A DNA stretch of 64,000 bases from positions 1 to 64,000 of IMG/VR virus record IMGVR_UViG_3300001680_000191; one strand, written 5' to 3'. The notes beneath the pieces are model-generated. The model was not told the DNA's origin and made no database searches. It saw only the letters and a list, made by a program, of their open reading frames with translations. The DNA comes from a virus. Position 1 is the stretch's first letter, and every line of letters begins with the position of its first letter. The translations under genes and the position numbers were made by a program. Shown one piece after another: positions 1 through 64,000 of this stretch.

Positions 1-1
1 A

Positions 2-3000
2 TTTGTATCTCCAGGAGTTTTCATCAATGAGATTGATAATTCCTTTATACCAAGAAACGCTCCAGAGATTGGACCAGTAGTCGTTGGCCGCGCGCGCCGC
101 GGCCTGGCAATGACCCCCGTTAAGGTGGAATCATACTCAAAATTTGTTGAGATGTTTGGAGACACTGTAGCCGGCGGCGGAAATAGCGATATTTACCGCG
201 AGGGCAACTATACTTCCCCTATGTATGGTGGCTACGCTGCCAAGGCTTTCCTCCGCTCTAACGTCGCACCTGTTACTTACGTGCGACTTCTCGGACAACA
301 AACTGATGCAGGCCGAACTGCTGGTGGCGCCGCCGCCGCAGGTTGGGCTACAACGAATGCTGGACCTACGGCTGTCATGGGCACAACTGGCGGAGCATGG
401 GGACTTTGGGTCTTTCCATCCGCATCGGCAGCCCAGACCTCGGCCGGCGGCACTCTGCGCGGCATCATTTCTGGAGCGGCTGCAACAGCCTCTCTTGCTG
501 CTATTATTTATACACAGCAGGGCGTTCCTCTTCTGTCGGGTTCCCTATACGGGACCGAGTCCGCCACCGGCGGCACGACGGGTGAAGAAGGAAAAGCTGG
601 CGTTCAAGGAATTAACACTCTGATTAAGGCTAATTCTACAACAGGTCTTTTCACTCTTATTTATTCTGCCTCCGGAGTCAGCAAGAAAATTAAGTTCAAC
701 CTTAATGACTCTTCCGAAAACTACATTCGCAAGAAGCTTAATACGAATCCACAACTGGCGACCGCCGGCGATTTCTACCCGTCTGCTACCGAAGTTAACT
801 ACTTCTTAGGCGAGACTTTCGATCAGGATCTCCTTGATAAAGGTTTAGCCACCAACAAGAATGTGGTGGGAATGATTACTGCTATAGGATACAATACGTT
901 AACTGATTCTAAGACAAAAACAAGCGTCGATACAGATAACACACCAGCCCAAATGAAGCAAGTAGCTTCTACAGAGGGGCGTACAAGTTGGATCATTGGA
1001 CAGGATCTAGGAGCCGCAGACGAATATTATGCTCCAGGTATACAGAAGCTTTTCCGCCTCGTGGGCCGCGGCCATGGCGAATGGCTTATGGACAATGTTA
1101 AGATTTCAATTAGTAATGTTCGCCAATCTAACAGCTCCGTTAGCGATTACGGAACATTCTCGGTCATCCTTCGCGATATGAACGACTCAGATAATGATGT
1201 TGTTGTCCTTGAGCGTTATGACGAATGTACCCTCAACCCAGCTAGCCCCAACTTTGTCGCCCGAAAGATCGGCGATATGTATGTTAAGTGGGATGCCAAG
1301 GAGAAGAGACTCCGTCGCTATGGCGAATACGACAACAATTCCAAATTTGTGTATATTCAAATGAACGCCGACGTCGAAGCAGGCGCCATTGATGCAGTTA
1401 CACTTCCCTTTGGATATTTTGGTCCTCCAAAACTTCTGGATGTCTCCGGCGCCACATGCCGGCGCCTGGGGCTGAATACCGGTCCCGGCGGTACCTATGG
1501 CCACGGCACTAGCGATAGTGTCAATAGTGTGTCTGGAACCTACGTGTCATTTGCTGGCTCCGGTTCAACTTTTGGAGCCAACGGTTACACCCCCGGCGGT
1601 ACCGCCACGCCAGGCTTCTCGGTACCGGCAACAGGCTCTTGGCGCCAGGGCGGCGCCGCCTACGACCACGGCGGCGGACGTAGTCCAAGGCATGGAATGT
1701 CCATAGGTAGTGGTGCTCTTGATTACTTTGCTCTCAAAATGGAGTTCCCGAAGGCGCGCCTTAGATATTCAGCTTCTGCTGGAGGTCTTACTGACCCTCG
1801 AAATGCTTACTTCGGTATGCAAACATCTCGCGGAATAAACAGTACCATCTCAACCCCTGGGATTGGTGAAATGCACAGAATGTGGTCCAAAAACTGGCCG
1901 GATGATCCAACTGCACCAGCCACCGCAGGTGATATCGGTGCGCGCGGATATAACGGATGGGGGTATGTTTTCTCCTTGGACGATGTTATCTCAGGCTCAA
2001 CCGGTGTATTCTACTACGCTTCCGGCTCTCGTGCCCGAGAACAATCCTACACAACTGGTAGCTGGAAGGCTATTCTGGATGCTGGATACAACAAGTTTAC
2101 AGTACCACTTTGGGGTGCATTCGATGGCTGGGATATTACGAAACCAGATCCCGCATATAACAAGGGAATGACACCCGGATCGTCTACTGAGAACAATGAC
2201 TATATCTATCACACTTGGGCCCGCGCAATGGACACCGTTGCGGATCCCGAAGCAATAGATATGAACATGCTCTGTGCACCCGGACTTACGAACAACCAAT
2301 TAACCGAGAAAGCGATGGACATCTGCGCAGCACGCGGCGATGCTCTGGCTCTCATTGACTTAGCGAATGTATATTTGCCAACTCACGAGATCTACAAAAG
2401 CAATAAGGCAGACCGCCTTGCTTCAACTCCAACGCAGGCTGCTATCTCACTTCGAGATCGCAAGATTGATACGAGTTACGGCGCTACCTTCTATCCGTGG
2501 GTTCAGACCCGCGATGAGGGAACAGGTCGACTCCTCTGGATTCCGCCAACTGTCGCCATGATGGGCGTTCTTGCTAGCTCACAGAAGAAGTCGCAACTTT
2601 GGTTCGCTCCCGCAGGCTTTAACCGCGGCGGACTTACCGAGGGTGCAGCAGGACTTCCAGTTCTGAATGTGACCCAGCGATTAACTTCTAAGGAGCGCGA
2701 CATTCTATACGAAGCGCGCATCAATCCGATTGCGTCCTTCCCATCTACTGGAATTGTGGTCTTCGGACAGAAGACCCTCCAACAGCGCCAGTCTGCACTG
2801 GACAGAATCAACGTACGCCGCTTGGTGATTTACTTGAAGAAGCAAATCTCCATCATCTCGTCCAAGATTCTCTTCGAGCAGAACGTACAGGCCACTTGGA
2901 ACCGCTTCCGTTCGTTAGTCGAGCCATTCCTCGCAAACGTCAAGGTTACCTTTGGTATCACTGACTACAAGTTGATTCTCGACGAAACCACCACCACCCC

Positions 3001-3118
3001 TGACTTGATTGATCAGAACATCATGTATGCGAAGATTATGGTCAAGCCGGCACGTGCCATCGAGTTCATTGCGATTGACTTTGTTATCGCATCAACTGGA
3101 GCGTCTTTTGACGACTAA
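2..3118 (+). CDS. Tail sheath protein (gp18-like), 5' truncated by window edge
   Basis: Contractile sheath subunit that polymerises around the tail tube and contracts to drive infection. The frame is open from base 2 and reads FVSPGVFINEIDNS, a typical sheath N-terminus, so the ATG at 110 is internal and the true start lies left of the window. The C-terminal ~150 residues (R-R-L-V-I-Y-L-K-K then F-E-Q-N-V-Q-A-T-W) match the conserved inner sheath domain of T4 gp18. At least 1038 aa, against 659 in T4; the extra length is a Gly/Ser/Thr-rich middle (about residues 450-720), probably an outward-facing insertion. Tail tube gene follows after 46 bases. Confidence 0.92.
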   Translation, partial: FVSPGVFINEIDNSFIPRNAPEIGPVVVGRARRGLAMTPVKVESYSKFVEMFGDTVAGGGNSDIYREGNYTSPMYGGYAAKAFLRSNVAPVTYVRLLGQQTDAGRTAGGAAAAGWATTNAGPTAVMGTTGGAWGLWVFPSASAAQTSAGGTLRGIISGAAATASLAAIIYTQQGVPLLSGSLYGTESATGGTTGEEGKAGVQGINTLIKANSTTGLFTLIYSASGVSKKIKFNLNDSSENYIRKKLNTNPQLATAGDFYPSATEVNYFLGETFDQDLLDKGLATNKNVVGMITAIGYNTLTDSKTKTSVDTDNTPAQMKQVASTEGRTSWIIGQDLGAADEYYAPGIQKLFRLVGRGHGEWLMDNVKISISNVRQSNSSVSDYGTFSVILRDMNDSDNDVVVLERYDECTLNPASPNFVARKIGDMYVKWDAKEKRLRRYGEYDNNSKFVYIQMNADVEAGAIDAVTLPFGYFGPPKLLDVSGATCRRLGLNTGPGGTYGHGTSDSVNSVSGTYVSFAGSGSTFGANGYTPGGTATPGFSVPATGSWRQGGAAYDHGGGRSPRHGMSIGSGALDYFALKMEFPKARLRYSASAGGLTDPRNAYFGMQTSRGINSTISTPGIGEMHRMWSKNWPDDPTAPATAGDIGARGYNGWGYVFSLDDVISGSTGVFYYASGSRAREQSYTTGSWKAILDAGYNKFTVPLWGAFDGWDITKPDPAYNKGMTPGSSTENNDYIYHTWARAMDTVADPEAIDMNMLCAPGLTNNQLTEKAMDICAARGDALALIDLANVYLPTHEIYKSNKADRLASTPTQAAISLRDRKIDTSYGATFYPWVQTRDEGTGRLLWIPPTVAMMGVLASSQKKSQLWFAPAGFNRGGLTEGAAGLPVLNVTQRLTSKERDILYEARINPIASFPSTGIVVFGQKTLQQRQSALDRINVRRLVIYLKKQISIISSKILFEQNVQATWNRFRSLVEPFLANVKVTFGITDYKLILDETTTTPDLIDQNIMYAKIMVKPARAIEFIAIDFVIASTGASFDD

Positions 3119-3164
3119 TAAATTATGAACCAACTAGTTACAATATTAAGGGAGATTACTTAAA

Positions 3165-3758
3165 ATGCCATTCTGGTCAACAAACTTTGGAGAAGACACT
3201 TCACTGAAAGATCCAAAAAGATCTTTTAGATTTACAGTAGAATTCACGGGAATTCAGGATCCTATGGGGAATGGCGCCACACTTTGGTATGCAAAGTCAG
3301 TTCAAAAGCCCTCCTTCAGTATTAGTACTGCAGAGCACAAGTATCTAAACCATACTTTCCAATATCCTGGTTCTGTCACTTGGAACGAGACGGCAATTAC
3401 GCTTGTCGACCCAGTAAACCCAGATATGACTGCAACCCTTTCTGATATTGTGGTACAATCAGGGTATTCACCACCTACCGATGCTACTGCAGAACAAATG
3501 GGTACCATGTCTAAGGCTAAAGCCGCCGGCGCACTTGGAACAGTCTACATTACACAGATTGACTCCGATGGCAAGCCGCTTGAAACCTGGACACTGTGGA
3601 ATGCTTTCATTACAGATCTTAAGTTCGGCGATCTTTCCTATGGCGAAGATGAGTTGACTGAGTTGAGCGTTACACTTAAATATGATTGGGCCCGTGTCGA
3701 AACAGCGAATGCTTCTGCAGCAGTTGCTGGTGGCGGAAACGAATTCTTCGGTGTATAA
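3165..3758 (+). CDS. Tail tube protein (gp19-like)
   Basis: 197-aa protein, close to T4 gp19 (163 aa) in size, directly after the sheath gene as in T4-like phages. It begins MPFWSTNFGEDTSLKDPKR and carries the family pattern F-R-F-T-V-E-F near residue 20 and A-K-S-V-Q-K-P-S-F near residue 45, typical of tube proteins ('R-F-x-V, K-x-x-x-P'). It forms the hexameric rings of the inner tube. A GGGAG ribosome site lies before the ATG. Position and motif agree, so the call is firm; no unusual features seen. Confidence 0.88.
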   Translation: MPFWSTNFGEDTSLKDPKRSFRFTVEFTGIQDPMGNGATLWYAKSVQKPSFSISTAEHKYLNHTFQYPGSVTWNETAITLVDPVNPDMTATLSDIVVQSGYSPPTDATAEQMGTMSKAKAAGALGTVYITQIDSDGKPLETWTLWNAFITDLKFGDLSYGEDELTELSVTLKYDWARVETANASAAVAGGGNEFFGV

Positions 3759-3789
3759 AACAGACAATCCATAATTTGAGAGGTGTATA

Positions 3790-4653
3790 TTGTCAAGAAA
3801 TAGAGAACGTGTTGGCGGCACAAAGCAAACACATGCTGATCCGCCCGTTCCACAAGTAGCAGAAGGGGCGCAGGAATCACCCTTTTCCTTCGTTGTTCCT
3901 ACAGAGTTTGTGGATCTACCATCTGAGGGGCGCTTTTATGTGGAGGGTCACCCCCTGCATAACGAGTCCACCATTGAAATCAAGCAGATGACTGCGAAAG
4001 AGGAAGATATTCTGACTTCGAGATCTTTGCTTAAAAAGGGAATTGCCCTCGATAGGGTTTTGCGTAACGTTATTGTTGATAAGCGCATTGAAGTCAGTAG
4101 TCTTCTTATTGGAGATAAAAACGCAATTGTTGTTGCAACCCGTGTTTCGGGCTATGGCAACGAGTACACAACCAATGTTACGTGCCCTGCATGCGGCGTT
4201 AATCAAGAGTTTATGTTTGATTTGAATGAGTGTGAAGCAAAGGATACGGCTGATGAAGCTAAAGATGCTGGCGTAGTCGATAACGGGGACGGTACGTTTA
4301 ACGTTGCTCTTCCTCGCACTGAGATAGACATTACCTTTGGTTTAATGACCGGCCGCGAAGAGAAGAGACTTTTAAAGCTTCTCGAAAGCTCAAAGCGCTC
4401 GAAGGACGGAGAACACAATATTACCCAACAGCTTAAAACAATTATCGCACAGGTCAATGGTGATGACGATCCTAAACTCATTTCTTATGTAGTTGAAAAC
4501 CTTCCATCGCTTGACTCTCGATATCTGCGAAACGCATACAAAGCCACTAATCCGGACCTGGATCTGACACAAGAGTTTGCATGCTCTGAGTGCGATCACG
4601 AACAGGAAATGGAGGTGCCGTTGACAGCGGACTTTTTTTGGCCTGACCGATGA
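3790..4653 (+). CDS. Tail assembly chaperone / baseplate hub protein (T4 gp26-like)
   Basis: 287 aa with TTG start preceded by GAGAGG. Contains F-V-x-L-P-S-x-G-x-F-Y (residues ~37-46) and M-T-A-K-E-E-D-I-L-T, hallmarks of the T4 gp26 'base plate protein' family, and ends in F-F-W-P-D-R. Two Cys pairs (C-P-A-C near 135 and C-S-E-C near 271) probably bind zinc. Located between tube and tape-measure genes, the usual place of chaperones that hold the tape measure before tube polymerisation. The 3' end contains a T7 run that could shift ribosomes into the next frame. The name gp26 is family knowledge; the chaperone role is inference from position. Confidence 0.75.
   Translation: MSRNRERVGGTKQTHADPPVPQVAEGAQESPFSFVVPTEFVDLPSEGRFYVEGHPLHNESTIEIKQMTAKEEDILTSRSLLKKGIALDRVLRNVIVDKRIEVSSLLIGDKNAIVVATRVSGYGNEYTTNVTCPACGVNQEFMFDLNECEAKDTADEAKDAGVVDNGDGTFNVALPRTEIDITFGLMTGREEKRLLKLLESSKRSKDGEHNITQQLKTIIAQVNGDDDPKLISYVVENLPSLDSRYLRNAYKATNPDLDLTQEFACSECDHEQEMEVPLTADFFWPDR
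4633..4639 (+). promoter_or_regulatory. Candidate +1 (or -2) programmed frameshift site
   Basis: Seven T residues in the codons GAC TTT TTT TGG near the end of the gp26-like gene. A +1 slip of the P-site TTT re-pairs perfectly with TTT and continues as F-F-G-L-T-D-E-Y-M straight into the downstream small frame, which is open from 4625. Tail-assembly chaperones of many phages use such a shift; whether it happens here is untested. Confidence 0.45.
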
Positions 4654-4657
4654 GTAT

Positions 4658-4888
4658 ATGCGAAACGTCTATGAGCAGTTCTTCTTCCTAAAATACGCCG
4701 GCGGATGGTCGCTTACTGAATCCTATAATTTGCCCGTTGGGCTTAGACTGTGGTTCACAGAACGCTTGGCAAGGCAGATCGAAGACGAAAATGCAGCCAT
4801 GAAAGATTCACAACGAGGCGGATCTTCAAGCCAGACGTTGTCATCGCATAACCAGCCCAAAGGCATGAATGCCCCCAAGAAAAGGTAA
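4658..4888 (+). CDS. Second tail chaperone frame (gp51-like or frameshift extension)
   Basis: 76 aa from the first ATG, but the frame is open back to 4625 and the upstream codons (F-G-L-T-D-E-Y) read as natural coding sequence. Residues such as F-F-F-L-K-Y-A-G-G-W-S-L and Y-N-L-P-V-G-L-R-L-W-F resemble the second chaperone of T4-like tails. The ATG at 4658 has no clear Shine-Dalgarno and starts 4 bases after the previous stop, so the product may be made by translational coupling or by frameshifting at the T7 run. The C-terminal third is polar and low complexity. It ends inside a terminator hairpin. Confidence 0.6.
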   Translation: MRNVYEQFFFLKYAGGWSLTESYNLPVGLRLWFTERLARQIEDENAAMKDSQRGGSSSQTLSSHNQPKGMNAPKKR

Positions 4889-4912
4889 GAGATAGAACTC
4901 TTGCCTTTTTTG
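4884..4912 (+). terminator. Rho-independent terminator between chaperones and tape measure
   Basis: AGGTAAGAG pairs with CTCTTGCCT (9 bp with one G-U) around a 6-base loop, followed by six T. It overlaps the stop codon of the preceding gene and lies 37 bases before the tape-measure start, so it may lower tape-measure expression relative to the chaperones. Confidence 0.75.
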
Positions 4913-4948
4913 TATTCATACTAATTATTCTATAGCGAGGTAATCACT

Positions 4949-7573
4949 TTGGCAGACGACGGAAAAAGCGCAGCGGACCTAGCGGCAGAAAATGAGCTTA
5001 TCCGCGAAGGTATTGCCCTCAACGAAAAAAACCTAAAGATCGTCAAGGAGATTCGCAAGGACCAAGAAGATGCAGCCGCCCACGAGGCGAAACGCCTGCA
5101 GGAAAGAACAGCCGACCAGAAAAAGTCAATCGGCGCCCAAAATGAGGCTTTGAAACAGCAGGAGGCGGAGCTTACCCTCCTTGAGAAGAAGAATGTTTCG
5201 ATGTTTAATTTTTTGAAGAAGACGGAACACCACGAAAAAATAGCTCAGGATAGGATTGCTCTTCTGCAAGATAGCTTGAGTCTAGATGAGAAGAGACTAG
5301 CGCTCGCAACAAAAGATAAATCCGTTTCCCAAGAGACGCTTAAGGGTATGGTTAGCAAACTAAAGCAAAATAAAAGAAACATCAAGACCGAAAAAGAAAA
5401 CTTAGAAAACGGACTCAAAGGTATTGAGCAAGGCAAATCGATGCTTAAAAACTTGGGCGCCCAAGCACTCGGGCAGTCCAAAATTGGTTCTGCAATTCTG
5501 AAGGGCGGAAAAGGACTACACAGCATGTGGAAATTGGCCGGCAATCTGACGAAAGCCCTCCGAGCCGGCGCGGTCTCCGCCTCGATGCTGACCGCTGCAC
5601 TCGGCATTGGTATTATTCTGTTGGTGGTGGCCGCCATCGCGAAACTCATCGAATTCACCATCATGCTCGCAGTAAAAACCAGAGATGCTACAGTAGCCTT
5701 TCAACGATCCACCGGTGCAGCCGCAAAATTCGGCAAAGCGATACCAGACTTAGAGTACAATATGCGCGCAGTAGGTGTTTCCATGGAAGAGGCGACTGCA
5801 GCGCAGGGAGCGCTTTACAAGAGCACAACTGACTATACGATGGCTTCAGGAAAAGCTCGCGATGATCTTTACAAAACAACCGCCCTCATGGGTGAGTTTG
5901 GTGTAAGTGTAGAAACCTCCGCTAAAATCGCGCAAGCAGCTACCAAGGGGCTGGGAATAGGTATCGGTGGTGCAGACGAACTTCTGTTAGGGCTATCTGC
6001 CCACGCATCCGATATCGGCGTGCCAATCAGCAAGATGATGGAAGACTTTGCCGCTAGCGCAGACGAGCTTAAGCGTTTTGGCAGCGACGGCGAAAGAGTG
6101 TTTAAGAGACTTGCGATGGTTTCCAAGGTTACGGGAATGGAGATCGGTCGTATTCTTGCAATCACAGAGAAATTTGACACCTTCGAAGGCGCCGCAAAAC
6201 AAGCCGGTATGCTGAATGCAGCAATTGGTGGTAATATGGTTAATGCGATGGATCTTATGATGACGACCGATCCTGTCGAGCGCTTTAGCATGATCAAGGA
6301 CAGCATTATGGACACCGTTGGATCCTTTAACGAGATGAGTTATTATCAGAAGAAATTCTATGCGAATGCCGCAGGCTTGAAAGATGTGGGTGAATTGGCG
6401 GCGATGATGTCCGGAGACTTTAACGCATTAGATGGAAGTATTGGACAGACATCAAAAGACTTTGAAAAGCAACGAGCAAAGGCTAAAAACTGGCAATCCA
6501 CAATGGACCTTCTTAAAAATACGTTAGCCTCCTTTCTCCCCACAATGAAAAAAATGCAGAAGCCACTTCAGGATATGTTGGAGGCTTTTGCTAAGGGCGA
6601 AGGGCCGCTGCAAAAATTAGGAGATAGCTTTGCATTACTTATGGAGACTGCAATGTTGCCGGGCATGAAAGCCCTCCCGGAGAAAATTATATATTTTGTT
6701 GACAAGCTTGGCGAGCTTTCGGATTGGTTTAAAGAAAACAAGGACATGATTATAATGGCTGGTAAAGCCATGATGTACGTCATGATCGGCATCGGCGCGG
6801 CCCTGGCGCTCGTGTACGCCCCCATTGGGTTGCTCGTCTACGCTCTCACCCATCTTGTCCTGTGGCTTGGAGAGGTTATGGGAATCGTCAAAAAGAAAAA
6901 TTCCCCGAGCTTCCTGGATCTCTTTACAGGAGGGATGCTAGCAAAAAGCTTAAAAACCGCAGCGTCAGCATTTAAGCTTTTAATGTCTCCAATTATAATG
7001 CTTGGTAACCTACTTGGTAAACTCGGACACTTGTTCGCAGAAACCTTCAATTTCGACGGCATTAAGGATAATGTAAGCAAGTTTGTTAAGTGGCTCCCGG
7101 GCGAATGGGCTGAGTCGGTAACGGGTATCAAAACAGAAATGGAAATATCCTCACCATCCGAAAAGATGATGCGAGAGGTTATCGATCCGACATTCGTGCA
7201 ACCGATGCAGTCAGTAGCCGCCAAGATGCCGGCTCTCGTCGACGAGGTTTATGCGGGTGTTCCCGACCAAGCCGGCGTCACTCTTGGTCGCCTGAAAGCC
7301 GGACAGGTCTCCATGGACGAATTAAAGGCTGACGCAGCAGAACGTGTCCGAAGCGCGATGACTCCGTTAGCAGATATGTTCGGCGCCACCGGACTACTCG
7401 ATCAAGTAGCTAGTGCTATGGGCACCACTACCGCCGGCGCAGGAGGCGGTCCACAAACAACTCAAGTAAGTATTCCGATCAGTATTGGCAAGGACCAACT
7501 AGGTACAGTAGTAACCGAGATAGTAGACGGTCGACTGGGCGCTGTTAGCTACCAAGGTATGGCCGGCCATTGA
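4949..7573 (+). CDS. Tail tape measure protein
   Basis: 874 aa, TTG start after GCGAGG. The layout is typical: an N-terminal coiled coil rich in K/E/Q (residues ~15-160), a hydrophobic segment near 205-245 (G-I-G-I-I-L-L-V-V-A-A-I), an Ala/Gly-rich helical middle, a second hydrophobic stretch near 610-650 (M-Y-V-M-I-G-I-G-A-A-L-A-L) and a soluble C-terminus. It sets tail length and probably helps DNA pass the inner membrane. It lies after tube and chaperone genes and before baseplate genes, which supports the call. No peptidoglycan hydrolase motif was seen. Confidence 0.82.
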   Translation: MADDGKSAADLAAENELIREGIALNEKNLKIVKEIRKDQEDAAAHEAKRLQERTADQKKSIGAQNEALKQQEAELTLLEKKNVSMFNFLKKTEHHEKIAQDRIALLQDSLSLDEKRLALATKDKSVSQETLKGMVSKLKQNKRNIKTEKENLENGLKGIEQGKSMLKNLGAQALGQSKIGSAILKGGKGLHSMWKLAGNLTKALRAGAVSASMLTAALGIGIILLVVAAIAKLIEFTIMLAVKTRDATVAFQRSTGAAAKFGKAIPDLEYNMRAVGVSMEEATAAQGALYKSTTDYTMASGKARDDLYKTTALMGEFGVSVETSAKIAQAATKGLGIGIGGADELLLGLSAHASDIGVPISKMMEDFAASADELKRFGSDGERVFKRLAMVSKVTGMEIGRILAITEKFDTFEGAAKQAGMLNAAIGGNMVNAMDLMMTTDPVERFSMIKDSIMDTVGSFNEMSYYQKKFYANAAGLKDVGELAAMMSGDFNALDGSIGQTSKDFEKQRAKAKNWQSTMDLLKNTLASFLPTMKKMQKPLQDMLEAFAKGEGPLQKLGDSFALLMETAMLPGMKALPEKIIYFVDKLGELSDWFKENKDMIIMAGKAMMYVMIGIGAALALVYAPIGLLVYALTHLVLWLGEVMGIVKKKNSPSFLDLFTGGMLAKSLKTAASAFKLLMSPIIMLGNLLGKLGHLFAETFNFDGIKDNVSKFVKWLPGEWAESVTGIKTEMEISSPSEKMMREVIDPTFVQPMQSVAAKMPALVDEVYAGVPDQAGVTLGRLKAGQVSMDELKADAAERVRSAMTPLADMFGATGLLDQVASAMGTTTAGAGGGPQTTQVSIPISIGKDQLGTVVTEIVDGRLGAVSYQGMAGH

Positions 7574-7604
7574 CCGGTATATAATTTAAAAGGAAACAGT
7601 ACAA

Positions 7605-8738
7605 ATGGCAGACTGGCAAAACTGGACAGATCAATTTAGAAGCGGAAAATATGGCAAGACCACAACTGGTGTCAAGGGCACTGGTATGCCTGTTATCGAG
7701 GTCGATCCGTCTGATGCTTATGCGAGTTCTGATGGTATCCGAGGGATGCAATTGTCATTCTTCCACGTCCCGAGCCAAAAGGCTGTATATTTCAAAGCCT
7801 TCATTGTCGCCTATAACGAAACGTTTAATAGCGATTGGGCATCAGATACAGTATATGGACGCACCGATCCAATTTACATGTTTAAAGGCACCCAACGCCA
7901 GATCTCGTTAAACTTTAAAGTACCCGCATTCTCAGAAGGCGAAGCATACGAAAACTTAGGCAGAGTACAGAAATTAACTCAGTACTTATATCCTACGTAT
8001 ATCGACGACGAAGGCGGCGGACGAATCATTGGGCAGTCGCCTCTTGTTCGCATGAAAGTAATGAACTTGGCACAACTTGGGCCGGCCAGCGGTGACCCCT
8101 ACGGCCGTTCCCACGCGCTGTGGGCACAGAATCACCACGTCATAGCCCGTACCATGAGCGGCTCAGCCCTTTTCGACCAATATAAGTCCACCAATATAGC
8201 CAATCAAGGTATACTTGGTGTAATTTCATCGGTTCAGATAGACCATAACTTGGAAAAAGAAGGTGTTCTGGAAAAAGGCTTTAATACTGTTTTGCCCAAA
8301 TTGATTGATGTATCGGTAACCTTTAATTGCATTCATGAACAAACCATCGGCTTCGACTCCTCTGGTAATGAACTAGCACCCGGGTTTCCATACAATGTGG
8401 TCTTGGAGGAGCCCTGGGACACCGGATCCGAGAGCCTGTCATTTGACATGAAAGCAACGCTCGCTGAAAAAGCACGTGAAATGCGCGATGTACGACAGCA
8501 GCAGCTTGACGACGCAGAGGCACGTTATGGCGGCATGTTTGGAACATCTGGTCCATTTGGTATAGGTCGAGGGCGTTTAGGGAGTGATTTAAGCGCACTC
8601 AAAGACGGAGATCTCAATGCATATGAAGAGTCTGCACTAAGAGGCAACTATGCAGAAAAGGAGTGGTCCGAAATAGAACGCAGAGCCGGCCTTGGCGCCA
8701 TACCCGCCGACGACGGCTTTGCGGGCTGGGACAAATAA
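7605..8738 (+). CDS. Baseplate/tail tube-end structural protein (gp48/gp54 candidate)
   Basis: 377 aa, start preceded by AAAGGAAA. Residues ~85-120 (Y-G-R-T-D-P-I-Y-M-F-K then R-Q-I-S-L-N-F-K-V-P-A) look like the beta strands of a tube-like fold, and the order tape measure - this gene - LysM protein is that of tube initiator/cap proteins in myoviruses. The C-terminal 100 residues are charged and Gly-rich. The assignment rests mainly on position; another baseplate component is equally possible. The next gene starts 9 bases later, so they are probably co-translated. Confidence 0.5.
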   Translation: MADWQNWTDQFRSGKYGKTTTGVKGTGMPVIEVDPSDAYASSDGIRGMQLSFFHVPSQKAVYFKAFIVAYNETFNSDWASDTVYGRTDPIYMFKGTQRQISLNFKVPAFSEGEAYENLGRVQKLTQYLYPTYIDDEGGGRIIGQSPLVRMKVMNLAQLGPASGDPYGRSHALWAQNHHVIARTMSGSALFDQYKSTNIANQGILGVISSVQIDHNLEKEGVLEKGFNTVLPKLIDVSVTFNCIHEQTIGFDSSGNELAPGFPYNVVLEEPWDTGSESLSFDMKATLAEKAREMRDVRQQQLDDAEARYGGMFGTSGPFGIGRGRLGSDLSALKDGDLNAYEESALRGNYAEKEWSEIERRAGLGAIPADDGFAGWDK

Positions 8739-8747
8739 GGATAAACT

Positions 8748-9086
8748 ATGGGAAGATATCAAGACACAAGGCGCCTTATTAATGCTAGCGATTATTACTC
8801 ATTTTTGCGCAAGAAAAGAAACGATAAGAAGCGCATAATCCAGTACGCCACACCTCGACTGATTAACCCGGGCGTCAATGCCCGCGCAAGTTTAACGACT
8901 AACGCCTACATTTGGAAGTATGGTGATCGGTTTTACCAGATGGCCCATCAATACTATGGAGACTCTCGCCTATGGTGGATCATTGCATGGTATAATGGAA
9001 CACCGACGGAAGCAGACATCTTCCCAGGGGATCAAATTAGCATTCCGGTCAATGCCTCCAGCGTATTGGAAATTTTAGGACTATAA
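8748..9086 (+). CDS. LysM-domain baseplate wedge protein (gp53-like)
   Basis: 112 aa. The second half has a LysM-like pattern: Y-G-D-R-F-Y-Q-M-A-H-Q-Y-Y-G-D then W-W-I-I-A-W-Y-N and P-G-D-Q-I-S-I-P. T4 gp53 has a LysM-like fold and comparable small LysM proteins (gpX type) sit at the baseplate of other contractile tails. The N-terminus is basic (R-K-K-R-N-D-K-K-R). It is one base from the next gene's start, so tightly coupled to the large baseplate gene that follows. Confidence 0.7.
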   Translation: MGRYQDTRRLINASDYYSFLRKKRNDKKRIIQYATPRLINPGVNARASLTTNAYIWKYGDRFYQMAHQYYGDSRLWWIIAWYNGTPTEADIFPGDQISIPVNASSVLEILGL

Positions 9087-9087
9087 T

Positions 9088-12000
9088 ATGCCGGAGTTAA
9101 CTTCAGAAGAGAGGCAAACTCATCGCGCCGCCGTGATAGCAGCCTACAAGGCGCGCATGAACCAGAACTGGGGGGGGCTGCAATCAGAGTGGGGTGACGT
9201 CTATGCTTATGATGATGACGGCCTCTTCGATGAGTCCTGGCCAGGTGATGATCTGTGGTCAACTCGATACGGTAGTTTAAGCGCTTCAGAAGGCGTCGGT
9301 GATGATGGCACCCTGACCACGACTACTTCGGGGGATGTAGGTGGCAGGGAAGCCATGGCTATTTTGATAGCAGCCGCCGAAGCCGACGGTCACGCTGCTG
9401 ATACGTCCTCCGAATGGGCAGAGGGTTACATGGATGCCGCGGCCAACCGAAGCGGGATAGCGGCGCGCCTTACAACTGATGGTATTAATGCATGGGAACA
9501 GATGACCGACGAGGAGTTTGATGAATACGCGTACGAGGGCGAATATTTCAAAGGTACGACGAGGATAGCTGCCGGCCACCCGAAATTCGGCGCCACCGTA
9601 GTATTCGAGAAGCTCAAAATTCACCTTAGAGACACCAGTAATCAGAATGGTGAAGACAAAATTGCCAACACACTATCCGCCGGCTCCACTAAAGACGGTA
9701 ACCAGAACATGCTCACTGGAAATCTAATGGAGCGGGAGAAGGAAGAGGAAGCGAAAGCCGCAACCCCCCCTGACACTCCAACATCCAAGATTTCCCGCGC
9801 TGGCATAGCATATGACACTGTTGAGTATCGAGAGCAATGTTTTCTCTTATCACAAATTTTTCATATTGTACAACACAGAGTTGATGTCCTCAATGAAAAT
9901 GAAGATGAACATAAAAATCTTCCTTATATAGACGAGGGGCAAACTGTGGGGCCGTCCTCGGACCCGAAAAATGTAGTCCCCACCAATAGCAGCATAATGA
10001 TAGATGCTCTCACTCCATACGCATTTATAAACCGCCTAACACAATATCCAGACCAACAAACGTTTATTGATCTGCCTACTGCAGATCTATCTCAGCTGCA
10101 GCCACAAATACGTCTTTTCCGAGTGACCGAAACCCGGAACGCATCGACGACCCAGCTTGAAGAAAACTCAACAGAAATGCTGTTCGACACCTCTACCACC
10201 CGACAGGATCTTGAGGAATTTATGAAGCCCACGGGCAAACGCGGATTCGGAGCCGGCATCAAAAGCTTTAATGTCAATTATGAGGCCAGCAATCCATTCG
10301 CATTGAAAAAAAGCATTAGTGCCGAACTAACTATTTTTGCCAACACATTTGATGAACTTACACGCGACCGAGGGGGGTACTCCTATATTGACTTGGCACT
10401 TAAAACCGGCGGAATGTCGTCTTTAGACAGCTTTGACGCAGCCCACGGCAACAACCTTAGTCCCAACGACAAAGCCAAGCGATATAATCTTTCAAAGCTT
10501 AATTTTAGACTCAAGGCAGTTGTGGGATGGTCAAGACCTCCCGGTGTACAAGGGTTCTCAAGCCCAGCAATTGCCAACACACTAAGCTCGTCATTCGTAA
10601 CTATAAACTTGACCCCCACCATCCACACCTTTGACTTTGATGAGATGGGGAGAGTCACCTTCAAAATTCAGTACCTGGCGTACATAGACGACTTCTTTGA
10701 TGAACCATCTTACAGCATCTTTAGCGATTACAAGTCGTTAGAGGCTCAAAAAGAGAGAGAATTACGATATAGGATGATTGCGGACACGTGCGACTCGGAT
10801 GCATTATCTAAATTTAAAGAAGATCAACACGAAGAGGTGCTAAAAGAATTATCCGATGCCCGGGCCAGTATCTGGAGTTTGCTACAAGAAGGCACTAACT
10901 TAAGATATATTAATCTTAAATACAGTTCTCTCCGAAAATACTCAGAGAATCCTGCTTATTTTAACTTAAAGAAAGCCGAAGAGGAAGCCCTTGACATTAA
11001 CAATTTACGAGATGCCAAAAAAGGGTTAAAGAATGGCTTAGCCGCGGCCGTTAAAGAATATAAAGATAACCCCACAGCTAAGGGACAAGGACATACAGAC
11101 AAAAAAAATGCAAACAGCACACAGCAAGTTGCTTTGGTATATTTCTATGTTAGCGATTTAATTGATATTATATTAAAATCCATAGATAACAATTTGGATG
11201 CTGCTGTAGAATTTTATACAAAACGTGTAAACAGCGGCGGCGCCGAGGGGGATTTTGATGACGCAAGCATGCACTCTAAGATGAAAAAAGCCTGGAAGTC
11301 CGCGGAATTGGCTGATAATTACTCACCGGCAAATTATGGCGCCCTTACCGCACTCCAGAAAACCGCCCTCAATAATGCGCTGGACGCCGGCCATTCCGCT
11401 GAAGTTCAGGGTGATCTATATCGTGCGGTTCGATTGCGTGAAAATTTCCGAAGGTATCGGGCAGTCTTTGGCCCCATAGAAATATTAAATATGGCTAATC
11501 CGGGCGAATCGTTGTCGGTGAACATAGGGGATCTGCCAATATCATATAAGTACTTTATGGAATGGCTCACGGGCCGCACGCTAGCTAAAGATCGCCCCTA
11601 CTATCCCATCTCTGCTTTTTTAAATGATTTTATTAATGGATTGATAAAGGGCTTTGTTAATGATGGAGAATGTTTTAAGCGAGGGACAGGACAGTCTAAA
11701 CAGAAAACTACACTATGCCAGACGGCGATAACAGCATATAATAGACAAGAAAATACATCTGACGTTTTTAGTGAGATGCTAGCTGAATATAGAGTGCGGA
11801 CCAAAGAACGTACGAGTCACGATACGAATCGCTTGCATCTTTATTATCACGATGCCGGTCAAGACAACACTGCCAGTTGGCGCCCTATTGATCGGTGGCC
11901 AATTCTAGAAGTCTCTGGCCCCCCCGGCAGCCCGGTCACTTCGCGCGGCTTATCCCGTGAAATAAATTATATTTGTTATTATGCAGGACGAAACTCACCG

Positions 12001-12603
12001 AATGAAAGAATGAATGGAGATCCTTATGAAGACATGGCACGCGGAGTGATGCATTACACAGCAGGCAAAGACGCCGGTATAGTGAAGACTATAAAATTTA
12101 CAAAAACGGAAGCCCCGGGCCTCAAAGAGGTTCGCTTCGAACAAGATGGATATGATGGGTTAGCCCAGCTGCGCGAAGTGTATAACGTTACAATTGATAC
12201 ATATGCGAATGTGAGTGCTTTCCCTGGCTCCTACATTTTTGTAAATCCTCTAGGATTAGCCCCTAATATGACATTTAGCTCTAAAATCGACCCCGATAAG
12301 TTAAGTGCACGAGATTTGAGCACTTATGGAATTGGTGGATACTACATGATTGTCCGAAGCGCACATTCATTTGGACCCGGCATCGCAAACACGCGTATAG
12401 ACGCAGTGTGGGTTGCTTCCATTGGTGGCGACCAAAAATCCGAAACAGGAAGTGATAGATACGATACGGTGGATGCCGAAGGCAAAGCGATAGAGAGGCA
12501 AACTAAGTGTAGCTTCATCAAGGGGGTATACTCGACCGCGGGTACCGAAAGAGGAAAGAAAGACGAGCCCGGCGACACGGTGGGCGAGGCCCCCGGACAA
12601 TGA
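9088..12603 (+). CDS. Large virion protein, probable baseplate hub component
   Basis: 1171 aa, overlapping none but starting 1 base after the LysM gene. The N-terminal 250 residues are acidic; the middle (about 390-560) has beta-rich tracts such as F-V-T-I-N-L-T-P-T-I-H-T-F-D-F and an acidic/charged helical stretch near 570-700. Near the C-terminus, G-G-Y-Y-M-I-V-R-S-A-H-S-F followed by T-R-I-D-A-V-W resembles the end of hub (gpD/gp27-like) proteins, where a 'Y-x-I-x-x-V-x-H-x-F' strand is followed by a 'T-x-I' strand. Function as hub is inferred from this and from position; exact family not recognised. Confidence 0.5.
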   Translation: MPELTSEERQTHRAAVIAAYKARMNQNWGGLQSEWGDVYAYDDDGLFDESWPGDDLWSTRYGSLSASEGVGDDGTLTTTTSGDVGGREAMAILIAAAEADGHAADTSSEWAEGYMDAAANRSGIAARLTTDGINAWEQMTDEEFDEYAYEGEYFKGTTRIAAGHPKFGATVVFEKLKIHLRDTSNQNGEDKIANTLSAGSTKDGNQNMLTGNLMEREKEEEAKAATPPDTPTSKISRAGIAYDTVEYREQCFLLSQIFHIVQHRVDVLNENEDEHKNLPYIDEGQTVGPSSDPKNVVPTNSSIMIDALTPYAFINRLTQYPDQQTFIDLPTADLSQLQPQIRLFRVTETRNASTTQLEENSTEMLFDTSTTRQDLEEFMKPTGKRGFGAGIKSFNVNYEASNPFALKKSISAELTIFANTFDELTRDRGGYSYIDLALKTGGMSSLDSFDAAHGNNLSPNDKAKRYNLSKLNFRLKAVVGWSRPPGVQGFSSPAIANTLSSSFVTINLTPTIHTFDFDEMGRVTFKIQYLAYIDDFFDEPSYSIFSDYKSLEAQKERELRYRMIADTCDSDALSKFKEDQHEEVLKELSDARASIWSLLQEGTNLRYINLKYSSLRKYSENPAYFNLKKAEEEALDINNLRDAKKGLKNGLAAAVKEYKDNPTAKGQGHTDKKNANSTQQVALVYFYVSDLIDIILKSIDNNLDAAVEFYTKRVNSGGAEGDFDDASMHSKMKKAWKSAELADNYSPANYGALTALQKTALNNALDAGHSAEVQGDLYRAVRLRENFRRYRAVFGPIEILNMANPGESLSVNIGDLPISYKYFMEWLTGRTLAKDRPYYPISAFLNDFINGLIKGFVNDGECFKRGTGQSKQKTTLCQTAITAYNRQENTSDVFSEMLAEYRVRTKERTSHDTNRLHLYYHDAGQDNTASWRPIDRWPILEVSGPPGSPVTSRGLSREINYICYYAGRNSPNERMNGDPYEDMARGVMHYTAGKDAGIVKTIKFTKTEAPGLKEVRFEQDGYDGLAQLREVYNVTIDTYANVSAFPGSYIFVNPLGLAPNMTFSSKIDPDKLSARDLSTYGIGGYYMIVRSAHSFGPGIANTRIDAVWVASIGGDQKSETGSDRYDTVDAEGKAIERQTKCSFIKGVYSTAGTERGKKDEPGDTVGEAPGQ

Positions 12604-12627
12604 ATTTCAACACAATAGAGAAACCAA

Positions 12628-13923
12628 ATGGCATCTTCTGATAATATTATTTACCGTCAAAGTGAAGCTCCTTCAGACACGGATGCACAGGCCGGTGATA
12701 GCACTCCAACCAATATGAGTGATCTATACATAGAAAGCTTGTATGCAGATAACACAACCAAGAATCTATACAACAAGCGCCTTCGGTATAAAAATGAAGT
12801 CGCGATAGCCACAGAAGATTATTCTAACGTGGTAGATTTCAATTTTGCTGAGAAACATCTATATGGGCGCACCAGCCGGCTATTTGTCCCTATGGTTGTT
12901 AGCGACCCCAACACACAAATTGTAAATATCAGAGGAAGTAAAACGGAGGGTGATTTTAAGGCTTTAAACTTTGTAGAAGAAAATTTCAATGAAATGACAT
13001 ACCAATTTAGAAAATCTGTGATGTCTAAGAAAATTAGTGCCGCCGATCCCTATTTATCGGAGCTTCAGGTATATAAAGCCTATGAAAACCCACATAAACT
13101 TTACTATGATCACTTGAGAATATACAAAGATGCAATCGACTCAATTTTTAAAGATGATAATGAATCGATTATAAGTTTTGATGACTTTCTAGCTAAACTT
13201 TTACCCTACCTTAAAAAGACTGCCCGAAAGCAACCCTTCACTTTTCCCGCATTCATAAAAAGCAACTATTGCCCCGTTCATGTCTCTGGTCTCGTCATAG
13301 AAATCGCAGATATTTCACCCGCCGCCGATGTAGAAAAAATACTCAAACTCACCTATAGTTCAAATTGGGAGTATTATCTAAATGCCTGTCGTAGTTATGG
13401 CTTTATGGTGGACAAACTATATCCTGGCCGCCTTGTAGCTGATATCGCCTCTAGTCCTATGCTGCGAAAGGCTGCAACATATAACATGGGTAGCACCGAC
13501 AGGGTTTTACGTGGAGCATATACGCCAGCACACCGAGGATATTATCGAGACTTTAGAAATATAATGCTCCGCTTTTATAATCAGGTTAAATATCCCTCCT
13601 TTAAGGCAGTTACGTGTAATAGCTCTAAGGCACCAACAGTAAAGACCACCAGGCCGATAGAATATCCCCCCCAAATTTTCAAAGAGCGATATAGTGAGTT
13701 GTTTTTCTTTAGGCTATACTGTACAATCAGATTTATGGAAGAAGAGAGCCCTTATACAAATAATGAAAAAACGTTATTGATTGATGATTGTATGGAGGTG
13801 TTTCGAAGGAAACCCCGGGCAGCTGTCGACATTTTTGAAAGAATTTTAAATAAAACGTTTGACTATATGGGCTCTTTAAGCTATATTAAGAGTAAGTTCG
13901 ATAGAATTGATTTAGAAAAGTAA
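12628..13923 (+). CDS. Putative virion structural protein
   Basis: 431 aa, not recognised. It follows the large hub candidate after 24 bases with an A-rich leader and is the last gene before the replication block, so a structural role is inferred by operon position only. Mixed alpha/beta composition with many Tyr and Lys; no membrane segment, coiled coil or catalytic motif was seen. A repeated S-x-L-Y pattern occurs early (D-L-Y-I-E-S-L-Y). Could be a baseplate or neck protein. Confidence 0.4.
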   Translation: MASSDNIIYRQSEAPSDTDAQAGDSTPTNMSDLYIESLYADNTTKNLYNKRLRYKNEVAIATEDYSNVVDFNFAEKHLYGRTSRLFVPMVVSDPNTQIVNIRGSKTEGDFKALNFVEENFNEMTYQFRKSVMSKKISAADPYLSELQVYKAYENPHKLYYDHLRIYKDAIDSIFKDDNESIISFDDFLAKLLPYLKKTARKQPFTFPAFIKSNYCPVHVSGLVIEIADISPAADVEKILKLTYSSNWEYYLNACRSYGFMVDKLYPGRLVADIASSPMLRKAATYNMGSTDRVLRGAYTPAHRGYYRDFRNIMLRFYNQVKYPSFKAVTCNSSKAPTVKTTRPIEYPPQIFKERYSELFFFRLYCTIRFMEEESPYTNNEKTLLIDDCMEVFRRKPRAAVDIFERILNKTFDYMGSLSYIKSKFDRIDLEK

Positions 13924-13928
13924 GGCTA

Positions 13929-15116
13929 ATGTACTTCCAAACGATCGACGACAAGAAAGAGTGTGTAGGGGTTTATCAGGATGGTAAGCTCCTCTTTGAC
14001 CAGATTCCCTCTAATTTAGATCGAACTTGGAAGTATTCAGGTACGCTAGAGGGTACCGCAGCGGAATACGCATGGCTATATTGTGGTGGTATTTCTTTGG
14101 AGGCTGCATGCCCGGAATCACTTAAAGAAGAGTATGCCGCATCAGCCAAAAAAATGAGGGCTTACCGACGCTCTTTTGAACTGGCTAAAGTGGATCTATA
14201 TGAACACTGCTTTTTTGATTTGGTGCCACATGATTTTATCGTGAGATTCTTAGAAATAAAAAATAAGATCACCGAACATGTTTTTCAAACATGCGATAAA
14301 CCCTCTAACTATACGTTCTTAAGCGACGTACAAACACTCCTTCACCAGATCAAGTATCAAACGCTCAATTTAAATAATGAGGAGTGCCGCGAAATTTTTG
14401 TAAAGAGCGCTCTCCGTAAAGAAGCGCAAAAGTATCTTAATAAGCAAAACTATATTGACTATAACCTGTTTGGTACCGTCACAGGGCGTCTTACCACGAG
14501 GACCCACTCATTCCCTATACTGACAATGAGAAAAGAGCTTAGGAGGCTTATAAAGCCTCGCAATGACTGGTTCCTGTCGCTGGACTATAACGGAGCAGAA
14601 GTACGCACCCTGTTGGCCCTCAGTGGTATACCACAGCCGCCAGAAGATATTCATTCGTGGAATCTGAAGAACGTTCTTGAGCGCGCCGATATTCCCAGAG
14701 AAGAAGCTAAGACCATTTTCTTTGCATGGCTCTATAATCCTGATTCTAAGGCAATTAATACTGAATACTATGATCGAGAAAAAGTACTTGACAAATGGTA
14801 CTCAGAAGGATATATTAGTACTATATTCGGAAGGGAAATTAAAGTGGATCGCCGGCGCGCCTTAAATTATTTGATCCAGAGCACCACCTCTGATTTGGTG
14901 TTAGAACGCGCTTGCCGAATTTCGGAATTATTGAAGGATAAGAGTTCATTTATCTCCCATATAGTACATGATGAAATCGTGATAGATTTAGATAGTAAAG
15001 AAAGACATCTCGTACCCGAGATCAAAGAGATTTTTGCGAATAACCAGTTGGGACGCTATCTGGTCAATATGTCTGCGGGCCCAAATTACTTAGATCTGAA
15101 CGAGCTAAAACTATGA
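13929..15116 (+). CDS. polA: Family A DNA polymerase, polymerase domain only
   Basis: 395 aa. Motif A is L-S-L-D-Y-N-G-A-E-V-R (residues ~217-227; classical D-Y-S-Q-I-E-L-R), motif B is R-E-E-A-K-T-I-F-F-A-W-L-Y-N (R, K, F and Y kept, final Gly replaced by Asn), motif C is H-D-E-I-V. It fills gaps or replicates DNA. About 130 residues before the T-G-R-L-T-T-R-T-H-S segment show no exonuclease motif, and a separate 5'-nuclease gene lies at 20445, so the three functions of Pol I are split. A second polymerase of a different family lies at 28667. Start ATG is 5 bases after the previous stop. Confidence 0.85.
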   Translation: MYFQTIDDKKECVGVYQDGKLLFDQIPSNLDRTWKYSGTLEGTAAEYAWLYCGGISLEAACPESLKEEYAASAKKMRAYRRSFELAKVDLYEHCFFDLVPHDFIVRFLEIKNKITEHVFQTCDKPSNYTFLSDVQTLLHQIKYQTLNLNNEECREIFVKSALRKEAQKYLNKQNYIDYNLFGTVTGRLTTRTHSFPILTMRKELRRLIKPRNDWFLSLDYNGAEVRTLLALSGIPQPPEDIHSWNLKNVLERADIPREEAKTIFFAWLYNPDSKAINTEYYDREKVLDKWYSEGYISTIFGREIKVDRRRALNYLIQSTTSDLVLERACRISELLKDKSSFISHIVHDEIVIDLDSKERHLVPEIKEIFANNQLGRYLVNMSAGPNYLDLNELKL

Positions 15117-15973
15117 TGTCGATAGTGGGTATCGGCAACGGCGCCAGTGCCATCGCCGCGAGATTTAAAGAACATTCTCAATATAATATTTACTGCTTAA
15201 ATGACAAAGTTAAAAAGAACGGCAAGGAAAGCTTTAAACTTAAGACCTTCGACAATCCAGAAGAATACGAAGACAATATCCCTAATTTAAAAAAGTTTTT
15301 TAAAGATGCTGACAAACACGTGCAGGTTTTTATTATGGGATCCTCATTAAGTTCTAATTACTCACTAGGAATTTTAGAACAACTCCAAAATAAGAAAGTA
15401 GATGTATTCTATATAAAGCCCGACACCGACCTATTAGCTGACACTCCCGCAAAGATAGAAAAGGTAGTAGGAGGGATCCTACAGGAATATGCTCGCTCAG
15501 GCTTACTTCACAGTCTCACTATAATTTCCAACGAATTTGTAGAACTGGCCATGGGAAATACAGTTCCCATTAAGAATTTTTATGATTCTCTAAACAAAAC
15601 CATTGTTTCAGCCATTCATTTTATCAACTATTTCACTCACAACGAACCGGAGATTGGCAATGTGTCTCGCCCCCAAGAAATAAACAGGATCAGGGCGATA
15701 GGATTTGCCACCGTAGAAAAACTTCAAGAAAAATGGTTCTTTCAGCTTGACAACCCTCGTGAAATATGTTATTATCTATGTGTAAATGATAAAAAATTAG
15801 AGAGCGATGGAGGATTACATAAGCGTATTGTTGAAAGTCTGAAAAGAAAGAATTCAAACGCCTATTTACGCCATTCATATGCAATCTATGAAACTTTTCA
15901 TGAACAAGACTTTGGGCTCTGCGTTGCCCACACTAACGCAATTCAAACAAATACTCTTGACAATCTTGAATAG
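15113..15973 (+). CDS. Unknown protein with nucleotide-binding-like N-terminus (Rossmann or FtsZ-like)
   Basis: 286 aa, ATGA overlap with the polymerase gene. Starts with S-I-V-G-I-G-N-G-A-S-A-I-A-A-R-F, a glycine-rich beta-alpha turn like those of FtsZ/TubZ or dinucleotide-binding folds; a hydrophobic strand and small-residue loop follow at V-F-I-M-G-S-S-L-S-S-N (residues ~71-80) where tubulins have their G-box, and V-D-V-F-Y-I-K-P-D-T-D after it. No GGGTGTG signature is present, so a GTPase claim would be weak. The 3' end carries the promoter of the SSB gene. Family not recognised. Confidence 0.4.
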   Translation: MMSIVGIGNGASAIAARFKEHSQYNIYCLNDKVKKNGKESFKLKTFDNPEEYEDNIPNLKKFFKDADKHVQVFIMGSSLSSNYSLGILEQLQNKKVDVFYIKPDTDLLADTPAKIEKVVGGILQEYARSGLLHSLTIISNEFVELAMGNTVPIKNFYDSLNKTIVSAIHFINYFTHNEPEIGNVSRPQEINRIRAIGFATVEKLQEKWFFQLDNPREICYYLCVNDKKLESDGGLHKRIVESLKRKNSNAYLRHSYAIYETFHEQDFGLCVAHTNAIQTNTLDNLE

Positions 15974-15984
15974 AGTGTTATAAT
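15957..15984 (+). promoter_or_regulatory. Sigma70-type promoter for SSB gene
   Basis: TTGACA (15957-15962), 16-base spacer, TATAAT (15979-15984). It lies over the stop codon of the preceding gene and gives a very short leader that contains AAGGAG before the ATG at 16008. Confidence 0.8.
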
Positions 15985-16007
15985 ACCCATCATAAAGGAG
16001 AAACATT

Positions 16008-16787
16008 ATGGGAATCAACATGGAGCTTATGCGCCGCAAGCTCGCAAATTTGCGCGGTGACGGAAGAGGTTCTGACGGAACTTCACACTGGTTCAAGCCA
16101 GACGAGGGAGATACGGATATCCGTATTGTACCAACAGCGGATGGAGATCCGTTGAAGGAAATGTTCTTCCACTATAACGTGGGAGATCATAGGGGAGGTG
16201 TTGTGTGTCCGAAGCGAAACTACGGAGAACGCTGCCCCATCTGCGATTTTGCCTCACAGTTGTGGCGTGAAGGAACAGACACAAACGATGAGGAAACCAA
16301 GAAGCTAGCAAAGTCACTCTTTGTGCGCACTCGGTACTTCTCACCAGTCGTTGTACGAGGTCGAGAGGATGAGGGAGCGAAGATTTACGGCTACGGAAAG
16401 CAGGCGTATGAACTTTTGCTCGGGTATATTCTTGATCCTGAATACGGTGATGTCACTGATGTGCAAGAGGGCACCGATATCACCCTAACCTATACGAAGC
16501 CCAATAAGCCGGGCGCGTACCCACAAACAAGCCTGAAGATGCGTAGAAACACTTCGCCACTGCTTAAGGATAATGAAGCCGTCCCCGCCCTCCTAGATGG
16601 TATTCCAGAGTTTGATTCTCTTTTTGAGCGCCTTACTCCAGAGCAGGTAGATGTGATTCTCGATGAGCAGTTAGCCGGCGAAAAAACCGCTGAAGCGCGC
16701 TCGTCTGAGACAACGTCATACAACCACCAAAATAAGGGTGGAAAGAATGACGTGGACCGTGCATTTGATGAACTAATGTCAGGTTAA
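16008..16787 (+). CDS. Single-stranded DNA-binding protein (T4 gp32-like)
   Basis: 259 aa. The core has the gp32-type zinc motif: V-V-C-P-K-R-N-Y-G-E-R-C-P-I-C (residues ~67-81), preceded by an H-Y-N-V-G-D-H strand that can supply a His ligand. A basic/aromatic OB-fold region follows (L-F-V-R-T-R-Y-F-S-P-V-V). The C-terminus ends in an acidic D-V-D-R-A-F-D-E-L-M-S-G tail, expected for an SSB that recruits replication partners. It protects ssDNA during replication and recombination with the RecA, helicase and polymerases encoded nearby. It has its own consensus promoter, so strong expression is likely. Confidence 0.85.
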   Translation: MGINMELMRRKLANLRGDGRGSDGTSHWFKPDEGDTDIRIVPTADGDPLKEMFFHYNVGDHRGGVVCPKRNYGERCPICDFASQLWREGTDTNDEETKKLAKSLFVRTRYFSPVVVRGREDEGAKIYGYGKQAYELLLGYILDPEYGDVTDVQEGTDITLTYTKPNKPGAYPQTSLKMRRNTSPLLKDNEAVPALLDGIPEFDSLFERLTPEQVDVILDEQLAGEKTAEARSSETTSYNHQNKGGKNDVDRAFDELMSG

Positions 16788-16813
16788 TCTCAAGCTTGTT
16801 TATAATGGCCGCT

Positions 16814-16850
16814 GGCAGAGCGGGCATACAAATACTCTGCCGCACTTTTA
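16814..16850 (+). terminator. Terminator-like hairpin after SSB gene
   Basis: GGCAGAG (16814-16820) pairs with CTCTGCC (16835-16841), 14-base loop, followed by GCACTTTTA. A near copy occurs at 17120. Confidence 0.55.
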
Positions 16851-16871
16851 ATCAACAGAAGGAGACATATA

Positions 16872-17105
16872 ATGTTAGAATGGTTAAAGTCCGCGTGGGC
16901 GCGCTGGAAGGTGCATGTTAGTGTTGTAGGAGGCGTTCTTGTTATCGCCACTGCATACGGTACATGTTCAGTCGAGCCCCCCACCGTTTCGGAGGCAACT
17001 CCGACATTCACAGAGCCAGCAACTGCTGGTGAAACCGTCCCGGTGTCCTCGACCACCGAGACTACCACTGAGACAACTACCGGCACTACCACCGAGACTC
17101 AGTAG
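16872..17105 (+). CDS. Small membrane or secreted protein with Thr-rich tail
   Basis: 77 aa, start after AGAAGGAGA. Residues ~14-30 (V-H-V-S-V-V-G-G-V-L-V-I-A-T-A) form one hydrophobic segment after a basic Trp-rich start (L-E-W-L-K-S-A-W-A-R-W-K). A Cys follows (Y-G-T-C-S) but the residues before it fit a lipobox poorly. The last 40 residues are almost only T, E, S and P. It is boxed by two nearly identical hairpins. A lysis or envelope role is possible; no family recognised. Confidence 0.55.
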   Translation: MLEWLKSAWARWKVHVSVVGGVLVIATAYGTCSVEPPTVSEATPTFTEPATAGETVPVSSTTETTTETTTGTTTETQ

Positions 17106-17119
17106 TCCCCCCAGCCGCT

Positions 17120-17150
17120 GGCAGACCGGTGTAAAGTCTGCCGCCATTTT
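17120..17150 (+). terminator. Terminator-like hairpin, copy of the one at 16814
   Basis: GGCAGAC (17120-17126) pairs with GTCTGCC (17136-17142), loop of 9, then GCCATTTT. The flanking GCCGCT before the stem is shared with the copy at 16814. Confidence 0.6.
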
Positions 17151-17160
17151 AAAATAATCC

Positions 17161-17188
17161 TTGACATTTAAAATCAAGGTGTTATAAT
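17161..17188 (+). promoter_or_regulatory. Sigma70-type promoter for the 17281 operon
   Basis: TTGACA (17161-17166), 16 bases, TATAAT (17183-17188), directly after a terminator. The leader of ~85 bases contains a small ATCTTC/GAAGAT hairpin near 17195. Confidence 0.8.
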
Positions 17189-17280
17189 AAAGACATCTTC
17201 AATGGAAGATAGATACGAATCTCTACCGCTTCGGCACTTGAGGTTCAGACATTAATATGCGAATTTGCAAAGGAGAAAAA

Positions 17281-18435
17281 ATGTCAAACAAAAAAGGTGC
17301 CGCTGACACCACAACCAGCATCATGAACACCAACGAAGTTAAGGTCGTTGACATTCACAATAACAACCCCCGTGTCCGCCCAGGGTTCAACACTCAAGGT
17401 ACAATTAACCTTGATGAATTCGACAAGTTGGTGAAAAGCAGCGGACTGGTACCAATCAAATTCAAAAGCTGCACGTTCAGTCATTTTGAATTTCTTGATC
17501 TCCATACGGTCGATTTAGATGACGAAAATTTTGCGAATTTAGGTATTCGTAATGAGTTTGATGCAAACGATCGTATTGATGGACTTGAGGTATCCTTTTC
17601 ACAACGCGGCTTTGTTATAACTGAGTGGCCGCCTAGTCGTGACTCCAATGGTGCATGGCTTGGAGGCCGAGGGCGCGCCTCCGCCGCCATTAACAACGAC
17701 GAACGTTGGTTGCCAACTGCGGTATATAGCCGCGAAGACACGTCGCTAAAGAATACGCTCACAAACGCATTCATTGAGAACTTGGACGATCTTCCGAACT
17801 CTCCCGCAACTTACGAGGATATTGTAAACGGCGGTGTTCACTTGATCAACTTGGGTGAGCTTGAGCCAACTGTTGCGGATATTGACAGCTGGCTTCGTGA
17901 CCTCCAGGTGGAGTTGCACTTCAAGACCGGTCAAATCACCAAAATGCGTGATAAGATTATTGAAGTTAGCACACGTGATGAATCATTGATTCTTCGCAAG
18001 GCCACTAAAGATTGGCACTCTTGGATTAAGCGTAACCTTGAGTTACGTAAGAAAGACTATGTACTGGTTAATGCATCTCTGGCATCCTGCGATACCTATA
18101 TTCAACGTGTCTGGTGTGAAACTATTCTGCCAGCCATTATTAAGGGTACTGATCCAGTAGATATTATCTTCTACACTAGCCTCTACCGTCCTCCGGAAGC
18201 ACGCGAGGCGCTATCGAAGTCGATCACCAAGCTGAATCAGCTTTACGCCATGTCATATGAACTAGTAAAAAGTCAGCTAGCTGCAGCCGGGCTGAATCTC
18301 GATGGGCTCTTGAAAGCAACTGGCAAATCTATTGGTGACGCCGAGAAGCCATTTAATATTATTGGTGCCTGCCCACAGATTGCTGATAGTCATGATCTTG
18401 AGAGCGATTCACTTGTTAGTGTGGCCAAATACTGA
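17281..18435 (+). CDS. Unknown protein with ParB-like N-terminal features
   Basis: 384 aa. I place the start at the ATG 17281, right after AAAGGAG; an upstream ATG at 17257 has no ribosome site. Residues ~100-130 read G-L-E-V-S-F-S-Q-R-G-F, then G-G-R-G-R-A-S-A-A-I and W-L-P-T-A-V-Y-S, similar in pattern to the 'G-x-x-R-x-x-A' box and P-rich turn of ParB-like domains. The rest is helical and charged. Overlaps the downstream Dam gene by one base, so the two are co-translated and may act on the same DNA (partition, modification or nicking). ParB-like is a hypothesis. Confidence 0.4.
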   Translation: MSNKKGAADTTTSIMNTNEVKVVDIHNNNPRVRPGFNTQGTINLDEFDKLVKSSGLVPIKFKSCTFSHFEFLDLHTVDLDDENFANLGIRNEFDANDRIDGLEVSFSQRGFVITEWPPSRDSNGAWLGGRGRASAAINNDERWLPTAVYSREDTSLKNTLTNAFIENLDDLPNSPATYEDIVNGGVHLINLGELEPTVADIDSWLRDLQVELHFKTGQITKMRDKIIEVSTRDESLILRKATKDWHSWIKRNLELRKKDYVLVNASLASCDTYIQRVWCETILPAIIKGTDPVDIIFYTSLYRPPEAREALSKSITKLNQLYAMSYELVKSQLAAAGLNLDGLLKATGKSIGDAEKPFNIIGACPQIADSHDLESDSLVSVAKY

Positions 18436-19259
18436 TGAAAACTCCACTGCGATATCCGGGAGGTAAATCCCGGGCAGTGAAGACGCTAATGGAATTCATT
18501 CCCGAAGATTGTGGGGAGCTTTGCTCCCCCTTTCTAGGGGGTGGTTCAATAGAGTTAGCGCTCGCTGAGAAAGGAATAAAGGTCCATGCATATGACGGGT
18601 TCAAGCCGATTGTATGGTTCTGGCAGGCTCTCTTAAAAGATCCTGAGCGCTTGGCCACACTAGCAGACCTCGCTCGCACCAAATCTAAGAAGAAGTATAT
18701 CTATCAAGATAAAGAATATAAAGCGAGAGGGCTTCTACAGAGAGACTTCGATCGATTCAGGGATGAAATTAGATTTGCCCTGCGCTCTGGTCACCCCTTT
18801 TCATACGAAGCTGCAGCAAAAGTATATGCTATTAATCGCAGCAGTTTTTCGGGTGCTACCCTTGCAGGTGGGTTCTCTGAAAGAGCATCATATGCAAGGT
18901 TTACAGACTCACAAATAGAATATATTAGGAACTTTAAGGTGGACAACCTCACGGTGAAGCATGCCGACTTTAAAGACTCTATCAAAAGGCATGACTGTTG
19001 CCTATATCTTGACCCTCCATACTTTTTGGAGGCTGCACGATGCAAACTTTACGGAGACGAGGGAGACATGCACGCATTCTTTCCTCACCTTGCGCTCTTC
19101 TCTATGCTGAGAGAACGAGCCAACTGGATCTTATCATATAATGATTGCGACGAGATCCGTTCACTTTATCGAGACTTCGATATACACGAAGCAGAGTGGA
19201 CATACGGAATGAATAGATCAAAGAAATCTTCAGAAATCATCATTACTAACTTGCCATAA
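18435..19259 (+). CDS. dam: DNA adenine methyltransferase (D12 class, Dam)
   Basis: 274 aa, typical D12-class length. N-terminal P-L-R-Y-P-G-G-K-S-R, SAM-binding P-F-L-G-G-G-S-I-E-L (residues ~34-43), and catalytic L-Y-L-D-P-P-Y-F (residues ~192-199) are all present. It transfers methyl to N6 of adenine, probably to protect the phage genome or to signal its own DNA. Start ATG overlaps the upstream TGA. A homologue at 43313 has lost both key motifs, and a second, unrelated adenine methylase is at 34220. Target sequence (GATC or other) cannot be read from this. Confidence 0.9.
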   Translation: MKTPLRYPGGKSRAVKTLMEFIPEDCGELCSPFLGGGSIELALAEKGIKVHAYDGFKPIVWFWQALLKDPERLATLADLARTKSKKKYIYQDKEYKARGLLQRDFDRFRDEIRFALRSGHPFSYEAAAKVYAINRSSFSGATLAGGFSERASYARFTDSQIEYIRNFKVDNLTVKHADFKDSIKRHDCCLYLDPPYFLEAARCKLYGDEGDMHAFFPHLALFSMLRERANWILSYNDCDEIRSLYRDFDIHEAEWTYGMNRSKKSSEIIITNLP

Positions 19260-19279
19260 CACAGGGCATGTGTTATAAT
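19251..19279 (+). promoter_or_regulatory. Promoter for recA-like gene
   Basis: TTGCCA (19251-19256), 17 bases, TATAAT (19274-19279). It overlaps the end of dam; AAGGAG precedes the ATG at 19298. Confidence 0.7.
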
Positions 19280-19297
19280 AACATATAAGGAGAGCAA

Positions 19298-20440
19298 ATG
19301 GCTAAAGCTAAAGCAAAAGCTGGTCGTGTAGCAATACAAGACCTAATGAAAATGGTTAACAAGAAAGCCGGCAGGAATGTCGCACACGATCTGACGGGAG
19401 AAAATCCCACGTCAGTAAAGGAATGGATCCCCACCGGCTCCCGCTGGCTGGACTCAATCATCAGCAAGGGCCACCGTGCCGGCGTTCCAGTAGGAAAGGT
19501 GACGGAGATTGCAGGACTTGAATCCACAGGCAAATCTTACATGGCCGCGCAAATAGCCGCAAACGCTCAGAAAACGGGCAAGCTTATCGTCTACTTCGAT
19601 TCTGAGTCAGCCATCGACCCACGCTTCTTGGAGCAGGCAGGATGTGACCTAGAGCGACTAATGTACATCCAGGCTTCCTCTGTGGAGTTTGTATTGGAGA
19701 CTGTAGAAGAACTGCTGGGAGCAGCCGAAGATCAACTACTGTTCATCTGGGATTCACTCGCACTTACACCTTCTGTATCTGATGTTGAGGGAGACTTTAA
19801 TCCCCAATCATCGATGGCAGTGAAGGCGCGCATTTTGGCCAAGGGAATGTCCAAGCTGATTATTCCGATTGCCGACAAACAGGCTACGTTCCTGGTCCTC
19901 AATCAGTTGAAGACTAACATTCCCAGCGGACCAAACGCTCGCATCATTGCTATGACGACTCCGTATATGACACCGGGAGGAAAGGCAATGCATTATTCCT
20001 ATTCTCTCCGCATCTGGTTGACTGGGCGCAAGGCAAAGGCTTCCTTTATTGAAGACGAGAAGGGATTCCGTATTGGATCCGAGGTTAAGGTGAAACTGGA
20101 GAAGTCTCGCTTTGGCACACAAGGGCGCTCATGTGCTTTCCGCATTCTGTGGGGGAACGAAGTGGGCATCCGCGATGAAGAGTCGTGGTTCGATGCGATC
20201 AAGGGCTCTTCATGTCTCACCAGTGCCGGCGCATGGTACACCATTAAGACAGCCGACGGCTATGAAAAGAAGTTCCAGCCTTCTAAGTGGACCGAGTTGG
20301 TAAATGAAGACGCAGAGTTTAGAGAGCATGTTACTGCACTAATGGATGAGGAGATAATTCAGAAGTTTGATAAGCGCCAGGGTGACGCAAAAGCTTTTTA
20401 TGAAGATCCTGCAGATCTCACAGTTCCAGTAAAGGCATAG
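19298..20440 (+). CDS. recA: RecA/UvsX-like recombinase
   Basis: 380 aa. Walker A is G-L-E-S-T-G-K-S (residues ~66-73) and Walker B L-L-F-I-W-D-S; the L2/Q-finger region has F-L-V-L-N-Q-L-K-T-N-I and P-G-G-K-A-M-H-Y, as in phage UvsX and bacterial RecA. It forms filaments on ssDNA and pairs homologous strands for recombination-dependent replication and repair. It has its own promoter and is followed after 4 bases by the 5'-nuclease. Such a protein would also be the natural agent for exchange within the tandem array at 55-64 kb. Confidence 0.9.
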   Translation: MAKAKAKAGRVAIQDLMKMVNKKAGRNVAHDLTGENPTSVKEWIPTGSRWLDSIISKGHRAGVPVGKVTEIAGLESTGKSYMAAQIAANAQKTGKLIVYFDSESAIDPRFLEQAGCDLERLMYIQASSVEFVLETVEELLGAAEDQLLFIWDSLALTPSVSDVEGDFNPQSSMAVKARILAKGMSKLIIPIADKQATFLVLNQLKTNIPSGPNARIIAMTTPYMTPGGKAMHYSYSLRIWLTGRKAKASFIEDEKGFRIGSEVKVKLEKSRFGTQGRSCAFRILWGNEVGIRDEESWFDAIKGSSCLTSAGAWYTIKTADGYEKKFQPSKWTELVNEDAEFREHVTALMDEEIIQKFDKRQGDAKAFYEDPADLTVPVKA

Positions 20441-20444
20441 TAAA

Positions 20445-21434
20445 GTGAAGAATAAAAGAGTATTAATAGTAGATGCGCTAAACGCATATCTGAGAGCATA
20501 TATTGTAGACCCCTCATTGTCTTCTAATGGTCAACCCATTGGTGGGCTCAAGGGCTTCATGAAGATTCTCCAAAAGCTCGTAAGAGAAACCAATCCCAAT
20601 CAGATTGTAATTGTGTGGGACGGACCAGATGGTTCCCGTAAGCGCAAAGACATGGACAAGAACTATAAGGCCGGCAGAAAACCAATCCGCCTTAACCGCG
20701 CCTTCCATAATCTAACTGAGAACGAGGAATTGCAAAATAAGATTTGGCAGCAAAGCCGAGTCATTGAATATTTCAACAGCATGCCTATCATCCAGTTTAT
20801 GATAGAAAAAATAGAGGCAGACGATGTTATTGCACACCTAACTACTTCAAGTTATTATGACGGCTGGCAAAAGATTATTGTATCCAATGATAAAGACTTT
20901 ATGCAGCTGTGCGATGACGAGACAATTTTATGGCGCCCAGTAAAGAAAGAGCTTCTAAACGTCAGAAGGATCATAGAGCAGACCGGTGTACATCCAACGA
21001 ACATGGCTCTGGCGCGCTCAATTATTGGAGATACCTCCGACAACCTTCCAGGCATCCGCGGCGCCGGGTTTACGTCGGTAAAGAATCGTCTGTCATTCTT
21101 GTCTTCCGAAAAAGATTACACCATAGATGAGGTTTTAGAATTTTGTGAGAACTCAGGTACCAATCTTAAGTTTTTTACCAACATCGTGGAGGGCCGCGAC
21201 GTGATCGAACACAATTATAAGATGATGCAACTTTACAGTCCTCAAATGTCTATTCAAGCAAAAGATCATGTTAACTATTCTTTAGAAAATTTTGAATGCA
21301 CTTTCAACAAAACTGAAGTAATAAAGCTTATGCGAGAGGACGGCTTTGGTGAGTTAAATTGGGATGATTTACGTACACACTTAAATAAGATCACGAGGGA
21401 TTGTGTTGACGCTGCAGCCCTGGCACTTAAATAA
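20445..21434 (+). CDS. 5'-3' exonuclease / flap endonuclease (Pol I N-domain type)
   Basis: 329 aa, GTG start 4 bases after the recombinase stop. The metal-binding acids of the family are visible: V-D-A-L-N near residue 10, I-E-A-D-D-V-I-A-H (~125), S-N-D-K-D-F-M-Q-L (~148) and G-D-T-S-D-N-L-P-G-I-R-G-A-G (~192), the last being a helix-hairpin-helix. It removes RNA primers and flaps on the lagging strand, as T4 RNase H does. Together with the exonuclease-less polymerase at 13929 it corresponds to a split Pol I. Confidence 0.88.
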   Translation: MKNKRVLIVDALNAYLRAYIVDPSLSSNGQPIGGLKGFMKILQKLVRETNPNQIVIVWDGPDGSRKRKDMDKNYKAGRKPIRLNRAFHNLTENEELQNKIWQQSRVIEYFNSMPIIQFMIEKIEADDVIAHLTTSSYYDGWQKIIVSNDKDFMQLCDDETILWRPVKKELLNVRRIIEQTGVHPTNMALARSIIGDTSDNLPGIRGAGFTSVKNRLSFLSSEKDYTIDEVLEFCENSGTNLKFFTNIVEGRDVIEHNYKMMQLYSPQMSIQAKDHVNYSLENFECTFNKTEVIKLMREDGFGELNWDDLRTHLNKITRDCVDAAALALK

Positions 21435-21449
21435 TGTACAGTTTTTCGG

Positions 21450-21477
21450 TTGACTTTAAGGGTGGCTGCGCTATACT
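21450..21477 (+). promoter_or_regulatory. Promoter for helicase gene
   Basis: TTGACT (21450-21455), 16 bases, TATACT (21472-21477); intergenic between the 5'-nuclease and the helicase. Confidence 0.6.
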
Positions 21478-21504
21478 TACTACTAGGGCTAGAAGTGAGG
21501 ATTC

Positions 21505-22875
21505 ATGTCGCCAGATAATGTAAATTTTGGAAGGTATGGAAAGAGCTTCCAAGAGGGACTAGTACAACTAATTTTCGAGGATCGTCCGTTCGCGGATCAG
21601 ATAACGGAAGTTCTAGATGTTGGCTTTCTTGAACTAGAGTATCTACGTGTTTTTATTACGAAAATACTGGACTATCGGGACAGGTATAACAAGCATCCAT
21701 CTGTGGATGCGGTCACTACCATACTCCGTACCGAGTTAGAAGGTGAAGACGGTGTAATTCAAAAACAGGTAAGGGATTATTTTGTTAGAATTCACACGCG
21801 GGAGATTCAAGATATTGAGTATATTAAAGAAGCTTCTTTGGACTTTTGCCGTAAGCAGAATCTTAAAGAGGCCATGCTAAAATCTGTGGGACTCCTGCAG
21901 AGCTGTTCCTTTGACGAAATTTCCAGTACAATAAATGAAGCGCTTAAACTGGGATCGGATAATAACTTTGGCTATGAATATATCACAGACTTTGAAAAAA
22001 GATATGAAATTAAACACCGAAATCCGGTTACTACTGGGTGGAAAGATATTGATGGTATTGTAGGTGGAGGATTAGGTAAAAGTGAGTTGGGGGTAGTAAT
22101 TGCTCCGACCGGCGCTGGAAAGTCTATGGTCCTCGTACATCTAGGATCAAATGCTGTGATCGAAGGGAAGGTGGTAGTACATTATACACTAGAACTGCAG
22201 GACACAGTCATTGCAAATCGCTACGATAGTTGTATTACCGGGTATCCTCTTTCTGATTTACGTACTTTTAAAGACGAAATATATGAACAAATCAAGGACA
22301 TTGATGGTAAACTGATCATCAAGGAGTATCCTACGAAGTCTGCTACTACCAATACTATCCGTTCCCATCTTTCGCGCCTTGTTAAACGCGGCATCAAGCC
22401 CGGGCTGATAATTGTAGATTATGCTGATCTTTTAAGGCCAGTTATTGTCCGCAAAGAAAAGCGCGACGAGTTAGGATCTATTTATGAGGAGTTAAGAGCT
22501 ATCTCGACAGAGTTCCAGTGCCCTATCTGGACCGCTTCACAAACAAATCGAGCAGGACTTAGTGCAGAGGTGATTACGATGGAACAAATATCAGAAGCCT
22601 TTAACAAATGCTTCGTTGCGGACTTTATCTTTTCGGTATCACGAACAATTGAGGATAAACAAAACAATAAAGGCAAAATTTTTATTGCCAAGAATAGGAA
22701 CGGACCAGATGGCATGGTGTTTAACATATTTATGGACACATCCAATGTCAGTATTAAGATACTCCCCAGATCTCCTGTCACCAATGGAATAATACCAGGA
22801 ACCCCCGTTGCCTTAACCGCTACAATGCAAAAAGGGTTGCTTAAAAATAAATATGAAAAATTTAGAAGGAATTAA
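21505..22875 (+). CDS. DnaB/gp41-like replicative DNA helicase
   Basis: 456 aa, the size of T4 gp41 and DnaB. Walker A A-P-T-G-A-G-K-S near residue 203, Walker B L-I-I-V-D-Y-A-D-L-L near 307, and an R-K-E-K-R-D-E-L segment followed by W-T-A-S-Q-T-N-R-A, the Q/T-rich sensor of RecA-fold hexameric helicases. The N-terminal 170 residues are helical, as in DnaB N-domains. It unwinds the fork 5'-3'. No primase gene was seen in the window, so it is encoded elsewhere or supplied by the host. Confidence 0.85.
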   Translation: MSPDNVNFGRYGKSFQEGLVQLIFEDRPFADQITEVLDVGFLELEYLRVFITKILDYRDRYNKHPSVDAVTTILRTELEGEDGVIQKQVRDYFVRIHTREIQDIEYIKEASLDFCRKQNLKEAMLKSVGLLQSCSFDEISSTINEALKLGSDNNFGYEYITDFEKRYEIKHRNPVTTGWKDIDGIVGGGLGKSELGVVIAPTGAGKSMVLVHLGSNAVIEGKVVVHYTLELQDTVIANRYDSCITGYPLSDLRTFKDEIYEQIKDIDGKLIIKEYPTKSATTNTIRSHLSRLVKRGIKPGLIIVDYADLLRPVIVRKEKRDELGSIYEELRAISTEFQCPIWTASQTNRAGLSAEVITMEQISEAFNKCFVADFIFSVSRTIEDKQNNKGKIFIAKNRNGPDGMVFNIFMDTSNVSIKILPRSPVTNGIIPGTPVALTATMQKGLLKNKYEKFRRN

Positions 22876-22880
22876 TAAAA

Positions 22881-24848
22881 ATGAGAACCATTGAGAACAT
22901 CCGCCGATTTAGATTATCGGACACATTTATCGAACCATATAAAACAGCAAAGGTACCCTGGGGCCCGATCGGCTATATCACATACAAACGCACATATTCG
23001 AGACGGTTGAGCGAATTTGATCCACAAGCAACCGGTACCGAAGAATGGCACCAGACATGCCGCCGCGTGATCGAGGGAATGTTTAATGTCCAGAAGCAAC
23101 ATGTTGTTATGTTGGGACTAGGCTGGAACGATCAGAAAGCACAGACGACGGCTAAGGACGCATACGATCGCCTATTCAACCTGAAATGGACGCCTCCGGG
23201 CCGCGGCTTATGGATGATGGGGACGAAGTTTGTGGAAGAGAAAACTGGGGCTGCATTGTTTAACTGTGCCTTTCGTTCAACCAAAGAGTTGGCCACCAAG
23301 GGTGGCTATCTGTTCGCTTGGATGATGGACGCATTGATGCTCGGTGTCGGTGTTGGTTTCGACACTCTTGGGGCAAATACGTTTACCATCAAAGAGCCAG
23401 AATACACAGGCGACACACTTATAATCGATGACAGCCGTGAAGGATGGGTCAATTCGGTTCATAACCTTCTCGATGGCTTCTTTTTAGGTGCCAAAGTACC
23501 AAAGTTTGACTACACAGCCATCCGGCCTCCCGGTTCTAAAATTAATGGATTCGGTGGAACAGCGTCAGGACATGAACCACTGCTGGAACTACACGAAAAC
23601 TTAACAGAACTGTTCGCCTCTAAGATCGGAGAGCCTATCTCATCGGTCGATATTGTTGATACAGAGAATCTTATCGGTCGGTGTGTGGTAGCCGGAAACG
23701 TCCGCCGATCGGCCGCTCTAGCGATGGGGAACTACGATGATAAACGCTACCTTGAGATGAAAAACGATCAAGAGAAGTTATATCATCATCGATGGGGCTC
23801 CAATAACTCCTTCAATGCGGTGGTTGGAATGGACTACACTTGGCACGCAGAACAGAGTAAGAAAAACGGCGAGCCCGGCTATATCTGGTTGCGAAACGCA
23901 CAGACCAAGGGACGCTTTAAGGATGATGATCGATTAGATGACGTTAATGTGGCAGGATTCAACCCCTGCAGCGAACAGCAACTTCACGATGGTGAATGCT
24001 GTTGTTTGGTGGAGACATTCCCCGCAAAGCACGAGACGTATGAGGACTATCTAAAAACTCTCAAGTGTGCGTATCTATATGGGAAGACAGTCACGCTGGT
24101 CAATACTCACTGGCCCGAGACCAACGCCATGATGCTCAAGAACCGCCGTATCGGACTTTCACAGTCGGGCATCGTCCAAGCATTTAATAAACATGGCCGG
24201 CGTAATATGTTAAAGTGGTGCGATGATGCTTACGAACACATTCAGTTACTTGACAAAGAATATTCAGACTGGCTGTGTGTTCCCAAATCGATCAGAACAA
24301 CTTCTATTAAGCCATCGGGAACTGTGTCGTTGCTGAACGGCTCCACGCCCGGCATCCACTTCCCAGAAGATGAATACTATATTAGACGTATCAGGTTCTC
24401 AAAAGAATCAAAATTACTTGACAGCATTAGAGAAGCCGGCTATACTATGGAGGATGATGAATATTCTCCGAATACTACTTGTGTCGAGTTTCCTGTCAAA
24501 GAGCCGTATTTCCACAAAGGAAAGCGGGATGTCTCGATGTGGGAACAACTTGAAATTGCTGCCCAGTATCAACATTATTGGGCCGATAACGCCGTGTCTG
24601 TTACTATCACGTTTAAGGATGAGGAAGCAGGCCAAATTAAAAGTGCTCTTGAACTATATGAGACAAGACTTAAAGCAGTCTCCTTCCTTAGATACAAAGA
24701 AACCGGATACAAACAAGCACCATACGAACCAATAACGAAAGAAGAGTATGAAGAGAGAATAAAGAAAGTGGTTCAAATTCAGCGCATTGATACTGAAGAA
24801 GCCGGCGAAGGAACTAAGTTCTGTACAAACGACACCTGCACAATTTAA
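22881..24848 (+). CDS. nrdJ: Class II (adenosylcobalamin) ribonucleoside-triphosphate reductase
   Basis: 655 aa monomeric RTPR type. N-terminal redox Cys in A-L-F-N-C-A-F-R-S (~residue 131), radical-site N-P-C-S-E-Q (~residue 369) with a partner C-L-V-E-T shortly after, the P-S-G-T-V-S-L-L-N-G loop, and a C-terminal C-x4-C (F-C-T-N-D-T-C-T-I) that shuttles electrons. It makes dNTPs from NTPs with vitamin B12 and needs no oxygen. Thioredoxin-like (35315) and glutaredoxin-like (53333) proteins in the window could reduce it. Start ATG is 5 bases after the helicase stop. Confidence 0.92.
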   Translation: MRTIENIRRFRLSDTFIEPYKTAKVPWGPIGYITYKRTYSRRLSEFDPQATGTEEWHQTCRRVIEGMFNVQKQHVVMLGLGWNDQKAQTTAKDAYDRLFNLKWTPPGRGLWMMGTKFVEEKTGAALFNCAFRSTKELATKGGYLFAWMMDALMLGVGVGFDTLGANTFTIKEPEYTGDTLIIDDSREGWVNSVHNLLDGFFLGAKVPKFDYTAIRPPGSKINGFGGTASGHEPLLELHENLTELFASKIGEPISSVDIVDTENLIGRCVVAGNVRRSAALAMGNYDDKRYLEMKNDQEKLYHHRWGSNNSFNAVVGMDYTWHAEQSKKNGEPGYIWLRNAQTKGRFKDDDRLDDVNVAGFNPCSEQQLHDGECCCLVETFPAKHETYEDYLKTLKCAYLYGKTVTLVNTHWPETNAMMLKNRRIGLSQSGIVQAFNKHGRRNMLKWCDDAYEHIQLLDKEYSDWLCVPKSIRTTSIKPSGTVSLLNGSTPGIHFPEDEYYIRRIRFSKESKLLDSIREAGYTMEDDEYSPNTTCVEFPVKEPYFHKGKRDVSMWEQLEIAAQYQHYWADNAVSVTITFKDEEAGQIKSALELYETRLKAVSFLRYKETGYKQAPYEPITKEEYEERIKKVVQIQRIDTEEAGEGTKFCTNDTCTI

Positions 24849-24858
24849 CGAGAGAGAA

Positions 24859-25089
24859 ATGAATTTTAATCATTTAATAGAAAGAAGCGAACTAAAAAGA
24901 ACATGTAACGCACTCGGACATAAAGAGTGTTATTACCAGCCCGTTGGTGACGGACAAACTACCGCCGGAAATAATTATCATGTTACAATGAATTGCAAAA
25001 ATTGTGGACGCCGAACCGAAGCATTCATGTCTGAGAGACAGTATAAACAACACAGCAGTATTTTAGAAAGAGAGATAAGCAATGTTTAA
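24859..25089 (+). CDS. Small zinc-ribbon-like protein
   Basis: 76 aa. Start at ATG 24859 after AGAGAGA; it lies 10 bases after nrdJ. C-N-A-L-G-H-K-E-C near residue 16 and C-K-N-C-G-R-R near 46 could form a C-H-C-C zinc site. The 3' end overlaps the GroES-like gene by 8 bases. Function not recognised. Confidence 0.55.
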   Translation: MNFNHLIERSELKRTCNALGHKECYYQPVGDGQTTAGNNYHVTMNCKNCGRRTEAFMSERQYKQHSSILEREISNV

Positions 25090-25354
25090 TCCAGTTAATC
25101 GACACATTCTTATTGATGTTAACAACAACCCTGACCCCTCCGCAGAATCTTTAATTGTTCTTCCAGAAGATTATGCTCCGGAAATTGATCGCCATGCGGA
25201 AGTGTCGGTATTGAGGGCTGCCCCTGATTTACGAATCGATGTTGGTCAAGGGGACAAACTTATAGTGGACCGGTCTATGATCGAAGAAATTAGTATCGGC
25301 GGCACTATTTATAACGTTATATTAGATAACTATGTGCTGGGAATTATAAAATAA
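25082..25354 (+). CDS. GroES-like co-chaperonin
   Basis: 90 aa, the size of GroES (97) and T4 gp31 (111). The pattern N-R-H-I-L-I-D-V at the N-terminus, a mobile-loop-like S-L-I-V-L-P-E (the I-V-L tripeptide of GroES that binds GroEL), G-D-K-L-I-V-D-R near residue 58, and the C-terminal I-L-D-N-Y-V-L-G-I-I-K strand all match the GroES fold. It would cap the phage GroEL (40852) or the host one during folding of virion proteins. It is not adjacent to groEL, but 15.5 kb away. The call depends on motif similarity by eye. Confidence 0.7.
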   Translation: MFNPVNRHILIDVNNNPDPSAESLIVLPEDYAPEIDRHAEVSVLRAAPDLRIDVGQGDKLIVDRSMIEEISIGGTIYNVILDNYVLGIIK

Positions 25355-25379
25355 AGGACCCAGCGGGGGTCAACGATAC

Positions 25380-26309
25380 ATGGACAAACACTTCTATAAT
25401 GAAGCATCAGCCAAGAAGCTTGGCTGGGAGCCCGGATGGTTTGGCGAAAAGTACTTTGATGATAAATTAGTACGCGCCATCAAGAAATGGCAGAAAGGCC
25501 GTGGACTAAAAGGCGATGGGCTGTGTGGTCCGATGACATTCCGGCGTTTGTGGACTGAGCGCCAAGCGGCCATCGATGACTACAAGCCCAACGATTGCCA
25601 CTATTCTAATTACATTGTATACAATGGAGACTTCCACCCGATTGAATGGGATAAGTTTGTTCTGTGGTCTGAAAAAGGTGGGATGCAAGCGAAAAGCGGA
25701 CACTACTATGATTACTCCGGGCGCCCAAAGCGCAAGATTAGATACTTTGTTAATCATTGGGATGTGTGCCTATCCTCCAAGTCGTGTCAGAGCGTTCTGG
25801 ATAGACGCGGTATCTCAGTTCATTTTTTGATAGATAACGATGGCACCATATACCAGACTCTTGACATGCAACATGCCGCATGGCATGCCGGCTCTTCTCG
25901 TACTAACCGCCCGTCCGTGGGCGTAGAGATTAGTAATGCATACTACCCTAAATATCAAGACTGGTACAAATCTCACGGCTTCGGGTCACGCCCTGTGATA
26001 GATGGGGCTTGGGTCCATAGCCATCAGCTAGACGCGTTTCTTGGGTTTTATCCTGAGCAGATTAAGGCAGCGCAAGCTCTCTGGAAAGCCATCCATGGAG
26101 CAACAGGAATTCCCTACGAATGCCCCACTGGTCAGTTTGGAAAAACCTCTACTAAGTATGAGCAAAATGTGGCGTATGGCAACTATTCTGGATTTGTGAG
26201 CCACTACCATATCAGTAAAAATAAAATAGACTGCGCTGGGCTAGAGTTAAGAGACCTGTTGGACGAGGTTAAATACGATATTGAGATCTTAGATAAGATA
26301 AAGAATTAA
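25380..26309 (+). CDS. Endolysin: N-acetylmuramoyl-L-alanine amidase with peptidoglycan-binding domain
   Basis: 309 aa. Residues ~10-55 are a PG_binding_1-like domain (V-R-A-I-K-K-W-Q-K-G-R-G-L then G-D-G-L-C-G-P-M-T). Residues ~120-290 are an Amidase_2 domain with zinc ligands in F-V-N-H-W-D, S-H-Y-H-I-S and, eight residues after the last His, D-C-A-G, the same spacing as H122/C130 of T7 lysozyme. It cuts the glycan-peptide bond at lysis. No signal peptide. The ribosome site lies in a small GACCC/GGGTC hairpin (25357-25371), which could delay translation. Confidence 0.88.
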   Translation: MDKHFYNEASAKKLGWEPGWFGEKYFDDKLVRAIKKWQKGRGLKGDGLCGPMTFRRLWTERQAAIDDYKPNDCHYSNYIVYNGDFHPIEWDKFVLWSEKGGMQAKSGHYYDYSGRPKRKIRYFVNHWDVCLSSKSCQSVLDRRGISVHFLIDNDGTIYQTLDMQHAAWHAGSSRTNRPSVGVEISNAYYPKYQDWYKSHGFGSRPVIDGAWVHSHQLDAFLGFYPEQIKAAQALWKAIHGATGIPYECPTGQFGKTSTKYEQNVAYGNYSGFVSHYHISKNKIDCAGLELRDLLDEVKYDIEILDKIKN

Positions 26310-26331
26310 ATTTTTTAATTCTAGTTAATGC

Positions 26332-26868
26332 ATGGGCATTATACTTCTCTTCTTGAGTTGCGTGGGATTGGTGACACACGAAGAGGCGATTCTAAAGATA
26401 AATGATACCATTCCTATGGAAGTTTTTGCGCTGGGTGAGCCCAAGCGCAAAGCGGAGTGGAAAAGCCCACCCAGTGTGCGTGTCTGTGCAACGTCTGAGG
26501 TCTCTTTGTCCCGGGTATATAATGCGGTTGAATATTGGAGCCGGCTCGGGTATGAATTTGGTATCGTGAAAAAGGATAATTTTAGCATGTGTATGAACCC
26601 CAAGATGGGAGAAATAATAATAACTTTACCCGAGTCTGGATTTGCCAATTCTAATATGGCATCCACACGCTTATATACGGACACGACAACAGGTGCCATT
26701 GTGAAAGCTAAAATATTTGTTTTACCTAAATATGCACGAAAAGATCGAGTGTTAGAACACGAATTTGGCCACGCATTAGGGTGGTTACACTACCGCCAAC
26801 GTTATCATATAATGCACCCTATCTGGTATTATGGTGGTTTCGATTCTTATGGAATCCGCCAAAAATAA
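26332..26868 (+). CDS. Metzincin-type zinc protease, probable secreted or lipoprotein
   Basis: 178 aa. Contains the complete metzincin site E-H-E-F-G-H-A-L-G-W-L-H (residues ~143-154) followed by the Met-turn I-M-H-P. The N-terminus M-G-I-I-L-L-F-L-S-C looks like a very short lipoprotein signal. The M10-like arrangement suggests a small extracytoplasmic protease that could act on host envelope proteins or on the virion. Upstream, an A/T inverted repeat (26304-26322) follows the endolysin stop. The zinc site is seen directly; substrate is unknown. Confidence 0.75.
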   Translation: MGIILLFLSCVGLVTHEEAILKINDTIPMEVFALGEPKRKAEWKSPPSVRVCATSEVSLSRVYNAVEYWSRLGYEFGIVKKDNFSMCMNPKMGEIIITLPESGFANSNMASTRLYTDTTTGAIVKAKIFVLPKYARKDRVLEHEFGHALGWLHYRQRYHIMHPIWYYGGFDSYGIRQK

Positions 26869-26897
26869 TTGACAAACAAAGTCAACTAAGTTATAAT
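26869..26897 (+). promoter_or_regulatory. Sigma70-type promoter for the 26905 gene
   Basis: TTGACA (26869-26874), 17 bases, TATAAT (26892-26897). The predicted transcription start (about 26903-26905) falls on the start codon of the next gene. Confidence 0.8.
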
Positions 26898-26904
26898 ATA
26901 ACAA

Positions 26905-27792
26905 TTGATATTTGAGTACGATAAAATAGTGGTAGGAAGTTGCTTGGACGCTGTTCTTTACGCATTCAACAATAACTGTCCTATTTTTTTTACAAAGGCA
27001 CAACGACCCTTTAGATTTGACTATTTGGAACCAGGCCAAGACTTGACTTTTTTGAAGGCCCCCAGCCGGCCTCCTAAAAGTTTAACGACGTTTGAAGAAG
27101 AAAAACTTATAGGCATCCCGAAAAGCGTTCTGTGGGAGAGGTTGCTGTTTTTGCTTTCTTTAGATGGCAAGGCGCCCCTTTCGAATTTGTGTCACACGAT
27201 GCGTTATAATGGTGATACTCTCGTTTGCTCTAATGAGTATTCGAAGATTTTTGAATTGAAGTTTAATGAGTGCTTATACTTTGGCGATCAATCAGCCGCC
27301 GGACTGGCCACCGAGAAATCTCTTGACGAGACCACATATATATGTTATGATTATATTGCATTCAATAAAGGCGGCAAGCATGAAATCGACCATATTCGCA
27401 CAAATGATGATTTTGTCAGCGAGATATGGTTTTATTCTTCCGACCGTATTGATGGAAATACTCCTGTTAGAGATGCTTGTGCGGTATCAACACTAACAGA
27501 ACAACAGCTATTGGATTTTGATCATTCCGAAACAATGGCGCGCTTTAAAACCATTCATGAAATGGAATCCAGAGGAATGAAAGGACAATTTGCAGGTGGA
27601 TACACAACAGCCGGAAACCCGAAACATTACAAATTTAGAACAACTAGCATTGGACGCCAAACGCATCAGCAAAGAACTGAAGCCACACCGAGTGAAGCGA
27701 ATGTCACGATTCCGAAGCAAAGTACACAAAGTTTGCTTAATTCTTTGTCGTCCGCTAGCGTGGCCTACGATAGATTTTTAAAATATTTATGA
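26905..27792 (+). CDS. Unknown protein, candidate leaderless gene
   Basis: 295 aa. It begins at TTG 26905 with I-F-E-Y-D-K-I-V-V-G-S-C-L-D-A-V-L-Y-A, a hydrophobic strand and Gly/Ser turn reminiscent of a nucleotide-binding fold, so the start is probably near here although no Shine-Dalgarno exists and the -10 box ends 8 bases before. The C-terminal ~80 residues are polar and rich in T, S, Q and R. ATGA overlap with the next gene suggests they work together. Family not recognised. Confidence 0.5.
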   Translation: MIFEYDKIVVGSCLDAVLYAFNNNCPIFFTKAQRPFRFDYLEPGQDLTFLKAPSRPPKSLTTFEEEKLIGIPKSVLWERLLFLLSLDGKAPLSNLCHTMRYNGDTLVCSNEYSKIFELKFNECLYFGDQSAAGLATEKSLDETTYICYDYIAFNKGGKHEIDHIRTNDDFVSEIWFYSSDRIDGNTPVRDACAVSTLTEQQLLDFDHSETMARFKTIHEMESRGMKGQFAGGYTTAGNPKHYKFRTTSIGRQTHQQRTEATPSEANVTIPKQSTQSLLNSLSSASVAYDRFLKYL

Positions 27793-28667
27793 GCCGTTTG
27801 CACCTAGCAGGCATAATACCCTTAGCTAATCTTAAGACTAATTTTCAGGTGGCGATACCGGAAGTTCTTCTACCTATTGGTCATGGATTTTCAGCTATTC
27901 AGAAATCAGTTTTTGAGTGTGCCATGGCTGGATGCAATACTATTTGGATTGTGGCAAACGATGATTTGGCTCCTGTTATTAGAGAAATCGTGGGTGACTG
28001 GGTATATGATCCGGTATATTATCACAGTCCAGCCAAATTTAGTTCGGAACAACGAAAAGAAATACCTATTTACTACGTACCGATTCACCCGAAGGATCGC
28101 GATAGACGTGATTCTTATGGGTGGTCGGTTTTATATGGCATACACTGTGCTTGGAGAGTCGCTCATAATATTTCTCAATGGATCACACCCGACAAATATT
28201 ATATTTCGTTTCCTCTTTCGGCATTTGATGTATACCAAGTGAGAACCTGGCGCCGAGAAATCTCGGATCCAAAGAAGAATTTTTTCTTCACTCACAAACA
28301 AAACCATATTAAAAATAATTTACCAATTTCATTTACAATGACAGGAGAAGACTTTAAATTATGCCGAAGAACAGTAAACCAAAAGACAACAAGGGAATAT
28401 TTACCCCCTTCACCGGGCCAGCAGTACCCAAGCCAAAAATTACCACTGCAAGACCGGTGGTCAGCCCGATACTTCACTCTGGAAGACGTTTTTGAGGCAG
28501 TAGACGATAAAAATGCTCACAAAGTAGAGCTTGATTGGCATTACGATATCTCTAATTGGAGTGGGTATCGTAATTTTCTATCTTCAGACAATATAATAAA
28601 TACTCCTGAAGAGGGGTTGACAAAACCCCACATACATGTTAAATTACCATATACCTCGGAGGAATAA
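27789..28667 (+). CDS. Nucleotidyltransferase/glycosyltransferase-like (GT-A fold) protein
   Basis: 292 aa, ATGA overlap with the previous gene. The N-terminus G-I-I-P-L-A-N, then L-L-P-I-G-H-G-F-S-A-I-Q-K-S-V and G-C-N-T-I-W-I-V-A-N-D-D follows the sugar-nucleotide pyrophosphorylase pattern ('P-L-A-G..., P-x-x-x-x-P-L, I, V'). A canonical G-G-x-G-x-R-L loop is missing, so activity on NTP is uncertain. It could modify a sugar, the host surface or DNA. It overlaps the polymerase gene by one base. Confidence 0.5.
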   Translation: MSRLHLAGIIPLANLKTNFQVAIPEVLLPIGHGFSAIQKSVFECAMAGCNTIWIVANDDLAPVIREIVGDWVYDPVYYHSPAKFSSEQRKEIPIYYVPIHPKDRDRRDSYGWSVLYGIHCAWRVAHNISQWITPDKYYISFPLSAFDVYQVRTWRREISDPKKNFFFTHKQNHIKNNLPISFTMTGEDFKLCRRTVNQKTTREYLPPSPGQQYPSQKLPLQDRWSARYFTLEDVFEAVDDKNAHKVELDWHYDISNWSGYRNFLSSDNIINTPEEGLTKPHIHVKLPYTSEE

Positions 28668-31600
28668 TGGATCGTCAAGAATCCAAGATTAAGTTTGTTG
28701 GTCTGCACGCACATTCAGTTGCAGGCTCTATTTTTGATGCGGTGGGATACCCGCAAGAGCATATGGATTTTGCATATGAGAATGGCTCGGACGCCTTAGC
28801 ACTGACGGATCATGGAAACATGAATGGTCTTTCGTGGCAGGTGCTCCATGCCAAGAAGATGAAAGCGGAAGGGAGAGATTTTAAACCCATCTTCGGGGTG
28901 GAGGCATACTTTACCACATCGATTAAAGAGTGGCGCGAAGCGTATGATACTGAGATGGCAGACAAGAAGAAAGCCCGCAGCGCAAAGAAGGACACACAGT
29001 CCGGAGCCACAGTCGAGGATGAAGGAGATACTAAGAATGCACAGCCGATCTTGAAGCGCCGGCGACACCTTATTCTCCTAGCACAAAATCAGACGGGACT
29101 AAACAATTTATTCAAGCTAATATCTCACAGCTATACCGATGATTATTTCTATCGGTACCCGCGAATGGACTATGATCTGCTCCGGAAGCACTCAGAAGGC
29201 GTTATCGCTGCGTCTGCATGCTTGGGTGGGGTGTACGCTGGAAACTACTGGGAGAACCGCGAGAAGGGACCAGAGGCTGTTTTAAACGCTATGCGTGAAA
29301 CGACAGTGGAAATGCAATCTATTTTCGGAGACAGATGGTACGCCGAATTACAGTGGAACAACATTCAAGAACAGCATGAGTTGAATCAATACATTATTCA
29401 AATGGCAAAGGACTTTGACCTTAAACTAATTTCTACCGCAGACAGCCATTACCCGAACCCTGAAGCTTGGAAAGATAGAGAGATGTATAAGCGCCTCGGC
29501 TGGCTTGGGAAGGGAAAACCACAATGGAAGAAAGGACAAGAGACTGACGGAGAAAAAGAAGAGGTACTTCCTGAATCGGTAGACGTAATTGGTTATGAGC
29601 TATATCCCAAGAACGGTGATCAGATGTGGGAGAGTTACCAGAAGTACACAGAAGATAGTGATTTCAGTTACGATGATGATCTGGTATTAGAGAGCATCGA
29701 GGAGACTTATCGGATTGCTCATGAGCGAATCGAAAACTTCATGCCAGACGCCACTGTGCGGCTGCCAGACTTTGTAGTTCCAGAGGGAGCAACAGCTACG
29801 GAAGCGCTTCTACGCTATGCGATTGATGGGCTCCGACTTATGGATCTTCATAAAAATCCTGAATATGTTAAGCGACTGAAATATGAGTTAGACGTTATTG
29901 ACGGCCGCGGCTTCAGTAAATATTTCCTGACGATGAAGGCGATCACTGACGAAGCTGCAGACATTATGCTGGTTGGACCAGGCCGCGGCAGCGCATGTGG
30001 ATCGCTGGTGGCGTATGTGCTGAAAATCACCCAGATTGATCCTATCAAATATAACCTACCCTTCGAACGCTTCCTGCGTTCAGACGCTACAGACTACCCC
30101 GATATTGATACCGATGTATCCGACAGCATGGCTCTGAAGGAGAGGCTGATTGAGAAGTGGGGCGCCGACCGCGTAGCACCCATCTCCAACTGGAATACTC
30201 TTCAACTACGCTCACTTATTAAGGACATTTCTAAACTGTATGAGATTCCATTCACTGAGGTCAACACTGTAACCAGCGTCATGATGCGTGAAGCCACAGG
30301 TCCCTCCAAACAGCGCCACGGCATCACTGCCGGCGTGTATGTACCGACATGGGAAGAGGTGTTGGAGTTCTCTCCTACACTTAGGACATACCTGGCTCGC
30401 TACCCCGAGGTGGCTGCACGTGTAGCCGGCTTGGTTGGGCAGGTACGCTCATGTTCACGACATGCAGGAGGGCTGCTCGTCTCTGAGAATCTTAATGAGA
30501 ACATGCCGCTTATTAATAGTGGTGGAGTGCGCCAGTCGCCTTGGGCTGAAGGACAGAACGTTCGTCACCTTGAGCCGCTGGGCTTCATTAAGTTTGATTT
30601 GCTTGGGCTTTCAACGTTAAAGATGATTGAGGGTTGCATCGAACATATTCTTCGACGCCATCACGGAATAGAAGAGCCGACGTTCGAGGATATCAAAAAG
30701 TATTATAACGAAAAGCTCCACCCCGACGCTATTGATTTGAACGATCAGAAGGTATATAAGAATGTTTTTCATCGCGGCAAGTTCGCAGGAACTTTTCAGT
30801 TCACTAACTCAGGGGCTCAAGAATTTTGTAAGAGTGTAAAGCCTACGAATATTGCGGAGATCTCCGCGGTCACCAGTATCTTTCGTCCCGGGCCATTGTC
30901 AGCCAAGGTCCACGAACAGTACATTGCCGCCAAGGAAGGGCATGCTGACATCGAGTGGTACCACCCCCTCTTCAAAGAGATAACAGAAGAGAGTTATGGC
31001 CATGTTATTTTCCAAGAGCAGATTTCTGAGATCACTCACCGGATTGGCAAGGACATTTCCCGAGACGATGGTAATACTATCCGCAAGCTTTTGACCAAGC
31101 GCGGCACAGGTAAAGAACATCTCCTGATTGAGTTTAAGCAGCAGTTTGTTCAAGGAGCGAACGAAAAGGGAATGTCCATCAGAACTGCAGAAGAGATCTG
31201 GGAACTTATGGAAGGCTTTGCTAAGTATGGTTTCTCTAAGAACCATGCAACAGCATATAGTATCATTTCTTACCAGTGTGCATGGCTCTGGACTTATTAT
31301 ACTGCAGAGTGGGCCGCAGCGTTTCTGGACAAAGAGCCGGAAGCACGCAAAGAACGCGCCATCAACACAGTCAAGAGCCACGGATTTAATATCGAACCAC
31401 TTGATGTCAATAAATCAGGCGTTGTGTGGGAGATTAGCAAAGATGGAAAGACACTAATCCAGCCGCTTACATCCATTAAGGGGCTTGGCATGGCAGCTAT
31501 CGAACAGGTATTAGAGAATCGCCCCTTCATGAACGCAGAGGATCTATTGTTCCGCGAAGGGGTATCCTACAGCAAACTTAATAAGAAGGCACTAGATGCT

Positions 31601-32122
31601 TTGTGTCGAGGTGGAGCGCTGGATCAGATTGTAGATGATCGCTTTACGGGACGTAAACACTTCTGGTCTTCTTGTGTGGTTAACCGCCCTAAGAATCTTA
31701 AGAAGCTAGCAGACAACATAGAGTTGTATAGACCCGAGGGGGACTTTACAGAAGCAGAGATCATCCAGTTCAAGACGGATCTCACGGGAGTATTCCCGAT
31801 GAACCTAGTAATTGGACCAGAGATGATCCAGAAGCTTAAAGAAAAGTTTATCCCCCCAATTTCTGAGTTTGATCCAGAGCTTCAGGTGTGTTGGTTTATT
31901 CCACGCCAGATCACAGCGCGCAAGACCAAAAATGGAAAGCTTTATTGGATCGTTGAGGTGATTGACTCTAACAACGAACTAACTAGAATTAGGTGCTGGG
32001 CAGTTAAACCCGAGAAAGATAAGATTCACTTAAACCGACCCTACATGGCTAAGTTAAAGTATGATGAGAACTGGGGCTTTTCAACCTATGCTATCGGACA
32101 AACATTTAGGCTATTAGGATAG
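28667..32122 (+). CDS. dnaE: DNA polymerase III alpha-like (C family) with PHP domain
   Basis: 1151 aa, close to DnaE (1160). N-terminal PHP domain: G-L-H-A-H-S-V-A-G and L-T-D-H-G-N-M-N-G, with A-D-S-H-Y later (~270). The catalytic region has G-R-G-S-A-C-G-S-L-V-A-Y (~446), Y-P-D-I-D-T-D (two acids, ~480) and I-K-F-D-L-L-G-L (third Asp, ~644), and F-R-P-G-P-L in the fingers. A C-terminal OB-like part carries V-C-W-F-I-P-R-Q-I-T. It is a full replicative polymerase, while a family A polymerase is encoded at 13929. No separate clamp or exonuclease gene was seen; the PHP metal ligands could support proofreading. Confidence 0.92.
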   Translation: MDRQESKIKFVGLHAHSVAGSIFDAVGYPQEHMDFAYENGSDALALTDHGNMNGLSWQVLHAKKMKAEGRDFKPIFGVEAYFTTSIKEWREAYDTEMADKKKARSAKKDTQSGATVEDEGDTKNAQPILKRRRHLILLAQNQTGLNNLFKLISHSYTDDYFYRYPRMDYDLLRKHSEGVIAASACLGGVYAGNYWENREKGPEAVLNAMRETTVEMQSIFGDRWYAELQWNNIQEQHELNQYIIQMAKDFDLKLISTADSHYPNPEAWKDREMYKRLGWLGKGKPQWKKGQETDGEKEEVLPESVDVIGYELYPKNGDQMWESYQKYTEDSDFSYDDDLVLESIEETYRIAHERIENFMPDATVRLPDFVVPEGATATEALLRYAIDGLRLMDLHKNPEYVKRLKYELDVIDGRGFSKYFLTMKAITDEAADIMLVGPGRGSACGSLVAYVLKITQIDPIKYNLPFERFLRSDATDYPDIDTDVSDSMALKERLIEKWGADRVAPISNWNTLQLRSLIKDISKLYEIPFTEVNTVTSVMMREATGPSKQRHGITAGVYVPTWEEVLEFSPTLRTYLARYPEVAARVAGLVGQVRSCSRHAGGLLVSENLNENMPLINSGGVRQSPWAEGQNVRHLEPLGFIKFDLLGLSTLKMIEGCIEHILRRHHGIEEPTFEDIKKYYNEKLHPDAIDLNDQKVYKNVFHRGKFAGTFQFTNSGAQEFCKSVKPTNIAEISAVTSIFRPGPLSAKVHEQYIAAKEGHADIEWYHPLFKEITEESYGHVIFQEQISEITHRIGKDISRDDGNTIRKLLTKRGTGKEHLLIEFKQQFVQGANEKGMSIRTAEEIWELMEGFAKYGFSKNHATAYSIISYQCAWLWTYYTAEWAAAFLDKEPEARKERAINTVKSHGFNIEPLDVNKSGVVWEISKDGKTLIQPLTSIKGLGMAAIEQVLENRPFMNAEDLLFREGVSYSKLNKKALDALCRGGALDQIVDDRFTGRKHFWSSCVVNRPKNLKKLADNIELYRPEGDFTEAEIIQFKTDLTGVFPMNLVIGPEMIQKLKEKFIPPISEFDPELQVCWFIPRQITARKTKNGKLYWIVEVIDSNNELTRIRCWAVKPEKDKIHLNRPYMAKLKYDENWGFSTYAIGQTFRLLG

Positions 32123-32125
32123 AGT

Positions 32126-32731
32126 ATGAACGTTATGAAATATTTTAGCCCTCTCTTGAAGGAACCTAAATTTATTGATGACCTCCCCACGTTAATCAGA
32201 GTACGCAAGTTTGATGAGCCTGCAGCTAAAGAGTTTTCAAATTTGATGAGCAAAGCGCAAAACTCGGGTCAACCTGTGGTCCCTGTTATTATAGATAGTT
32301 ACGGAGGACAGGTCTACAGTCTAATGGCGATGATTTCCGACATCAGGCATTCAAAAATCCCAGTGGCCACCATTGTGCAAGGTAAGGCAATGTCATGCGG
32401 AGCTATCTTGTTTAGTTTCGGTACCGAGGGGTACAGATATATGGACCCAGACGCCACTCTTATGATTCACGACGTAAGCTCGATGGAAATTGGGAAAGTC
32501 GAAGAGATTAAAGCCTCGGCCGAAGAAACAGAACGACTTAATCAAAAAATATATTCGATGATGGCAGAGAACTGTGGGCACCATAAAGATTATTTTTTAG
32601 ATATTGTACATGAAAAAAGCCACGCTGACTGGTTTTTAGAAGCAGACGAGTGTAAGAAGTACAACTTAGCCAATCATTTACACATCCCAGAGCTAAAGAT
32701 TAAAGCTACCGTGGATTTTGAGTTTAAGTAG
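32126..32731 (+). CDS. clpP: ClpP-like serine protease (copy 1)
   Basis: 201 aa, the usual ClpP length. Oxyanion strand I-D-S-Y-G-G-Q-V (~54), nucleophile in G-K-A-M-S-C-G-A-I-L (~92), His in L-M-I-H-D-V-S-S (~117) and Asp in H-A-D-W-F-L-E-A-D-E (~170): the full triad appears intact. It starts 4 bases after dnaE. No prohead gene is next to it, so it may be a cytoplasmic protease working with a host Clp ATPase, or a capsid-maturation enzyme; context does not decide. Copy 2 is at 38468. Confidence 0.85.
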   Translation: MNVMKYFSPLLKEPKFIDDLPTLIRVRKFDEPAAKEFSNLMSKAQNSGQPVVPVIIDSYGGQVYSLMAMISDIRHSKIPVATIVQGKAMSCGAILFSFGTEGYRYMDPDATLMIHDVSSMEIGKVEEIKASAEETERLNQKIYSMMAENCGHHKDYFLDIVHEKSHADWFLEADECKKYNLANHLHIPELKIKATVDFEFK

Positions 32732-32766
32732 GTCCGCGGGCTATTTAAGGTGCGGGGTTCTATAGC

Positions 32767-33468
32767 ATGGCTGCATCAGATAAAATAAGATGGAAGAGAA
32801 TGGTAAATGAAATACGATTTCTTCATAATGAAAAGTCCCTAGTGGAAGAAATAAACAAAGAGACGGGCCCGCAGTTTCAGGAGTATTACGTTAGGTTTGC
32901 AGCCGAGAATGGCTTGGATTTGGCTAAATTAAACGCCCAAAACAGCGATATCATTGACAAGCTGTATGGCAAGAAAGCTCCAAAAATTTCTCCGGAAGAG
33001 TTTCCAGATTTTGAAAATGCTAGCGCGGCCGCCCTTGTCCTTTATATTGGTGAATCAGAAGAGCCAGAAACTGAATATAGCGATACACAAGATGATTTAG
33101 AAATTCATGAGTCTTTTAAAAAACTATTCAAGAGGCTTGCATTAAAATTACACCCCGATAAAGTGGGCAGACAGGTAACTATTGAACAGGGGATGGAAAA
33201 TCTGGTATTGTTTAAAGAAGCTAAAAGCGCGCTCGACGAGAAGAAATATTTTGTATTGCTTGACTTAGCAGAGCGGTTCCGTGTCACACAATCACGCAAC
33301 TATAAACAGCAAATTCGGTGGATGAAGCGAGAATCCCAAAGAATCAACTTAACTATTCATAAAGAAAAAGATACCTATAACTATCTTTTTTCTGAATCTG
33401 AAACCGATGAACAAAAGAATGTTCTCGTGAGAAGATTTATTTTACAACTTTTTAAGATTCACGTCTAA
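32767..33468 (+). CDS. J-domain (DnaJ-like) protein
   Basis: 233 aa. Residues ~117-180 match a J-domain: F-K-K-L-F-K-R-L-A-L-K-L-H-P-D-K-V-G with the diagnostic H-P-D, then F-K-E-A-K-S-A-L and L-D-L-A-E-R-F helices. The first 110 residues and C-terminal 50 are helical and charged with no zinc domain, so this is a type III-like J protein. It could direct host DnaK to phage substrates, as some phage J proteins do. Neighbouring ClpP supports a proteostasis role. The J-domain is well supported; the partner is inferred. Confidence 0.75.
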   Translation: MAASDKIRWKRMVNEIRFLHNEKSLVEEINKETGPQFQEYYVRFAAENGLDLAKLNAQNSDIIDKLYGKKAPKISPEEFPDFENASAAALVLYIGESEEPETEYSDTQDDLEIHESFKKLFKRLALKLHPDKVGRQVTIEQGMENLVLFKEAKSALDEKKYFVLLDLAERFRVTQSRNYKQQIRWMKRESQRINLTIHKEKDTYNYLFSESETDEQKNVLVRRFILQLFKIHV

Positions 33469-33474
33469 AACGAC

Positions 33475-33503
33475 TTGACAGCATCCCCCGATGATGCTAT
33501 ATT
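33475..33503 (+). promoter_or_regulatory. Promoter for the 33528-dUTPase operon
   Basis: TTGACA (33475-33480), 17 bases, TATATT (33498-33503); AAAGGAGAG precedes the ATG at 33528. Confidence 0.78.
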
Positions 33504-33527
33504 AATAGAGTAACAAAGGAGAGCCTA

Positions 33528-33782
33528 ATGGCCACAACACACAACGAGAAGAAGCAATACGTTAAGGAATACATCCGTTCCCTATCAGCAATTGAGGGAT
33601 GCATCGAACCATACCAGGAACAAAAGCGCGAACTACGATCTGAGTTCCGAGAGAATGGCTGGCTTAACACAGACGAGATCCGGGCCGCCGTAAAGGCTTA
33701 CCGTCTTTTCAAGGGTAAGTTCAATATTGACGAAGTTGTAGAGAACTTCGAAATGATCTCTGGAGAGGTTGATGATTCTTGA
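33528..33782 (+). CDS. Small helical protein of unknown function
   Basis: 84 aa, strongly charged and helical (Y-V-K-E-Y-I-R-S-L-S-A-I-E, then E-I-R-A-A-V-K-A-Y-R-L-F-K). The arrangement of two long helices with E-x-R-x-E-x-x-x-x-G in between is somewhat like small DNA-binding GapR/DUF2312 proteins, but this is only a pattern impression. First gene of an operon with dUTPase and a methylase; its end overlaps the dUTPase start. Confidence 0.55.
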   Translation: MATTHNEKKQYVKEYIRSLSAIEGCIEPYQEQKRELRSEFRENGWLNTDEIRAAVKAYRLFKGKFNIDEVVENFEMISGEVDDS

Positions 33783-34227
33783 GTATGCCAAAGTACACGC
33801 AGGGGTTATTGAACCCCAGCGAGCTAACCCCTCGGATGCAGGTTTAGATGTATTTTTCTCGCCAAAGGAATCTGCTACTGTCTTGATTAATCCCGGTGAA
33901 AGCAAGATTCTGGAGACTGGTTTAAAATTTGGAGTACCGCATGGCTACATGTTGGAAGTGAAAAATAGAAGCAGTGTAGCAGCCAAGCGCTCACTCATAG
34001 TCGGCGCCTGTGTCATCGATTCGGGATATGACGGCGAGGTCTTTATCAACCTACACAATGTGGGCAGTGAGATGCAAGTCATTCTACCCGGTAATAAAAT
34101 AGCACAATTAGTAATGATTCCGGTTGTTCACTTTAGGGCCATTGAGACTAGCGAGGAAAGAATTTATATGCACCCCATGACTATAAGCAGACGCGGCAGC
34201 GGAGCCCTAGGGAGCACCGATGGATAA
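33772..34227 (+). CDS. dut: dUTP diphosphatase (trimeric dUTPase)
   Basis: About 151 aa. All five motifs are visible: D-A-G-L-D-V-F (motif 1), N-R-S-S-V (2), V-I-D-S-G-Y-D-G-E-V (3, catalytic Asp), G-N-K-I-A-Q-L-V (4) and R-G-S-G-A-L-G-S-T-D-G (5). It hydrolyses dUTP to dUMP, keeping uracil out of DNA and feeding dTMP synthesis. GGAGAGG sits 3 bases before ATG 33772; a TTG at 33769 is too close to that site. Overlaps the gene before it (11 bases) and the methylase after it (8 bases). Confidence 0.93.
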   Translation: MILEYAKVHAGVIEPQRANPSDAGLDVFFSPKESATVLINPGESKILETGLKFGVPHGYMLEVKNRSSVAAKRSLIVGACVIDSGYDGEVFINLHNVGSEMQVILPGNKIAQLVMIPVVHFRAIETSEERIYMHPMTISRRGSGALGSTDG

Positions 34228-34693
34228 GAACACACAGGTGGTTATGTTTTCGTCAAAGACAGGCGAGTGGTCCACACCACAAGATTTCTTTGATAAACTT
34301 AATTGGCGATTTGGTATTTTTACCCTCGATCCATGCGCAAGCCCCGTCAATGCAAAGTGTGCTAATTTTTTCACTGAAGCAGAAGACGGTCTAGCTAAAA
34401 GTTGGGAGGGCTTTAATTCTTTTATTAACCCTCCTTATGGCCGCGGCATCGAGAAGTGGATTAAAAAAGCATACCAGGAGTCACGACAAGAGGATACTAG
34501 CGTAACCATGCTGATTCCTGCGCGTACTGACACAAAGTATTGGCATGAACACGTTATGAAGGCTGACGAAGTGTATTTCGTGAAGGGTCGCTTAAAGTTT
34601 GGGGACAGTCAAAACTCTGCCCCCTTCCCATCTGCGGTGGTTGTTTTTGACGGAACCAACCGACAGCAAATTTTTGGTGCAATTAACAGATAA
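34220..34693 (+). CDS. Phage DNA N6-adenine methyltransferase (Dam family PF05869-like)
   Basis: 157 aa, the length usual for this phage family. Starts with W-S-T-P-Q-D-F-F-D-K-L, then L-D-P-C-A-S-P-V-N (SAM site) and the catalytic I-N-P-P-Y-G-R-G-I (residues ~73-81), and later M-L-I-P-A-R-T-D-T-K-Y-W and F-V-K-G-R-L-K-F. It is distinct from the D12-class enzyme at 18435, so the phage has two adenine methylases. Probable role is protection from host restriction. Confidence 0.85.
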   Translation: MDKNTQVVMFSSKTGEWSTPQDFFDKLNWRFGIFTLDPCASPVNAKCANFFTEAEDGLAKSWEGFNSFINPPYGRGIEKWIKKAYQESRQEDTSVTMLIPARTDTKYWHEHVMKADEVYFVKGRLKFGDSQNSAPFPSAVVVFDGTNRQQIFGAINR

Positions 34694-34705
34694 GGAGAAA
34701 TAATT

Positions 34706-35083
34706 GTGACACACGAAACTATAACCGCTGCTCTGCACAACTTACAGGCACAAATTAATGAAATCATGGGGCTTATGAAAGATGCTGCTAAACAGCCATC
34801 CACAACCGAAACCGCCTCAAATATTGTAAAATACTCTCTCCAACTAGCGCAATTAGAGGGGGCTTTTATTACACTCCAGCAACATGCACCTGCGCTTGTG
34901 GAAGTGGCAAACCAATACCCTGTCCCTCCACTTCCCGCGTCCCCACTGGAAGAAGAACCAGAGGTAGAAGAGAAAGAGGGGGAGTTGATCATGACCGAGG
35001 GCATCTCTAGAACATATGACCGCGTGGCGCAAGTTCATGCCGACACTGCCACCGCGGCCGCGGCTGAGGAAGAGGAAGAGTGA
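34706..35083 (+). CDS. Unknown protein with acidic tail
   Basis: 125 aa, GTG start after AAGGAG. First 70 residues are helical (L-H-N-L-Q-A-Q-I-N-E-I-M), followed by a proline-rich linker (P-V-P-P-L-P-A-S-P) and two glutamate tracts, the last ending in five Glu. It overlaps the next gene by 4 bases (GTGA). No family recognised. Confidence 0.5.
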   Translation: MTHETITAALHNLQAQINEIMGLMKDAAKQPSTTETASNIVKYSLQLAQLEGAFITLQQHAPALVEVANQYPVPPLPASPLEEEPEVEEKEGELIMTEGISRTYDRVAQVHADTATAAAAEEEEE

Positions 35084-35352
35084 ATCGTCGAGAGCGCCGC
35101 ACCATGGAAAAAAGCGTAGGTGCGCAAGCCTCCAAGGACATCGCCGATAAAGTTGCTCAGTTCGGAAGAATGCCACAGAAATGTGATGCTTGTCATGAGC
35201 CATTTGACAAGAAAGACAAAGATATGATACAATCGTGGAGTGTTGTAGTCAAGCAAGAAGTAGTGAGGCTATTCTGCCCACACTGCATAAAAAAGACACA
35301 GGAGGCTTTAGAAAATGTCAGTAAAGAAAATATCGAAACAAGCACTGGATAA
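35080..35352 (+). CDS. Small zinc-finger-like protein
   Basis: 90 aa, GTG start overlapping the previous stop; N-R-R-E-R-R at the start is typical of such phage proteins. C-D-A-C near residue 35 and C-P-H-C near 66 form a probable zinc ribbon around a short beta segment. The 3' end overlaps the thioredoxin-like gene by 38 bases, a large overlap. Function unknown. Confidence 0.55.
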   Translation: MNRRERRTMEKSVGAQASKDIADKVAQFGRMPQKCDACHEPFDKKDKDMIQSWSVVVKQEVVRLFCPHCIKKTQEALENVSKENIETSTG

Positions 35353-35680
35353 GATAATGGCCGGCCAAGTTCGGGAGCCAGCAACGTGTGTTATTAAATT
35401 TTATTCTAACACCTGCGACCTTTGCCACAACCTGCAAGAATACTACGAAGCAATTGCAGAAAGGGAGGAATTCGCAGACATTCACTTTTTTGCATTCAAT
35501 ATCGACGAACATCCCCTGATTGAAAAAGCTTTAGGCTTTAATGGGGTACCCACTCTTTCGTTAATGAAAGTTGGGATCCCCAAGAAAAGAATCCGAATCC
35601 TAGAAGATCCTGAGAACCCGCATAAGTTGACGTGGTATCGAAGTTCCGAAATCATTGACTTTATTGAAAGGGAGCGATAA
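35315..35680 (+). CDS. Thioredoxin-like protein
   Basis: 121 aa. Thioredoxin fold signs: strand V-I-K-F-Y-S-N-T-C-D-L-C with a C-x-x-C site (residues ~34-37), F-N-I-D-E-H-P then cis-Pro in N-G-V-P-T-L (~78). It can reduce disulfides in the cytoplasm and is a possible electron donor to the class II ribonucleotide reductase. It overlaps the zinc-finger gene by 38 bases and the IMPDH gene by one base, in an operon of nucleotide metabolism. Confidence 0.8.
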   Translation: MSVKKISKQALDKIMAGQVREPATCVIKFYSNTCDLCHNLQEYYEAIAEREEFADIHFFAFNIDEHPLIEKALGFNGVPTLSLMKVGIPKKRIRILEDPENPHKLTWYRSSEIIDFIERER

Positions 35681-36711
35681 TGAAGCGTTCCTTAGCTTAC
35701 GATGATGTACTTCTCGTTCCACAGTACTCTGACATCCGATCTCGGAGTGAAATAGAGACTGACACAGATCTTGGAAACGGATTAGCTTTAGAGTTGCCCC
35801 TCCTTTCGTCGCCGATGGACACAATCTCTGAAAAAGAGATGGCAGTCAGCTTGGCGGCCGCCGGCGCCTGTTCGGTAATTCATAGGTATAATACCATTGA
35901 ACAACAAACAGTCATGGTTTCCAGCGCGATAGAAGAGATAGGTCCCTCCGCACGCGTCGGTGCTGCTGTAGGGGTCAGTGGAGATTTCCTTAATCGTGCC
36001 TCTGTGATGCGCGCAATAGGTGCCAGCTTTATCTGCGTAGATGTTGCCCATGGTCACCACATATTGATGAAGGAAGCACTCCAGACGCTGCGCACAGCCC
36101 TCGGCGATGATCTACACATTATGGCAGGCAACGTAGCCACACTTCAGGGCATTAATGACTTAGCAGATTGGGGTGCAAACTCCGTACGGTGTAATATTGG
36201 AGGAGGATCCATATGTTCCACCCGTATTCAAACCGGACATGGAATGCCCGGATTAGAAACTATTTTTGAGTGTGCCAAAACCGACAGAGATGTAACCATC
36301 ATTGCAGACGGAGGAATAAAAAACTCAGGCGATATAGTTAAAGCATTAGCAGCCGGCGCAGACGCAGTAATGGTTGGGTCGATGCTAGCTGGTACTGACG
36401 AGACCCCCGGGAACATGCTCCAGGATTCTGATGGCAAAAAGTGGAAGGTCTACCGCGGCATGGCCAGCAAGGAAGCACAAATGGACTGGCGCGGCCGCTA
36501 TTCTTCTTTTGAAGGGGTGGCAACAAGAGTACCTTATCGTGGCCCGGTAGAGGTCATCTTGGAAGATATTGAGCGCGGAATCAGATCCGGGTTCTCATAT
36601 TCAGGCGCCCGCAACTTAAAAGAGCTACATGCAGTAGCTCGATTTGTTTCACAAACCTCATCGGGGATCTCAGAAAGCAAAACACACATCTTAGCACGGA
36701 GTTGGAAGTGA
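35680..36711 (+). CDS. IMP dehydrogenase / GMP reductase family protein
   Basis: 343 aa TIM barrel without CBS domains. N-terminal L-A-Y-D-D-V-L-L-V-P-Q-Y, substrate loop with the catalytic Cys in G-G-G-S-I-C-S-T-R-I (~178), I-I-A-D-G-G-I-K-N-S-G-D (~208), V-Y-R-G-M-A-S (~259) and V-P-Y-R-G-P-V-E (~287). It either oxidises IMP to XMP (toward GTP) or reduces GMP to IMP. Length near 345 aa and the C-terminal F-V-S-Q region fit GMP reductase; the flap R-G-R-Y fits IMPDH, so I leave it open. Part of a nucleotide-supply set with RNR and dUTPase. Confidence 0.85.
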   Translation: MKRSLAYDDVLLVPQYSDIRSRSEIETDTDLGNGLALELPLLSSPMDTISEKEMAVSLAAAGACSVIHRYNTIEQQTVMVSSAIEEIGPSARVGAAVGVSGDFLNRASVMRAIGASFICVDVAHGHHILMKEALQTLRTALGDDLHIMAGNVATLQGINDLADWGANSVRCNIGGGSICSTRIQTGHGMPGLETIFECAKTDRDVTIIADGGIKNSGDIVKALAAGADAVMVGSMLAGTDETPGNMLQDSDGKKWKVYRGMASKEAQMDWRGRYSSFEGVATRVPYRGPVEVILEDIERGIRSGFSYSGARNLKELHAVARFVSQTSSGISESKTHILARSWK

Positions 36712-37034
36712 GTCAAGAAATCAAGTATGGGAAACTCACAAAGCGAATTGTATTTACAGAAACTGATCACAGACACGCACAATTTATTTTAAGATTAAAG
36801 CATGACAACATAAAACAGTCTGATTTCTTTCGAGCTATAATCACTGGGTATATTGACCAAGACGAGTCTCTTCAATCATATGTAGATTCAGTGTCTCAAC
36901 AATCTCAACTAAAGATATCTAAATCTCGAAAACTTAGAGAAGTGGGCCGAGCTAAAAAAGATAGTATGGGGTTGTCGAATGGGGATGTAACAGATATCTT
37001 TGATCTCATCGCACAGGAGCACCCGGAGTTATGA
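36708..37034 (+). CDS. Unknown small protein
   Basis: 108 aa from GTG 36708 (CACGGA lies 7 bases before it); a TTG at 36702 is the alternative. Residues ~20-50 (H-A-Q-F-I-L-R-L-K-H-D-N-I-K then F-F-R-A-I-I-T-G-Y-I) have a ribbon-helix-helix-like look, and the second half is basic. Overlaps the IMPDH stop and the next gene. A DNA-binding role is a guess. Confidence 0.45.
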   Translation: MSQEIKYGKLTKRIVFTETDHRHAQFILRLKHDNIKQSDFFRAIITGYIDQDESLQSYVDSVSQQSQLKISKSRKLREVGRAKKDSMGLSNGDVTDIFDLIAQEHPEL

Positions 37035-37279
37035 AAGACTGCTTAAGACCCTGCTCGCGACTGTGCATCGAATCCAAAAAAGAGTGCACGGAGAAAGAAT
37101 GCAGAATGTGGGTCGACTTCCCGGCCGAGTATAACTGTTGTTTAATTTCTATTTATGAAAACGGTTCCATGACGCTCCGCGAGATAGGGGAGAGACTCCA
37201 TATATCTTTTGCTCGGGTAAAACAAATTGAATCAGATGCAGTAAAGAAGATTAGAAAATGGGAGGGAGTAAGAGAATAA
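37031..37279 (+). CDS. Small sigma-70 region 4-like HTH protein with Cys-rich head
   Basis: 82 aa. Residues ~46-77 read M-T-L-R-E-I-G-E-R-L-H-I-S-F-A-R-V-K-Q-I-E, the helix-turn-helix of sigma region 4, which contacts the -35 box. The N-terminal 30 residues carry six or more Cys (C-L-R-P-C-S-R-L-C, then C-T-E-K-E-C), probably a metal site. There is no region 2, so it cannot be a full sigma factor; it may act as a transcription regulator of middle or late genes. ATGA overlap with the upstream gene. Confidence 0.7.
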   Translation: MKDCLRPCSRLCIESKKECTEKECRMWVDFPAEYNCCLISIYENGSMTLREIGERLHISFARVKQIESDAVKKIRKWEGVRE

Positions 37280-37312
37280 TGAATACTACAAGGGTTTTAA
37301 CAAAAAGGTACA

Positions 37313-37321
37313 CTATTTATA
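37313..37321 (+). promoter_or_regulatory. CTATTTATA motif upstream of acidic protein gene
   Basis: Nine-base element shared with 45187 and 51623, each 4-37 bases before a large or late-like gene. Candidate phage-specific promoter or leader element; it is the reverse complement of a T4-late-like TATAAATAG. Confidence 0.35.
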
Positions 37322-37357
37322 CATGAGTTTAAGGAATATTCAAAGGAGAATTATATA

Positions 37358-37999
37358 ATGGCTCGTAAAACTTTACTAACAGAGAATGAGCTTCGCCAAT
37401 TTATGAAGCTTGCTAACTTGACCCCGATTGGGCAAGTCAAGCTTTCAGAATTTGGTTATAATGACCTTGATGAACAGGAAGCACCCCCCGGAGAGCTTGA
37501 GGATTATGCCGCCGGCGATCTTGAGCGAGGACACCCCGACGAGGCGGCCGCAGACGAGGAAGAGGCCGGACTAGAGATGGGCGATGATGAGCTTGATGCG
37601 GAAGCCGGACTTGAAGATATGGGAGCCGAAGAGGGCGGCGCCGGGATGGTGTCTGTCGATGATTTCATGTCTGCACTTGAGTCTGCCCTAGAGGATGTGC
37701 TGGGTGAGCCCGTCTCGACTGAGATGGATGATGAGCTTGGCGCCGAGGACGATTTAGAAGGCGGCGAGATGGACATGGAAATGGATGTCGAAGCAGGCCC
37801 TGACGATCTTGAGGTTACTGCTTCTGCAGAGGAAGAGGAGCTTCCGGGCATGCGAGATGGAGTTTACGAGGGGAAAAGCCAAGACGATATCGTCAATGAG
37901 GTTGCCCGTCGTGTTGCAGCGCGCTTACAGAAAGAGAATAGCAAGTCGGTGATGGTGGACCAGCTGGCTGAGAGAATCCTTAAGAGATTAACAAAGTAA
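37358..37999 (+). CDS. Highly acidic protein, possible scaffold or DNA mimic
   Basis: 213 aa, start after AAAGGAG. A short basic start (M-A-R-K-T-L-L-T-E-N-E-L-R-Q-F) is followed by ~120 residues dominated by D, E, G and A, then a helical C-terminus (D-I-V-N-E-V-A-R-R-V-A-A-R-L) ending basic. The L-T-E-N motif near the start resembles T4-type prohead protease sites (L-x-E). Acidic prohead core proteins and DNA mimics both look like this; no homologue recognised. Confidence 0.5.
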   Translation: MARKTLLTENELRQFMKLANLTPIGQVKLSEFGYNDLDEQEAPPGELEDYAAGDLERGHPDEAAADEEEAGLEMGDDELDAEAGLEDMGAEEGGAGMVSVDDFMSALESALEDVLGEPVSTEMDDELGAEDDLEGGEMDMEMDVEAGPDDLEVTASAEEEELPGMRDGVYEGKSQDDIVNEVARRVAARLQKENSKSVMVDQLAERILKRLTK

Positions 38000-38000
38000 C

Positions 38001-38029
38001 TTGACATATAGTTCACGATAAGTTATAAT
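38001..38029 (+). promoter_or_regulatory. Sigma70-type promoter for membrane protein-ClpP2 operon
   Basis: TTGACA (38001-38006), 17 bases, TATAAT (38024-38029); consensus at both boxes. Confidence 0.82.
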
Positions 38030-38030
38030 T

Positions 38031-38056
38031 TAACCACCGGTCAACGCCGGTGGTTA
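38031..38056. other. Perfect 10-bp inverted repeat over the predicted transcription start
   Basis: TAACCACCGG, six bases (TCAACG), CCGGTGGTTA. It starts two bases after the -10 box, so it lies where a repressor operator would lie, or it forms a stable hairpin at the very 5' end of the mRNA. A terminator for the upstream gene is less likely because no T run follows. Confidence 0.7.
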
Positions 38057-38071
38057 TTTACATGGAGAGAC

Positions 38072-38467
38072 ATGAGTTGGCTATTATATGGGTTGGTATT
38101 TATATTCGGGTATATAACCTGTCAAACATTTTATTTTATTAAAAGCAGCCGACTAAGCTTAATAGTGCTTAGAGCTACCCACCTCATATATATATCCAGC
38201 ATGATGAAGGCTGTCGAGCATATGTCGTTTGCTCGTGGAATAGTATTAGAACACATGCTTCGCACGGAGAAGAGTTCTGCGGTCATTAGTATGTTTGAAC
38301 TGCGCCACGAAGAAGAAGTAAGGAATCTTAAGAAAAGGTCCGTGGACCTTTTATTGGACCTGCACCCAGAATTTTTTCAGAGAATGGTGGATTTTGAGAA
38401 CTGGGAAGAAGCTGCTCAATACGTGGATGTCCACAAAGACGTTGTTTTTAAATTTTGGGAGAAATAA
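38072..38467 (+). CDS. Membrane-anchored small protein
   Basis: 131 aa. One N-terminal membrane helix (W-L-L-Y-G-L-V-F-I-F-G-Y-I-T-C-Q-T-F, residues ~3-20) followed by a charged helical cytoplasmic or periplasmic part. It is directly followed by ClpP copy 2, with TAAATG spacing, so the two are probably made together. No family recognised. Confidence 0.55.
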   Translation: MSWLLYGLVFIFGYITCQTFYFIKSSRLSLIVLRATHLIYISSMMKAVEHMSFARGIVLEHMLRTEKSSAVISMFELRHEEEVRNLKKRSVDLLLDLHPEFFQRMVDFENWEEAAQYVDVHKDVVFKFWEK

Positions 38468-39109
38468 ATGATTGACAAGATAAAAGAAAAGGTTAATAAA
38501 TTTTTAACTACCGTAGAACAAGCTGCCCCAAAATCCGAACCAGGCTCTGCCCGGGTAGTTATCATGGACGGCGCCGAGCCCGAACCGGAACTCCGAGTCA
38601 TAGGACTATTCTGTGATGTGGCGGAAGAAAAGGTAGCGGAGTTGGTGCATGCCCTTCTCTATCTTCACGAATCTAATAAAACCAAAGAAGAATCACTCCC
38701 TATCGATTTTTACCTTTCCACCTATGGAGGCGCCGCGGATGATATGTTCGCGCTCTACGATGTCATGCGCCAGATCCTGCCCACCACTGAGATTCATACT
38801 ATAGGTATGGGCAAGGTTATGTCTGCCGGCGTCTTGTTGCTAGCTTCAGGTACAAAGGGAAAAAGAAAGATCGGAAAGTACTGCCGCGTGATGATACACT
38901 CAGCCATGGCCGGAAGCCACGGCTCATTGCCGAATTTGGTTAACGAGCTTGAAGCGCTCCAACAAATTCAGGAAGATTACATTACTGCTCTTTCTGATGA
39001 AACGAATATGAGCAAGCAAGAAATTAAAAATATGCTTGAACGTAAGGTTAACGTCTATTTATCAGCAGAAGAAGCTGTAAAATTAGGTATAGCTGACATA
39101 ATTATTTGA
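38468..39109 (+). CDS. clpP: ClpP-like serine protease (copy 2, altered triad)
   Basis: 213 aa. Y-L-S-T-Y-G-G-A-A-D-D strand (~78), nucleophile in K-V-M-S-A-G-V-L-L-L-A-S-G (~119), His in V-M-I-H-S-A-M-A-G-S-H-G (~143). Where ClpP has R-D-R-x-x-S-A-E-E-A, this has K-V-N-V-Y-L-S-A-E-E-A, so the triad Asp is apparently Asn. It may be weakly active or a regulatory partner of copy 1 (32126). The N-terminal ~35 residues are extra. Confidence 0.8.
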   Translation: MIDKIKEKVNKFLTTVEQAAPKSEPGSARVVIMDGAEPEPELRVIGLFCDVAEEKVAELVHALLYLHESNKTKEESLPIDFYLSTYGGAADDMFALYDVMRQILPTTEIHTIGMGKVMSAGVLLLASGTKGKRKIGKYCRVMIHSAMAGSHGSLPNLVNELEALQQIQEDYITALSDETNMSKQEIKNMLERKVNVYLSAEEAVKLGIADIII

Positions 39110-39118
39110 GGTTTTTGA

Positions 39119-40798
39119 ATGTCTACACTTAGTGATATCTTACAAGAAGAGTACATCAAGCAGATCGGGGAACTAGATCTGAAGATGTTGATGGAGATGG
39201 TGGAAGAAGTATTTGAGTCTGTTCCCCACTTGTCTGAAGAGGCGCCTGCTCCTGCCTCGCTCGCAAGTCAGAGCGACGATGCCGCATTGGAAATGATCTT
39301 AAAGATGATTCCCGATATTGCTGTATCAGAAATCGGATGGTCAGATGTGAGGACGACAGAAGAGGGGGTCGAAATTAAGGGGCCCCAGCGCCGATTGCTT
39401 GAAGACTATCTGAATAACATACAAGGAAGCGACCTTGCCGAGAAGATTTCAGGTGTGTCTCAGTTCTATACTAATGGCGCAGGACTAATTTCTGAACAAG
39501 CAGGTGAAGACCGCACTAAGAGAATTGTTCAAGCAATTTCATATCTTGTTTTCTATAAAACGTTGACAAAAGTAATTACAAACTTTAACGCATCCTCCGC
39601 AGGGTTTAGTTTTGAGTCGTTCCTCGCTGCTCTTGTGAATGGCCGTCAGATCCCCGCCAACACAGGAACGATCGCCGACTACACCGATCGTTCTTCGGGC
39701 GACGAAATTCCAGTAAGCCTTAAACTTTATAAGGAAGGGCAGCTGGAAGTAGGCGGCAGCTTTACAGATTTGGTTAACGATCTTGTAACTCCAAAATACA
39801 TGGGACTCGGGGGTGCTATGAGGTATGTGATTTGCACCAAAGAGTTGAGTGGTAAGGATTTAGAGCAAGAGGGTAAGATTAATTTTTATCAATTCGACTT
39901 TACCCTTCAAAACGTAATGGATATTTTGTCTCAGTCACGCTTGAATGAAGTTATTCGATTGCCTAGCGTAGTATTAAGCGCTATTCAAGCTGGACAACAA
40001 GCAGGCGCCGGCGAAAGACTCGGGCTAGCCGCCAGGGACAAACAGCTTTCATCAGAGGAATTAACCCCCATGTTCAACGATGCAATCAAGAAACAGATAG
40101 AAGATCTAATAGCGAATGAGGAGAGCCCCCTTCAACAATTTGAAGAGGACGATATGAAGAAACTATTGGACGAATTGAACTGGGAAAAGAACGATGAGAT
40201 CTTTAACAACGATAAGGTTCGAGGCTCAGGCGCGCTAAACTCTAACCATATATTTAGACTAGTCAAGAAGTTATATCCCGACATTCCTGCAATTCATAAA
40301 AGTATGAGGGTTGCGATAATCGCAGCCAATAACGAGGTGGTTATCTCACAGAAGGCTGCAGCCAAAAAGAGCGAGAGAAAAAATCAGATTGCACAAATGA
40401 TCGCTGATGGCGAGTTCCTATCCCCAGAAGACTCGGCCAGAGAGTATAAGGTGTTGGGAGAATCCCAGAAGAAGCAAGCACTTTTAAATACTCTCGGATA
40501 CTTGCAGACTCACCACTTTGCTTTAAATCAAACACAATCGACAAACCCTGGAGAGCCCACGAACACTTTGAATCTGGGTGCGATCATGGTTGGCCGCCGC
40601 ATGGTTGCCAACGCCATGGAAAATGTTCGAGAGCTTCTTAACGAAGAGGTCTACGAAATCTTTCAGTCACTTAAGCTTCTTTCAGATAGTTTAAATGAAT
40701 TTTTCGCTGGTGGATTAGAAGATGATAAGCTTGCGACGTCTGCAATTGGAAATGCAGAGAACATTAGTTCGAAAGATATTTTGCAAACTGACAAATAG
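39119..40798 (+). CDS. Large unknown protein with possible PD-(D/E)xK-like core
   Basis: 559 aa. N-terminal half is acidic helical (L-K-M-L-M-E-M-V-E-E-V). Residues ~162-205 read F-S-F-E-S-F-L-A-A-L, then D-E-I-P-V-S-L-K-L-Y and V-G-G-S-F, like the order E-(helix)-D/E-x-S-x-K-strand of restriction-type nucleases. The C-terminal half is helical and charged. A nuclease call is only a hypothesis; a structural or internal virion protein is the alternative. It follows ClpP copy 2 after 9 bases and precedes the groEL promoter. Confidence 0.35.
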   Translation: MSTLSDILQEEYIKQIGELDLKMLMEMVEEVFESVPHLSEEAPAPASLASQSDDAALEMILKMIPDIAVSEIGWSDVRTTEEGVEIKGPQRRLLEDYLNNIQGSDLAEKISGVSQFYTNGAGLISEQAGEDRTKRIVQAISYLVFYKTLTKVITNFNASSAGFSFESFLAALVNGRQIPANTGTIADYTDRSSGDEIPVSLKLYKEGQLEVGGSFTDLVNDLVTPKYMGLGGAMRYVICTKELSGKDLEQEGKINFYQFDFTLQNVMDILSQSRLNEVIRLPSVVLSAIQAGQQAGAGERLGLAARDKQLSSEELTPMFNDAIKKQIEDLIANEESPLQQFEEDDMKKLLDELNWEKNDEIFNNDKVRGSGALNSNHIFRLVKKLYPDIPAIHKSMRVAIIAANNEVVISQKAAAKKSERKNQIAQMIADGEFLSPEDSAREYKVLGESQKKQALLNTLGYLQTHHFALNQTQSTNPGEPTNTLNLGAIMVGRRMVANAMENVRELLNEEVYEIFQSLKLLSDSLNEFFAGGLEDDKLATSAIGNAENISSKDILQTDK

Positions 40799-40801
40799 AA
40801 C

Positions 40802-40830
40802 TTGACATAACACACAAAAGAGATTATAAT
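40802..40830 (+). promoter_or_regulatory. Sigma70-type promoter for groEL
   Basis: TTGACA (40802-40807), 17 bases, TATAAT (40825-40830); GAGAGG precedes ATG 40852. Consensus boxes suggest strong expression. Confidence 0.82.
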
Positions 40831-40851
40831 ATAGTATGACGAGAGGTATAG

Positions 40852-42447
40852 ATGAGCCGAGCTTACGATAATGAACAAACACTCCAGCAAAAGATAATGA
40901 ATGGTGCTAATATTTTAGCAGACAATGTTGCTTCAACCTTGGGCCCCCGCGGCCGAAACGTTCTGCTTAAAGAAAAAGGTGGTGTGCCTTTTGTAACAAA
41001 AGATGGCGTTACTGTTGCTGCGTTTGTTTCACTAGAAGACCCTTTCGAAGATGCAGCCGCACAAATTATAAAACAGGCTGCTGTAGAAACTAACAATAAC
41101 GCAGGCGATGGCACAACCACCGCAACGGTTCTTGCCCGGGCCATCATCTGTGAAGCACAGAGATATATAGCCTCGGGAATGTCGCCGGTCGAGATACAAC
41201 GCGGCATCCATCTAGCAACTAAAACTATTATTGATAATCTTAAAGATATGGCGACCCCCATTAAAAGCATTGATGATATACGCCACATCGCTACCATCTC
41301 AGCCAACAACGATGCAGCCATCGGGGAGCTTATCTCGTTGGCAATTGATCGCATTGGTCAAGATGGGGCAATTACTATCGAGGAATCGCGCTCGATGGAC
41401 ACATCCATAGATATCATAGAGGGGTTTAAGTTTGACTCGGGCTATGTTGCCGGCGCCTTCATCACTGATGAGCGCCGAGCTATCCTCTATCACGAAGAGC
41501 CGCTCTTTATGGTCACGGATCACAAAGTCTCAAATGTTGAACAGATCCTCCCGGTACTAGAGCTATGTGCTCGCGAGTCGCGCCCACTGATTATAGTGGC
41601 AGAAGAGATAGAGGGGCAAGCCCTCGCAGCTTTAATCATGAATGCAATGCGTGGAACCCTAAAGGTAGCTGCAATTAAGGCACCCTCCTACGGAGAAGAG
41701 AGACGAAACACCTTAGAAGATATTGCCGCCTCAACTGGCGCCAAGTTTTTATCCCGCGAGAGCGGCACTAAATTACAAGAGACCCAGATGATGGACCTCG
41801 GCACTGCAAAGTTTATAGAGTGCACTAAATATTCTACTACGATCGTGGGTGGACAACAGGATTACGAAGCGATTGAGTCTCGTATTATGAATTTGAAAGC
41901 AGTCATTGAGCAGACAGAATCTCTGGAAGAGTGCGAAGCAATCCAAGGTCGTATAACGCGCCTAAACTCAGGAGTAGCAGTCATCCGCGTTGGTGGCTCT
42001 ACTGAGGTAGAGATGACCGAGAAAAAGCACCGCATTGAAGATGCACTAGAAGCCGTCCGAGCCGCCCAAGAAGAAGGCGTTGTTGCCGGCGGAGGTACCG
42101 CGCTGGCCCGGGCAGCCCAAACCATGGTCATCACAACGAAAGGCGATACAGACGAATTCCACCCGGACCAAACATCCGGAATCAATATAGTTATGTCAGC
42201 ATGTCAGGAGCCCCTGCGCCAGATGGCTCGTAATTCTGGTGAATCACCAGACCTTGTACTAGCTGAGGTTTTAGGAACAAAAGCTCCCCACGGATGGGAT
42301 TTTAGGAGAGGGGGGATAGTAAACCTTATAGAAAAGGGAATTATAGACCCGGTTAAAGTAACCCGTATTGCTCTCCAAAATGCCGCTAGCTGTGCCGGCA
42401 CCCTCCTAACAACTAACTTCGGAATTATTCAGAGAGAGGACGATTAA
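40852..42447 (+). CDS. groL: GroEL chaperonin
   Basis: 531 aa (GroEL is 548). ATP-binding and intermediate-domain motifs are clear: T-L-G-P-R-G-R-N-V-L-L (~27), G-D-G-T-T-T-A-T-V-L-A (~84), I-E-G-F-K-F-D-S-G-Y-V (~188) and V-V-A-G-G-G-T-A-L-A-R-A (~406). It lacks the C-terminal Gly-Gly-Met repeats. It would fold phage or host proteins in an ATP-driven cage, with the GroES-like protein at 25082 as lid. Own consensus promoter. Phage GroEL exists in some large phages but is uncommon. Confidence 0.93.
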   Translation: MSRAYDNEQTLQQKIMNGANILADNVASTLGPRGRNVLLKEKGGVPFVTKDGVTVAAFVSLEDPFEDAAAQIIKQAAVETNNNAGDGTTTATVLARAIICEAQRYIASGMSPVEIQRGIHLATKTIIDNLKDMATPIKSIDDIRHIATISANNDAAIGELISLAIDRIGQDGAITIEESRSMDTSIDIIEGFKFDSGYVAGAFITDERRAILYHEEPLFMVTDHKVSNVEQILPVLELCARESRPLIIVAEEIEGQALAALIMNAMRGTLKVAAIKAPSYGEERRNTLEDIAASTGAKFLSRESGTKLQETQMMDLGTAKFIECTKYSTTIVGGQQDYEAIESRIMNLKAVIEQTESLEECEAIQGRITRLNSGVAVIRVGGSTEVEMTEKKHRIEDALEAVRAAQEEGVVAGGGTALARAAQTMVITTKGDTDEFHPDQTSGINIVMSACQEPLRQMARNSGESPDLVLAEVLGTKAPHGWDFRRGGIVNLIEKGIIDPVKVTRIALQNAASCAGTLLTTNFGIIQREDD

Positions 42448-42672
42448 ATGCGACAAGGGGACTTAGTACATATTCCACAAGGGGTCACTCTCTTCGGTTT
42501 TGATAGCGCAATACTGGACAAGACAGAGAAACCAACAGTGGGAGTATTCCTTGAGGAAACAACTCTTAACGGCTGGCTTAGCGGAACTTATACGATCTAT
42601 GCTCTCGGCCGAGAAGCAGTCGTGAAAAAAAGACACGTATACCCAATGGGAGAAAATAATGGCCCTAGTTAA
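42448..42672 (+). CDS. Small SH3-like protein, distant relative of the K array
   Basis: 74 aa, directly after the groEL stop. Begins M-R-Q-G-D-L-V-H-I-P-Q-G, the same G-D-L-V turn as the K1-K27 proteins, followed by K-P-T-V-G-V-F-L-E-E and a V-V-K-K-R-H-V-Y-P strand. It probably has the same small beta-barrel fold, outside the array and without the V-I-S-E-S-R tail. Overlaps the next gene by 14 bases. Role next to GroEL unknown. Confidence 0.6.
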   Translation: MRQGDLVHIPQGVTLFGFDSAILDKTEKPTVGVFLEETTLNGWLSGTYTIYALGREAVVKKRHVYPMGENNGPS

Positions 42673-42952
42673 ATTAACCGAGGTGTGTCACAATAACACA
42701 CTCACTACACACCAAGATTATACATTACGAGAAGTGTTTGTCAATCCTGAGCACGTCGTTATGATCAGAGAAGAAGCGCGCATGCGTCAGTTAAATGAAC
42801 AAGGGGCGCTGCCTGCAGATCTAGACGGGACTCATCAGTTCACCAAGCTGACAATTAATCGCGGACACACCGGCACTGAGATAGTAGTAGTTGGCGCCCC
42901 ATCCATTATCGAAAGCACACTGAACCAACAAAAAACACTTTTGAGAGGATAA
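42659..42952 (+). CDS. Conserved-looking small phage protein of unknown function
   Basis: 97 aa. Reads V-K-L-T-E-V, then L-R-E-V-F-V-N-P-E-H-V-V-M-I and a C-terminal T-E-I-V-V-V-G-A-P strand; the alternation suggests a compact beta-rich fold. Overlaps the previous gene by 14 bases and lies two bases from the next. Not named. Confidence 0.55.
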   Translation: MALVKLTEVCHNNTLTTHQDYTLREVFVNPEHVVMIREEARMRQLNEQGALPADLDGTHQFTKLTINRGHTGTEIVVVGAPSIIESTLNQQKTLLRG

Positions 42953-42953
42953 A

Positions 42954-43316
42954 ATGAACAAAGAAAGAGTAAATATTCAATATTCAATAGATTTAAATGA
43001 ATTAGCCGGCGAGGTGGTTAGGCTAATGGCCCGAGCCAGCAGCATAGCCGACGCAGCAGTACAAGCAGAGTTTAGTGATTTGAAGAACATAGATGAGAAG
43101 CACGCATTATCACTGCATGCAATCTCTACGGTGGATATAGCCCGCAAGCGCTTGGCAGCTATTGACTATGCGCTGAATGATGTAGCGCAAATTATCAACG
43201 GCTATCTCACATTTAAAGTGCAAGAGAACCTCCAGGAACAGGTCGACCAGAGCCCACGCCCACCGGATGTAAGCCCACTGCATGAAGATATGAGGGCGGC
43301 TGACGAGGGAACATGA
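42954..43316 (+). CDS. Unknown helical protein
   Basis: 120 aa, start after GAGAGGAT. Residues ~10-95 are continuous amphipathic helix material (A-G-E-V-V-R-L-M-A-R-A-S-S-I-A-D), and the last 25 residues are proline-rich and acidic. Overlaps the next gene by 4 bases. No family recognised. Confidence 0.5.
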   Translation: MNKERVNIQYSIDLNELAGEVVRLMARASSIADAAVQAEFSDLKNIDEKHALSLHAISTVDIARKRLAAIDYALNDVAQIINGYLTFKVQENLQEQVDQSPRPPDVSPLHEDMRAADEGT

Positions 43317-44071
43317 TCTCCCCGATCAAAGAACCTACCGCATATAAATGTGTGGAGTATCTTAAAGAAGTGATTCCCCCCGAGAGCGTTGTAGATACCT
43401 TCTTGTTTTATTCCGGCCAGCTTGAGTTTGATTTAGCACAATCTAACCGGCTATTGCGATGCCACACAAATCGCTATGTAATCTATGAGTTTTGGTATTG
43501 TATGCAGGAAGACCCTGAACGCGTAGCCGAGATTGCCGAATATTTTAGGGAGCGCTCCGACCCTATTTCTTATACCTTTCTACAAAAATCCTGGGCCGGA
43601 CTGAAAGATCACTACGTACGCGCCGCCATCTTTTTCCTGTTAAACATCTATTCTGAAGATGGATATGTTTCCTCGGGCAAATTGAACCTTCAACAGTATA
43701 GCCCAATTATGCTTAATAGAATAAAACAATGCTCCTTCGAAAACATGAGAATCAATTTTTATAAAGATGAAGAGTTCTTTGCGGGAGCTTCTTATATTGA
43801 GAAGCCGGAATACCTCGTGTTTCCCATGGGGAAGTTTAACTACAACCTTTTTGAAGAGGGCAAGAGCTATGGGTATGAGTCAACTCCTGTCAATCACACC
43901 AACACGAAGCTATCGATAGATGAGTTACAACACAAAACTCTTGTGCTTTACAAATATCACAAAGAGGTTCTTAAATTGTACGATGGCTACAACATAGCCA
44001 TGATCAATAAATATGGAAAAGTCACCGAGAGTGCCGACCACTGCGAGGATTTAGTAATTGCAAATTTCTGA
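43313..44071 (+). CDS. Degenerate D12-class methyltransferase paralogue (catalytically dead)
   Basis: 252 aa. Lines up with the active Dam at 18435 along its length: F-L-F-Y-S-G-Q-L-E-F-D-L-A against F-L-G-G-G-S-I-E-L-A-L-A, E-F-W-Y-C-M-Q-E-D-P-E-R-V against W-F-W-Q-A-L-L-K-D-P-E-R-L, and the final E-D-L-V-I-A-N-F against E-I-I-I-T-N-L-P. The Gly-rich SAM loop is broken and no D-P-P-Y is present. It is likely a pseudoenzyme, perhaps a DNA-binding or regulatory partner. By-eye alignment; the homology is clear to me but should be scored. Confidence 0.6.
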   Translation: MISPIKEPTAYKCVEYLKEVIPPESVVDTFLFYSGQLEFDLAQSNRLLRCHTNRYVIYEFWYCMQEDPERVAEIAEYFRERSDPISYTFLQKSWAGLKDHYVRAAIFFLLNIYSEDGYVSSGKLNLQQYSPIMLNRIKQCSFENMRINFYKDEEFFAGASYIEKPEYLVFPMGKFNYNLFEEGKSYGYESTPVNHTNTKLSIDELQHKTLVLYKYHKEVLKLYDGYNIAMINKYGKVTESADHCEDLVIANF

Positions 44072-44408
44072 ACTAATACGGGCATGTGCCCTCTTTGCTA
44101 CGGCTCAGGCTCTGGTATGGTTTCAGCTTTACTCACAGTATATCTGGAATTGGTGGGAAAACCGACCGTTGGTTGCGGCCATCGTGTTTGGAATCCCCGC
44201 TAGTCTTTGTTTCTGGTATGGCACACGGATAGCTGTTGCGGCAACTAGTGCTGCATGGTCGGCGAGGCTTCTCGGTTTTGGCATGTCTTACATGACATTC
44301 CCGATTTTAACGTGGTGGCTGTTGGGGGAATCAATGTTTACGACCAAGACGATGATCTGCGTAGCTCTGTCTTTTGCCATCCTGTCCGTTCAACTGTTTT
44401 GGAAATAA
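44058..44408 (+). CDS. Integral membrane protein (3-4 helices)
   Basis: 116 aa, TTG start with GAGGAT before it, overlapping the previous gene by 14 bases. Hydrophobic segments lie near residues 8-25, 39-56, 60-88 and 96-114, many aromatic residues (W-F-Q-L-Y, I-W-N-W-W). The order fits half of a small drug/metabolite transporter-like protein, but no signature allows a name. An inner-membrane location is safe to infer. Confidence 0.6.
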   Translation: MQISELIRACALFATAQALVWFQLYSQYIWNWWENRPLVAAIVFGIPASLCFWYGTRIAVAATSAAWSARLLGFGMSYMTFPILTWWLLGESMFTTKTMICVALSFAILSVQLFWK

Positions 44409-44411
44409 GAA

Positions 44412-45170
44412 ATGTCAAATATTTATTTATTTGATGTAGACGGGACCCTAACCCCCCCTAAAGAAAAGATCCATGGCCCCTTTGCGTGCACTTTTTTAAA
44501 ATGGGCGAAGGGTAAAGAGATATATATTGTATCAGGGGGTTCCTTTGTGCGCATACTGGACCAACTAGGTACGGATATTGTAAAAGAATGTGCTGGTGTA
44601 TTTGCTTGCATGGGAAATATTTTTTACCAGAGGCTCGATCAAATTAACCCGTCGGCCTTCGAAGAGTGGCAAATTATTTATGAGAATAAATTTCGCAGAC
44701 CACGTGGCCTGTATAAAAAGCTAGACAAAATAGTAGAGGAGTCCTCCTACCATACTAAAACAGGTAGCCACTATGAAGAAAGAGTGGGTATGCTAAACTT
44801 TTCAATCGTTGGTGCGAATGCCACAGTGCAACAACGCAAAGACTATGTTTCATACGATGGGGAACACCATGAAAGGGAAGAACTGGTCGATAAGCTAACA
44901 AAACACTACCCCAGTTTAGATTTTGTTATCGGTGGGGCAGTTAGCATAGACATTTTTAAGGTGGGAGATGACAAATCTCAAATTATAGACAGGTATTTTG
45001 ACGAAGCCTTAGAACATAATAAGATAATATTTGTCGGAGATCGCATTCCATTCCCCGGTAACGACTGTTCATTAGCAATCGCGCTCCGACAGCATCCCAA
45101 TGGGAGTGTTCATGAGATAGAAACGTGGCGAGATACAGTAGAACTATTAAAGACTGAGCCTTTTGCGTAG
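44412..45170 (+). CDS. HAD-family phosphatase, phosphomannomutase (PMM)-like
   Basis: 252 aa. Motif I is L-F-D-V-D-G-T-L-T-P (nucleophile Asp ~8), motif II I-V-S-G-G-S-F (Ser ~41), and motif III/IV I-F-V-G-D-R-I-P-F-P-G-N-D. The G-D-x-x-x-x-x-G-N-D ending and total length match eukaryote-type PMM, which interconverts mannose-6-P and mannose-1-P. Phage examples could supply sugar phosphates for surface or DNA modification. Alternatively a generic sugar phosphatase. Confidence 0.75.
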   Translation: MSNIYLFDVDGTLTPPKEKIHGPFACTFLKWAKGKEIYIVSGGSFVRILDQLGTDIVKECAGVFACMGNIFYQRLDQINPSAFEEWQIIYENKFRRPRGLYKKLDKIVEESSYHTKTGSHYEERVGMLNFSIVGANATVQQRKDYVSYDGEHHEREELVDKLTKHYPSLDFVIGGAVSIDIFKVGDDKSQIIDRYFDEALEHNKIIFVGDRIPFPGNDCSLAIALRQHPNGSVHEIETWRDTVELLKTEPFA

Positions 45171-45186
45171 ATACTGATAAAAACAA

Positions 45187-45195
45187 CTATTTATA
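45187..45195 (+). promoter_or_regulatory. CTATTTATA motif upstream of 1186-aa gene
   Basis: Second copy of the nine-base element, 17 bases before ATG 45212 with GCGAGG between them. Confidence 0.35.
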
Positions 45196-45211
45196 AAGGC
45201 GAGGTAAATTA

Positions 45212-48200
45212 ATGGACATTTCTACAGGCAATTGGTTCGAGTATCTTCGAGAAGAAGTTTTAACAGAGGGGCTCCGAGACATCGGGCTCCCCGAACAAGT
45301 CATCGACTTTATTGAGAACGCGATGCCGAACGCGCCCGAGAAGTCAAAGATGTACGCTGGCAATCAGTGGAAGCAGTGGGAACTAAACCGCGCCTATTTC
45401 TCACGCCCGCAAGATCACTGGGTTCGCTGGATGAAGGACAACTTCAGGGACCAGATTCAAGCGAATATCATACCGGGTCAAGGGGACATGGGCGAGATTG
45501 TCGCCCGCACAATCACTCCCTTCTCCACGGGCGACCCCCAACGTAAGCGCGAGATGTACGACGAAGAGACCGTCAAACGAAACAAGATGATTGTCTTTGT
45601 TGTACAGAATGTCAAGAACACCATCGGCAAGCCCATGGGCGCCTGGCGCAAGTCATTTATGAAAGCTGTCAAAGCTTTAAGTAAGGCTGGTGTCCCTTCC
45701 GAGAAAGTTGAAGTAGTTAAAGATCATCTCGCTGCTACAATAATGTCAGAGTTTCGCCGCTGGTGGAACAATTATGATGAACTATTCTCTTGGCTGAACG
45801 ACGAGCCAACCAACTATGAGATGATCAAGGGTGAAGATAGCATCGACCAAGCTATGCGCACAGCCGTCGAGGATTTAAACAGCAGAGAAGATCCAGAACA
45901 GGTCATCCACCAGTTTGATGACGGCTCGTACTGGTATAACCTCAATGTATCTAACTGTGCCGTTGAAGGCGAGCGCATGGGACATTGTGGCGGCGACACT
46001 CGCGGCACACTCATATCCCTCCGCAAGCGCCAAAGCAAGCGCAAAGCCTCCTCATCTTACATCACGATGACTTACGAAGCTGAATCCTATGGTGGTGGTG
46101 GCACCCTATATCAGATTAAGGGGCGCAACAACGATGCTCCCCCCGAAGAAATGTGGGACCACATCGACTGGTTCATTAAGAATATGGATATCACATCGGT
46201 ACAGGAGACAGGCGAACACTCAAACGATTATAGCGGCTTTCAAGAGCTGAATGATTACCTCGCCGCCCGCAACCGAGACGTCAGTTTCACCGGCGCCATC
46301 GACGAAGAAGCCATCCAAGAAGCTGTGAATGAGGCTGCCGGCGAGTACGAGGGTGAGAACTCATCGATCGACGGCGAAGTTCAAGGACCAGATGACCACG
46401 GCGGCGAAGGCGTATATGTTTATATGACGAGCGACTGCAACATACAGATCGAACTAGGTTGGAAAGGGTTTGTCGAAGAATCCGGCGACTATGTGGCGAC
46501 ACTCAGCGAGAATGACACAACCGAAGACGATCGCTTTAAGAGGATCCCCACTAACAATTGGGGAAGTGAAGCGCGAGATTTTGTAAGCGACATGGAGATA
46601 GAGAATGTCGAGTGGGATCTACCCGGTGAAGGTGAGGTTGAGTGGAATGTTAGAATGTTGGAAGGCGTCCATCCTCCCGAATACGAGGGAGACCCGGCCG
46701 CCCGCGGCCCACAGACCGCGGTGCTTGAAATTTCGATTCGCAACATGGAACAGGAAGCCGCCGAGAATGAAGATGAAGCTGGACAAAACATGCGATACTT
46801 TGGCGAGCAAGTTCAAGAAAACTTCGAAGATGCTTACGAAGAGATCCATGAGAAGATACGCTCCAAACTAGCAGAAGAAGGGTATGCATCCAAGACTCCG
46901 TATGATCGTGAGCGCGCCGGCATGAGCGAGATGGATCTTGACAACTGGAAAATCTGGCAAGATGGTCCGAGACTGGAGTTTTGGTTCAGACGCGGAAAGA
47001 GGGACGACACTGCAATATTAAACTCTGGCGGTGACATCACCAGCGTCCCAAATGTGATCAAGATGTGGGGATTTGATGAAACGAGAGAAGGACACATGGA
47101 TGGAATATACCGCAAGATGTTCGGATCGCCTTCGGTGGGGCGCCCACCTCGTATAGAGAACGATGTTCTTAGCCGTAACATGGCGAGAAACTTAGAGAAA
47201 CTTTACTCTGCGGCCGAAGCGCCCGCATCAGGGCAGCAGCCGCTAGCCCTTGGCGATGAATATGAGGCTCCACCCGCTATGCTCGTATTAGCGAAGGACT
47301 CACGCTTTATCATCATGCCGGAGACAACATTAAAGAGGGAGCAATATCCCACCATGTTGCTCAACTGGAAATATGAGATTGGGGTGGGCAGCAAGTCATC
47401 GCCTGAAGAAGTTGAAGTTGTCAAAGACATTGTGAAATATTTTAATGAACACCCTGATATGGTGGAGGAAGCAGTAGCGGAAACAATCCGCTCAGCAATG
47501 GAAGGAACGGCAGCACTCGCTGACGCTACTAAGAATGATGTTATGTCAGGCAGATGGGCGAGCAACGCCATCCAAAATATCGACAGCCGCTTTGGAGGGG
47601 CCGCGGCTTCGGGATCCGATGCGTGGGCAGAGCGGGCAATAATGATTGCTACGTGGATCAAGGAAAACTTCGATCAGATGGGCGAAGTTGAGAAGTGGGT
47701 TGCTTGGTTCAAGTTTTTGAAGCCGCTGAAGGAGGGATACTTTAACCTCTCGCGCGACGGAGACATTGAGATGGATGACAACGATAACCTCGGACGCCCA
47801 GAGAGTTGGGGAAGGAAAGTTAAAGAACAGATGACGAAACTAGGTACGTGGGATTCCACTGTGAGGGACTATGCAGGCGTTCCAACCCAAGAGCCCATGG
47901 TGGGCACGCTGGGAGAGCCGCAGGCTGTAGGAGAGAGTACAGAGCAGCAGATTGATAGGATTGAGAGATTGCTGAGCGAAGCCGATGATTCTTACGACCT
48001 ACGAATCTATAACATCAAGATAGGCTGTGTTATTGATCGTGATAATGGCGGTTCAGAGTCTGAGACTGCCACAGAGATTCGAGGTGTTGACTCCGTAACC
48101 ACAGTGCGCCCAATTGCTGCCACCAAGCGCTCGATAACAGCCACATCTGAATATGTGTTGTATGATATTAAGTTTGAATTGTTGGGGTCGGCGAGCAGAG

Positions 48201-48772
48201 TAGAGTATAGAGACGAAATTCTTCTGCCTCGCATGCGAAGGATCAAAGGGTTAAAGATAATGACAATATCATCTATGCATCGAATAAACCGGAAAGGAAC
48301 GATTCGCACCGTGCGAGAATCTAAAGTGTTGAAAGAATATGGATTCGGAGCAGCCAGTTCCAACAGCGGGCTAGCGGGACAGCTAGGCTCAGTTGCCGGA
48401 AGGAATAATCAGGGAAGCTCCCCCAACATGAAAACGCCGCGGCCAACCTTACAGGCAATTGTAGATGATTGGTCCGAAGGTGGCGTTAAAATATATGATG
48501 TTCCGACAGATCACGGCAACAGTGCCCACCACGTGATGATGCCGACTGAAGAATTAATAGGACTGATGGGCGCAATGTTCCGTGGACCCAAGGATATTTT
48601 TGATGGTGGATACCAAGACTTTATTGCTAATGGTGCACAAGCGCCTGTATATTTAGCGGTGGGTCAAAATGGCAGAGCAGCCGTAACTGGCAACGAGGAT
48701 CTTATTTGGTATGCCAAGAAGTCGGGCCTGGAAAACTTGCCCGTATTTATTAGTTATCAAAGGCAAGTCTAG
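45212..48772 (+). CDS. Giant protein with PcfJ-like region, possible virion protein
   Basis: 1186 aa. N-terminus N-W-F-E-Y-L-R-E-E-V-L-T-E-G-L contains L-T-E-G, a fit to T4-type prohead protease sites (L-x-E cut before small residue). Residues ~245-335 (N-C-A-V-E-G-E-R-M-G-H-C-G-G-D, S-L-R-K-R, Y-I-T-M-T-Y-E, Y-Q-I-K-G-R-N-N-D-A-P) follow the PcfJ-like domain order 'H-C-V-G-G, S-L-R, T-L-E, Q-I-K-G-x-x-N'. The rest is acidic with no recognised domain. Possibly an internal or injected virion protein. It overlaps the protease gene by one base. Confidence 0.45.
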   Translation: MDISTGNWFEYLREEVLTEGLRDIGLPEQVIDFIENAMPNAPEKSKMYAGNQWKQWELNRAYFSRPQDHWVRWMKDNFRDQIQANIIPGQGDMGEIVARTITPFSTGDPQRKREMYDEETVKRNKMIVFVVQNVKNTIGKPMGAWRKSFMKAVKALSKAGVPSEKVEVVKDHLAATIMSEFRRWWNNYDELFSWLNDEPTNYEMIKGEDSIDQAMRTAVEDLNSREDPEQVIHQFDDGSYWYNLNVSNCAVEGERMGHCGGDTRGTLISLRKRQSKRKASSSYITMTYEAESYGGGGTLYQIKGRNNDAPPEEMWDHIDWFIKNMDITSVQETGEHSNDYSGFQELNDYLAARNRDVSFTGAIDEEAIQEAVNEAAGEYEGENSSIDGEVQGPDDHGGEGVYVYMTSDCNIQIELGWKGFVEESGDYVATLSENDTTEDDRFKRIPTNNWGSEARDFVSDMEIENVEWDLPGEGEVEWNVRMLEGVHPPEYEGDPAARGPQTAVLEISIRNMEQEAAENEDEAGQNMRYFGEQVQENFEDAYEEIHEKIRSKLAEEGYASKTPYDRERAGMSEMDLDNWKIWQDGPRLEFWFRRGKRDDTAILNSGGDITSVPNVIKMWGFDETREGHMDGIYRKMFGSPSVGRPPRIENDVLSRNMARNLEKLYSAAEAPASGQQPLALGDEYEAPPAMLVLAKDSRFIIMPETTLKREQYPTMLLNWKYEIGVGSKSSPEEVEVVKDIVKYFNEHPDMVEEAVAETIRSAMEGTAALADATKNDVMSGRWASNAIQNIDSRFGGAAASGSDAWAERAIMIATWIKENFDQMGEVEKWVAWFKFLKPLKEGYFNLSRDGDIEMDDNDNLGRPESWGRKVKEQMTKLGTWDSTVRDYAGVPTQEPMVGTLGEPQAVGESTEQQIDRIERLLSEADDSYDLRIYNIKIGCVIDRDNGGSESETATEIRGVDSVTTVRPIAATKRSITATSEYVLYDIKFELLGSASRVEYRDEILLPRMRRIKGLKIMTISSMHRINRKGTIRTVRESKVLKEYGFGAASSNSGLAGQLGSVAGRNNQGSSPNMKTPRPTLQAIVDDWSEGGVKIYDVPTDHGNSAHHVMMPTEELIGLMGAMFRGPKDIFDGGYQDFIANGAQAPVYLAVGQNGRAAVTGNEDLIWYAKKSGLENLPVFISYQRQV

Positions 48773-49548
48773 TGTCGAAAGGCGTTATAAAGAAAGCATT
48801 AGGTGCCCTAGTCGCCCTAGGCATCCTTGCCTTGTTGGTATTGCTATCCATTCAATCTATAAATGAAGATTTAAGAATATCTAAATCCGATATGGGCATG
48901 AGTAACGACCTATCCTATAAAGAAAAAAGGGCAGCGTCAACCTCACGAATGAGCGCTGTTCGTATTGTGTCAATGACTTCGGATGGGAGTGGTATGTCCA
49001 GCATGAGTGGCACTTACGTGACGGTGATGGGGCGTTATTACGTGCTTACGGTTATGCACGGCATCGCCGGCCCCTGTGAGCTTACAAAGATTATCGTTGA
49101 GGATGTGTATTACGATTGTATTAAATATATTACCGTAGATTCGCTCCACGACTACGCAATCATGGAGGTTGAAAAGATTTTTTCGCGCCACCCCATCAGT
49201 ATTATTCTTGACACCCCTTTAATTCAATCGTCCTCGGGGCGCCACTCATCTGTCTTGGCAAACGTCTATTACACAGGGTTCCCAAATGCGATGGGACCTT
49301 TCACGGTGAGGGGGCACATTATGGGCTATGATGCTTTCGGGAGCAAAAATATCTATATACTTTCATACGCCTGGATGGGCGCCTCTGGTTCTGGCGTTTT
49401 TAACGAGGATGCAAAACTTATAGGATACGTCATCGCGCTAGATGTAGGAAAAACAGAGGACGGGGTTCAGGTCTTGGAAAATGTTGTAATGGTGGGCTCC
49501 TCCAAAAATATTAATTGGTCTCCGCTCTTTAAAGAGTTTTACGAATAA
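48772..49548 (+). CDS. Membrane-anchored trypsin-like serine protease
   Basis: 258 aa, GTG start. Residues ~8-28 are one membrane helix (A-L-G-A-L-V-A-L-G-I-L-A-L-L-V-L-L). The protease part has His in L-T-V-M-H-G-I-A-G (~96), Asp in L-H-D-Y-A-I-M-E-V (~127) and Ser in G-A-S-G-S-G-V-F-N (~206), the trypsin order. If exported it would face the periplasm. It could cleave virion or host envelope proteins; the gene sits between the PcfJ-like and fibre-like genes. Confidence 0.75.
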   Translation: MSKGVIKKALGALVALGILALLVLLSIQSINEDLRISKSDMGMSNDLSYKEKRAASTSRMSAVRIVSMTSDGSGMSSMSGTYVTVMGRYYVLTVMHGIAGPCELTKIIVEDVYYDCIKYITVDSLHDYAIMEVEKIFSRHPISIILDTPLIQSSSGRHSSVLANVYYTGFPNAMGPFTVRGHIMGYDAFGSKNIYILSYAWMGASGSGVFNEDAKLIGYVIALDVGKTEDGVQVLENVVMVGSSKNINWSPLFKEFYE

Positions 49549-49560
49549 GGTATAATAACA

Positions 49561-49755
49561 ATGAAAACTGCAAAAGATGAAAAGTGTGTGTTTAAAGCAC
49601 TCTTTGAAAAAATGGAAAAACTAGATCGCGATATGCGCGATGTTAAAGAAACGCTATTACGATTAAAGGAACAAATCTTAAATCCCGATGACTTGGCCCA
49701 ATTACAGACAGAGTATGAGTTATTTACCACAGGAGAAAATACCGATGACCACTGA
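49561..49755 (+). CDS. Small coiled-coil protein
   Basis: 64 aa, almost entirely helical heptads (F-E-K-M-E-K-L-D-R-D-M-R-D-V-K-E-T-L-L). It follows the protease by 12 bases and overlaps the next gene. It may oligomerise; no family recognised. Confidence 0.5.
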   Translation: MKTAKDEKCVFKALFEKMEKLDRDMRDVKETLLRLKEQILNPDDLAQLQTEYELFTTGENTDDH

Positions 49756-50086
49756 ACCAGATATAACCCATTTAGAGTTGGCTACTGAGCCAGAGGATCT
49801 AAAGCCCAAACCACCCCCTCGCCTGGCGCCGAGAGGAATAAGAACCTTTACCGTGTGTCGCCAGAGTGACGAAACCGGAGTATCAGGCGAAGGTGTTGTA
49901 ATCGAAGGGGTGTCGTTGGCCTCTGGCCACTGTATCATCCATTGGCTGTTTCCGCCCCCACGCGGCGGCATTGCTATTTTTGATTCGTTAGATGATTTTT
50001 TGAAGGTGCACGTTAAACCTCACCCAACCAACAAAACTATCATCACTTTTGAGGATGGCGAACAGAATACTTACGAGGGAGGATAG
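49745..50086 (+). CDS. Small protein of unknown function
   Basis: 113 aa. I start it at ATG 49745, preceded by an AGGAG just upstream, instead of the longer frame from 49688. Acidic N-terminus, P-K-P-P-P-R-L-A-P linker, then a beta-rich part (I-I-H-W-L-F-P-P-P-R-G-G-I). It lies before the fibre-like genes, six bases upstream, so may be part of the virion operon. Confidence 0.5.
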   Translation: MTTEPDITHLELATEPEDLKPKPPPRLAPRGIRTFTVCRQSDETGVSGEGVVIEGVSLASGHCIIHWLFPPPRGGIAIFDSLDDFLKVHVKPHPTNKTIITFEDGEQNTYEGG

Positions 50087-50091
50087 TATAG

Positions 50092-50535
50092 ATGAGTTAT
50101 AAATTCACACGCGAAACCCACACCTTCGAAGAAATGGGCCCAGACCCCACAACCCTTACAAATGATACCGGTGGTGGTGATGTGGTTACATTTGGGACGG
50201 GTAACTTGACGTCAGGCAAGATATACTATCTTTCCTCTGGGGGAGCCTGGACCGAAACAGACGCAGATGCCATTGCTTCAAGTGATGGATTGCTTGGGAT
50301 CGCTCTGGGGGCTGCCCCCGCTGACGGACTTCTTCTGCGTGGGTTTTTTGATGCGGCAACCTATCTCTCAAACTTCATATCAGGTCTGCCTGTATATCTT
50401 TCCGCCACCGCTGCATCCATGGACACAACTCAACCTGCAGGCGCCGGCGATGTTGTTAGGTGCGTGGGTTACTGCACAGACACCGCCAACGTCATTTATT
50501 TTAACCCGAGCGCCACAACAATAGAGTTGTCGTAA
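50092..50535 (+). CDS. Fibre/decoration-like protein
   Basis: 147 aa. The second half (Y-Y-L-S-S-G-G-A-W, G-L-L-G-I-A-L-G, G-L-P-V-Y-L-S, G-D-V-V-R-C-V-G-Y-C and I-Y-F-N-P-S) follows the domain often found at the C-terminus of marine phage tail fibres and capsid decoration proteins. Gly/Thr/Ala rich and without charge clusters. Start ATG after GGAGGATAG. It overlaps the BNR gene by one base, so it may assemble with it on the tail. Confidence 0.6.
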   Translation: MSYKFTRETHTFEEMGPDPTTLTNDTGGGDVVTFGTGNLTSGKIYYLSSGGAWTETDADAIASSDGLLGIALGAAPADGLLLRGFFDAATYLSNFISGLPVYLSATAASMDTTQPAGAGDVVRCVGYCTDTANVIYFNPSATTIELS

Positions 50536-51611
50536 TGGCAATCAACAAAGTCAACGGAATCTTATTCTCCGATATCAGCAAAGTTCAAAATGTTGACGAC
50601 ACAGATATTGATAAGATAAATGGACTAGCCGCCGGAGAAGCCGCACCAGCAGAGCACAGCCCTCTGTGGGTTGCAGTTGGAAGTAATAAACTCGCCTACT
50701 CAACAAACGGCACAGACTGGACAGACCTTACCATGACCGGAGTATCCGCCCTTAAAGATCTTACATTTGGCAAGAACTCTAGCGGCACGGACGCATGGTA
50801 TGGGTGTTCAACTACCGACTCGAAAGGGTTTGCCTATACCACAGATGTTACAGATGCCGATTCGTGGTCGACAGTCAATCCTCCCGGTACTGGCGGCGGC
50901 ACCGCAATAGAGTATAGTGTCAACGGAACAATAATAATGGGCAGAGAACATGAGAACTACTCAATACGTCGCTCTACGGACTACGGAATTACCTGGGTTA
51001 ATTCAACTATTGGTAACATTCCGGGCAATGCGCCCAAGGCGACAGATTCTTTAGCGACAAATGGGGAAGGTGTATGGCTAGCAGGTATGGGAACACTTGG
51101 CGTCATTTTGAAGTCTTTTGATGACGGCATTAACTGGTATAAGTCTGCTGATCTTGGAAGCGACCAACACATTGGTTTGGAATACGCGAACGGCGCATGG
51201 GTAGCCACCGAGAAAAGCAAAACAATTAACGTTTGTACCTCAGTAGCAGAAAGTAATATCACAGACACTTGGACACAAGTAGACCCCCCAACCACTAAAA
51301 CCGGAGATTCAATAGCCCATATCACCGGCAGTACATGGATGGTTGGTGGTGGGAGAAGGAAGATGTGGAAGAGCACTGATAATGCAGCATCTTGGGTTCA
51401 AGTAACAAGTCTTACTAACTACGGAGGGAGCACATCCACTAATAACAATGCCTACTCGCTGGCATCAGACGGCACGAGCGTCATCGCTACCGGTAGAGAG
51501 GGGTATATTAACATATCAACAGATCTTGGGGAAACATGGACAACTGTTCACACTATGCCAGGCAATCAGCATATGGTATCGGTTGAATACAACAAGGTTA
51601 AGCCTTTTTAA
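50535..51611 (+). CDS. BNR/Asp-box beta-propeller protein, candidate receptor-binding fibre
   Basis: 358 aa. At least four Asp-box repeats are visible: S-T-N-G-T-D-W (~57), S-T-D-Y-G-I-T-W (~147), S-F-D-D-G-I-N-W (~196), S-T-D-N-A-A-S-W and S-T-D-L-G-E-T-W (C-terminal third). These fold into a six- or seven-bladed propeller as in sialidases. No sialidase catalytic Arg triad was identified, so binding of host surface glycans or proteins is more likely than cleavage. N-terminal 45 residues may attach to the fibre. Confidence 0.7.
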   Translation: MAINKVNGILFSDISKVQNVDDTDIDKINGLAAGEAAPAEHSPLWVAVGSNKLAYSTNGTDWTDLTMTGVSALKDLTFGKNSSGTDAWYGCSTTDSKGFAYTTDVTDADSWSTVNPPGTGGGTAIEYSVNGTIIMGREHENYSIRRSTDYGITWVNSTIGNIPGNAPKATDSLATNGEGVWLAGMGTLGVILKSFDDGINWYKSADLGSDQHIGLEYANGAWVATEKSKTINVCTSVAESNITDTWTQVDPPTTKTGDSIAHITGSTWMVGGGRRKMWKSTDNAASWVQVTSLTNYGGSTSTNNNAYSLASDGTSVIATGREGYINISTDLGETWTTVHTMPGNQHMVSVEYNKVKPF

Positions 51612-51622
51612 CATAAAGGAAA

Positions 51623-51631
51623 CTATTTATA
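51623..51631 (+). promoter_or_regulatory. CTATTTATA motif upstream of nucleotidyltransferase-like gene
   Basis: Third copy, lying between the AAAGGA ribosome site and the ATG at 51635. Position inside the translation leader makes a pure promoter role doubtful for this copy. Confidence 0.3.
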
Positions 51632-51634
51632 AAC

Positions 51635-52582
51635 ATGGACAAGTGGTTTAAATTACTACAAGAAGATCGCCGCGACCGACGACCTCGGCCCGAACCGACA
51701 CCTTTTAAGAGCGATGCTCAAAAAAGATATAAGGCACAACGCCGCAAAAATGACATATATTCAACCTCGGGCGGCCACAAAAACTTATCCAGCGGAGAAC
51801 CCTATAACAACAAAACAAAAAGAGCTGGCACTGATAGATTGCGTTTTGAAGAAGTGGAAGAAGAAACATTTGAGATGAACACCACCCTCAAACCGGAAAT
51901 ATGGAAGGGACTGACGCTAAACCCCAAAGTAGCAGATAAGCTTTTAGGGATTGCAGAAGATTTTTTAGAAAACTTAGAAATTGAGGTAGATATGCTTGAT
52001 TTGCGAATTACAGGTAGCCTGGCAAACTTTAACTGGTCTAGATATTCAGATGTGGATTTGCATATAGTTGTAGACTTCGCCACTGTCGATGAGGACTTAA
52101 TTTTGGTTAAAGCATACTTCGACGCAGCCAGAGCAAAATGGAACGATCTACACAGCATTACTATCAAGGGACATGAAGTGGAAATCTATGTAGAAAATGC
52201 GAATGAAGAACACGTATCTTCTGGCATCTATTCTATTTTGGGAGAGCGTTGGATTGTAGAGCCTACACGACAAGAGGTAGAAATCGACTTCGCTCAAGCC
52301 CGCAAGAAAAGCGATAGTATCCAAACACGCACGGCTTTAATCGGATATCAAGTGGAGGCTGGAGACTATAAGGGCGCCCTAACCGCCATAGATAGAGTTA
52401 AAAGTAAAATACGGCGCATGCGAGCGGCAGGTTTGGCCAGTCCACAGCGCGAGTTCTCCCCCGAGAACATAGCATTTAAGATTCTCAGACGAGAGGAAAT
52501 TCTTAAACAGTTGAATGACTTAAAGTATAATGCATATGATAATATGATGAGTATTAAAGAAAGGAGAGAATGTGAAGTTTGA
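51635..52582 (+). CDS. Nucleotidyltransferase-fold protein
   Basis: 315 aa. Residues ~122-145 hold the Pol-beta-type signature I-T-G-S-L-A-N-F-N-W-S-R-Y-S-D-V-D-L-H-I (G-S then D-x-D), and a third acid may be in V-E-I-Y-V. The first 80 residues are basic and disordered, beginning W-F-K-L-L-Q-E-D like the start of the 1186-aa protein. It could add nucleotides to protein or RNA, as MNT-type enzymes do. Overlaps the next gene by 11 bases. Confidence 0.6.
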   Translation: MDKWFKLLQEDRRDRRPRPEPTPFKSDAQKRYKAQRRKNDIYSTSGGHKNLSSGEPYNNKTKRAGTDRLRFEEVEEETFEMNTTLKPEIWKGLTLNPKVADKLLGIAEDFLENLEIEVDMLDLRITGSLANFNWSRYSDVDLHIVVDFATVDEDLILVKAYFDAARAKWNDLHSITIKGHEVEIYVENANEEHVSSGIYSILGERWIVEPTRQEVEIDFAQARKKSDSIQTRTALIGYQVEAGDYKGALTAIDRVKSKIRRMRAAGLASPQREFSPENIAFKILRREEILKQLNDLKYNAYDNMMSIKERRECEV

Positions 52583-52805
52583 AGAGATTTCGGAAACACA
52601 AAAAGTAACTCCTGGCGAGTACGTCTTGCATGAGCCCACAAAGCAGATTGTAATGTGTGGTGCTTTTAACCGCGAAGCTGATTTCATTCGAGCAATTGGG
52701 ATGGGCAGGTCACTTAAGGATAAAATATCAAACTTTAAAAAGATAAAGCTCACTGAAGAAGAAAGGCAGGATAGAAAAGTTAGTCGTTGTAAGGGGTGTG
52801 GATAA
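52572..52805 (+). CDS. Small protein of unknown function
   Basis: 77 aa, GTG start after AAGGAGAG. Contains Y-V-L-H-E-P-T-K-Q-I-V and a terminal C-K-G-C-G, a possible half zinc site. Mostly basic in the second half. Overlaps previous and next genes. Confidence 0.45.
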   Translation: MKFEEISETQKVTPGEYVLHEPTKQIVMCGAFNREADFIRAIGMGRSLKDKISNFKKIKLTEEERQDRKVSRCKGCG

Positions 52806-53071
52806 TGTTTTGGACTGAGGGTTTTTTTAATTCAGGACCGTTTGCCAGCGCGAGCATCGACAGCCAAAATTTTGCGGACGGACTATACTTCGCTCATCTG
52901 TTTCAATCTTCTTTGGAACAACGCACCCTGATTGAAGAAGCTCACTTGACCGCCACGATGAATAATGATTTAGAATTAGCACTTAAAAAGAAAACTGAAT
53001 TAGATTATTTAGATGGTGTATTCAGACTAACAATGGAAATACACAAATCTGACGGTGGATTAGATTCTTGA
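52805..53071 (+). CDS. Unknown small helical protein
   Basis: 88 aa from ATG 52805, which shares its A with the preceding TAA; AGGGG lies just upstream. The middle is helical (F-A-D-G-L-Y-F-A-H-L-F-Q-S-S-L-E-Q-R). No family recognised. The next gene starts inside its end. Confidence 0.45.
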   Translation: MFWTEGFFNSGPFASASIDSQNFADGLYFAHLFQSSLEQRTLIEEAHLTATMNNDLELALKKKTELDYLDGVFRLTMEIHKSDGGLDS

Positions 53072-53331
53072 CCAAGCTATACATTTATTGTTTATTTGAA
53101 CAAGACGATATTTTTCACGGAGTTTATTCTTCGTTAAAAAGTGCCCACCGCGATGCGCTAAAGATGGCCAACAAAGGACCAACCGGGGTGTATATTAAAT
53201 ATTCTGGCGAATATTTAGCACCCACGCTGCCGATCTTGAAAAAGATTTTTAACGGAGAGATAGACATAAAAGTTGAATACATTTCTTCAGCCGCCAGGGC
53301 CACCATTATTAAAACAAAACTAAAAGAGTAA
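53068..53331 (+). CDS. Unknown small protein
   Basis: 87 aa, TTG start overlapping the previous TGA. Reads L-Y-I-Y-C-L-F-E-Q-D, then V-Y-I-K-Y-S-G-E-Y-L and a helical end. A compact alpha/beta fold is likely; no motif. The glutaredoxin gene starts two bases later. Confidence 0.45.
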   Translation: MTKLYIYCLFEQDDIFHGVYSSLKSAHRDALKMANKGPTGVYIKYSGEYLAPTLPILKKIFNGEIDIKVEYISSAARATIIKTKLKE

Positions 53332-53332
53332 G

Positions 53333-53590
53333 ATGGAAATTTATGTAATATACGGAATCACAGATTGTCCCGCATGTCTCCGCGCATGCGCGGATTTAAT
53401 GGATTGTGAGAAAGAATATGTTTTTGTAGAAACTGATTTTTCTAAAACATACCGGACTTCCCTTAAAAAAGAATTTGAGTGGGAGAGTTTTCCGATGATA
53501 GTGAAAGCGACCGAGGACACAGAGGAGTTCATCGGTGGCTATGATGATTTGTGTCATATTTTAGAAAAGGAATCAAGCGCCCCCACGTGA
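53333..53590 (+). CDS. Glutaredoxin-like protein
   Basis: 85 aa. Y-V-I-Y-G-I-T-D-C-P-A-C-L-R-A with C-x-x-C at residues ~13-16, F-P-M-I-V (cis-Pro, ~62) and G-G-Y-D-D-L (~76) are the three glutaredoxin landmarks. It can pass electrons from glutathione to the ribonucleotide reductase or other proteins. It lies in a run of small genes and has no promoter of its own. Confidence 0.85.
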   Translation: MEIYVIYGITDCPACLRACADLMDCEKEYVFVETDFSKTYRTSLKKEFEWESFPMIVKATEDTEEFIGGYDDLCHILEKESSAPT

Positions 53591-53645
53591 AGCCTATAAA
53601 TTGAACATCGGCTCTTCACAAAATAATCATTAGAATAGTTACTAT

Positions 53646-53894
53646 GTGGAATTTAAACGCGGAAATTTGATACGGTGGGTGGTGGATCATAATGCATATG
53701 AAGCCTCCGACGACGTTTTAAGGGGTATCAGCCCTAATTATAGACATGGGATTGTCATGGAAGTATCGAATAAAGATCCAACTGCCGTGATGGTTTTTTG
53801 TTATGATTGCAAAAAGAAAAGGGAGGGCAATTGGATGATACTCGATGCGGCACACGATAGACTTGAAATTTTGAGTGGTGAATCCGATGGCTAA
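53646..53894 (+). CDS. Small SH3-like protein, relative of the K array
   Basis: 82 aa, GTG start. F-K-R-G-N-L-I-R-W-V-V-D followed by H-G-I-V-M-E-V and V-M-V-F-C-Y-D, W-M-I-L-D-A-A-H-D-R-L-E-I-L-S matches the K pattern (G-D-L-V, G-I-V, V-x-V-x-W, L-x-V-I-S) with more divergence. Likely an ancestral or separate member outside the array. Overlaps the next gene by 8 bases. Confidence 0.5.
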   Translation: MEFKRGNLIRWVVDHNAYEASDDVLRGISPNYRHGIVMEVSNKDPTAVMVFCYDCKKKREGNWMILDAAHDRLEILSGESDG

Positions 53895-54189
53895 TTTATT
53901 TTTCAAGAAAGAAAAGTCCCCCAAACAAGAGGCAATAAACGCACTTCTGTTAATGATCTCCAATTATTATGACGGGCGCTATGAAGTGTTGGCGACATCA
54001 GATGATGGAGGGGCTATGTTGGAAGTACAGATAGAGGTGCCTGATGTTTCTGGACACTTATCTACCCAAGCACCAACATTTCCTTTTTTTGATATTTGGC
54101 CTATTTGGATGGGCTGGCGTGTGGTGATAGCTAAAGTACCGCCGGGGTACATCGATGCAATAACCTTGGCAGCAGAGTCAGATTATTAA
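53887..54189 (+). CDS. Unknown small protein
   Basis: 100 aa from ATG 53887 (an in-frame GTG at 53875 also exists). Contains W-P-I-W-M-G-W-R-V-V-I-A-K, aromatic and hydrophobic, possibly membrane-associated, after an acidic middle. Ends 21 bases before a promoter. No family recognised. Confidence 0.45.
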   Translation: MANLFFKKEKSPKQEAINALLLMISNYYDGRYEVLATSDDGGAMLEVQIEVPDVSGHLSTQAPTFPFFDIWPIWMGWRVVIAKVPPGYIDAITLAAESDY

Positions 54190-54210
54190 CATCCCTCTGA
54201 CAACATATGC

Positions 54211-54239
54211 TTGACTTTTTTCTTGAGTTGGGTTATATT
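54211..54239 (+). promoter_or_regulatory. Promoter for the 54260 gene
   Basis: TTGACT (54211-54216), 17 bases, TATATT (54234-54239). Confidence 0.65.
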
Positions 54240-54259
54240 TATAACATAGAGAGAAGATT

Positions 54260-54898
54260 ATGTCAATGGAACAAAAAATTACTGAAACTCTTTCAAGGTC
54301 GGTCTGCGGTGGATGGGATCGTGGCTTTTTAGAATCTATCCTTGACCAACTTGCCAAGGGTCGCAACCTATCAATCAAACAAAAACAAAGCATAGGCAAA
54401 GTATTGGCGCGTAACGGCGATGACGCGCAGGGAGTTCACGACAACTGGCAAACTGAATATATTAAGAAATATAAAAAAGATGGAATCGTGCTGGCCACAT
54501 ATCATTCCCGGCAGCCTTATTATAAGCCAATGGCCGCAGACATTTTAGCAGACAAAGTGCCGGAGTATAAAAAGTTTCTCCGCATGTATAATAATAAGTA
54601 TTCCCGCAAGGTTCTTGCAGCCCACACACAGGCGCCACGTTATGCGGTAAGCACCCATATACAGGGGAGAACCAATCTGAATGCCTACAAAGACATTGAG
54701 ATAGATAGTGTAGCGTGGACTACTCAATCGGCCGTCGTGGAAAAGTTCAAAAAGCATGGCGGGTTCATAATGGAGATTCGCCCTGAAATATATTCTCATG
54801 CCAAGGGTTCTAAACGATACAAGATTTTACCCATAGGCGCTACAATACCTCTTATTATTGAGGAACGACACCTGAAACTACATCGTAAGACCAAATAG
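54260..54898 (+). CDS. Unknown 212-aa protein
   Basis: 212 aa under its own promoter. N-terminal half helical (L-E-S-I-L-D-Q-L-A-K-G-R-N-L-S-I-K-Q-K), second half basic with P-R-Y-A-V-S-T-H-I-Q-G and a R-R/K-rich end (R-H-L-K-L-H-R-K-T-K). A nucleic-acid-binding role is plausible from charge. No family recognised. Confidence 0.45.
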   Translation: MSMEQKITETLSRSVCGGWDRGFLESILDQLAKGRNLSIKQKQSIGKVLARNGDDAQGVHDNWQTEYIKKYKKDGIVLATYHSRQPYYKPMAADILADKVPEYKKFLRMYNNKYSRKVLAAHTQAPRYAVSTHIQGRTNLNAYKDIEIDSVAWTTQSAVVEKFKKHGGFIMEIRPEIYSHAKGSKRYKILPIGATIPLIIEERHLKLHRKTK

Positions 54899-54913
54899 GA
54901 AGCTATTTATGGT

Positions 54914-55147
54914 GTGTATCCTCCACGCTTTCAATCCGGTACTTTCGTTCGATGTGTCTATGACTTCATGGATTTTTATACCTATATTTATGACGATGTT
55001 GACGCGACAGATTACACTCACTACGGTCTTGTGATCCGCGCCGACCCCGAGTTTTTAGATTTTATGGATGAATATGTTTATGAGGTTTTGTGTGTGGACG
55101 GGATTAAGAGGCATTTTATGGAGTCAGAAATCGTAGAAGTTATGTAA
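54914..55147 (+). CDS. Divergent K-family-like small protein
   Basis: 77 aa, GTG start. F-Q-S-G-T-F-V-R-C-V-Y-D-F replaces K-V-G-D-L-V, then Y-G-L-V-I-R-A, V-L-C-V-D-G and a final E-S-E-I-V-E-V-M. Strand order fits the K barrel. It sits just before the tRNA-Leu promoter. Acidic overall. Confidence 0.4.
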   Translation: MYPPRFQSGTFVRCVYDFMDFYTYIYDDVDATDYTHYGLVIRADPEFLDFMDEYVYEVLCVDGIKRHFMESEIVEVM

Positions 55148-55155
55148 GTTTGCAC

Positions 55156-55184
55156 TTGACAGGGCGTGCGTAATGCGATATACT
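55156..55184 (+). promoter_or_regulatory. Promoter for tRNA-Leu
   Basis: TTGACA (55156-55161), 17 bases, TATACT (55179-55184), ending 12 bases before the tRNA. Confidence 0.7.
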
Positions 55185-55196
55185 TTATATAGGAAG

Positions 55197-55282
55197 GGCT
55201 GATTGGTGGAACGGTATACACAGGAGACTTAAAATCTCCCGCCCGTTCGGGCTTGCGGGTTCGAGTCCCGCATCAGCTACCA
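55197..55282 (+). tRNA. tRNA-Leu (anticodon UAA)
   Basis: 86 bases with long variable arm (class II). Acceptor GGCTGAT pairs with ATCAGCT (first pair G-U), anticodon stem GGAGA/TCTCC around CTTAAAA, T-stem TGCGGG/CCCGC. CCA is encoded at 55280-55282. Reads UUA, a codon used in this AT-leaning genome. Confidence 0.88.
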
Positions 55283-55295
55283 TTTAGGAGGTAAA

Positions 55296-55487
55296 ATGAA
55301 AAGCATTTTCAAATATGGGATAATCGTTATTTTAATCTATTTTGGGGTCAACTGGGTTGCAGATAATCCGAAGTCAATGCACCAGTTTCGCAAGATAATG
55401 AATGGCTGGGTAGCTACCGGCGCAGAAAAGGCTTCGGAAGTGTTTGACGGGATAAAAACGAGTGCCTCACAATCTCTTGACAAATAA
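55296..55487 (+). CDS. Small single-pass membrane protein
   Basis: 63 aa, AGGAGG ribosome site. Residues ~6-20 form a membrane helix (Y-G-I-I-V-I-L-I-Y-F-G-V-N-W-V). The rest is polar helix with no motif. It probably shares the transcript with tRNA-Leu. Confidence 0.5.
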   Translation: MKSIFKYGIIVILIYFGVNWVADNPKSMHQFRKIMNGWVATGAEKASEVFDGIKTSASQSLDK

Positions 55488-55491
55488 AATC

Positions 55492-55520
55492 TTGCTTTTT
55501 TCATAGCAGGGTGCTATATT
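55492..55520 (+). promoter_or_regulatory. Promoter for K1
   Basis: TTGCTT (55492-55497), 17 bases, TATATT (55515-55520). AAGGAG before ATG 55543. Confidence 0.6.
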
Positions 55521-55542
55521 ATATACATCCAAGGAGAGCAAA

Positions 55543-55701
55543 ATGGATTTTAGTATTGGTGATATTGTGAAACATATTGAAGCTGGCAAGATTGGCACGG
55601 TAAGGCTGATCGACGGTGTGGCTGTCTGGGTATACTGGGGGTGCGGGTCGCTCGATCACACCAACTATATGCAGCTTGAAATACTTGACACGGCTGTATG
55701 A
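55543..55701 (+). CDS. K1: small SH3-like protein
   Basis: 52 aa, starts M-D-F-S-I-G-D-I-V-K-H, with I-G-T-V and V-W-V-Y-W as the later strands. It is the most diverged of the first block and has no V-I-S-E-S-R end. Overlaps K2 by ATGA. Fold is inferred from the pattern shared by the array (G-D-L/I-V, G-I/T-V, V-x-V-x-W, hydrophobic end). Confidence 0.6.
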   Translation: MDFSIGDIVKHIEAGKIGTVRLIDGVAVWVYWGCGSLDHTNYMQLEILDTAV

Positions 55702-55919
55702 TAAGAGTAGGCGATCTGGTAAAATACATTCCGAGTCCCTCTGCCACATTTAAGTGGGAGAGGTACACGGATGCGTATAAAGCCCTTCCTGGCGTGATTC
55801 TACGCGAAGTGAAAGCCAAGGGCACCACTACGCGCCGATTTGAGATACGCTGGCACGACGGCCAGCTATCAGAAGAATGGATAAGTTTTCTGGAACCCTT
55901 TGACAACTCTTTGACTTGA
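55698..55919 (+). CDS. K2: small SH3-like protein
   Basis: 73 aa beginning I-R-V-G-D-L-V-K-Y-I-P. An insertion of ~20 residues follows the first strand (A-T-F-K-W-E-R-Y-T-D-A), then G-V-I-L-R-E and F-E-I-R-W-H-D-G. The end (F-L-E-P-F-D) lies at the next promoter. Coupled to K1 by a 4-base overlap. Confidence 0.6.
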   Translation: MIRVGDLVKYIPSPSATFKWERYTDAYKALPGVILREVKAKGTTTRRFEIRWHDGQLSEEWISFLEPFDNSLT

Positions 55920-55944
55920 CTTGGGGCGGTTTCGGTGTTATATT
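55916..55944 (+). promoter_or_regulatory. Promoter for K3
   Basis: TTGACT (55916-55921), 17 bases, TATATT (55939-55944); a second overlapping TTGACT starts at 55911. Followed by ATAAGAGTAAGGAGAG leader. Confidence 0.6.
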
Positions 55945-55966
55945 ATAAGAGTAAGGAGAGGAAGAA

Positions 55967-56161
55967 ATGAGCCCTGAAGAAATGAAAGCGCGCCCCGTGC
56001 GATTTATCGTCGCTGGTGATATGGTACACGAAAATATAGGAACCTTTGGCGAATGGATCGGGCTCGTCATTGATGTTGATCAGCGTACAGGGACAGCCAA
56101 GATTCTCAGGCGAGGGAAAATCATCGAAAGAAGTGATCACGGTCGCTGGAATGTTGTTTAG
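55967..56161 (+). CDS. K3: small SH3-like protein
   Basis: 64 aa. Has A-G-D-M-V-H-E-N-I after a longer N-terminus, then I-G-L-V-I-D-V and A-K-I-L-R-R-G-K. The expected W-x-D-G is replaced by R-R-G-K. It has its own promoter and stands alone. Membership in the family is a little less sure than for those with K-V-G-D-L-V. Confidence 0.5.
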   Translation: MSPEEMKARPVRFIVAGDMVHENIGTFGEWIGLVIDVDQRTGTAKILRRGKIIERSDHGRWNVV

Positions 56162-56191
56162 ACTCTTGACAATCACTTGACAGGATTGCCC

Positions 56192-56220
56192 TTGCTACCT
56201 GTGTCCCACTATGTTATATT
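56192..56220 (+). promoter_or_regulatory. Promoter for K4 operon
   Basis: TTGCTA (56192-56197), 17 bases, TATATT (56215-56220), followed by ATAGGTATAGAAAGGAG. A second TTGACA lies at 56177, 15 bases upstream. Confidence 0.6.
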
Positions 56221-56242
56221 ATAGGTATAGAAAGGAGAAAAC

Positions 56243-56416
56243 ATGATCGAAGTTGGAAGTATTGTAGAGAGCATCGGCTTTGTGCAAGGGCACAACAAGT
56301 CAAACCACGGGCTTGTCATTAGCCTGATGGCAGACGGCAAGATCGCTCGCGTGTTCTGGATGGCTACGCAGCAGAGCGGCTTTTGCTCAGTTAAAGATTT
56401 GAAGGTGATAACATGA
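56243..56416 (+). CDS. K4: small SH3-like protein
   Basis: 57 aa, M-I-E-V-G-S-I-V-E-S then H-G-L-V-I-S-L and R-V-F-W, ending L-K-V-I-T. ATGA overlap with the unrelated gene 56413, where the last codons (V-I-T) precede ATGAAAGT as in the array junction. The D of G-D-L-V is Ser here. Confidence 0.55.
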   Translation: MIEVGSIVESIGFVQGHNKSNHGLVISLMADGKIARVFWMATQQSGFCSVKDLKVIT

Positions 56417-56760
56417 AAGTTTGGGTTATGCAAGGAAGCTATGAAGGCGAGTTGTTTAGCAGCGTACACCTGACTCAGAAAGGTTGCGCCATGGCGTGTA
56501 TTGCTGATATAATGGAGTTCTTGGATATTGACGACGAAGCATCGATGCTCGATGCGATACAAGACAGACAGGTATACGAGGCTCCCGTTGGAGAAAAAGA
56601 CGATATTGCGAAGCCTATTGAGTGGGACCAAGAGAAACTGAAAGAAATGACGAGCGAGCAGCTTTGGAAGATTTTTGCTGAGTGGTCCGAGATCAGTTGG
56701 GATCGAATGGCAGATCGTAGCTATAATCTCGACGCAAATCCTGTGGAGATTCAAGCATGA
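56413..56760 (+). CDS. Unknown protein, paralogue of the next gene
   Basis: 115 aa. V-W-V-M-Q-G-S-Y-E-G-E-L-F-S-S-V-H-L-T then K-G-C-A-M-A-C-I-A-D-I; acidic helical middle, ends with a W-D-R-M-A-D-R motif. The next gene (56757) is a diverged copy of the same layout. Coupled to K4 and to 56757 by 4-base overlaps. Confidence 0.5.
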   Translation: MKVWVMQGSYEGELFSSVHLTQKGCAMACIADIMEFLDIDDEASMLDAIQDRQVYEAPVGEKDDIAKPIEWDQEKLKEMTSEQLWKIFAEWSEISWDRMADRSYNLDANPVEIQA

Positions 56761-57062
56761 TGAACATTTGGGTAGTACGACAGACATGCACAATGGAACA
56801 CGACACCTATCTCTCCACGCATATAACGGAGAAAGGCGCGCTGATCACCGCCATTAAAATAGTGCGTGAGGATCTGACAGACGGATTCGATGAGGATGAG
56901 CTTGAAGATATGCGATCAGGCATGCCCCACCATCCCGAAGAAGATTTGATGCAGTACGACAGCAAACAACTACGGGGCATTGTTAACGACTGGTGGGAGT
57001 ATGGCTTTGATATGAATGAACACGTACAATACCAGATACATCAAACACAGGTGGTAGGATGA
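56757..57062 (+). CDS. Unknown protein, paralogue of the previous gene
   Basis: 101 aa. I-W-V-V-R-Q-T, L-S-T-H-I-T-E-K-G-A and a W-W-E-Y-G-F end mirror the layout of the 56413 protein (W-V-x-Q, S-V-H-L-T-x-K-G, W-x-x-x), indicating an old tandem duplication. Overlaps both neighbours by 4 bases. Confidence 0.5.
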   Translation: MMNIWVVRQTCTMEHDTYLSTHITEKGALITAIKIVREDLTDGFDEDELEDMRSGMPHHPEEDLMQYDSKQLRGIVNDWWEYGFDMNEHVQYQIHQTQVVG

Positions 57063-57295
57063 CAGCACTTAAAGTTTTTATTTTGGTGGGAACGATAGAT
57101 TCTCACGATGGTCAGTTTGCGACAGTCGAACTTAATCTAAATCCAGCAACGAATGGTGGCCCCGCGATGGCGGTGCTGCCCGTGTCTGCGTTTCCATGCG
57201 AGATCAAGGAAGGGAAAGTGTTTTATGTAGTTAAACTTTCCGAGCTGGAAGATGCTGTTATCATTTGCCAAAAGGAGCCTGATGAAAATAGGTGA
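57059..57295 (+). CDS. Unknown small protein ending in an array junction
   Basis: 78 aa, beta-rich (F-I-L-V-G-T-I, V-F-Y-V-V-K-L-S) with no G-D-L-V start, so not a K protein. Its last residues D-E-N-R-stop are the shadow of the K5 start (ATGAAAATAGGTGA, 14-base overlap), the same junction that joins K genes. This suggests its 3' end was set by recombination with an array junction. Confidence 0.5.
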   Translation: MTALKVFILVGTIDSHDGQFATVELNLNPATNGGPAMAVLPVSAFPCEIKEGKVFYVVKLSELEDAVIICQKEPDENR

Positions 57296-57476
57296 TTTGG
57301 TAAGGTTTGAAAGTGTCTTGAACGATGATATGGATCGTTATCAAGAAGCACATGGCTTGGTGGTGAAGATGTCTAAGACTGGACACGATACAGAGTCAGC
57401 ACAGGTGTTGTTTAGCAACGGAGAAACTGGATGGCTTGATACTCAAAGATTGGTGGTGATAAATGAAAGTAGGTGA
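57282..57476 (+). CDS. K5: small SH3-like protein
   Basis: 64 aa, true start ATG 57282 (M-K-I-G-D-L-V-R-F-E-S) after AAAGGAGCC; a longer frame upstream is not needed. Then H-G-L-V-V-K-M, A-Q-V-L-F-S-N-G-E and R-L-V-V-I-N-E-S-R. Overlaps K6 by 14 bases; because K6 starts with ATG, its tail reads I-N-E-S-R. Confidence 0.75.
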   Translation: MKIGDLVRFESVLNDDMDRYQEAHGLVVKMSKTGHDTESAQVLFSNGETGWLDTQRLVVINESR

Positions 57477-57684
57477 CTTAGTTAAACTTCCGTCCTCGCG
57501 TGGAGCATCGTTCCGCGCTGGGCTTATTGTTGATTTTGTTGAAAAGAAATGCTGGCGCACAGAAGAACTTGGCATCAAGGTAGACTGGCGCAAGATCGAT
57601 CCAGAGCCTCACGCGGTTGTGTTGATTAACGGTAACCGCCGGACCATTCCGTTGACAGACTTGGAACCTATTGATGAAAGCTAG
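57463..57684 (+). CDS. K6: small SH3-like protein
   Basis: 73 aa, M-K-V-G-D-L-V-K-L-P-S then A-G-L-I-V-D-F and I-K-V-D-W. The central loop is longer than usual and contains A-V-V-L-I-N-G-N-R. It ends D-L-E-P-I-D-E-S and overlaps K7 by 11 bases in another frame. Confidence 0.72.
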   Translation: MKVGDLVKLPSSRGASFRAGLIVDFVEKKCWRTEELGIKVDWRKIDPEPHAVVLINGNRRTIPLTDLEPIDES

Positions 57685-57880
57685 CGGCGCCCCCAGCATC
57701 GGTGATCTTGTTGTCGCACTCTACGATGTGGAGCGCGGCATTTCTTGCGCTGGATTGGTGATGGAGACTAAGGGAATCGAATGTAATGTTCGGTGGTTAT
57801 CCGCAAGTTATCCTATCGGATGGTGGCAGCGTTCAGCCCTAAAAGTTATCAGCCCAAGCGGGAAGACCAAAAAAGTTTAA
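57674..57880 (+). CDS. K7: small SH3-like protein
   Basis: 68 aa from ATG 57674. K-A-S-G-A-P-S-I-G-D-L-V-V-A has a few extra N-terminal residues before the core, then C-A-G-L-V-M-E and C-N-V-R-W-L. Ends with a basic K-T-K-K-V and is followed by a promoter, closing the first block. Confidence 0.68.
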   Translation: MKASGAPSIGDLVVALYDVERGISCAGLVMETKGIECNVRWLSASYPIGWWQRSALKVISPSGKTKKV

Positions 57881-57911
57881 CGCACTTAACAATCACTTGA
57901 CAACTTAGAGG

Positions 57912-57940
57912 TTGACTAACACCCGTTTGGGTGCTATATT
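57912..57940 (+). promoter_or_regulatory. Promoter for the K8-K17 block
   Basis: TTGACT (57912-57917), 17 bases, TATATT (57935-57940), then ATAGGTATAGAAAGGA. A second TTGACA starts at 57897, 15 bases upstream of the first box. The spacer contains an ACCC/GGGT hairpin. Confidence 0.65.
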
Positions 57941-57964
57941 ATAGGTATAGAAAGGAAGAAATAT

Positions 57965-58174
57965 ATGAAAGTCGGTGACCTTGTGATGTTTGAAAGTGAC
58001 GTTCCCAAATCCCAGCGGTTCTGGACTGGCGAATATGTCAGAACAGGCATTGTTGTTGCTGAGTTATCCGGCGATCATATCGAAGCACCCGCTGTTTCAG
58101 TATTGTGGGCATCAGGCGAACTTACTGAAAGATGTCCTCCCCGGATACTGGAGGTGATCAGTGAAAGTCGGTGA
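57965..58174 (+). CDS. K8: small SH3-like protein, first of a ten-gene block
   Basis: 69 aa, M-K-V-G-D-L-V-M-F-E-S, T-G-I-V-V-A-E, V-S-V-L-W-A-S-G and I-L-E-V-I-S-E-S-R. The final codons include GGAGGTGATC, the full Shine-Dalgarno for K9. Overlaps K9 by 14 bases. Confidence 0.78.
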   Translation: MKVGDLVMFESDVPKSQRFWTGEYVRTGIVVAELSGDHIEAPAVSVLWASGELTERCPPRILEVISESR

Positions 58175-58331
58175 TTTGGTAAGAGACGTTGAAGGCAAAT
58201 ACATCGGCATAGTTTCGCACATTGATCCTGAAGAAATCGGTGATGATGATGCGGTTATGGTTGTGTGGCTCGATGGTGATGCTTCTTGGCATACAGCAGA
58301 GTTTTTGGAGAGATTAAATGAAAATAGGTGA
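58161..58331 (+). CDS. K9: small SH3-like protein
   Basis: 56 aa, GTG start. M-K-V-G-D-L-V-R-D, I-G-I-V-S-H-I-D-P-E-E-I-G-D-D, V-M-V-V-W-L-D-G-D. The I-D-P-E-E-I-G-D stretch is almost identical to K22 in another block, so the two are close paralogues. It ends L-N-E-N-R, shadow of the K10 start ATGAAAATAGG. Confidence 0.78.
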   Translation: MKVGDLVRDVEGKYIGIVSHIDPEEIGDDDAVMVVWLDGDASWHTAEFLERLNENR

Positions 58332-58494
58332 TTTGGTAGAATCCCCCCATCATATGATTCGGGGCATTGTCACGGAAGTAGGCGATGGTGACGATAACTA
58401 TAATAACGGCCCAGCCGTGCGCGTCAAATGGCTTGACGGCGACGATTCGATAGAGTGGGCAGAGTATTTGAGGGTGATCAGTGAAGGTCGGTGA
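58318..58494 (+). CDS. K10: small SH3-like protein
   Basis: 58 aa, M-K-I-G-D-L-V-E-S-P, R-G-I-V-T-E-V, V-R-V-K-W-L-D-G-D-D and L-R-V-I-S-E-G-R. The S-E-G-R end reflects the AAG codon in K11's GTGAAGGTC start. A N-Y-N-N loop is inserted between strands 2 and 3. Confidence 0.78.
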   Translation: MKIGDLVESPHHMIRGIVTEVGDGDDNYNNGPAVRVKWLDGDDSIEWAEYLRVISEGR

Positions 58495-58651
58495 TCTGGT
58501 GAGAAGCCTTAAATCTGAGGGTGGCATGTTGGGTATTATAGTTGGATGGCATCGCCACAACCGTGAGGCGCGCCCAATAGTCCGATGGAATGACGGCAGA
58601 ATCAGTTGGGTGATGCCACATTTAGTCAAGGTAATGTGTCCAGTATTATGA
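58481..58651 (+). CDS. K11: small SH3-like protein, near-copy of K20
   Basis: 56 aa. V-R-S-L-K-S-E-G-G-M-L-G-I-I-V-G-W and P-I-V-R-W-N-D-G-R-I-S-W-V-M-P-H-L agree closely with K20, which carries a three-residue insertion. It does not end in S-E-S-R but in M-C-P-V-L and overlaps K12 by 4 bases. Confidence 0.78.
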   Translation: MKVGDLVRSLKSEGGMLGIIVGWHRHNREARPIVRWNDGRISWVMPHLVKVMCPVL

Positions 58652-58845
58652 AAGTAGGCGATCTGGTAAAGGTGGGACCACCATCGCGCCCTTTTATCAC
58701 CCATCCATTTTTCGTGAGCATCGTGTTGGAAGTCAACAAGAGCGAAAACCATCCGAATGGTTTGGGGTTAGTTAAAGTGTTGGAAGCCGGCCAAGAAGCG
58801 TGGTATCCCATTGGATGCATCGAGTTGATAAATGAAAGTCGGTGA
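58648..58845 (+). CDS. K12: small SH3-like protein
   Basis: 65 aa from ATG 58648 (a longer upstream frame exists but breaks the K pattern). M-K-V-G-D-L-V-K-V-G-P, F-V-S-I-V-L-E-V and V-K-V-L-E-A-G-Q. Ends C-I-E-L-I-N-E-S-R, overlapping K13 by 14 bases. Confidence 0.75.
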   Translation: MKVGDLVKVGPPSRPFITHPFFVSIVLEVNKSENHPNGLGLVKVLEAGQEAWYPIGCIELINESR

Positions 58846-59017
58846 TCTGGTTAAACTAAAGTGGCGAGGAAATGGTCACCCCAAGATTGGTGTGATTGTT
58901 GGTAGTTTTCAAGGTGACCTGGACTGTGAAGAATATAAAGTTTTATGGGATTGCCCGGAGTGGTCGATGGGCATGTGGAAAGAGCGTGAGTTGGTGGTGA
59001 TCAGTGAAAATAGGTGA
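58832..59017 (+). CDS. K13: small SH3-like protein, paralogue of K25
   Basis: 61 aa. V-K-L-K-W-R-G-N-G-H-P-K-I-G-V-I-V matches K25's V-K-L-K-H-Q-G-N-G-H-P-R-I-G-I-V, then V-L-W-D-C-P-E-W-S and L-V-V-I-S-E-N-R. Overlaps K14 by 14 bases. Confidence 0.78.
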   Translation: MKVGDLVKLKWRGNGHPKIGVIVGSFQGDLDCEEYKVLWDCPEWSMGMWKERELVVISENR

Positions 59018-59192
59018 TCTGGTCGAGATTGAAAAGTGGTGCAAGAACAAGTTTAGGAAAGCTATTGTTGTTCGGGTCGAAGAATGGGATCGCGAAGGCG
59101 CATGGATTAAGTATCTCGATGGCGGCCATGGCACAAGTGACAGCGGCTATGCCATGAAACGAAACTTGAAGGTGATCAGTGAAAGTAGGTGA
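59004..59192 (+). CDS. K14: small SH3-like protein
   Basis: 62 aa, GTG start, M-K-I-G-D-L-V-E-I-E-K, A-I-V-V-R-V-E and W-I-K-Y-L-D-G-G. Ends L-K-V-I-S-E-S-R over the K15 start, with GAAGGTGATC as ribosome site. Confidence 0.76.
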   Translation: MKIGDLVEIEKWCKNKFRKAIVVRVEEWDREGAWIKYLDGGHGTSDSGYAMKRNLKVISESR

Positions 59193-59358
59193 TTTGATTA
59201 AACATAGGCATGCCGAGTGGCACACAGGCATAGTCACAAAGGTTAGCCGTGACGGACCACCGGGCTTGGTGTATGTAGAGGCTTTGTGGAGTGGCGACTG
59301 GCTTAATGAACGGAGCATAGAACAACAATATCTTGAGGTGATCAGTGAAGGTCGGTGA
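59179..59358 (+). CDS. K15: small SH3-like protein
   Basis: 59 aa, GTG start, M-K-V-G-D-L-I-K-H-R, T-G-I-V-T-K-V, V-E-A-L-W-S-G-D-W. Ends Y-L-E-V-I-S-E-G-R; GAGGTGATC lies before K16's GTG. Too short to be picked up by simple length filters. Confidence 0.77.
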   Translation: MKVGDLIKHRHAEWHTGIVTKVSRDGPPGLVYVEALWSGDWLNERSIEQQYLEVISEGR

Positions 59359-59506
59359 TCTGGTTCGCGTAAATGCTCCCGTGGTGTATATCGGTATGGT
59401 TATGGTTACTAATGTGAAAGGTGGCGCTCTTGTGCGCTCGCTTGATGGCAACTATGAGTATTGGATATATGACTGGAGCGGGGAGGTTATCAGTGAAAGT
59501 CGGTGA
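59345..59506 (+). CDS. K16: small SH3-like protein
   Basis: 53 aa, one of the shortest. M-K-V-G-D-L-V-R-V-N-A, I-G-M-V-M-V-T, A-L-V-R-S-L-D-G-N and W-S-G-E-V-I-S-E-S-R. Overlaps K17 by 14 bases. Confidence 0.76.
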   Translation: MKVGDLVRVNAPVVYIGMVMVTNVKGGALVRSLDGNYEYWIYDWSGEVISESR

Positions 59507-59699
59507 TCTCATATCGTTCAAGCCAAAATCGTTCGGTGATGATGACTGGTCTAACCCCGGCATTGTACTCGACAGCTATGAGCATGATGATCGGCAAACT
59601 GGAGGCTGGAAAGACTTGATATGGATTGTATGGATCGATGGTTATAAATGTATGGTCAACCAAAGAAACGATGATGTGGTTTACTTGACAGGTTCTTGA
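59493..59699 (+). CDS. K17: small SH3-like protein, last of the block
   Basis: 68 aa from GTG 59493. M-K-V-G-D-L-I-S-F-K-P, P-G-I-V-L-D-S and I-W-I-V-W-I-D-G. The end V-V-Y-L-T-G-S replaces S-E-S-R because no K gene follows directly; a promoter starts at once. Confidence 0.74.
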   Translation: MKVGDLISFKPKSFGDDDWSNPGIVLDSYEHDDRQTGGWKDLIWIVWIDGYKCMVNQRNDDVVYLTGS

Positions 59700-59700
59700 C

Positions 59701-59729
59701 TTGACATTGGGGCAAATGGGTGTTATATT
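59701..59729 (+). promoter_or_regulatory. Promoter for the leaderless basic gene and K18-K21
   Basis: TTGACA (59701-59706), 17 bases, TATATT (59724-59729); an overlapping TTGACT lies at 59696. The ATG of the next gene (59736) is at the expected transcription start. Confidence 0.65.
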
Positions 59730-59735
59730 ATAGGT

Positions 59736-59873
59736 ATGAAGAAGAAAAAGACCAACACCCCGAAGCGCCGCAACTGGATCGCAGTCGCCGCACATTTTCG
59801 GCTCGCCGGAGCGATGAAGGATCGCAAGAAGGCAGCGAACAAAAAGGCATGCCGAGGAAAGGTGCGAGTATGA
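59736..59873 (+). CDS. Very basic 45-aa protein, candidate leaderless gene
   Basis: 45 aa, M-K-K-K-K-T-N-T-P-K-R-R-N-W, then V-A-A-H-F-R-L-A-G-A-M-K-D-R-K-K and a Lys/Arg-rich end. ATG lies 6 bases after the -10 box with no ribosome site. Not a K protein; probably binds nucleic acid. Overlaps K18 by 4 bases. Short length makes coding status moderate, but the frame fits exactly between promoter and K18. Confidence 0.55.
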   Translation: MKKKKTNTPKRRNWIAVAAHFRLAGAMKDRKKAANKKACRGKVRV

Positions 59874-60040
59874 AAATCGGTGATCTGGTGCGTATGCAAG
59901 CGAATGGAACGATATGGTTAGTTATGTGTGTTGTCGGTGACGATGCACTGTTACATAATATGAAGACCAACTATCGAATGTGGGCGACTTGGAACCTCAC
60001 ACACGATAGACTCAACTATGAAGTGATGAGCGCAGCATGA
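59870..60040 (+). CDS. K18: small SH3-like protein
   Basis: 56 aa, M-K-I-G-D-L-V-R-M-Q-A, W-L-V-M-C-V-V, then R-M-W-A-T-W-N. The second half departs from the usual strand pattern (no W-x-D-G). ATGA overlap with K19. Confidence 0.68.
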   Translation: MKIGDLVRMQANGTIWLVMCVVGDDALLHNMKTNYRMWATWNLTHDRLNYEVMSAA

Positions 60041-60213
60041 AAGTCGGTGATTTGGTAAAGAGTCGTTACGCAAGGTTTGAACTCGCTGGAGTGATGGGGG
60101 TTATCGTCAAAAATACACCCGAGTATTCCACAACCCAATATCAGGTTTTGGTGGGTGGTCGCATACGATCCTTTGCGGCGAGGCATTTGGAGGTTATCAA
60201 TGAAAGTCGGTGA
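60037..60213 (+). CDS. K19: small SH3-like protein
   Basis: 58 aa, M-K-V-G-D-L-V-K-S-R, M-G-V-I-V-K-N, Y-Q-V-L-V-G-G-R and L-E-V-I-N-E-S-R. Overlaps K20 by 14 bases (ATG start, hence N). Confidence 0.76.
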   Translation: MKVGDLVKSRYARFELAGVMGVIVKNTPEYSTTQYQVLVGGRIRSFAARHLEVINESR

Positions 60214-60379
60214 TTTGGTGAGAAGCCTTCAGAGTTATAACTCTGAAGGCGGCATGTTAGGTATTATAGTCGGCTGGAACCGCAGCCCTGCAAATCTCCC
60301 TCATATCTGCCCAATAGTACGATGGAATGACGGTAGAACCAGTTGGGTTATGCAACATTTAGTTAAGGTGGTGGTATGA
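60200..60379 (+). CDS. K20: small SH3-like protein with internal palindrome
   Basis: 59 aa from ATG 60200. V-R-S-L-Q-S-Y-N-S-E-G-G-M-L-G-I-I-V-G-W and P-I-V-R-W-N-D-G-R-T-S-W make it a near-copy of K11. The extra residues relative to K11 coincide with a 24-base perfect palindrome (60226-60249). ATGA overlap with K21. Confidence 0.77.
   Translation: MKVGDLVRSLQSYNSEGGMLGIIVGWNRSPANLPHICPIVRWNDGRTSWVMQHLVKVVV
60226..60249. repeat. 24-base perfect palindrome inside K20
   Basis: CCTTCAGAGTTA joined to its own reverse complement TAACTCTGAAGG. It sits exactly where K20 is longer than its paralogue K11, so it arose by insertion or duplication, possibly by replication slippage or template switching. 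Confidence 0.85.
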
Positions 60380-60660
60380 AAGTCGGTGATTTGGTAACAT
60401 TGTCAACATATTCGTTATGTTCAGAACCGATGTGGACATGGAAGAACAAGATTTGGGATGGTAAAAAGTCCCTTGTGGGGCTGGTTGTGTGTGTGAAAAA
60501 TAACCCACGTATCAGGCCATGGACATCTAAGAATGAAAGCACATTTTATTATATTAACTGGATGCAGAAAGATGGTCCTGCGAGCCGATTCGGAACAACA
60601 ATCTATCACGGCAGCGCGTCTGGATATTTCCTGCGTAAAGATTTGAAGTTTGTGAAGTGA
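60376..60660 (+). CDS. K21: long SH3-like protein
   Basis: 94 aa, the longest member. M-K-V-G-D-L-V-T-L-S, then a Trp-rich insertion (M-W-T-W-K-N-K-I-W-D-G), V-G-L-V-V-C-V and F-Y-Y-I-N-W. Ends L-R-K-D-L-K-F-V-K. Overlaps no K gene downstream. Confidence 0.7.
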   Translation: MKVGDLVTLSTYSLCSEPMWTWKNKIWDGKKSLVGLVVCVKNNPRIRPWTSKNESTFYYINWMQKDGPASRFGTTIYHGSASGYFLRKDLKFVK

Positions 60661-60677
60661 ACAAAAAGGAGATAAAG

Positions 60678-61022
60678 ATGCAAGTAAATGAGTTTTTTAA
60701 TACAGTTGGTTCCAACAGGAACCGACAGGTTGTGTGTGCTGATGGGTTCACCATGAGTGTGCAAGCGTTCGATGGTGGGTACTGCACACCGCGCATCAAC
60801 GACGCAGACAAGTATGAAGAAGTTGAGGTAGGCTACCCGAGCGAGCGCGAGGAACTACTGATGAACTGGGCAGAAGAACCCGACAAGCCGACACAAACGG
60901 TTTACGGATACGTGCCGGTTCAAGTGGTGACGAATGTGCTGGCAAAGCACGGCGGCATTGTTGACGGCGAGATCCCCAAGGGTGTTGCCCCAATCCCAGC
61001 AAACTTTATGGTTGACGAATAG
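60678..61022 (+). CDS. Unknown acidic protein
   Basis: 114 aa from ATG 60678, 7 bases after AAAGGAG; an in-frame GTG at 60657 is 4 bases from the K21 stop but lacks a site. V-C-A-D-G-F-T-M-S-V and D-G-G-Y-C-T-P-R then V-P-V-Q-V-V-T-N-V-L-A. No K features, no family recognised. Common-looking phage protein in the K region. Confidence 0.5.
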   Translation: MQVNEFFNTVGSNRNRQVVCADGFTMSVQAFDGGYCTPRINDADKYEEVEVGYPSEREELLMNWAEEPDKPTQTVYGYVPVQVVTNVLAKHGGIVDGEIPKGVAPIPANFMVDE

Positions 61023-61037
61023 TTGACAACTTAGGCG

Positions 61038-61066
61038 TTGACAGTGGCGCTATGCTTTGCTATATT
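61038..61066 (+). promoter_or_regulatory. Promoter for the 61090 gene
   Basis: TTGACA (61038-61043), 17 bases, TATATT (61061-61066), then ATAGGTATAGAAAGGA. Another TTGACA at 61023, 15 bases upstream. Confidence 0.68.
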
Positions 61067-61089
61067 ATAGGTATAGAAAGGAAAAAACT

Positions 61090-61299
61090 ATGACCGAGCA
61101 ACGACACCCAATCCACGCCGTAGGATCTTTGGTGCGGCACAAGAACCTTCCTGACAACCCTCTTGCGCTTGTTATAGACCATGCGCCTTGTTCAGATGGT
61201 AGCGGGATCATCGTCAGAGTGCTAAAGCCATCAAGGGGCAATCCAAGCGGTGAGTTTGTCACAGTATCTATCAGATGGGAACTTGTTTCTTCGTCCTGA
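61090..61299 (+). CDS. Divergent K-family-like small protein
   Basis: 69 aa from ATG 61090. V-G-S-L-V-R-H-K-N replaces K-V-G-D-L-V, followed by L-A-L-V-I-D-H, I-I-V-R-V-L-K and V-S-I-R-W-E-L. It has its own promoter with the shared leader cassette and no junction tail. Basic Gly-rich loop. Confidence 0.45.
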   Translation: MTEQRHPIHAVGSLVRHKNLPDNPLALVIDHAPCSDGSGIIVRVLKPSRGNPSGEFVTVSIRWELVSSS

Positions 61300-61321
61300 C
61301 ATTCACTTGACAAGAAATGGC

Positions 61322-61349
61322 TTGCACTAATAGCCATCCCGGTTATATT
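61322..61349 (+). promoter_or_regulatory. Promoter for the 61369 gene and tRNAs
   Basis: TTGCAC (61322-61327), 16 bases, TATATT (61344-61349), ATAAGAGTAAGGAG leader; a TTGACA at 61307, 15 bases upstream. Confidence 0.58.
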
Positions 61350-61368
61350 ATAAGAGTAAGGAGAAAAT

Positions 61369-61770
61369 ATGGGTTATCGTTCCGAAGTTGTTTTGTATGT
61401 GGGTCCAGAAGTGATGCCACAGTTTATGGTCGCGATGGCCAAGTCCCAAGCCGCCCGAGAGTTGTGCTTTGGCGATGCCGATCAGATGGTCAAAGATTAT
61501 GGTGACGTTAAAGGTTCGTTCCTATTTAAGTGGGGATGGCTCAAATGGTACGATAGCTTCCCTTGTGTGAACGCCATCGAGGACTTTATGGATTGGTGCG
61601 ACGGCGAGAAAGTTCCCACAGGCGAGAAAGACGAGGAAGGGAAAGATAAGACAGACCACGCCACCGAGTTTTTCAAGTTTATTCGCATTGGCGCAGAAAT
61701 GGATGACAATGAGCAGCGAGGCGATGCGTTTTGGGGTGACATTTATATCAACCGGAGCATTGAGTTTTAA
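61369..61770 (+). CDS. Unknown protein of the M-G-Y-R-S-E-V phage type
   Basis: 133 aa. Starts M-G-Y-R-S-E-V-V-L-Y-V, a pattern I associate with unnamed phage proteins. Has F-K-W-G-W-L-K-W-Y and an acidic C-terminal part; ends R-S-I-E-F. It is 11 bases upstream of tRNA-Lys and probably co-transcribed. Confidence 0.55.
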   Translation: MGYRSEVVLYVGPEVMPQFMVAMAKSQAARELCFGDADQMVKDYGDVKGSFLFKWGWLKWYDSFPCVNAIEDFMDWCDGEKVPTGEKDEEGKDKTDHATEFFKFIRIGAEMDDNEQRGDAFWGDIYINRSIEF

Positions 61771-61781
61771 GTTTGAGGAAA

Positions 61782-61857
61782 GGGACCATAGCTCAACTGG
61801 CAGAGCAAAAGGCTTTTAACCTTTAGGTTCTGGGTTCGATTCCCAGTGGTCCCACCA
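61782..61857 (+). tRNA. tRNA-Lys (anticodon UUU)
   Basis: 76 bases. Acceptor GGGACCA/TGGTCCC, anticodon stem AAAGG/CCTTT around CTTTTAA, T-stem CTGGG/CCCAG. CCA encoded at 61855-61857. Follows the 61369 gene and may share its promoter. Confidence 0.92.
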
Positions 61858-61864
61858 TTATCAC

Positions 61865-61941
61865 AGGCTCTTAGCTCAGTTGGTCAGAGCATTCCGCTCA
61901 TAACGGATCGGTCGTCGGTTCAAGTCCGACAGAGCCTACCA
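61865..61941 (+). tRNA. tRNA-Met elongator or tRNA-Ile2 (anticodon CAU)
   Basis: 77 bases. Acceptor AGGCTCT/AGAGCCT, anticodon loop CTCATAA, T-stem GTCGG/CCGAC; CCA at 61939-61941. First pair is A-U, so it is not an initiator (which has an unpaired C-A). CAU reads AUG or, if lysidine-modified, AUA; sequence alone does not decide. Confidence 0.88.
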
Positions 61942-61961
61942 CTTTTATAATAGGAGAGAAA

Positions 61962-62165
61962 ATGATTTACACAGTCATTTATGAAGAAGAAAACACAGGA
62001 AATATGGGGACTTTTACTTTCGCGGCTCAGAGGCATGACAAAAACTATGCATGGGCTGAGTTTGTTGAAAAGTATGCAGAGAAAGGGCAAGAACCGATTG
62101 CTATAATGCCCGGTCAAAGCCTCGTATATTTTATACCTGACATTTCGTTTGCAAACGTGGCTTGA
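61962..62165 (+). CDS. Unknown small protein
   Basis: 67 aa, start after AGGAGAG between tRNAs. Mixed strands and helix (V-I-Y-E-E-E-N-T, F-A-A-Q-R-H-D-K) with a hydrophobic V-Y-F-I-P-D end. No family recognised. Confidence 0.5.
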   Translation: MIYTVIYEEENTGNMGTFTFAAQRHDKNYAWAEFVEKYAEKGQEPIAIMPGQSLVYFIPDISFANVA

Positions 62166-62190
62166 CTTCGACAAGCGCCTGAGTTATAAT
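62162..62190 (+). promoter_or_regulatory. Promoter for tRNA-Arg
   Basis: TTGACT (62162-62167), 17 bases, TATAAT (62185-62190); ends 8 bases before the tRNA, so the transcript starts at about the mature 5' end. Confidence 0.7.
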
Positions 62191-62198
62191 ATAGTTAT

Positions 62199-62275
62199 GC
62201 TTCGGTAGCTCAGCTGGATAGAGCATCGGCCTTCTAAGCCGAGGGTCATAGGTTCAAGTCCTATCCGAAGTGCCA
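62199..62275 (+). tRNA. tRNA-Arg (anticodon UCU)
   Basis: 77 bases. Acceptor GCTTCGG/CCGAAGT (first pair G-U), anticodon stem TCGGC/GCCGA around CTTCTAA, T-stem ATAGG/CCTAT; CCA at 62273-62275. Reads AGA, which is frequent in the phage genes seen here. Confidence 0.9.
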
Positions 62276-62300
62276 CTCACAAACAACAAAAGGAAACAAA

Positions 62301-62525
62301 ATGTCGTATCACGATGGCTATATTAAACCAGGCTCCACAGGTATATCCGTGGTCAATCCTCTCCATGAGGTGCAGCTTAAACTCGATAAGATCACACAGT
62401 TGGTCAGTGAGTCGTCTACCGCTGAACATGAAGATGCCGGCGTTATTAGTATCGAGCACCTTAGAATGATACTGACACTTCAAAACATTCTCGACGGCAC
62501 CGACGACGAGAAAGATGTAAAGTAA
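62301..62525 (+). CDS. Unknown small protein
   Basis: 74 aa, shortly after tRNA-Arg with AAAGGAAAC before ATG. G-Y-I-K-P-G-S-T-G-I-S-V start, then a helical acidic remainder (H-E-V-Q-L-K-L-D-K-I, L-R-M-I-L-T-L). No family recognised. Confidence 0.5.
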   Translation: MSYHDGYIKPGSTGISVVNPLHEVQLKLDKITQLVSESSTAEHEDAGVISIEHLRMILTLQNILDGTDDEKDVK

Positions 62526-62537
62526 ATGTTAGTCCCC

Positions 62538-62566
62538 TTGACGCGCCCCCACATAGGGGTTATATT
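62538..62566 (+). promoter_or_regulatory. Promoter for the 62650-K24 operon
   Basis: TTGACG (62538-62543), 17 bases, TATATT (62561-62566). The leader to 62650 is ~75 bases, pyrimidine-rich with several T runs and no clear hairpin. Confidence 0.55.
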
Positions 62567-62649
62567 TATAGAGTAGGGCAAGATCCCGCGATTTTTTCTC
62601 GCCATTTTTTCTTACCAAAAATCTCTTTTCCCAACGCACAGAAAGCACA

Positions 62650-62934
62650 ATGAAAATGACACTCGTAGTAGACACGGACGACCCGAAAGGGATTGATCAC
62701 GCATGGGAAATGATTGCCATTCTTCAAAAGAAGGCTGGTCGGAACCCAACTGCGATTCGGTATACTAAAGAGTTTGGAAAGATTGAATACATTAAGTCCC
62801 TCCGCAAGTACGTGCGCGAACAGGCAGATGCACTTAAAGATGCCGACGACGATACCGTGGGTGATATTAAGGACATGCAGAGCCTTCGCAATACCAAGCA
62901 GTTTGCTGACCGTATTTTCAATGGTGAAAAATGA
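62650..62934 (+). CDS. Unknown small protein
   Basis: 94 aa. M-K-M-T-L-V-V-D-T-D-D-P-K-G-I-D strand-turn start, helical middle and acidic linker (D-A-D-D-D-T-V). Ends N-G-E-K with ATGA overlap into K22, so it is the head gene of the last K block. No family recognised. Confidence 0.5.
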   Translation: MKMTLVVDTDDPKGIDHAWEMIAILQKKAGRNPTAIRYTKEFGKIEYIKSLRKYVREQADALKDADDDTVGDIKDMQSLRNTKQFADRIFNGEK

Positions 62935-63110
62935 AAGTTGGTGATCTGGTGACATTTGAGTTTAACCCTGATAACATCGCGTCGTTGGGTATCGTTACTT
63001 GTATCGATCCCGAAGAAATCGGTGATGCAAATGAAGTCGAAGTTTTATGGAACGATGGCGATTCACGGAACCACTCAACAATCCATCTGGAGCTATTAAG
63101 TGAAGGTTAA
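62931..63110 (+). CDS. K22: small SH3-like protein, paralogue of K9
   Basis: 59 aa, M-K-V-G-D-L-V-T-F-E-F, L-G-I-V-T-C-I-D-P-E-E-I-G-D, V-E-V-L-W-N-D-G-D. Close relative of K9, 4.8 kb away. The end L-L-S-E-G-stop is shortened: K23 has K-V-K-V, as if a GTTAAA duplication introduced an early TAA. Confidence 0.76.
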   Translation: MKVGDLVTFEFNPDNIASLGIVTCIDPEEIGDANEVEVLWNDGDSRNHSTIHLELLSEG

Positions 63111-63288
63111 AGTTGGCGATCTGGTGAGAATGAAGGACACTATGTATGATAGTGATCTTGTCGGCATCGTTGTTGACAGGGACCATCATCCTAACTCTAC
63201 CCAAATAGGTATAAAATGGTTTGGAGGTTCAGGCAAAGTTGACTGGGAGCCCGAGCCATGGTTGGAGGTTGTCAGTGAAAGTCGGTGA
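63100..63288 (+). CDS. K23: small SH3-like protein
   Basis: 62 aa, GTG start, M-K-V-K-V-G-D-L-V-R-M-K (two residues more than usual), V-G-I-V-V-D-R, I-G-I-K-W-F-G-G. Ends L-E-V-V-S-E-S-R over K24 with GGAGGTTGTC as ribosome site. Confidence 0.76.
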   Translation: MKVKVGDLVRMKDTMYDSDLVGIVVDRDHHPNSTQIGIKWFGGSGKVDWEPEPWLEVVSESR

Positions 63289-63424
63289 TCTGGTGTTTGA
63301 TAGATACCATAAAAAATACAGCATCGTTGTGGATGTGTGGGGCAGCAAGAAAACGGGGAGGTTCGTTAAACTTAACCAGGGATACAAAGTATCTGCCGAA
63401 TATATGAGGGTTGTTAGTTCTTAA
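63275..63424 (+). CDS. K24: shortest SH3-like protein
   Basis: 49 aa from GTG 63275. M-K-V-G-D-L-V-F-D-R-Y, S-I-V-V-D-V and R-F-V-K-L-N-Q-G. Ends M-R-V-V-S-S-stop before a new promoter, i.e. the S-E-S-R tail is missing when no K gene follows, as expected if the tail is dictated by the next start. Confidence 0.74.
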   Translation: MKVGDLVFDRYHKKYSIVVDVWGSKKTGRFVKLNQGYKVSAEYMRVVSS

Positions 63425-63445
63425 CAATCTCTTGACGGGAAAAAC

Positions 63446-63474
63446 TTGCGTTAACCGCTGCGCGGTGTTATAAT
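63446..63474 (+). promoter_or_regulatory. Promoter for K25, start codon at transcription start
   Basis: TTGCGT (63446-63451), 17 bases, TATAAT (63469-63474); TTGACG at 63432 is a second box. ATG of K25 follows 6 bases later with no room for a ribosome site. Confidence 0.6.
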
Positions 63475-63480
63475 ATATAT

Positions 63481-63666
63481 ATGAAAGTTGGTGATCTGGT
63501 AAAACTCAAACATCAAGGTAATGGCCACCCACGTATCGGTATCGTTAAAAGCGTGTCGGTGCGTTCTCTTGAAGAAAGGGTATGCACGTGTATGTGGGAT
63601 AAGCCATTGTGGGATTACGTTCAGTATAATGAAGGCGAGTTGGAGGTTGTTAGTGAAAGTAGGTGA
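63481..63666 (+). CDS. K25: small SH3-like protein, candidate leaderless gene
   Basis: 61 aa. M-K-V-G-D-L-V-K-L-K-H-Q-G-N-G-H-P, close to K13, then C-T-C-M-W-D-K-P and L-E-V-V-S-E-S-R. The ATG is at the predicted +1 of its promoter, so it may be translated without leader. Overlaps K26 by 14 bases. Confidence 0.76.
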   Translation: MKVGDLVKLKHQGNGHPRIGIVKSVSVRSLEERVCTCMWDKPLWDYVQYNEGELEVVSESR

Positions 63667-63820
63667 TCTGGTGAGATACAAAGGCATTTTAGGCATTGTT
63701 ACTGCGCCTTGCATAAAGCGATGGGCTAAATCTGGTGATGTGTGGGTGCTGTGGAACAACAGGAGCAAGCCCATCGTGGAGTGCAGCGGCTTTATGGAGT
63801 TGGTAAATGCAAGTCGGTGA
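63653..63820 (+). CDS. K26: small SH3-like protein
   Basis: 55 aa from GTG 63653. M-K-V-G-D-L-V-R-Y-K-G-I-L-G-I-V-T has almost no loop between strands 1 and 2, then W-V-L-W-N-N-R. Ends E-L-V-N-A-S-R, because K27 starts ATGCAAGTC. Confidence 0.76.
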   Translation: MKVGDLVRYKGILGIVTAPCIKRWAKSGDVWVLWNNRSKPIVECSGFMELVNASR

Positions 63821-63989
63821 CTTAGTTAAACATTTTCTGACCGAGCAGATCGGCGTCATAGTTTTTATCTCGCAACATAACGGGCTTCCGATCCGTGTGC
63901 TGTGGACAACGCAGGGCGATTCCCTGTTCGGTCCCGGCAACAAAGAATGGTGTGGAGAGAATCAGTTGGATCTCTTGACAACTGCTTGA
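63807..63989 (+). CDS. K27: small SH3-like protein
   Basis: 60 aa, M-Q-V-G-D-L-V-K-H-F, I-G-V-I-V-F-I and I-R-V-L-W-T-T. Ends L-D-L-L-T-T-A. Directly after the stop a further TTGACA begins, so another transcription unit probably starts at the right edge of the window. Confidence 0.74.
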   Translation: MQVGDLVKHFLTEQIGVIVFISQHNGLPIRVLWTTQGDSLFGPGNKEWCGENQLDLLTTA

Positions 63990-64000
63990 CAGCATTTACC

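Follow-up and report, generated by a model that had tools for sequence, protein, structure and literature searches.

An array of small genes for predicted SH3-like barrel proteins, joined by overlapping junctions, in a clade of uncultured myophages

Between positions 55543 and 63989 of the window (the whole 64,000-nt stretch of viral DNA analysed here, part of a 73.6-kb record), short and very diverse genes with a common start follow one another, which raises the question of what so many diverged copies of one small protein do for a phage. A preliminary description listed 27 such copies (K1-K27) and four more distant relatives. The detection profile was built from family members of other contigs only, with none from this record. 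At E<=0.01 it matched 40 of the 637 ORFs of the record, all on the + strand, and none of the 637 shuffled or 637 reversed ORFs. The matched ORFs comprise all 27 copies, found at the positions and on the strand first assigned to them, 10 copies past the end of the window, and three of the four outliers (53646, 54914 and 61090, the fourth, at 42448, being unmatched). With 3 mismatches or fewer allowed, the window contains 22 occurrences of the start box ARTGAAAGTNGGTGAYYTNGT (0.04 expected). The array is thus confirmed and is larger than first noted. The copies do stand in tandem, although not in a single unbroken block: they are interrupted by non-family ORFs (56413-57295, 60657-61022 and 61369-62934) and by three tRNAs (61782-62275).

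Copies reached by the profile (overlaps are with the preceding copy):
55543-55701, +, K1, SH3-like copy, 52 aa (E 1e-4)
55698-55919, +, K2, 73 aa, 4-nt overlap with K1
55967-56161, +, K3, 64 aa, divergent, the weakest match of the 27 (E 0.0093)
56243-56416, +, K4, 57 aa
57282-57476, +, K5, 64 aa, allele patch differing in the near-identical phage L047
57463-57684, +, K6, 73 aa, 14-nt overlap
57671-57880, +, K7, 69 aa, start TTG 57671 or ATG 57674, allele differences in L047
57965-58174, +, K8, 69 aa, behind a promoter-like element, allele patch differing in L047
58161-58331, +, K9, 56 aa, 14-nt overlap
58318-58494, +, K10, 58 aa, 14-nt overlap, modelled
58481-58651, +, K11, 56 aa, 14-nt overlap, 71% identity to K20
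58648-58845, +, K12, 65 aa, 4-nt overlap
58832-59017, +, K13, 61 aa, 14-nt overlap
59004-59192, +, K14, 62 aa, 14-nt overlap
59179-59358, +, K15, 59 aa, 14-nt overlap
59345-59506, +, K16, 53 aa, 14-nt overlap
59493-59699, +, K17, 68 aa, 14-nt overlap
59870-60040, +, K18, 56 aa
60037-60213, +, K19, 58 aa, 4-nt overlap, cluster spanning 18 sources
60200-60379, +, K20, 59 aa, 14-nt overlap, cassette missing from L047
60376-60660, +, K21, 94 aa, 4-nt overlap, modelled
62931-63110, +, K22, 59 aa
63100-63288, +, K23, 62 aa, GTG start
63275-63424, +, K24, 49 aa, 14-nt overlap
63481-63666, +, K25, 61 aa
63653-63820, +, K26, 55 aa, 14-nt overlap
63807-63989, +, K27, 60 aa, 14-nt overlap, cluster spanning 13 sources
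53646-53894, +, distant member (E 4e-5)
54914-55147, +, distant member (E 0.0022)
61090-61299, +, distant member behind a promoter-like element (E 7e-5)
67148, 67335, 69198, 69968 and 70322 (record positions), +, copies beyond the window
70467, 70633, 70793, 71928 and 72074 (record positions), +, copies beyond the window
In addition, 70122 (record position), box-bearing copy beyond the reach of the profile

The small SH3/KOW-like barrel that had been suggested from the sequence pattern is supported by confident models of two copies and by fold matches. The AlphaFold2 model of K10 is a five-stranded SH3-like barrel (pLDDT 90.3), and the model of K21 keeps the five strands around a helical insertion at residues 11-28 (pLDDT 86.5). 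In structure K10 matches Spt5 (Z 8.6, rmsd 1.4, 52 aligned) and MutS2 on the ribosome (Z 8.1), as well as NusG (Z 7.5) and ribosomal proteins; the aligned parts of the Spt5/NusG-type matches are, we take it, KOW domains. Such high matches speak for copies that are nucleic-acid or ribosome/RNA-polymerase-associated factors, all serving one shared machine in a KOW-like manner and specialised by site or by RNA. However, unrelated SH3-like proteins score alike, within about 1 Z or a little lower (photosystem I chain E, Z 8.3; R67 DHFR, 7.5), the Spt5 value itself lying within 1 Z of other SH3-like proteins, and the KOW profile (PF00467) reached one of 120 family members (E 0.014) and none of eight members or candidates of this record. 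The predicted pI of the copies within this phage ranges from 4.1 to 10.8, which makes a uniform RNA or DNA binder less likely. The shared machine is an unlikely explanation on the whole.

The profile searches gave no match between the family and a protein of known function. Membership in DUF2158 (PF09926) was not found (one of 120 members at E 0.04), and phrog_1690, the only PHROG family reached at E<=0.001, was matched by 3 of 120 members, the other 117 falling short of it; no function is given for phrog_1690. Pfam and PHROGs searches with neighbours and fusion proteins likewise gave no function for the array family, and the best tblastn hit of K10 among 50,697 phage records had an E of 0.1. 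In BFVD, structural matches were found to Gp30.5 of phage TuIa (E 4.2e-4, TM 0.82/0.74) and to a DUF2158-annotated protein of phage X20 (both phages presumably T4-type), and YorP of Bacillus subtilis (2heq) is also a structural match. All three resemble the array copies in being small SH3-like proteins, but differ in sequence, the similarity to the array being weak, and the search results assign them no function.

Neighbouring family genes are joined by a junction of ~30 nt, in which commonly exactly 14 nt are shared, the end of one gene being the start of the next in a different frame. The exact 14-nt overlap is found in 385 of 1035 neighbouring pairs (370 of 1003 without the near twin L047), a class that depends on the automatic choice of start codons. 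The Shine-Dalgarno sequence of the next gene sits within the last-strand codons of the preceding one, as in this example:

58149-58180, +, junction box of K8/K9: Shine-Dalgarno GGAGGTGAT in the K8 L-E-V-I codons, then the K9 GTG, with the K8 TGA stop falling within the K9 start

The hydrophobic end described earlier is present as LEVI(S/N)ESR, but where the next copy overlaps it is not a mere shared end, since the same letters in the other frame are the Shine-Dalgarno sequence and start codon of the next gene. With the record itself and L047 left out, genes with the 14-nt overlap use GAG for the seventh-last Glu in 270 of 281 cases and other genes in 60 of 92, compared with 1200 of 2634 Glu codons in gene bodies. 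The overlapping junction as a stitching device is new here. Among the literature matches listed, no such array was found in titles and abstract openings, a partial coverage that is not proof of absence.

Promoter-like elements of the form TTGAC-N-TATAWTAT accompany the array:

55916-55946, +, promoter-like element
57912-57942, +, promoter-like element before K8
59701-59731, +, promoter-like element between K17 and K18
61038-61068, +, promoter-like element before 61090
62162-62192, +, promoter-like element before tRNA-Arg

The strict TTGAC-TATAWTAT elements number 11 on the + strand and 0 on the - strand, and 9 of the 11 lie at 55.9-72.6 kb. Only 26 of 143 promoter-like elements are placed within 60 nt of a family start; thus they serve the region and not the family alone. 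As these elements are strong and of the housekeeping type, and punctuate the region, early expression is probable.

The array marks a clade of uncultured myophages. A neighbour gene led to 20 records, and every one of them has family copies, between 3 and 32 each. A further 17 records, picked by the junction pattern, carry copies by construction. The copies in both sets were counted in a single pass at E<=0.01, and many of the records are fragments. Five stretches in the genome collection show the junction pattern too, and each lies in a record with MAG in its title (20, 16, 9, 3 and 12 profile matches in the respective genomes); a bacterial origin was rejected, the stretches being taken, after a partial check, as phage pieces in bins. 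The repertoire is open, with 461 clusters and 305 singletons among 1011 members, and some clusters span 20-30 sources. Turnover was measured as the share of genes with a counterpart at 45% identity, for the family and for other ORFs of 60-99 aa (spurious ones included) in the same loci. The shares for family and other ORFs are 0.07 and 0.07 at a MoxR identity of 75-80%, 0.12 and 0.11 at 80-85%, 0.13 versus 0.37 at 85-90% (6 ordered pairs), and 0.57 and 0.50 at 90-100% (6 pairs). The family is clearly faster only at 85-90% and resembles other small ORFs in six of seven bands, so that a generally faster turnover is not borne out and the pattern may be ordinary accessory-gene turnover. At a MoxR identity of 75-80%, the share among ORFs of at least 100 aa is 0.44, although here 30% identity sufficed for a counterpart.

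In respect to selection, three identity bands of orthologues (662 pairs, with a further 70 pairs of identical proteins left out) give omega values of 0.187, 0.139 and 0.093, and none of the 426 orthologue pairs scored (dS 0.05-1.5) shows omega >1. These values and the clustering refer to 1011 of 1121 members, after removal of L047, ORFs truncated at the edge of a locus, ORFs of at least 400 nt, and members with E of at least 1e-3. Of 331 start boxes (the count covers exact boxes), 330 lead into a reading frame that stays open for 33 or more further codons, the remaining one opening fewer than 40. Neutral remnants are rejected on the low omega (0.09-0.19) and the intact frames, which support functional copies, as had been proposed. 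The suggested selection for variety stands in part: the copies are highly diverse as a set, with turnover from phage to phage, but positive selection was rejected and an ongoing arms race is not visible, because no scored pair has omega >1. Moreover, the paralogue-variable positions, near-random (near background) between paralogues, are constrained among orthologues like the core (0.193 and 0.141 vs 0.159 and 0.153), which, together with the lack of omega >1, favours separate specific binders over interchangeable decoys.

Close relatives differ by five distinct indels in which family genes are gained or lost, and four of these remove whole cassettes at junctions (1, 1, 1 and 3 cassettes). The fifth, of 209 bp, affects a lone copy away from any junction box. 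In L047 exactly the K20 cassette (176 bp) is absent, with breakpoints in the 20-nt start box; a collapse of this 20-nt repeat during assembly is conceivable in principle. The remaining indels stem from other contigs. Adjacent paralogues are over-represented (23 of 96 pairs vs 10.6% expected). An array that is a by-product of recombination, in which junction repeats ease duplication and the roles of most copies in the phage are minor or housekeeping ones, would account for the cassette-precise indels, for the adjacent paralogues, and for a turnover like that of other small ORFs. Against it, few duplicates are recent, with 10 of 1011 members exceeding 70% identity within their own locus (loci are pieces of up to 21 kb, so paralogues elsewhere in the genome fall outside within-locus counts). 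Copies that bear the box are nearly always intact, and selection among orthologues is purifying. We consider this explanation rather improbable.

Copies that serve as interchangeable decoys or antigen-like variants, with difference itself the only thing selected, would fit the very high diversity, since only 157 of 1011 members have a BLAST-detectable paralogue in their own locus. They would also fit the comparison with L047, in which the differences in 55858-60219 are confined to three copies, with 12 amino-acid-changing and 15 silent codon changes; the two records may derive from related samples, and strain chimeras could contribute to these three allele patches. The purifying selection among orthologues, variable positions included, and the clusters shared by many sources make decoys quite improbable. 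Small barrels are common in virions and the record encodes a tail sheath, but virion or assembly parts are very improbable, as the array lies at the opposite end of the record from the tail sheath, among tRNAs and promoter-like elements, and its content turns over faster than ORFs of at least 100 aa (scored with the looser identity limit).

The reading that we prefer, at about even odds, is an exchangeable panel of specific host-protein binders for takeover or counter-defence, probably acting early. The array is a phage-clade multigene family whose products, by prediction small SH3-like (KOW/Tudor-type) barrels, would be expressed from short operons that are presumably translation-coupled through the junction box, where a Shine-Dalgarno sequence and a start lie over the last strand and stop of the previous gene. 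In this reading each copy has a conserved surface of its own and most likely a single host protein as its partner. Candidate targets are a protease, a defence protein, the ribosome, or a component of RNA polymerase, and the set could work as a host-takeover and counter-defence panel. As a short repeat, the junction box would also be the place where loss, gain, or duplication affects entire cassettes and leaves the genes unbroken. A further possibility, more tentative than the panel, is a natural, evolving binder repertoire with one minimal scaffold, an exposed surface free to diversify, and cassettes on a dual-purpose 30-nt element. This element would be at once a ribosome-binding site, a start codon, the last strand and stop of the previous gene, and a recombination site, and phages might gain, lose, and swap ready-made binders cassette by cassette, matching the set to host targets and defences. 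Either reading would, if true, explain a large unannotated gene block in a group of uncultured myophages, offer hundreds of natural binders on one scaffold of ~50-70 residues for screening against host and defence proteins, and describe a route by which a gene family can grow or shrink in whole, intact, translation-coupled units.

Integrons shuffle cassettes in a similar manner, but in the binder-repertoire reading no integrase would be involved. The multigene families (MGFs) of African swine fever virus are tandem, diverged paralogues whose copy number changes between strains; they resemble the array in this arrangement and differ in proteins and hosts, and we know of no overlapping start/stop junction in the MGFs of large eukaryotic viruses. 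Two phage proteins are precedents for the preferred panel, MotB and Nip. T4 MotB, an early protein, has a predicted KOW/SH3-like N-terminal domain, but, as far as the source describes it, is a DNA-binding protein with two predicted domains, encoded by one gene beside its relative MotB.1 (PMC7827196). Nip (phi3T_120) of phage phi3T blocks the TIR NADase SpbK; by its description it is alike in being a phage protein with predicted SH3-like domains (two) that binds a defence protein, and unlike in its 279 aa, predicted HU-like domain, and single gene (PMC11984713). The host takeover module of SPO1 is likewise a phage gene cluster, with 26 genes whose products act on various host processes, among them Gp53, an adaptor-like modulator of the ClpCP protease (PMC6873191); host effects of the array are our proposal. 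In the abstract of that source the SPO1 genes are not presented as one family (PMC6873191), whereas the array is made up of paralogues that share one scaffold and a repeated junction.

The window covers the first 64,000 of the 73,630 bases in the virus record. The record codes for a tail sheath, a DnaE-like DNA polymerase and a ribonucleotide reductase, and is therefore that of a myophage. From 55.5 kb onward it carries rows of short ORFs on the plus strand, the majority of which begin with MKVGDLV or close to it. A family profile was seeded with members, iterated over 80 related loci, and then remade leaving out this record and its near-twin phage, L047. The remade profile matches 40 of the 637 ORFs of the record, all on the plus strand, and none of its shuffled or reversed ORFs. 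All 27 copies counted in the preliminary description (K1-K27, 55543-63989) are recovered by this profile, together with three of its four proposed outliers; the fourth, at 42448, is unmatched. The iterated search of this record and the 80 loci gave 1152 matches (1144 on the plus and 8 on the minus strand), and since the loci were oriented by a neighbouring MoxR gene, the family has one orientation.

The related loci were recruited via this neighbour, a MoxR-type AAA ATPase (131 IMG/VR relatives, 80 kept), and each of the 80 contains at least one family match. Twenty of the records behind the MoxR loci, examined by single-pass search, hold 3-32 copies each, and 17 further records, picked by the junction pattern described below, hold 5-32. 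A relative of the DNA polymerase is present in 30 of 33 tested records (identity 41-74%, near twin 100%). Scanning for the junction pattern gave at least 119 stretches in viral contigs and five in a genome collection, all five in MAG records. One of the MAGs (CP070664.1, titled WOR-3 chromosome) has four array copies adjoining bacterial-looking genes, with a run of N nearby; these copies probably stem from phage DNA merged into the bin. Among 50,697 named-phage records, 25 kb of DNA, two proteins and the copy at 69198 found no match, K10 (58318) matched at E 0.1 or weaker only, MoxR relatives were all below 60% identity, and the best 25 of 1276 DNA polymerase matches showed ~31% identity or less. 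The phages thus form a clade that has no closely related isolate among those records. Judged by record titles such as TaraRedSea and by IMG sample numbers, a marine source seems likely, if tentatively so.

Several other genes of the record were noted as well.

Other genes noted in the record
40852-42447: GroEL-like chaperonin by eye, with a promoter-like element at 40802, just upstream
54260-54898 and record 64053-64862: 212- and 269-aa proteins, apparent paralogues by eye, one preceding the array and the other within its range; neither Pfam nor PHROG match
55197-55282, 61782-61941, 62199-62275: four tRNA genes, for Leu, Lys, Met and Arg, next to or between array genes
56413-56760 and 56757-57062: adjoining small genes, apparent mutual paralogues by eye; unmatched by the array profile and by Pfam
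Record 64950-65819 (L009:9950-10819, L009 being the locus of this record): 289-aa protein in which two zinc-knuckle motifs resembling CxxCxxxGHxxxxC can be seen by eye; it matches Pfam zf-C2H2_10 at E 2e-7
Record 66031-67113 (L009:11031-12113): the MoxR-type AAA ATPase, among array copies; AAA_5, E 1e-8
Record 67614-68834 (L009:12614-13834): DUF2201 VWA/metallopeptidase-like protein, among array copies

The AlphaFold2 model of K10 (120 alignment rows) has five strands with a pLDDT of 90.3, and that of K21 (60376, 94 aa; pLDDT 86.5) keeps these strands and has additional helices at residues 11-28. The structural matches of K10 are SH3-like: Spt5 (Z 8.6, rmsd 1.4, 52 aligned), photosystem I chain E (Z 8.3), MutS2 (Z 8.1, rmsd 1.3, 50 aligned) and R67 DHFR (Z 7.5), while K21 best matches the UHRF1 tandem Tudor (Z 6.5). 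The small SH3-like barrel suggested beforehand is supported by these predicted structures and matches; as no single match stands out, no function follows from the fold. The best E value against viral models was 2.2e-4; Gp30.5 of phage TuIa matched at 4.2e-4. By sequence profile the best PDB match was DNMT3B (E 0.0056), in what we take to be its PWWP domain; at E<=0.1 Pfam families each matched at most three of 120 members, and phrog_1690 was matched by three of the 120. In 979 unique rows the conserved core comprises G4, D5, L6, V7, G16, I17, V18, V36, W38 and L51-I54, and near-background entropies (3.1 to 4.2 bits) are seen at positions 9-14, 22-33 and 39-50, which the arrangement of strands and loops suggests are exposed. 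Some longer proteins carry a barrel-like C-terminal part behind other N-terminal parts, possible clues to function; for the three that were tested, PHROG gave no match and Pfam none below E 0.02.

Longer proteins with a barrel-like C-terminal part
L031:6209-6712
L027:9375-9890
L055:7994-8497
L056:6802-7305
L038:9304-9885

Overlaps of exactly 14 nt account for 385 of 1035 neighbouring pairs and 4-nt overlaps for 63; 98 pairs are 21-200 nt apart and 409 more than 200 nt apart; without L047 the overlaps number 370 and 60 among 1003 pairs. Within K1-K27, 14 of the 26 steps are 14-nt overlaps (13 if K7, at 57671, starts at its ATG) and four are 4-nt overlaps. The 14-nt class has the junction profile TGGAGGTgATCA(A/G)TGAAAGTCGGTGATyTGGT, in which the Shine-Dalgarno is contained in the upstream gene's L-E-V-I codons and the stop TGA of that gene falls within the downstream M-K-V-G-D codons, so that the (S/N)ESR tail is the next start in another frame. 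The Glu codon of L-E-V-I is GAG in 270 of 281 copies with the 14-nt overlap, compared with 60 of 92 copies without it and 1200 of 2634 Glu codons in gene bodies. The last strand of the upstream protein thus bears a second, regulatory message, and overlapping layouts of this kind predict coupled translation.

The plus strand of the record has 11 copies of a promoter-like element, TTGAC-N15-19-TATAWTAT, and the minus strand none; nine of the 11 lie at 55.9-72.6 kb, and 20 Markov-1 sequences contain none; the related loci have 139 on the plus and two on the minus strand. The consensus resembles a sigma-70 promoter, potentially usable by the host enzyme straight away, and would suggest early expression of the array.

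The near twin L047 differs from this record at three positions over 60376-73630, and at 55858-60219 all 38 difference columns lie in 57276-57356, 57738-57754 and 58049-58156, within or immediately ahead of K5 (57282), K7 and K8 (57965). In these patches 5, 2 and 5 codon differences, respectively, alter the amino acid and 4, 1 and 10 are silent. Clean indels were sought in 76 locus pairs, some loci being pieces of one contig, and the 25 rows collapsed to eight distinct events.

Distinct indel events
176 bp: exactly one cassette (one family gene), K20 (60200), absent from L047; at a junction, both breakpoints in an identical 20-nt start box (the conserved gene start)
148 bp: one cassette, 9145 to 9293 in L031; at a junction
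540 bp: exactly three cassettes, 5053 to 5593 in L031; at a junction
150 bp: one cassette, L033 vs L061; at a junction, the downstream one being with a non-family gene by the same kind of overlap
209 bp: lone copy with flanks, e.g. L073:2514-2705; off any box
223 bp: no family gene, in an array interval of L052
561 bp: no family gene, L059
240 bp: no family gene, L073

Family genes are involved in five of the eight events, and four of these five, lying at junctions, are of whole cassettes. Adjacent copies with 79% identity occur in L031, and paralogues are over-represented as neighbours (23 of 96 pairs vs 10.6% expected). Recent duplicates are scarce, a same-locus paralogue above 70% identity existing for 10 of 1011 copies. 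At 45% identity the 1011 members fall into 461 clusters (305 singletons), of which those containing copies 69198, 70793 and 67148 reach 30, 22 and 20 sources. Between phages with 75-85% identical MoxR, a counterpart at >=45% exists for just 7-12% of copies, a turnover about equal to that of other small ORFs.

Neutral remnants, for which the preliminary description expected dN/dS (omega) near 1 and frequent frame breaks, do not agree with the data. In reciprocal-best orthologue pairs, with the first and last eight codons left out, omega is 0.187 at 60-75% identity (431 pairs; dS 1.43, synonymous sites near saturation), 0.139 at 75-90% (169 pairs) and 0.093 at 90-99.9% (62 pairs), and in the 426 pairs whose dS lies at 0.05-1.5 it is never above 1. 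Intact frames of at least 33 codons follow 330 of 331 exact start boxes (88/332 and 39/332 in shifted frames). Variable columns (0.193 in the 60-75% band, 0.141 at 75-100%) have omega values similar to core columns (0.159 and 0.153), so positions that look near-random from one paralogue to the next are conserved within each line of orthologues. Decoys, remnants or cofactors of one machine fit less well than a panel of putative specific binders. This panel is favoured by the large number of distinct proteins, intact and under selection, that share one small scaffold, by their probably coupled operons in a promoter-rich region and by the open content between phages.

No report of such an array was found in the literature searched, which was covered in part. 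Precedents for parts of this reading are the SPO1 takeover gene cluster (PMC6873191), Nip, which has predicted SH3-like domains and inhibits a defence NADase (PMC11984713), and MotB, which has a predicted KOW domain (PMC7827196). The array is placed outside KOW, DUF2158 and any other named family, and would best be grouped with phage accessory takeover clusters, as a different form of them.
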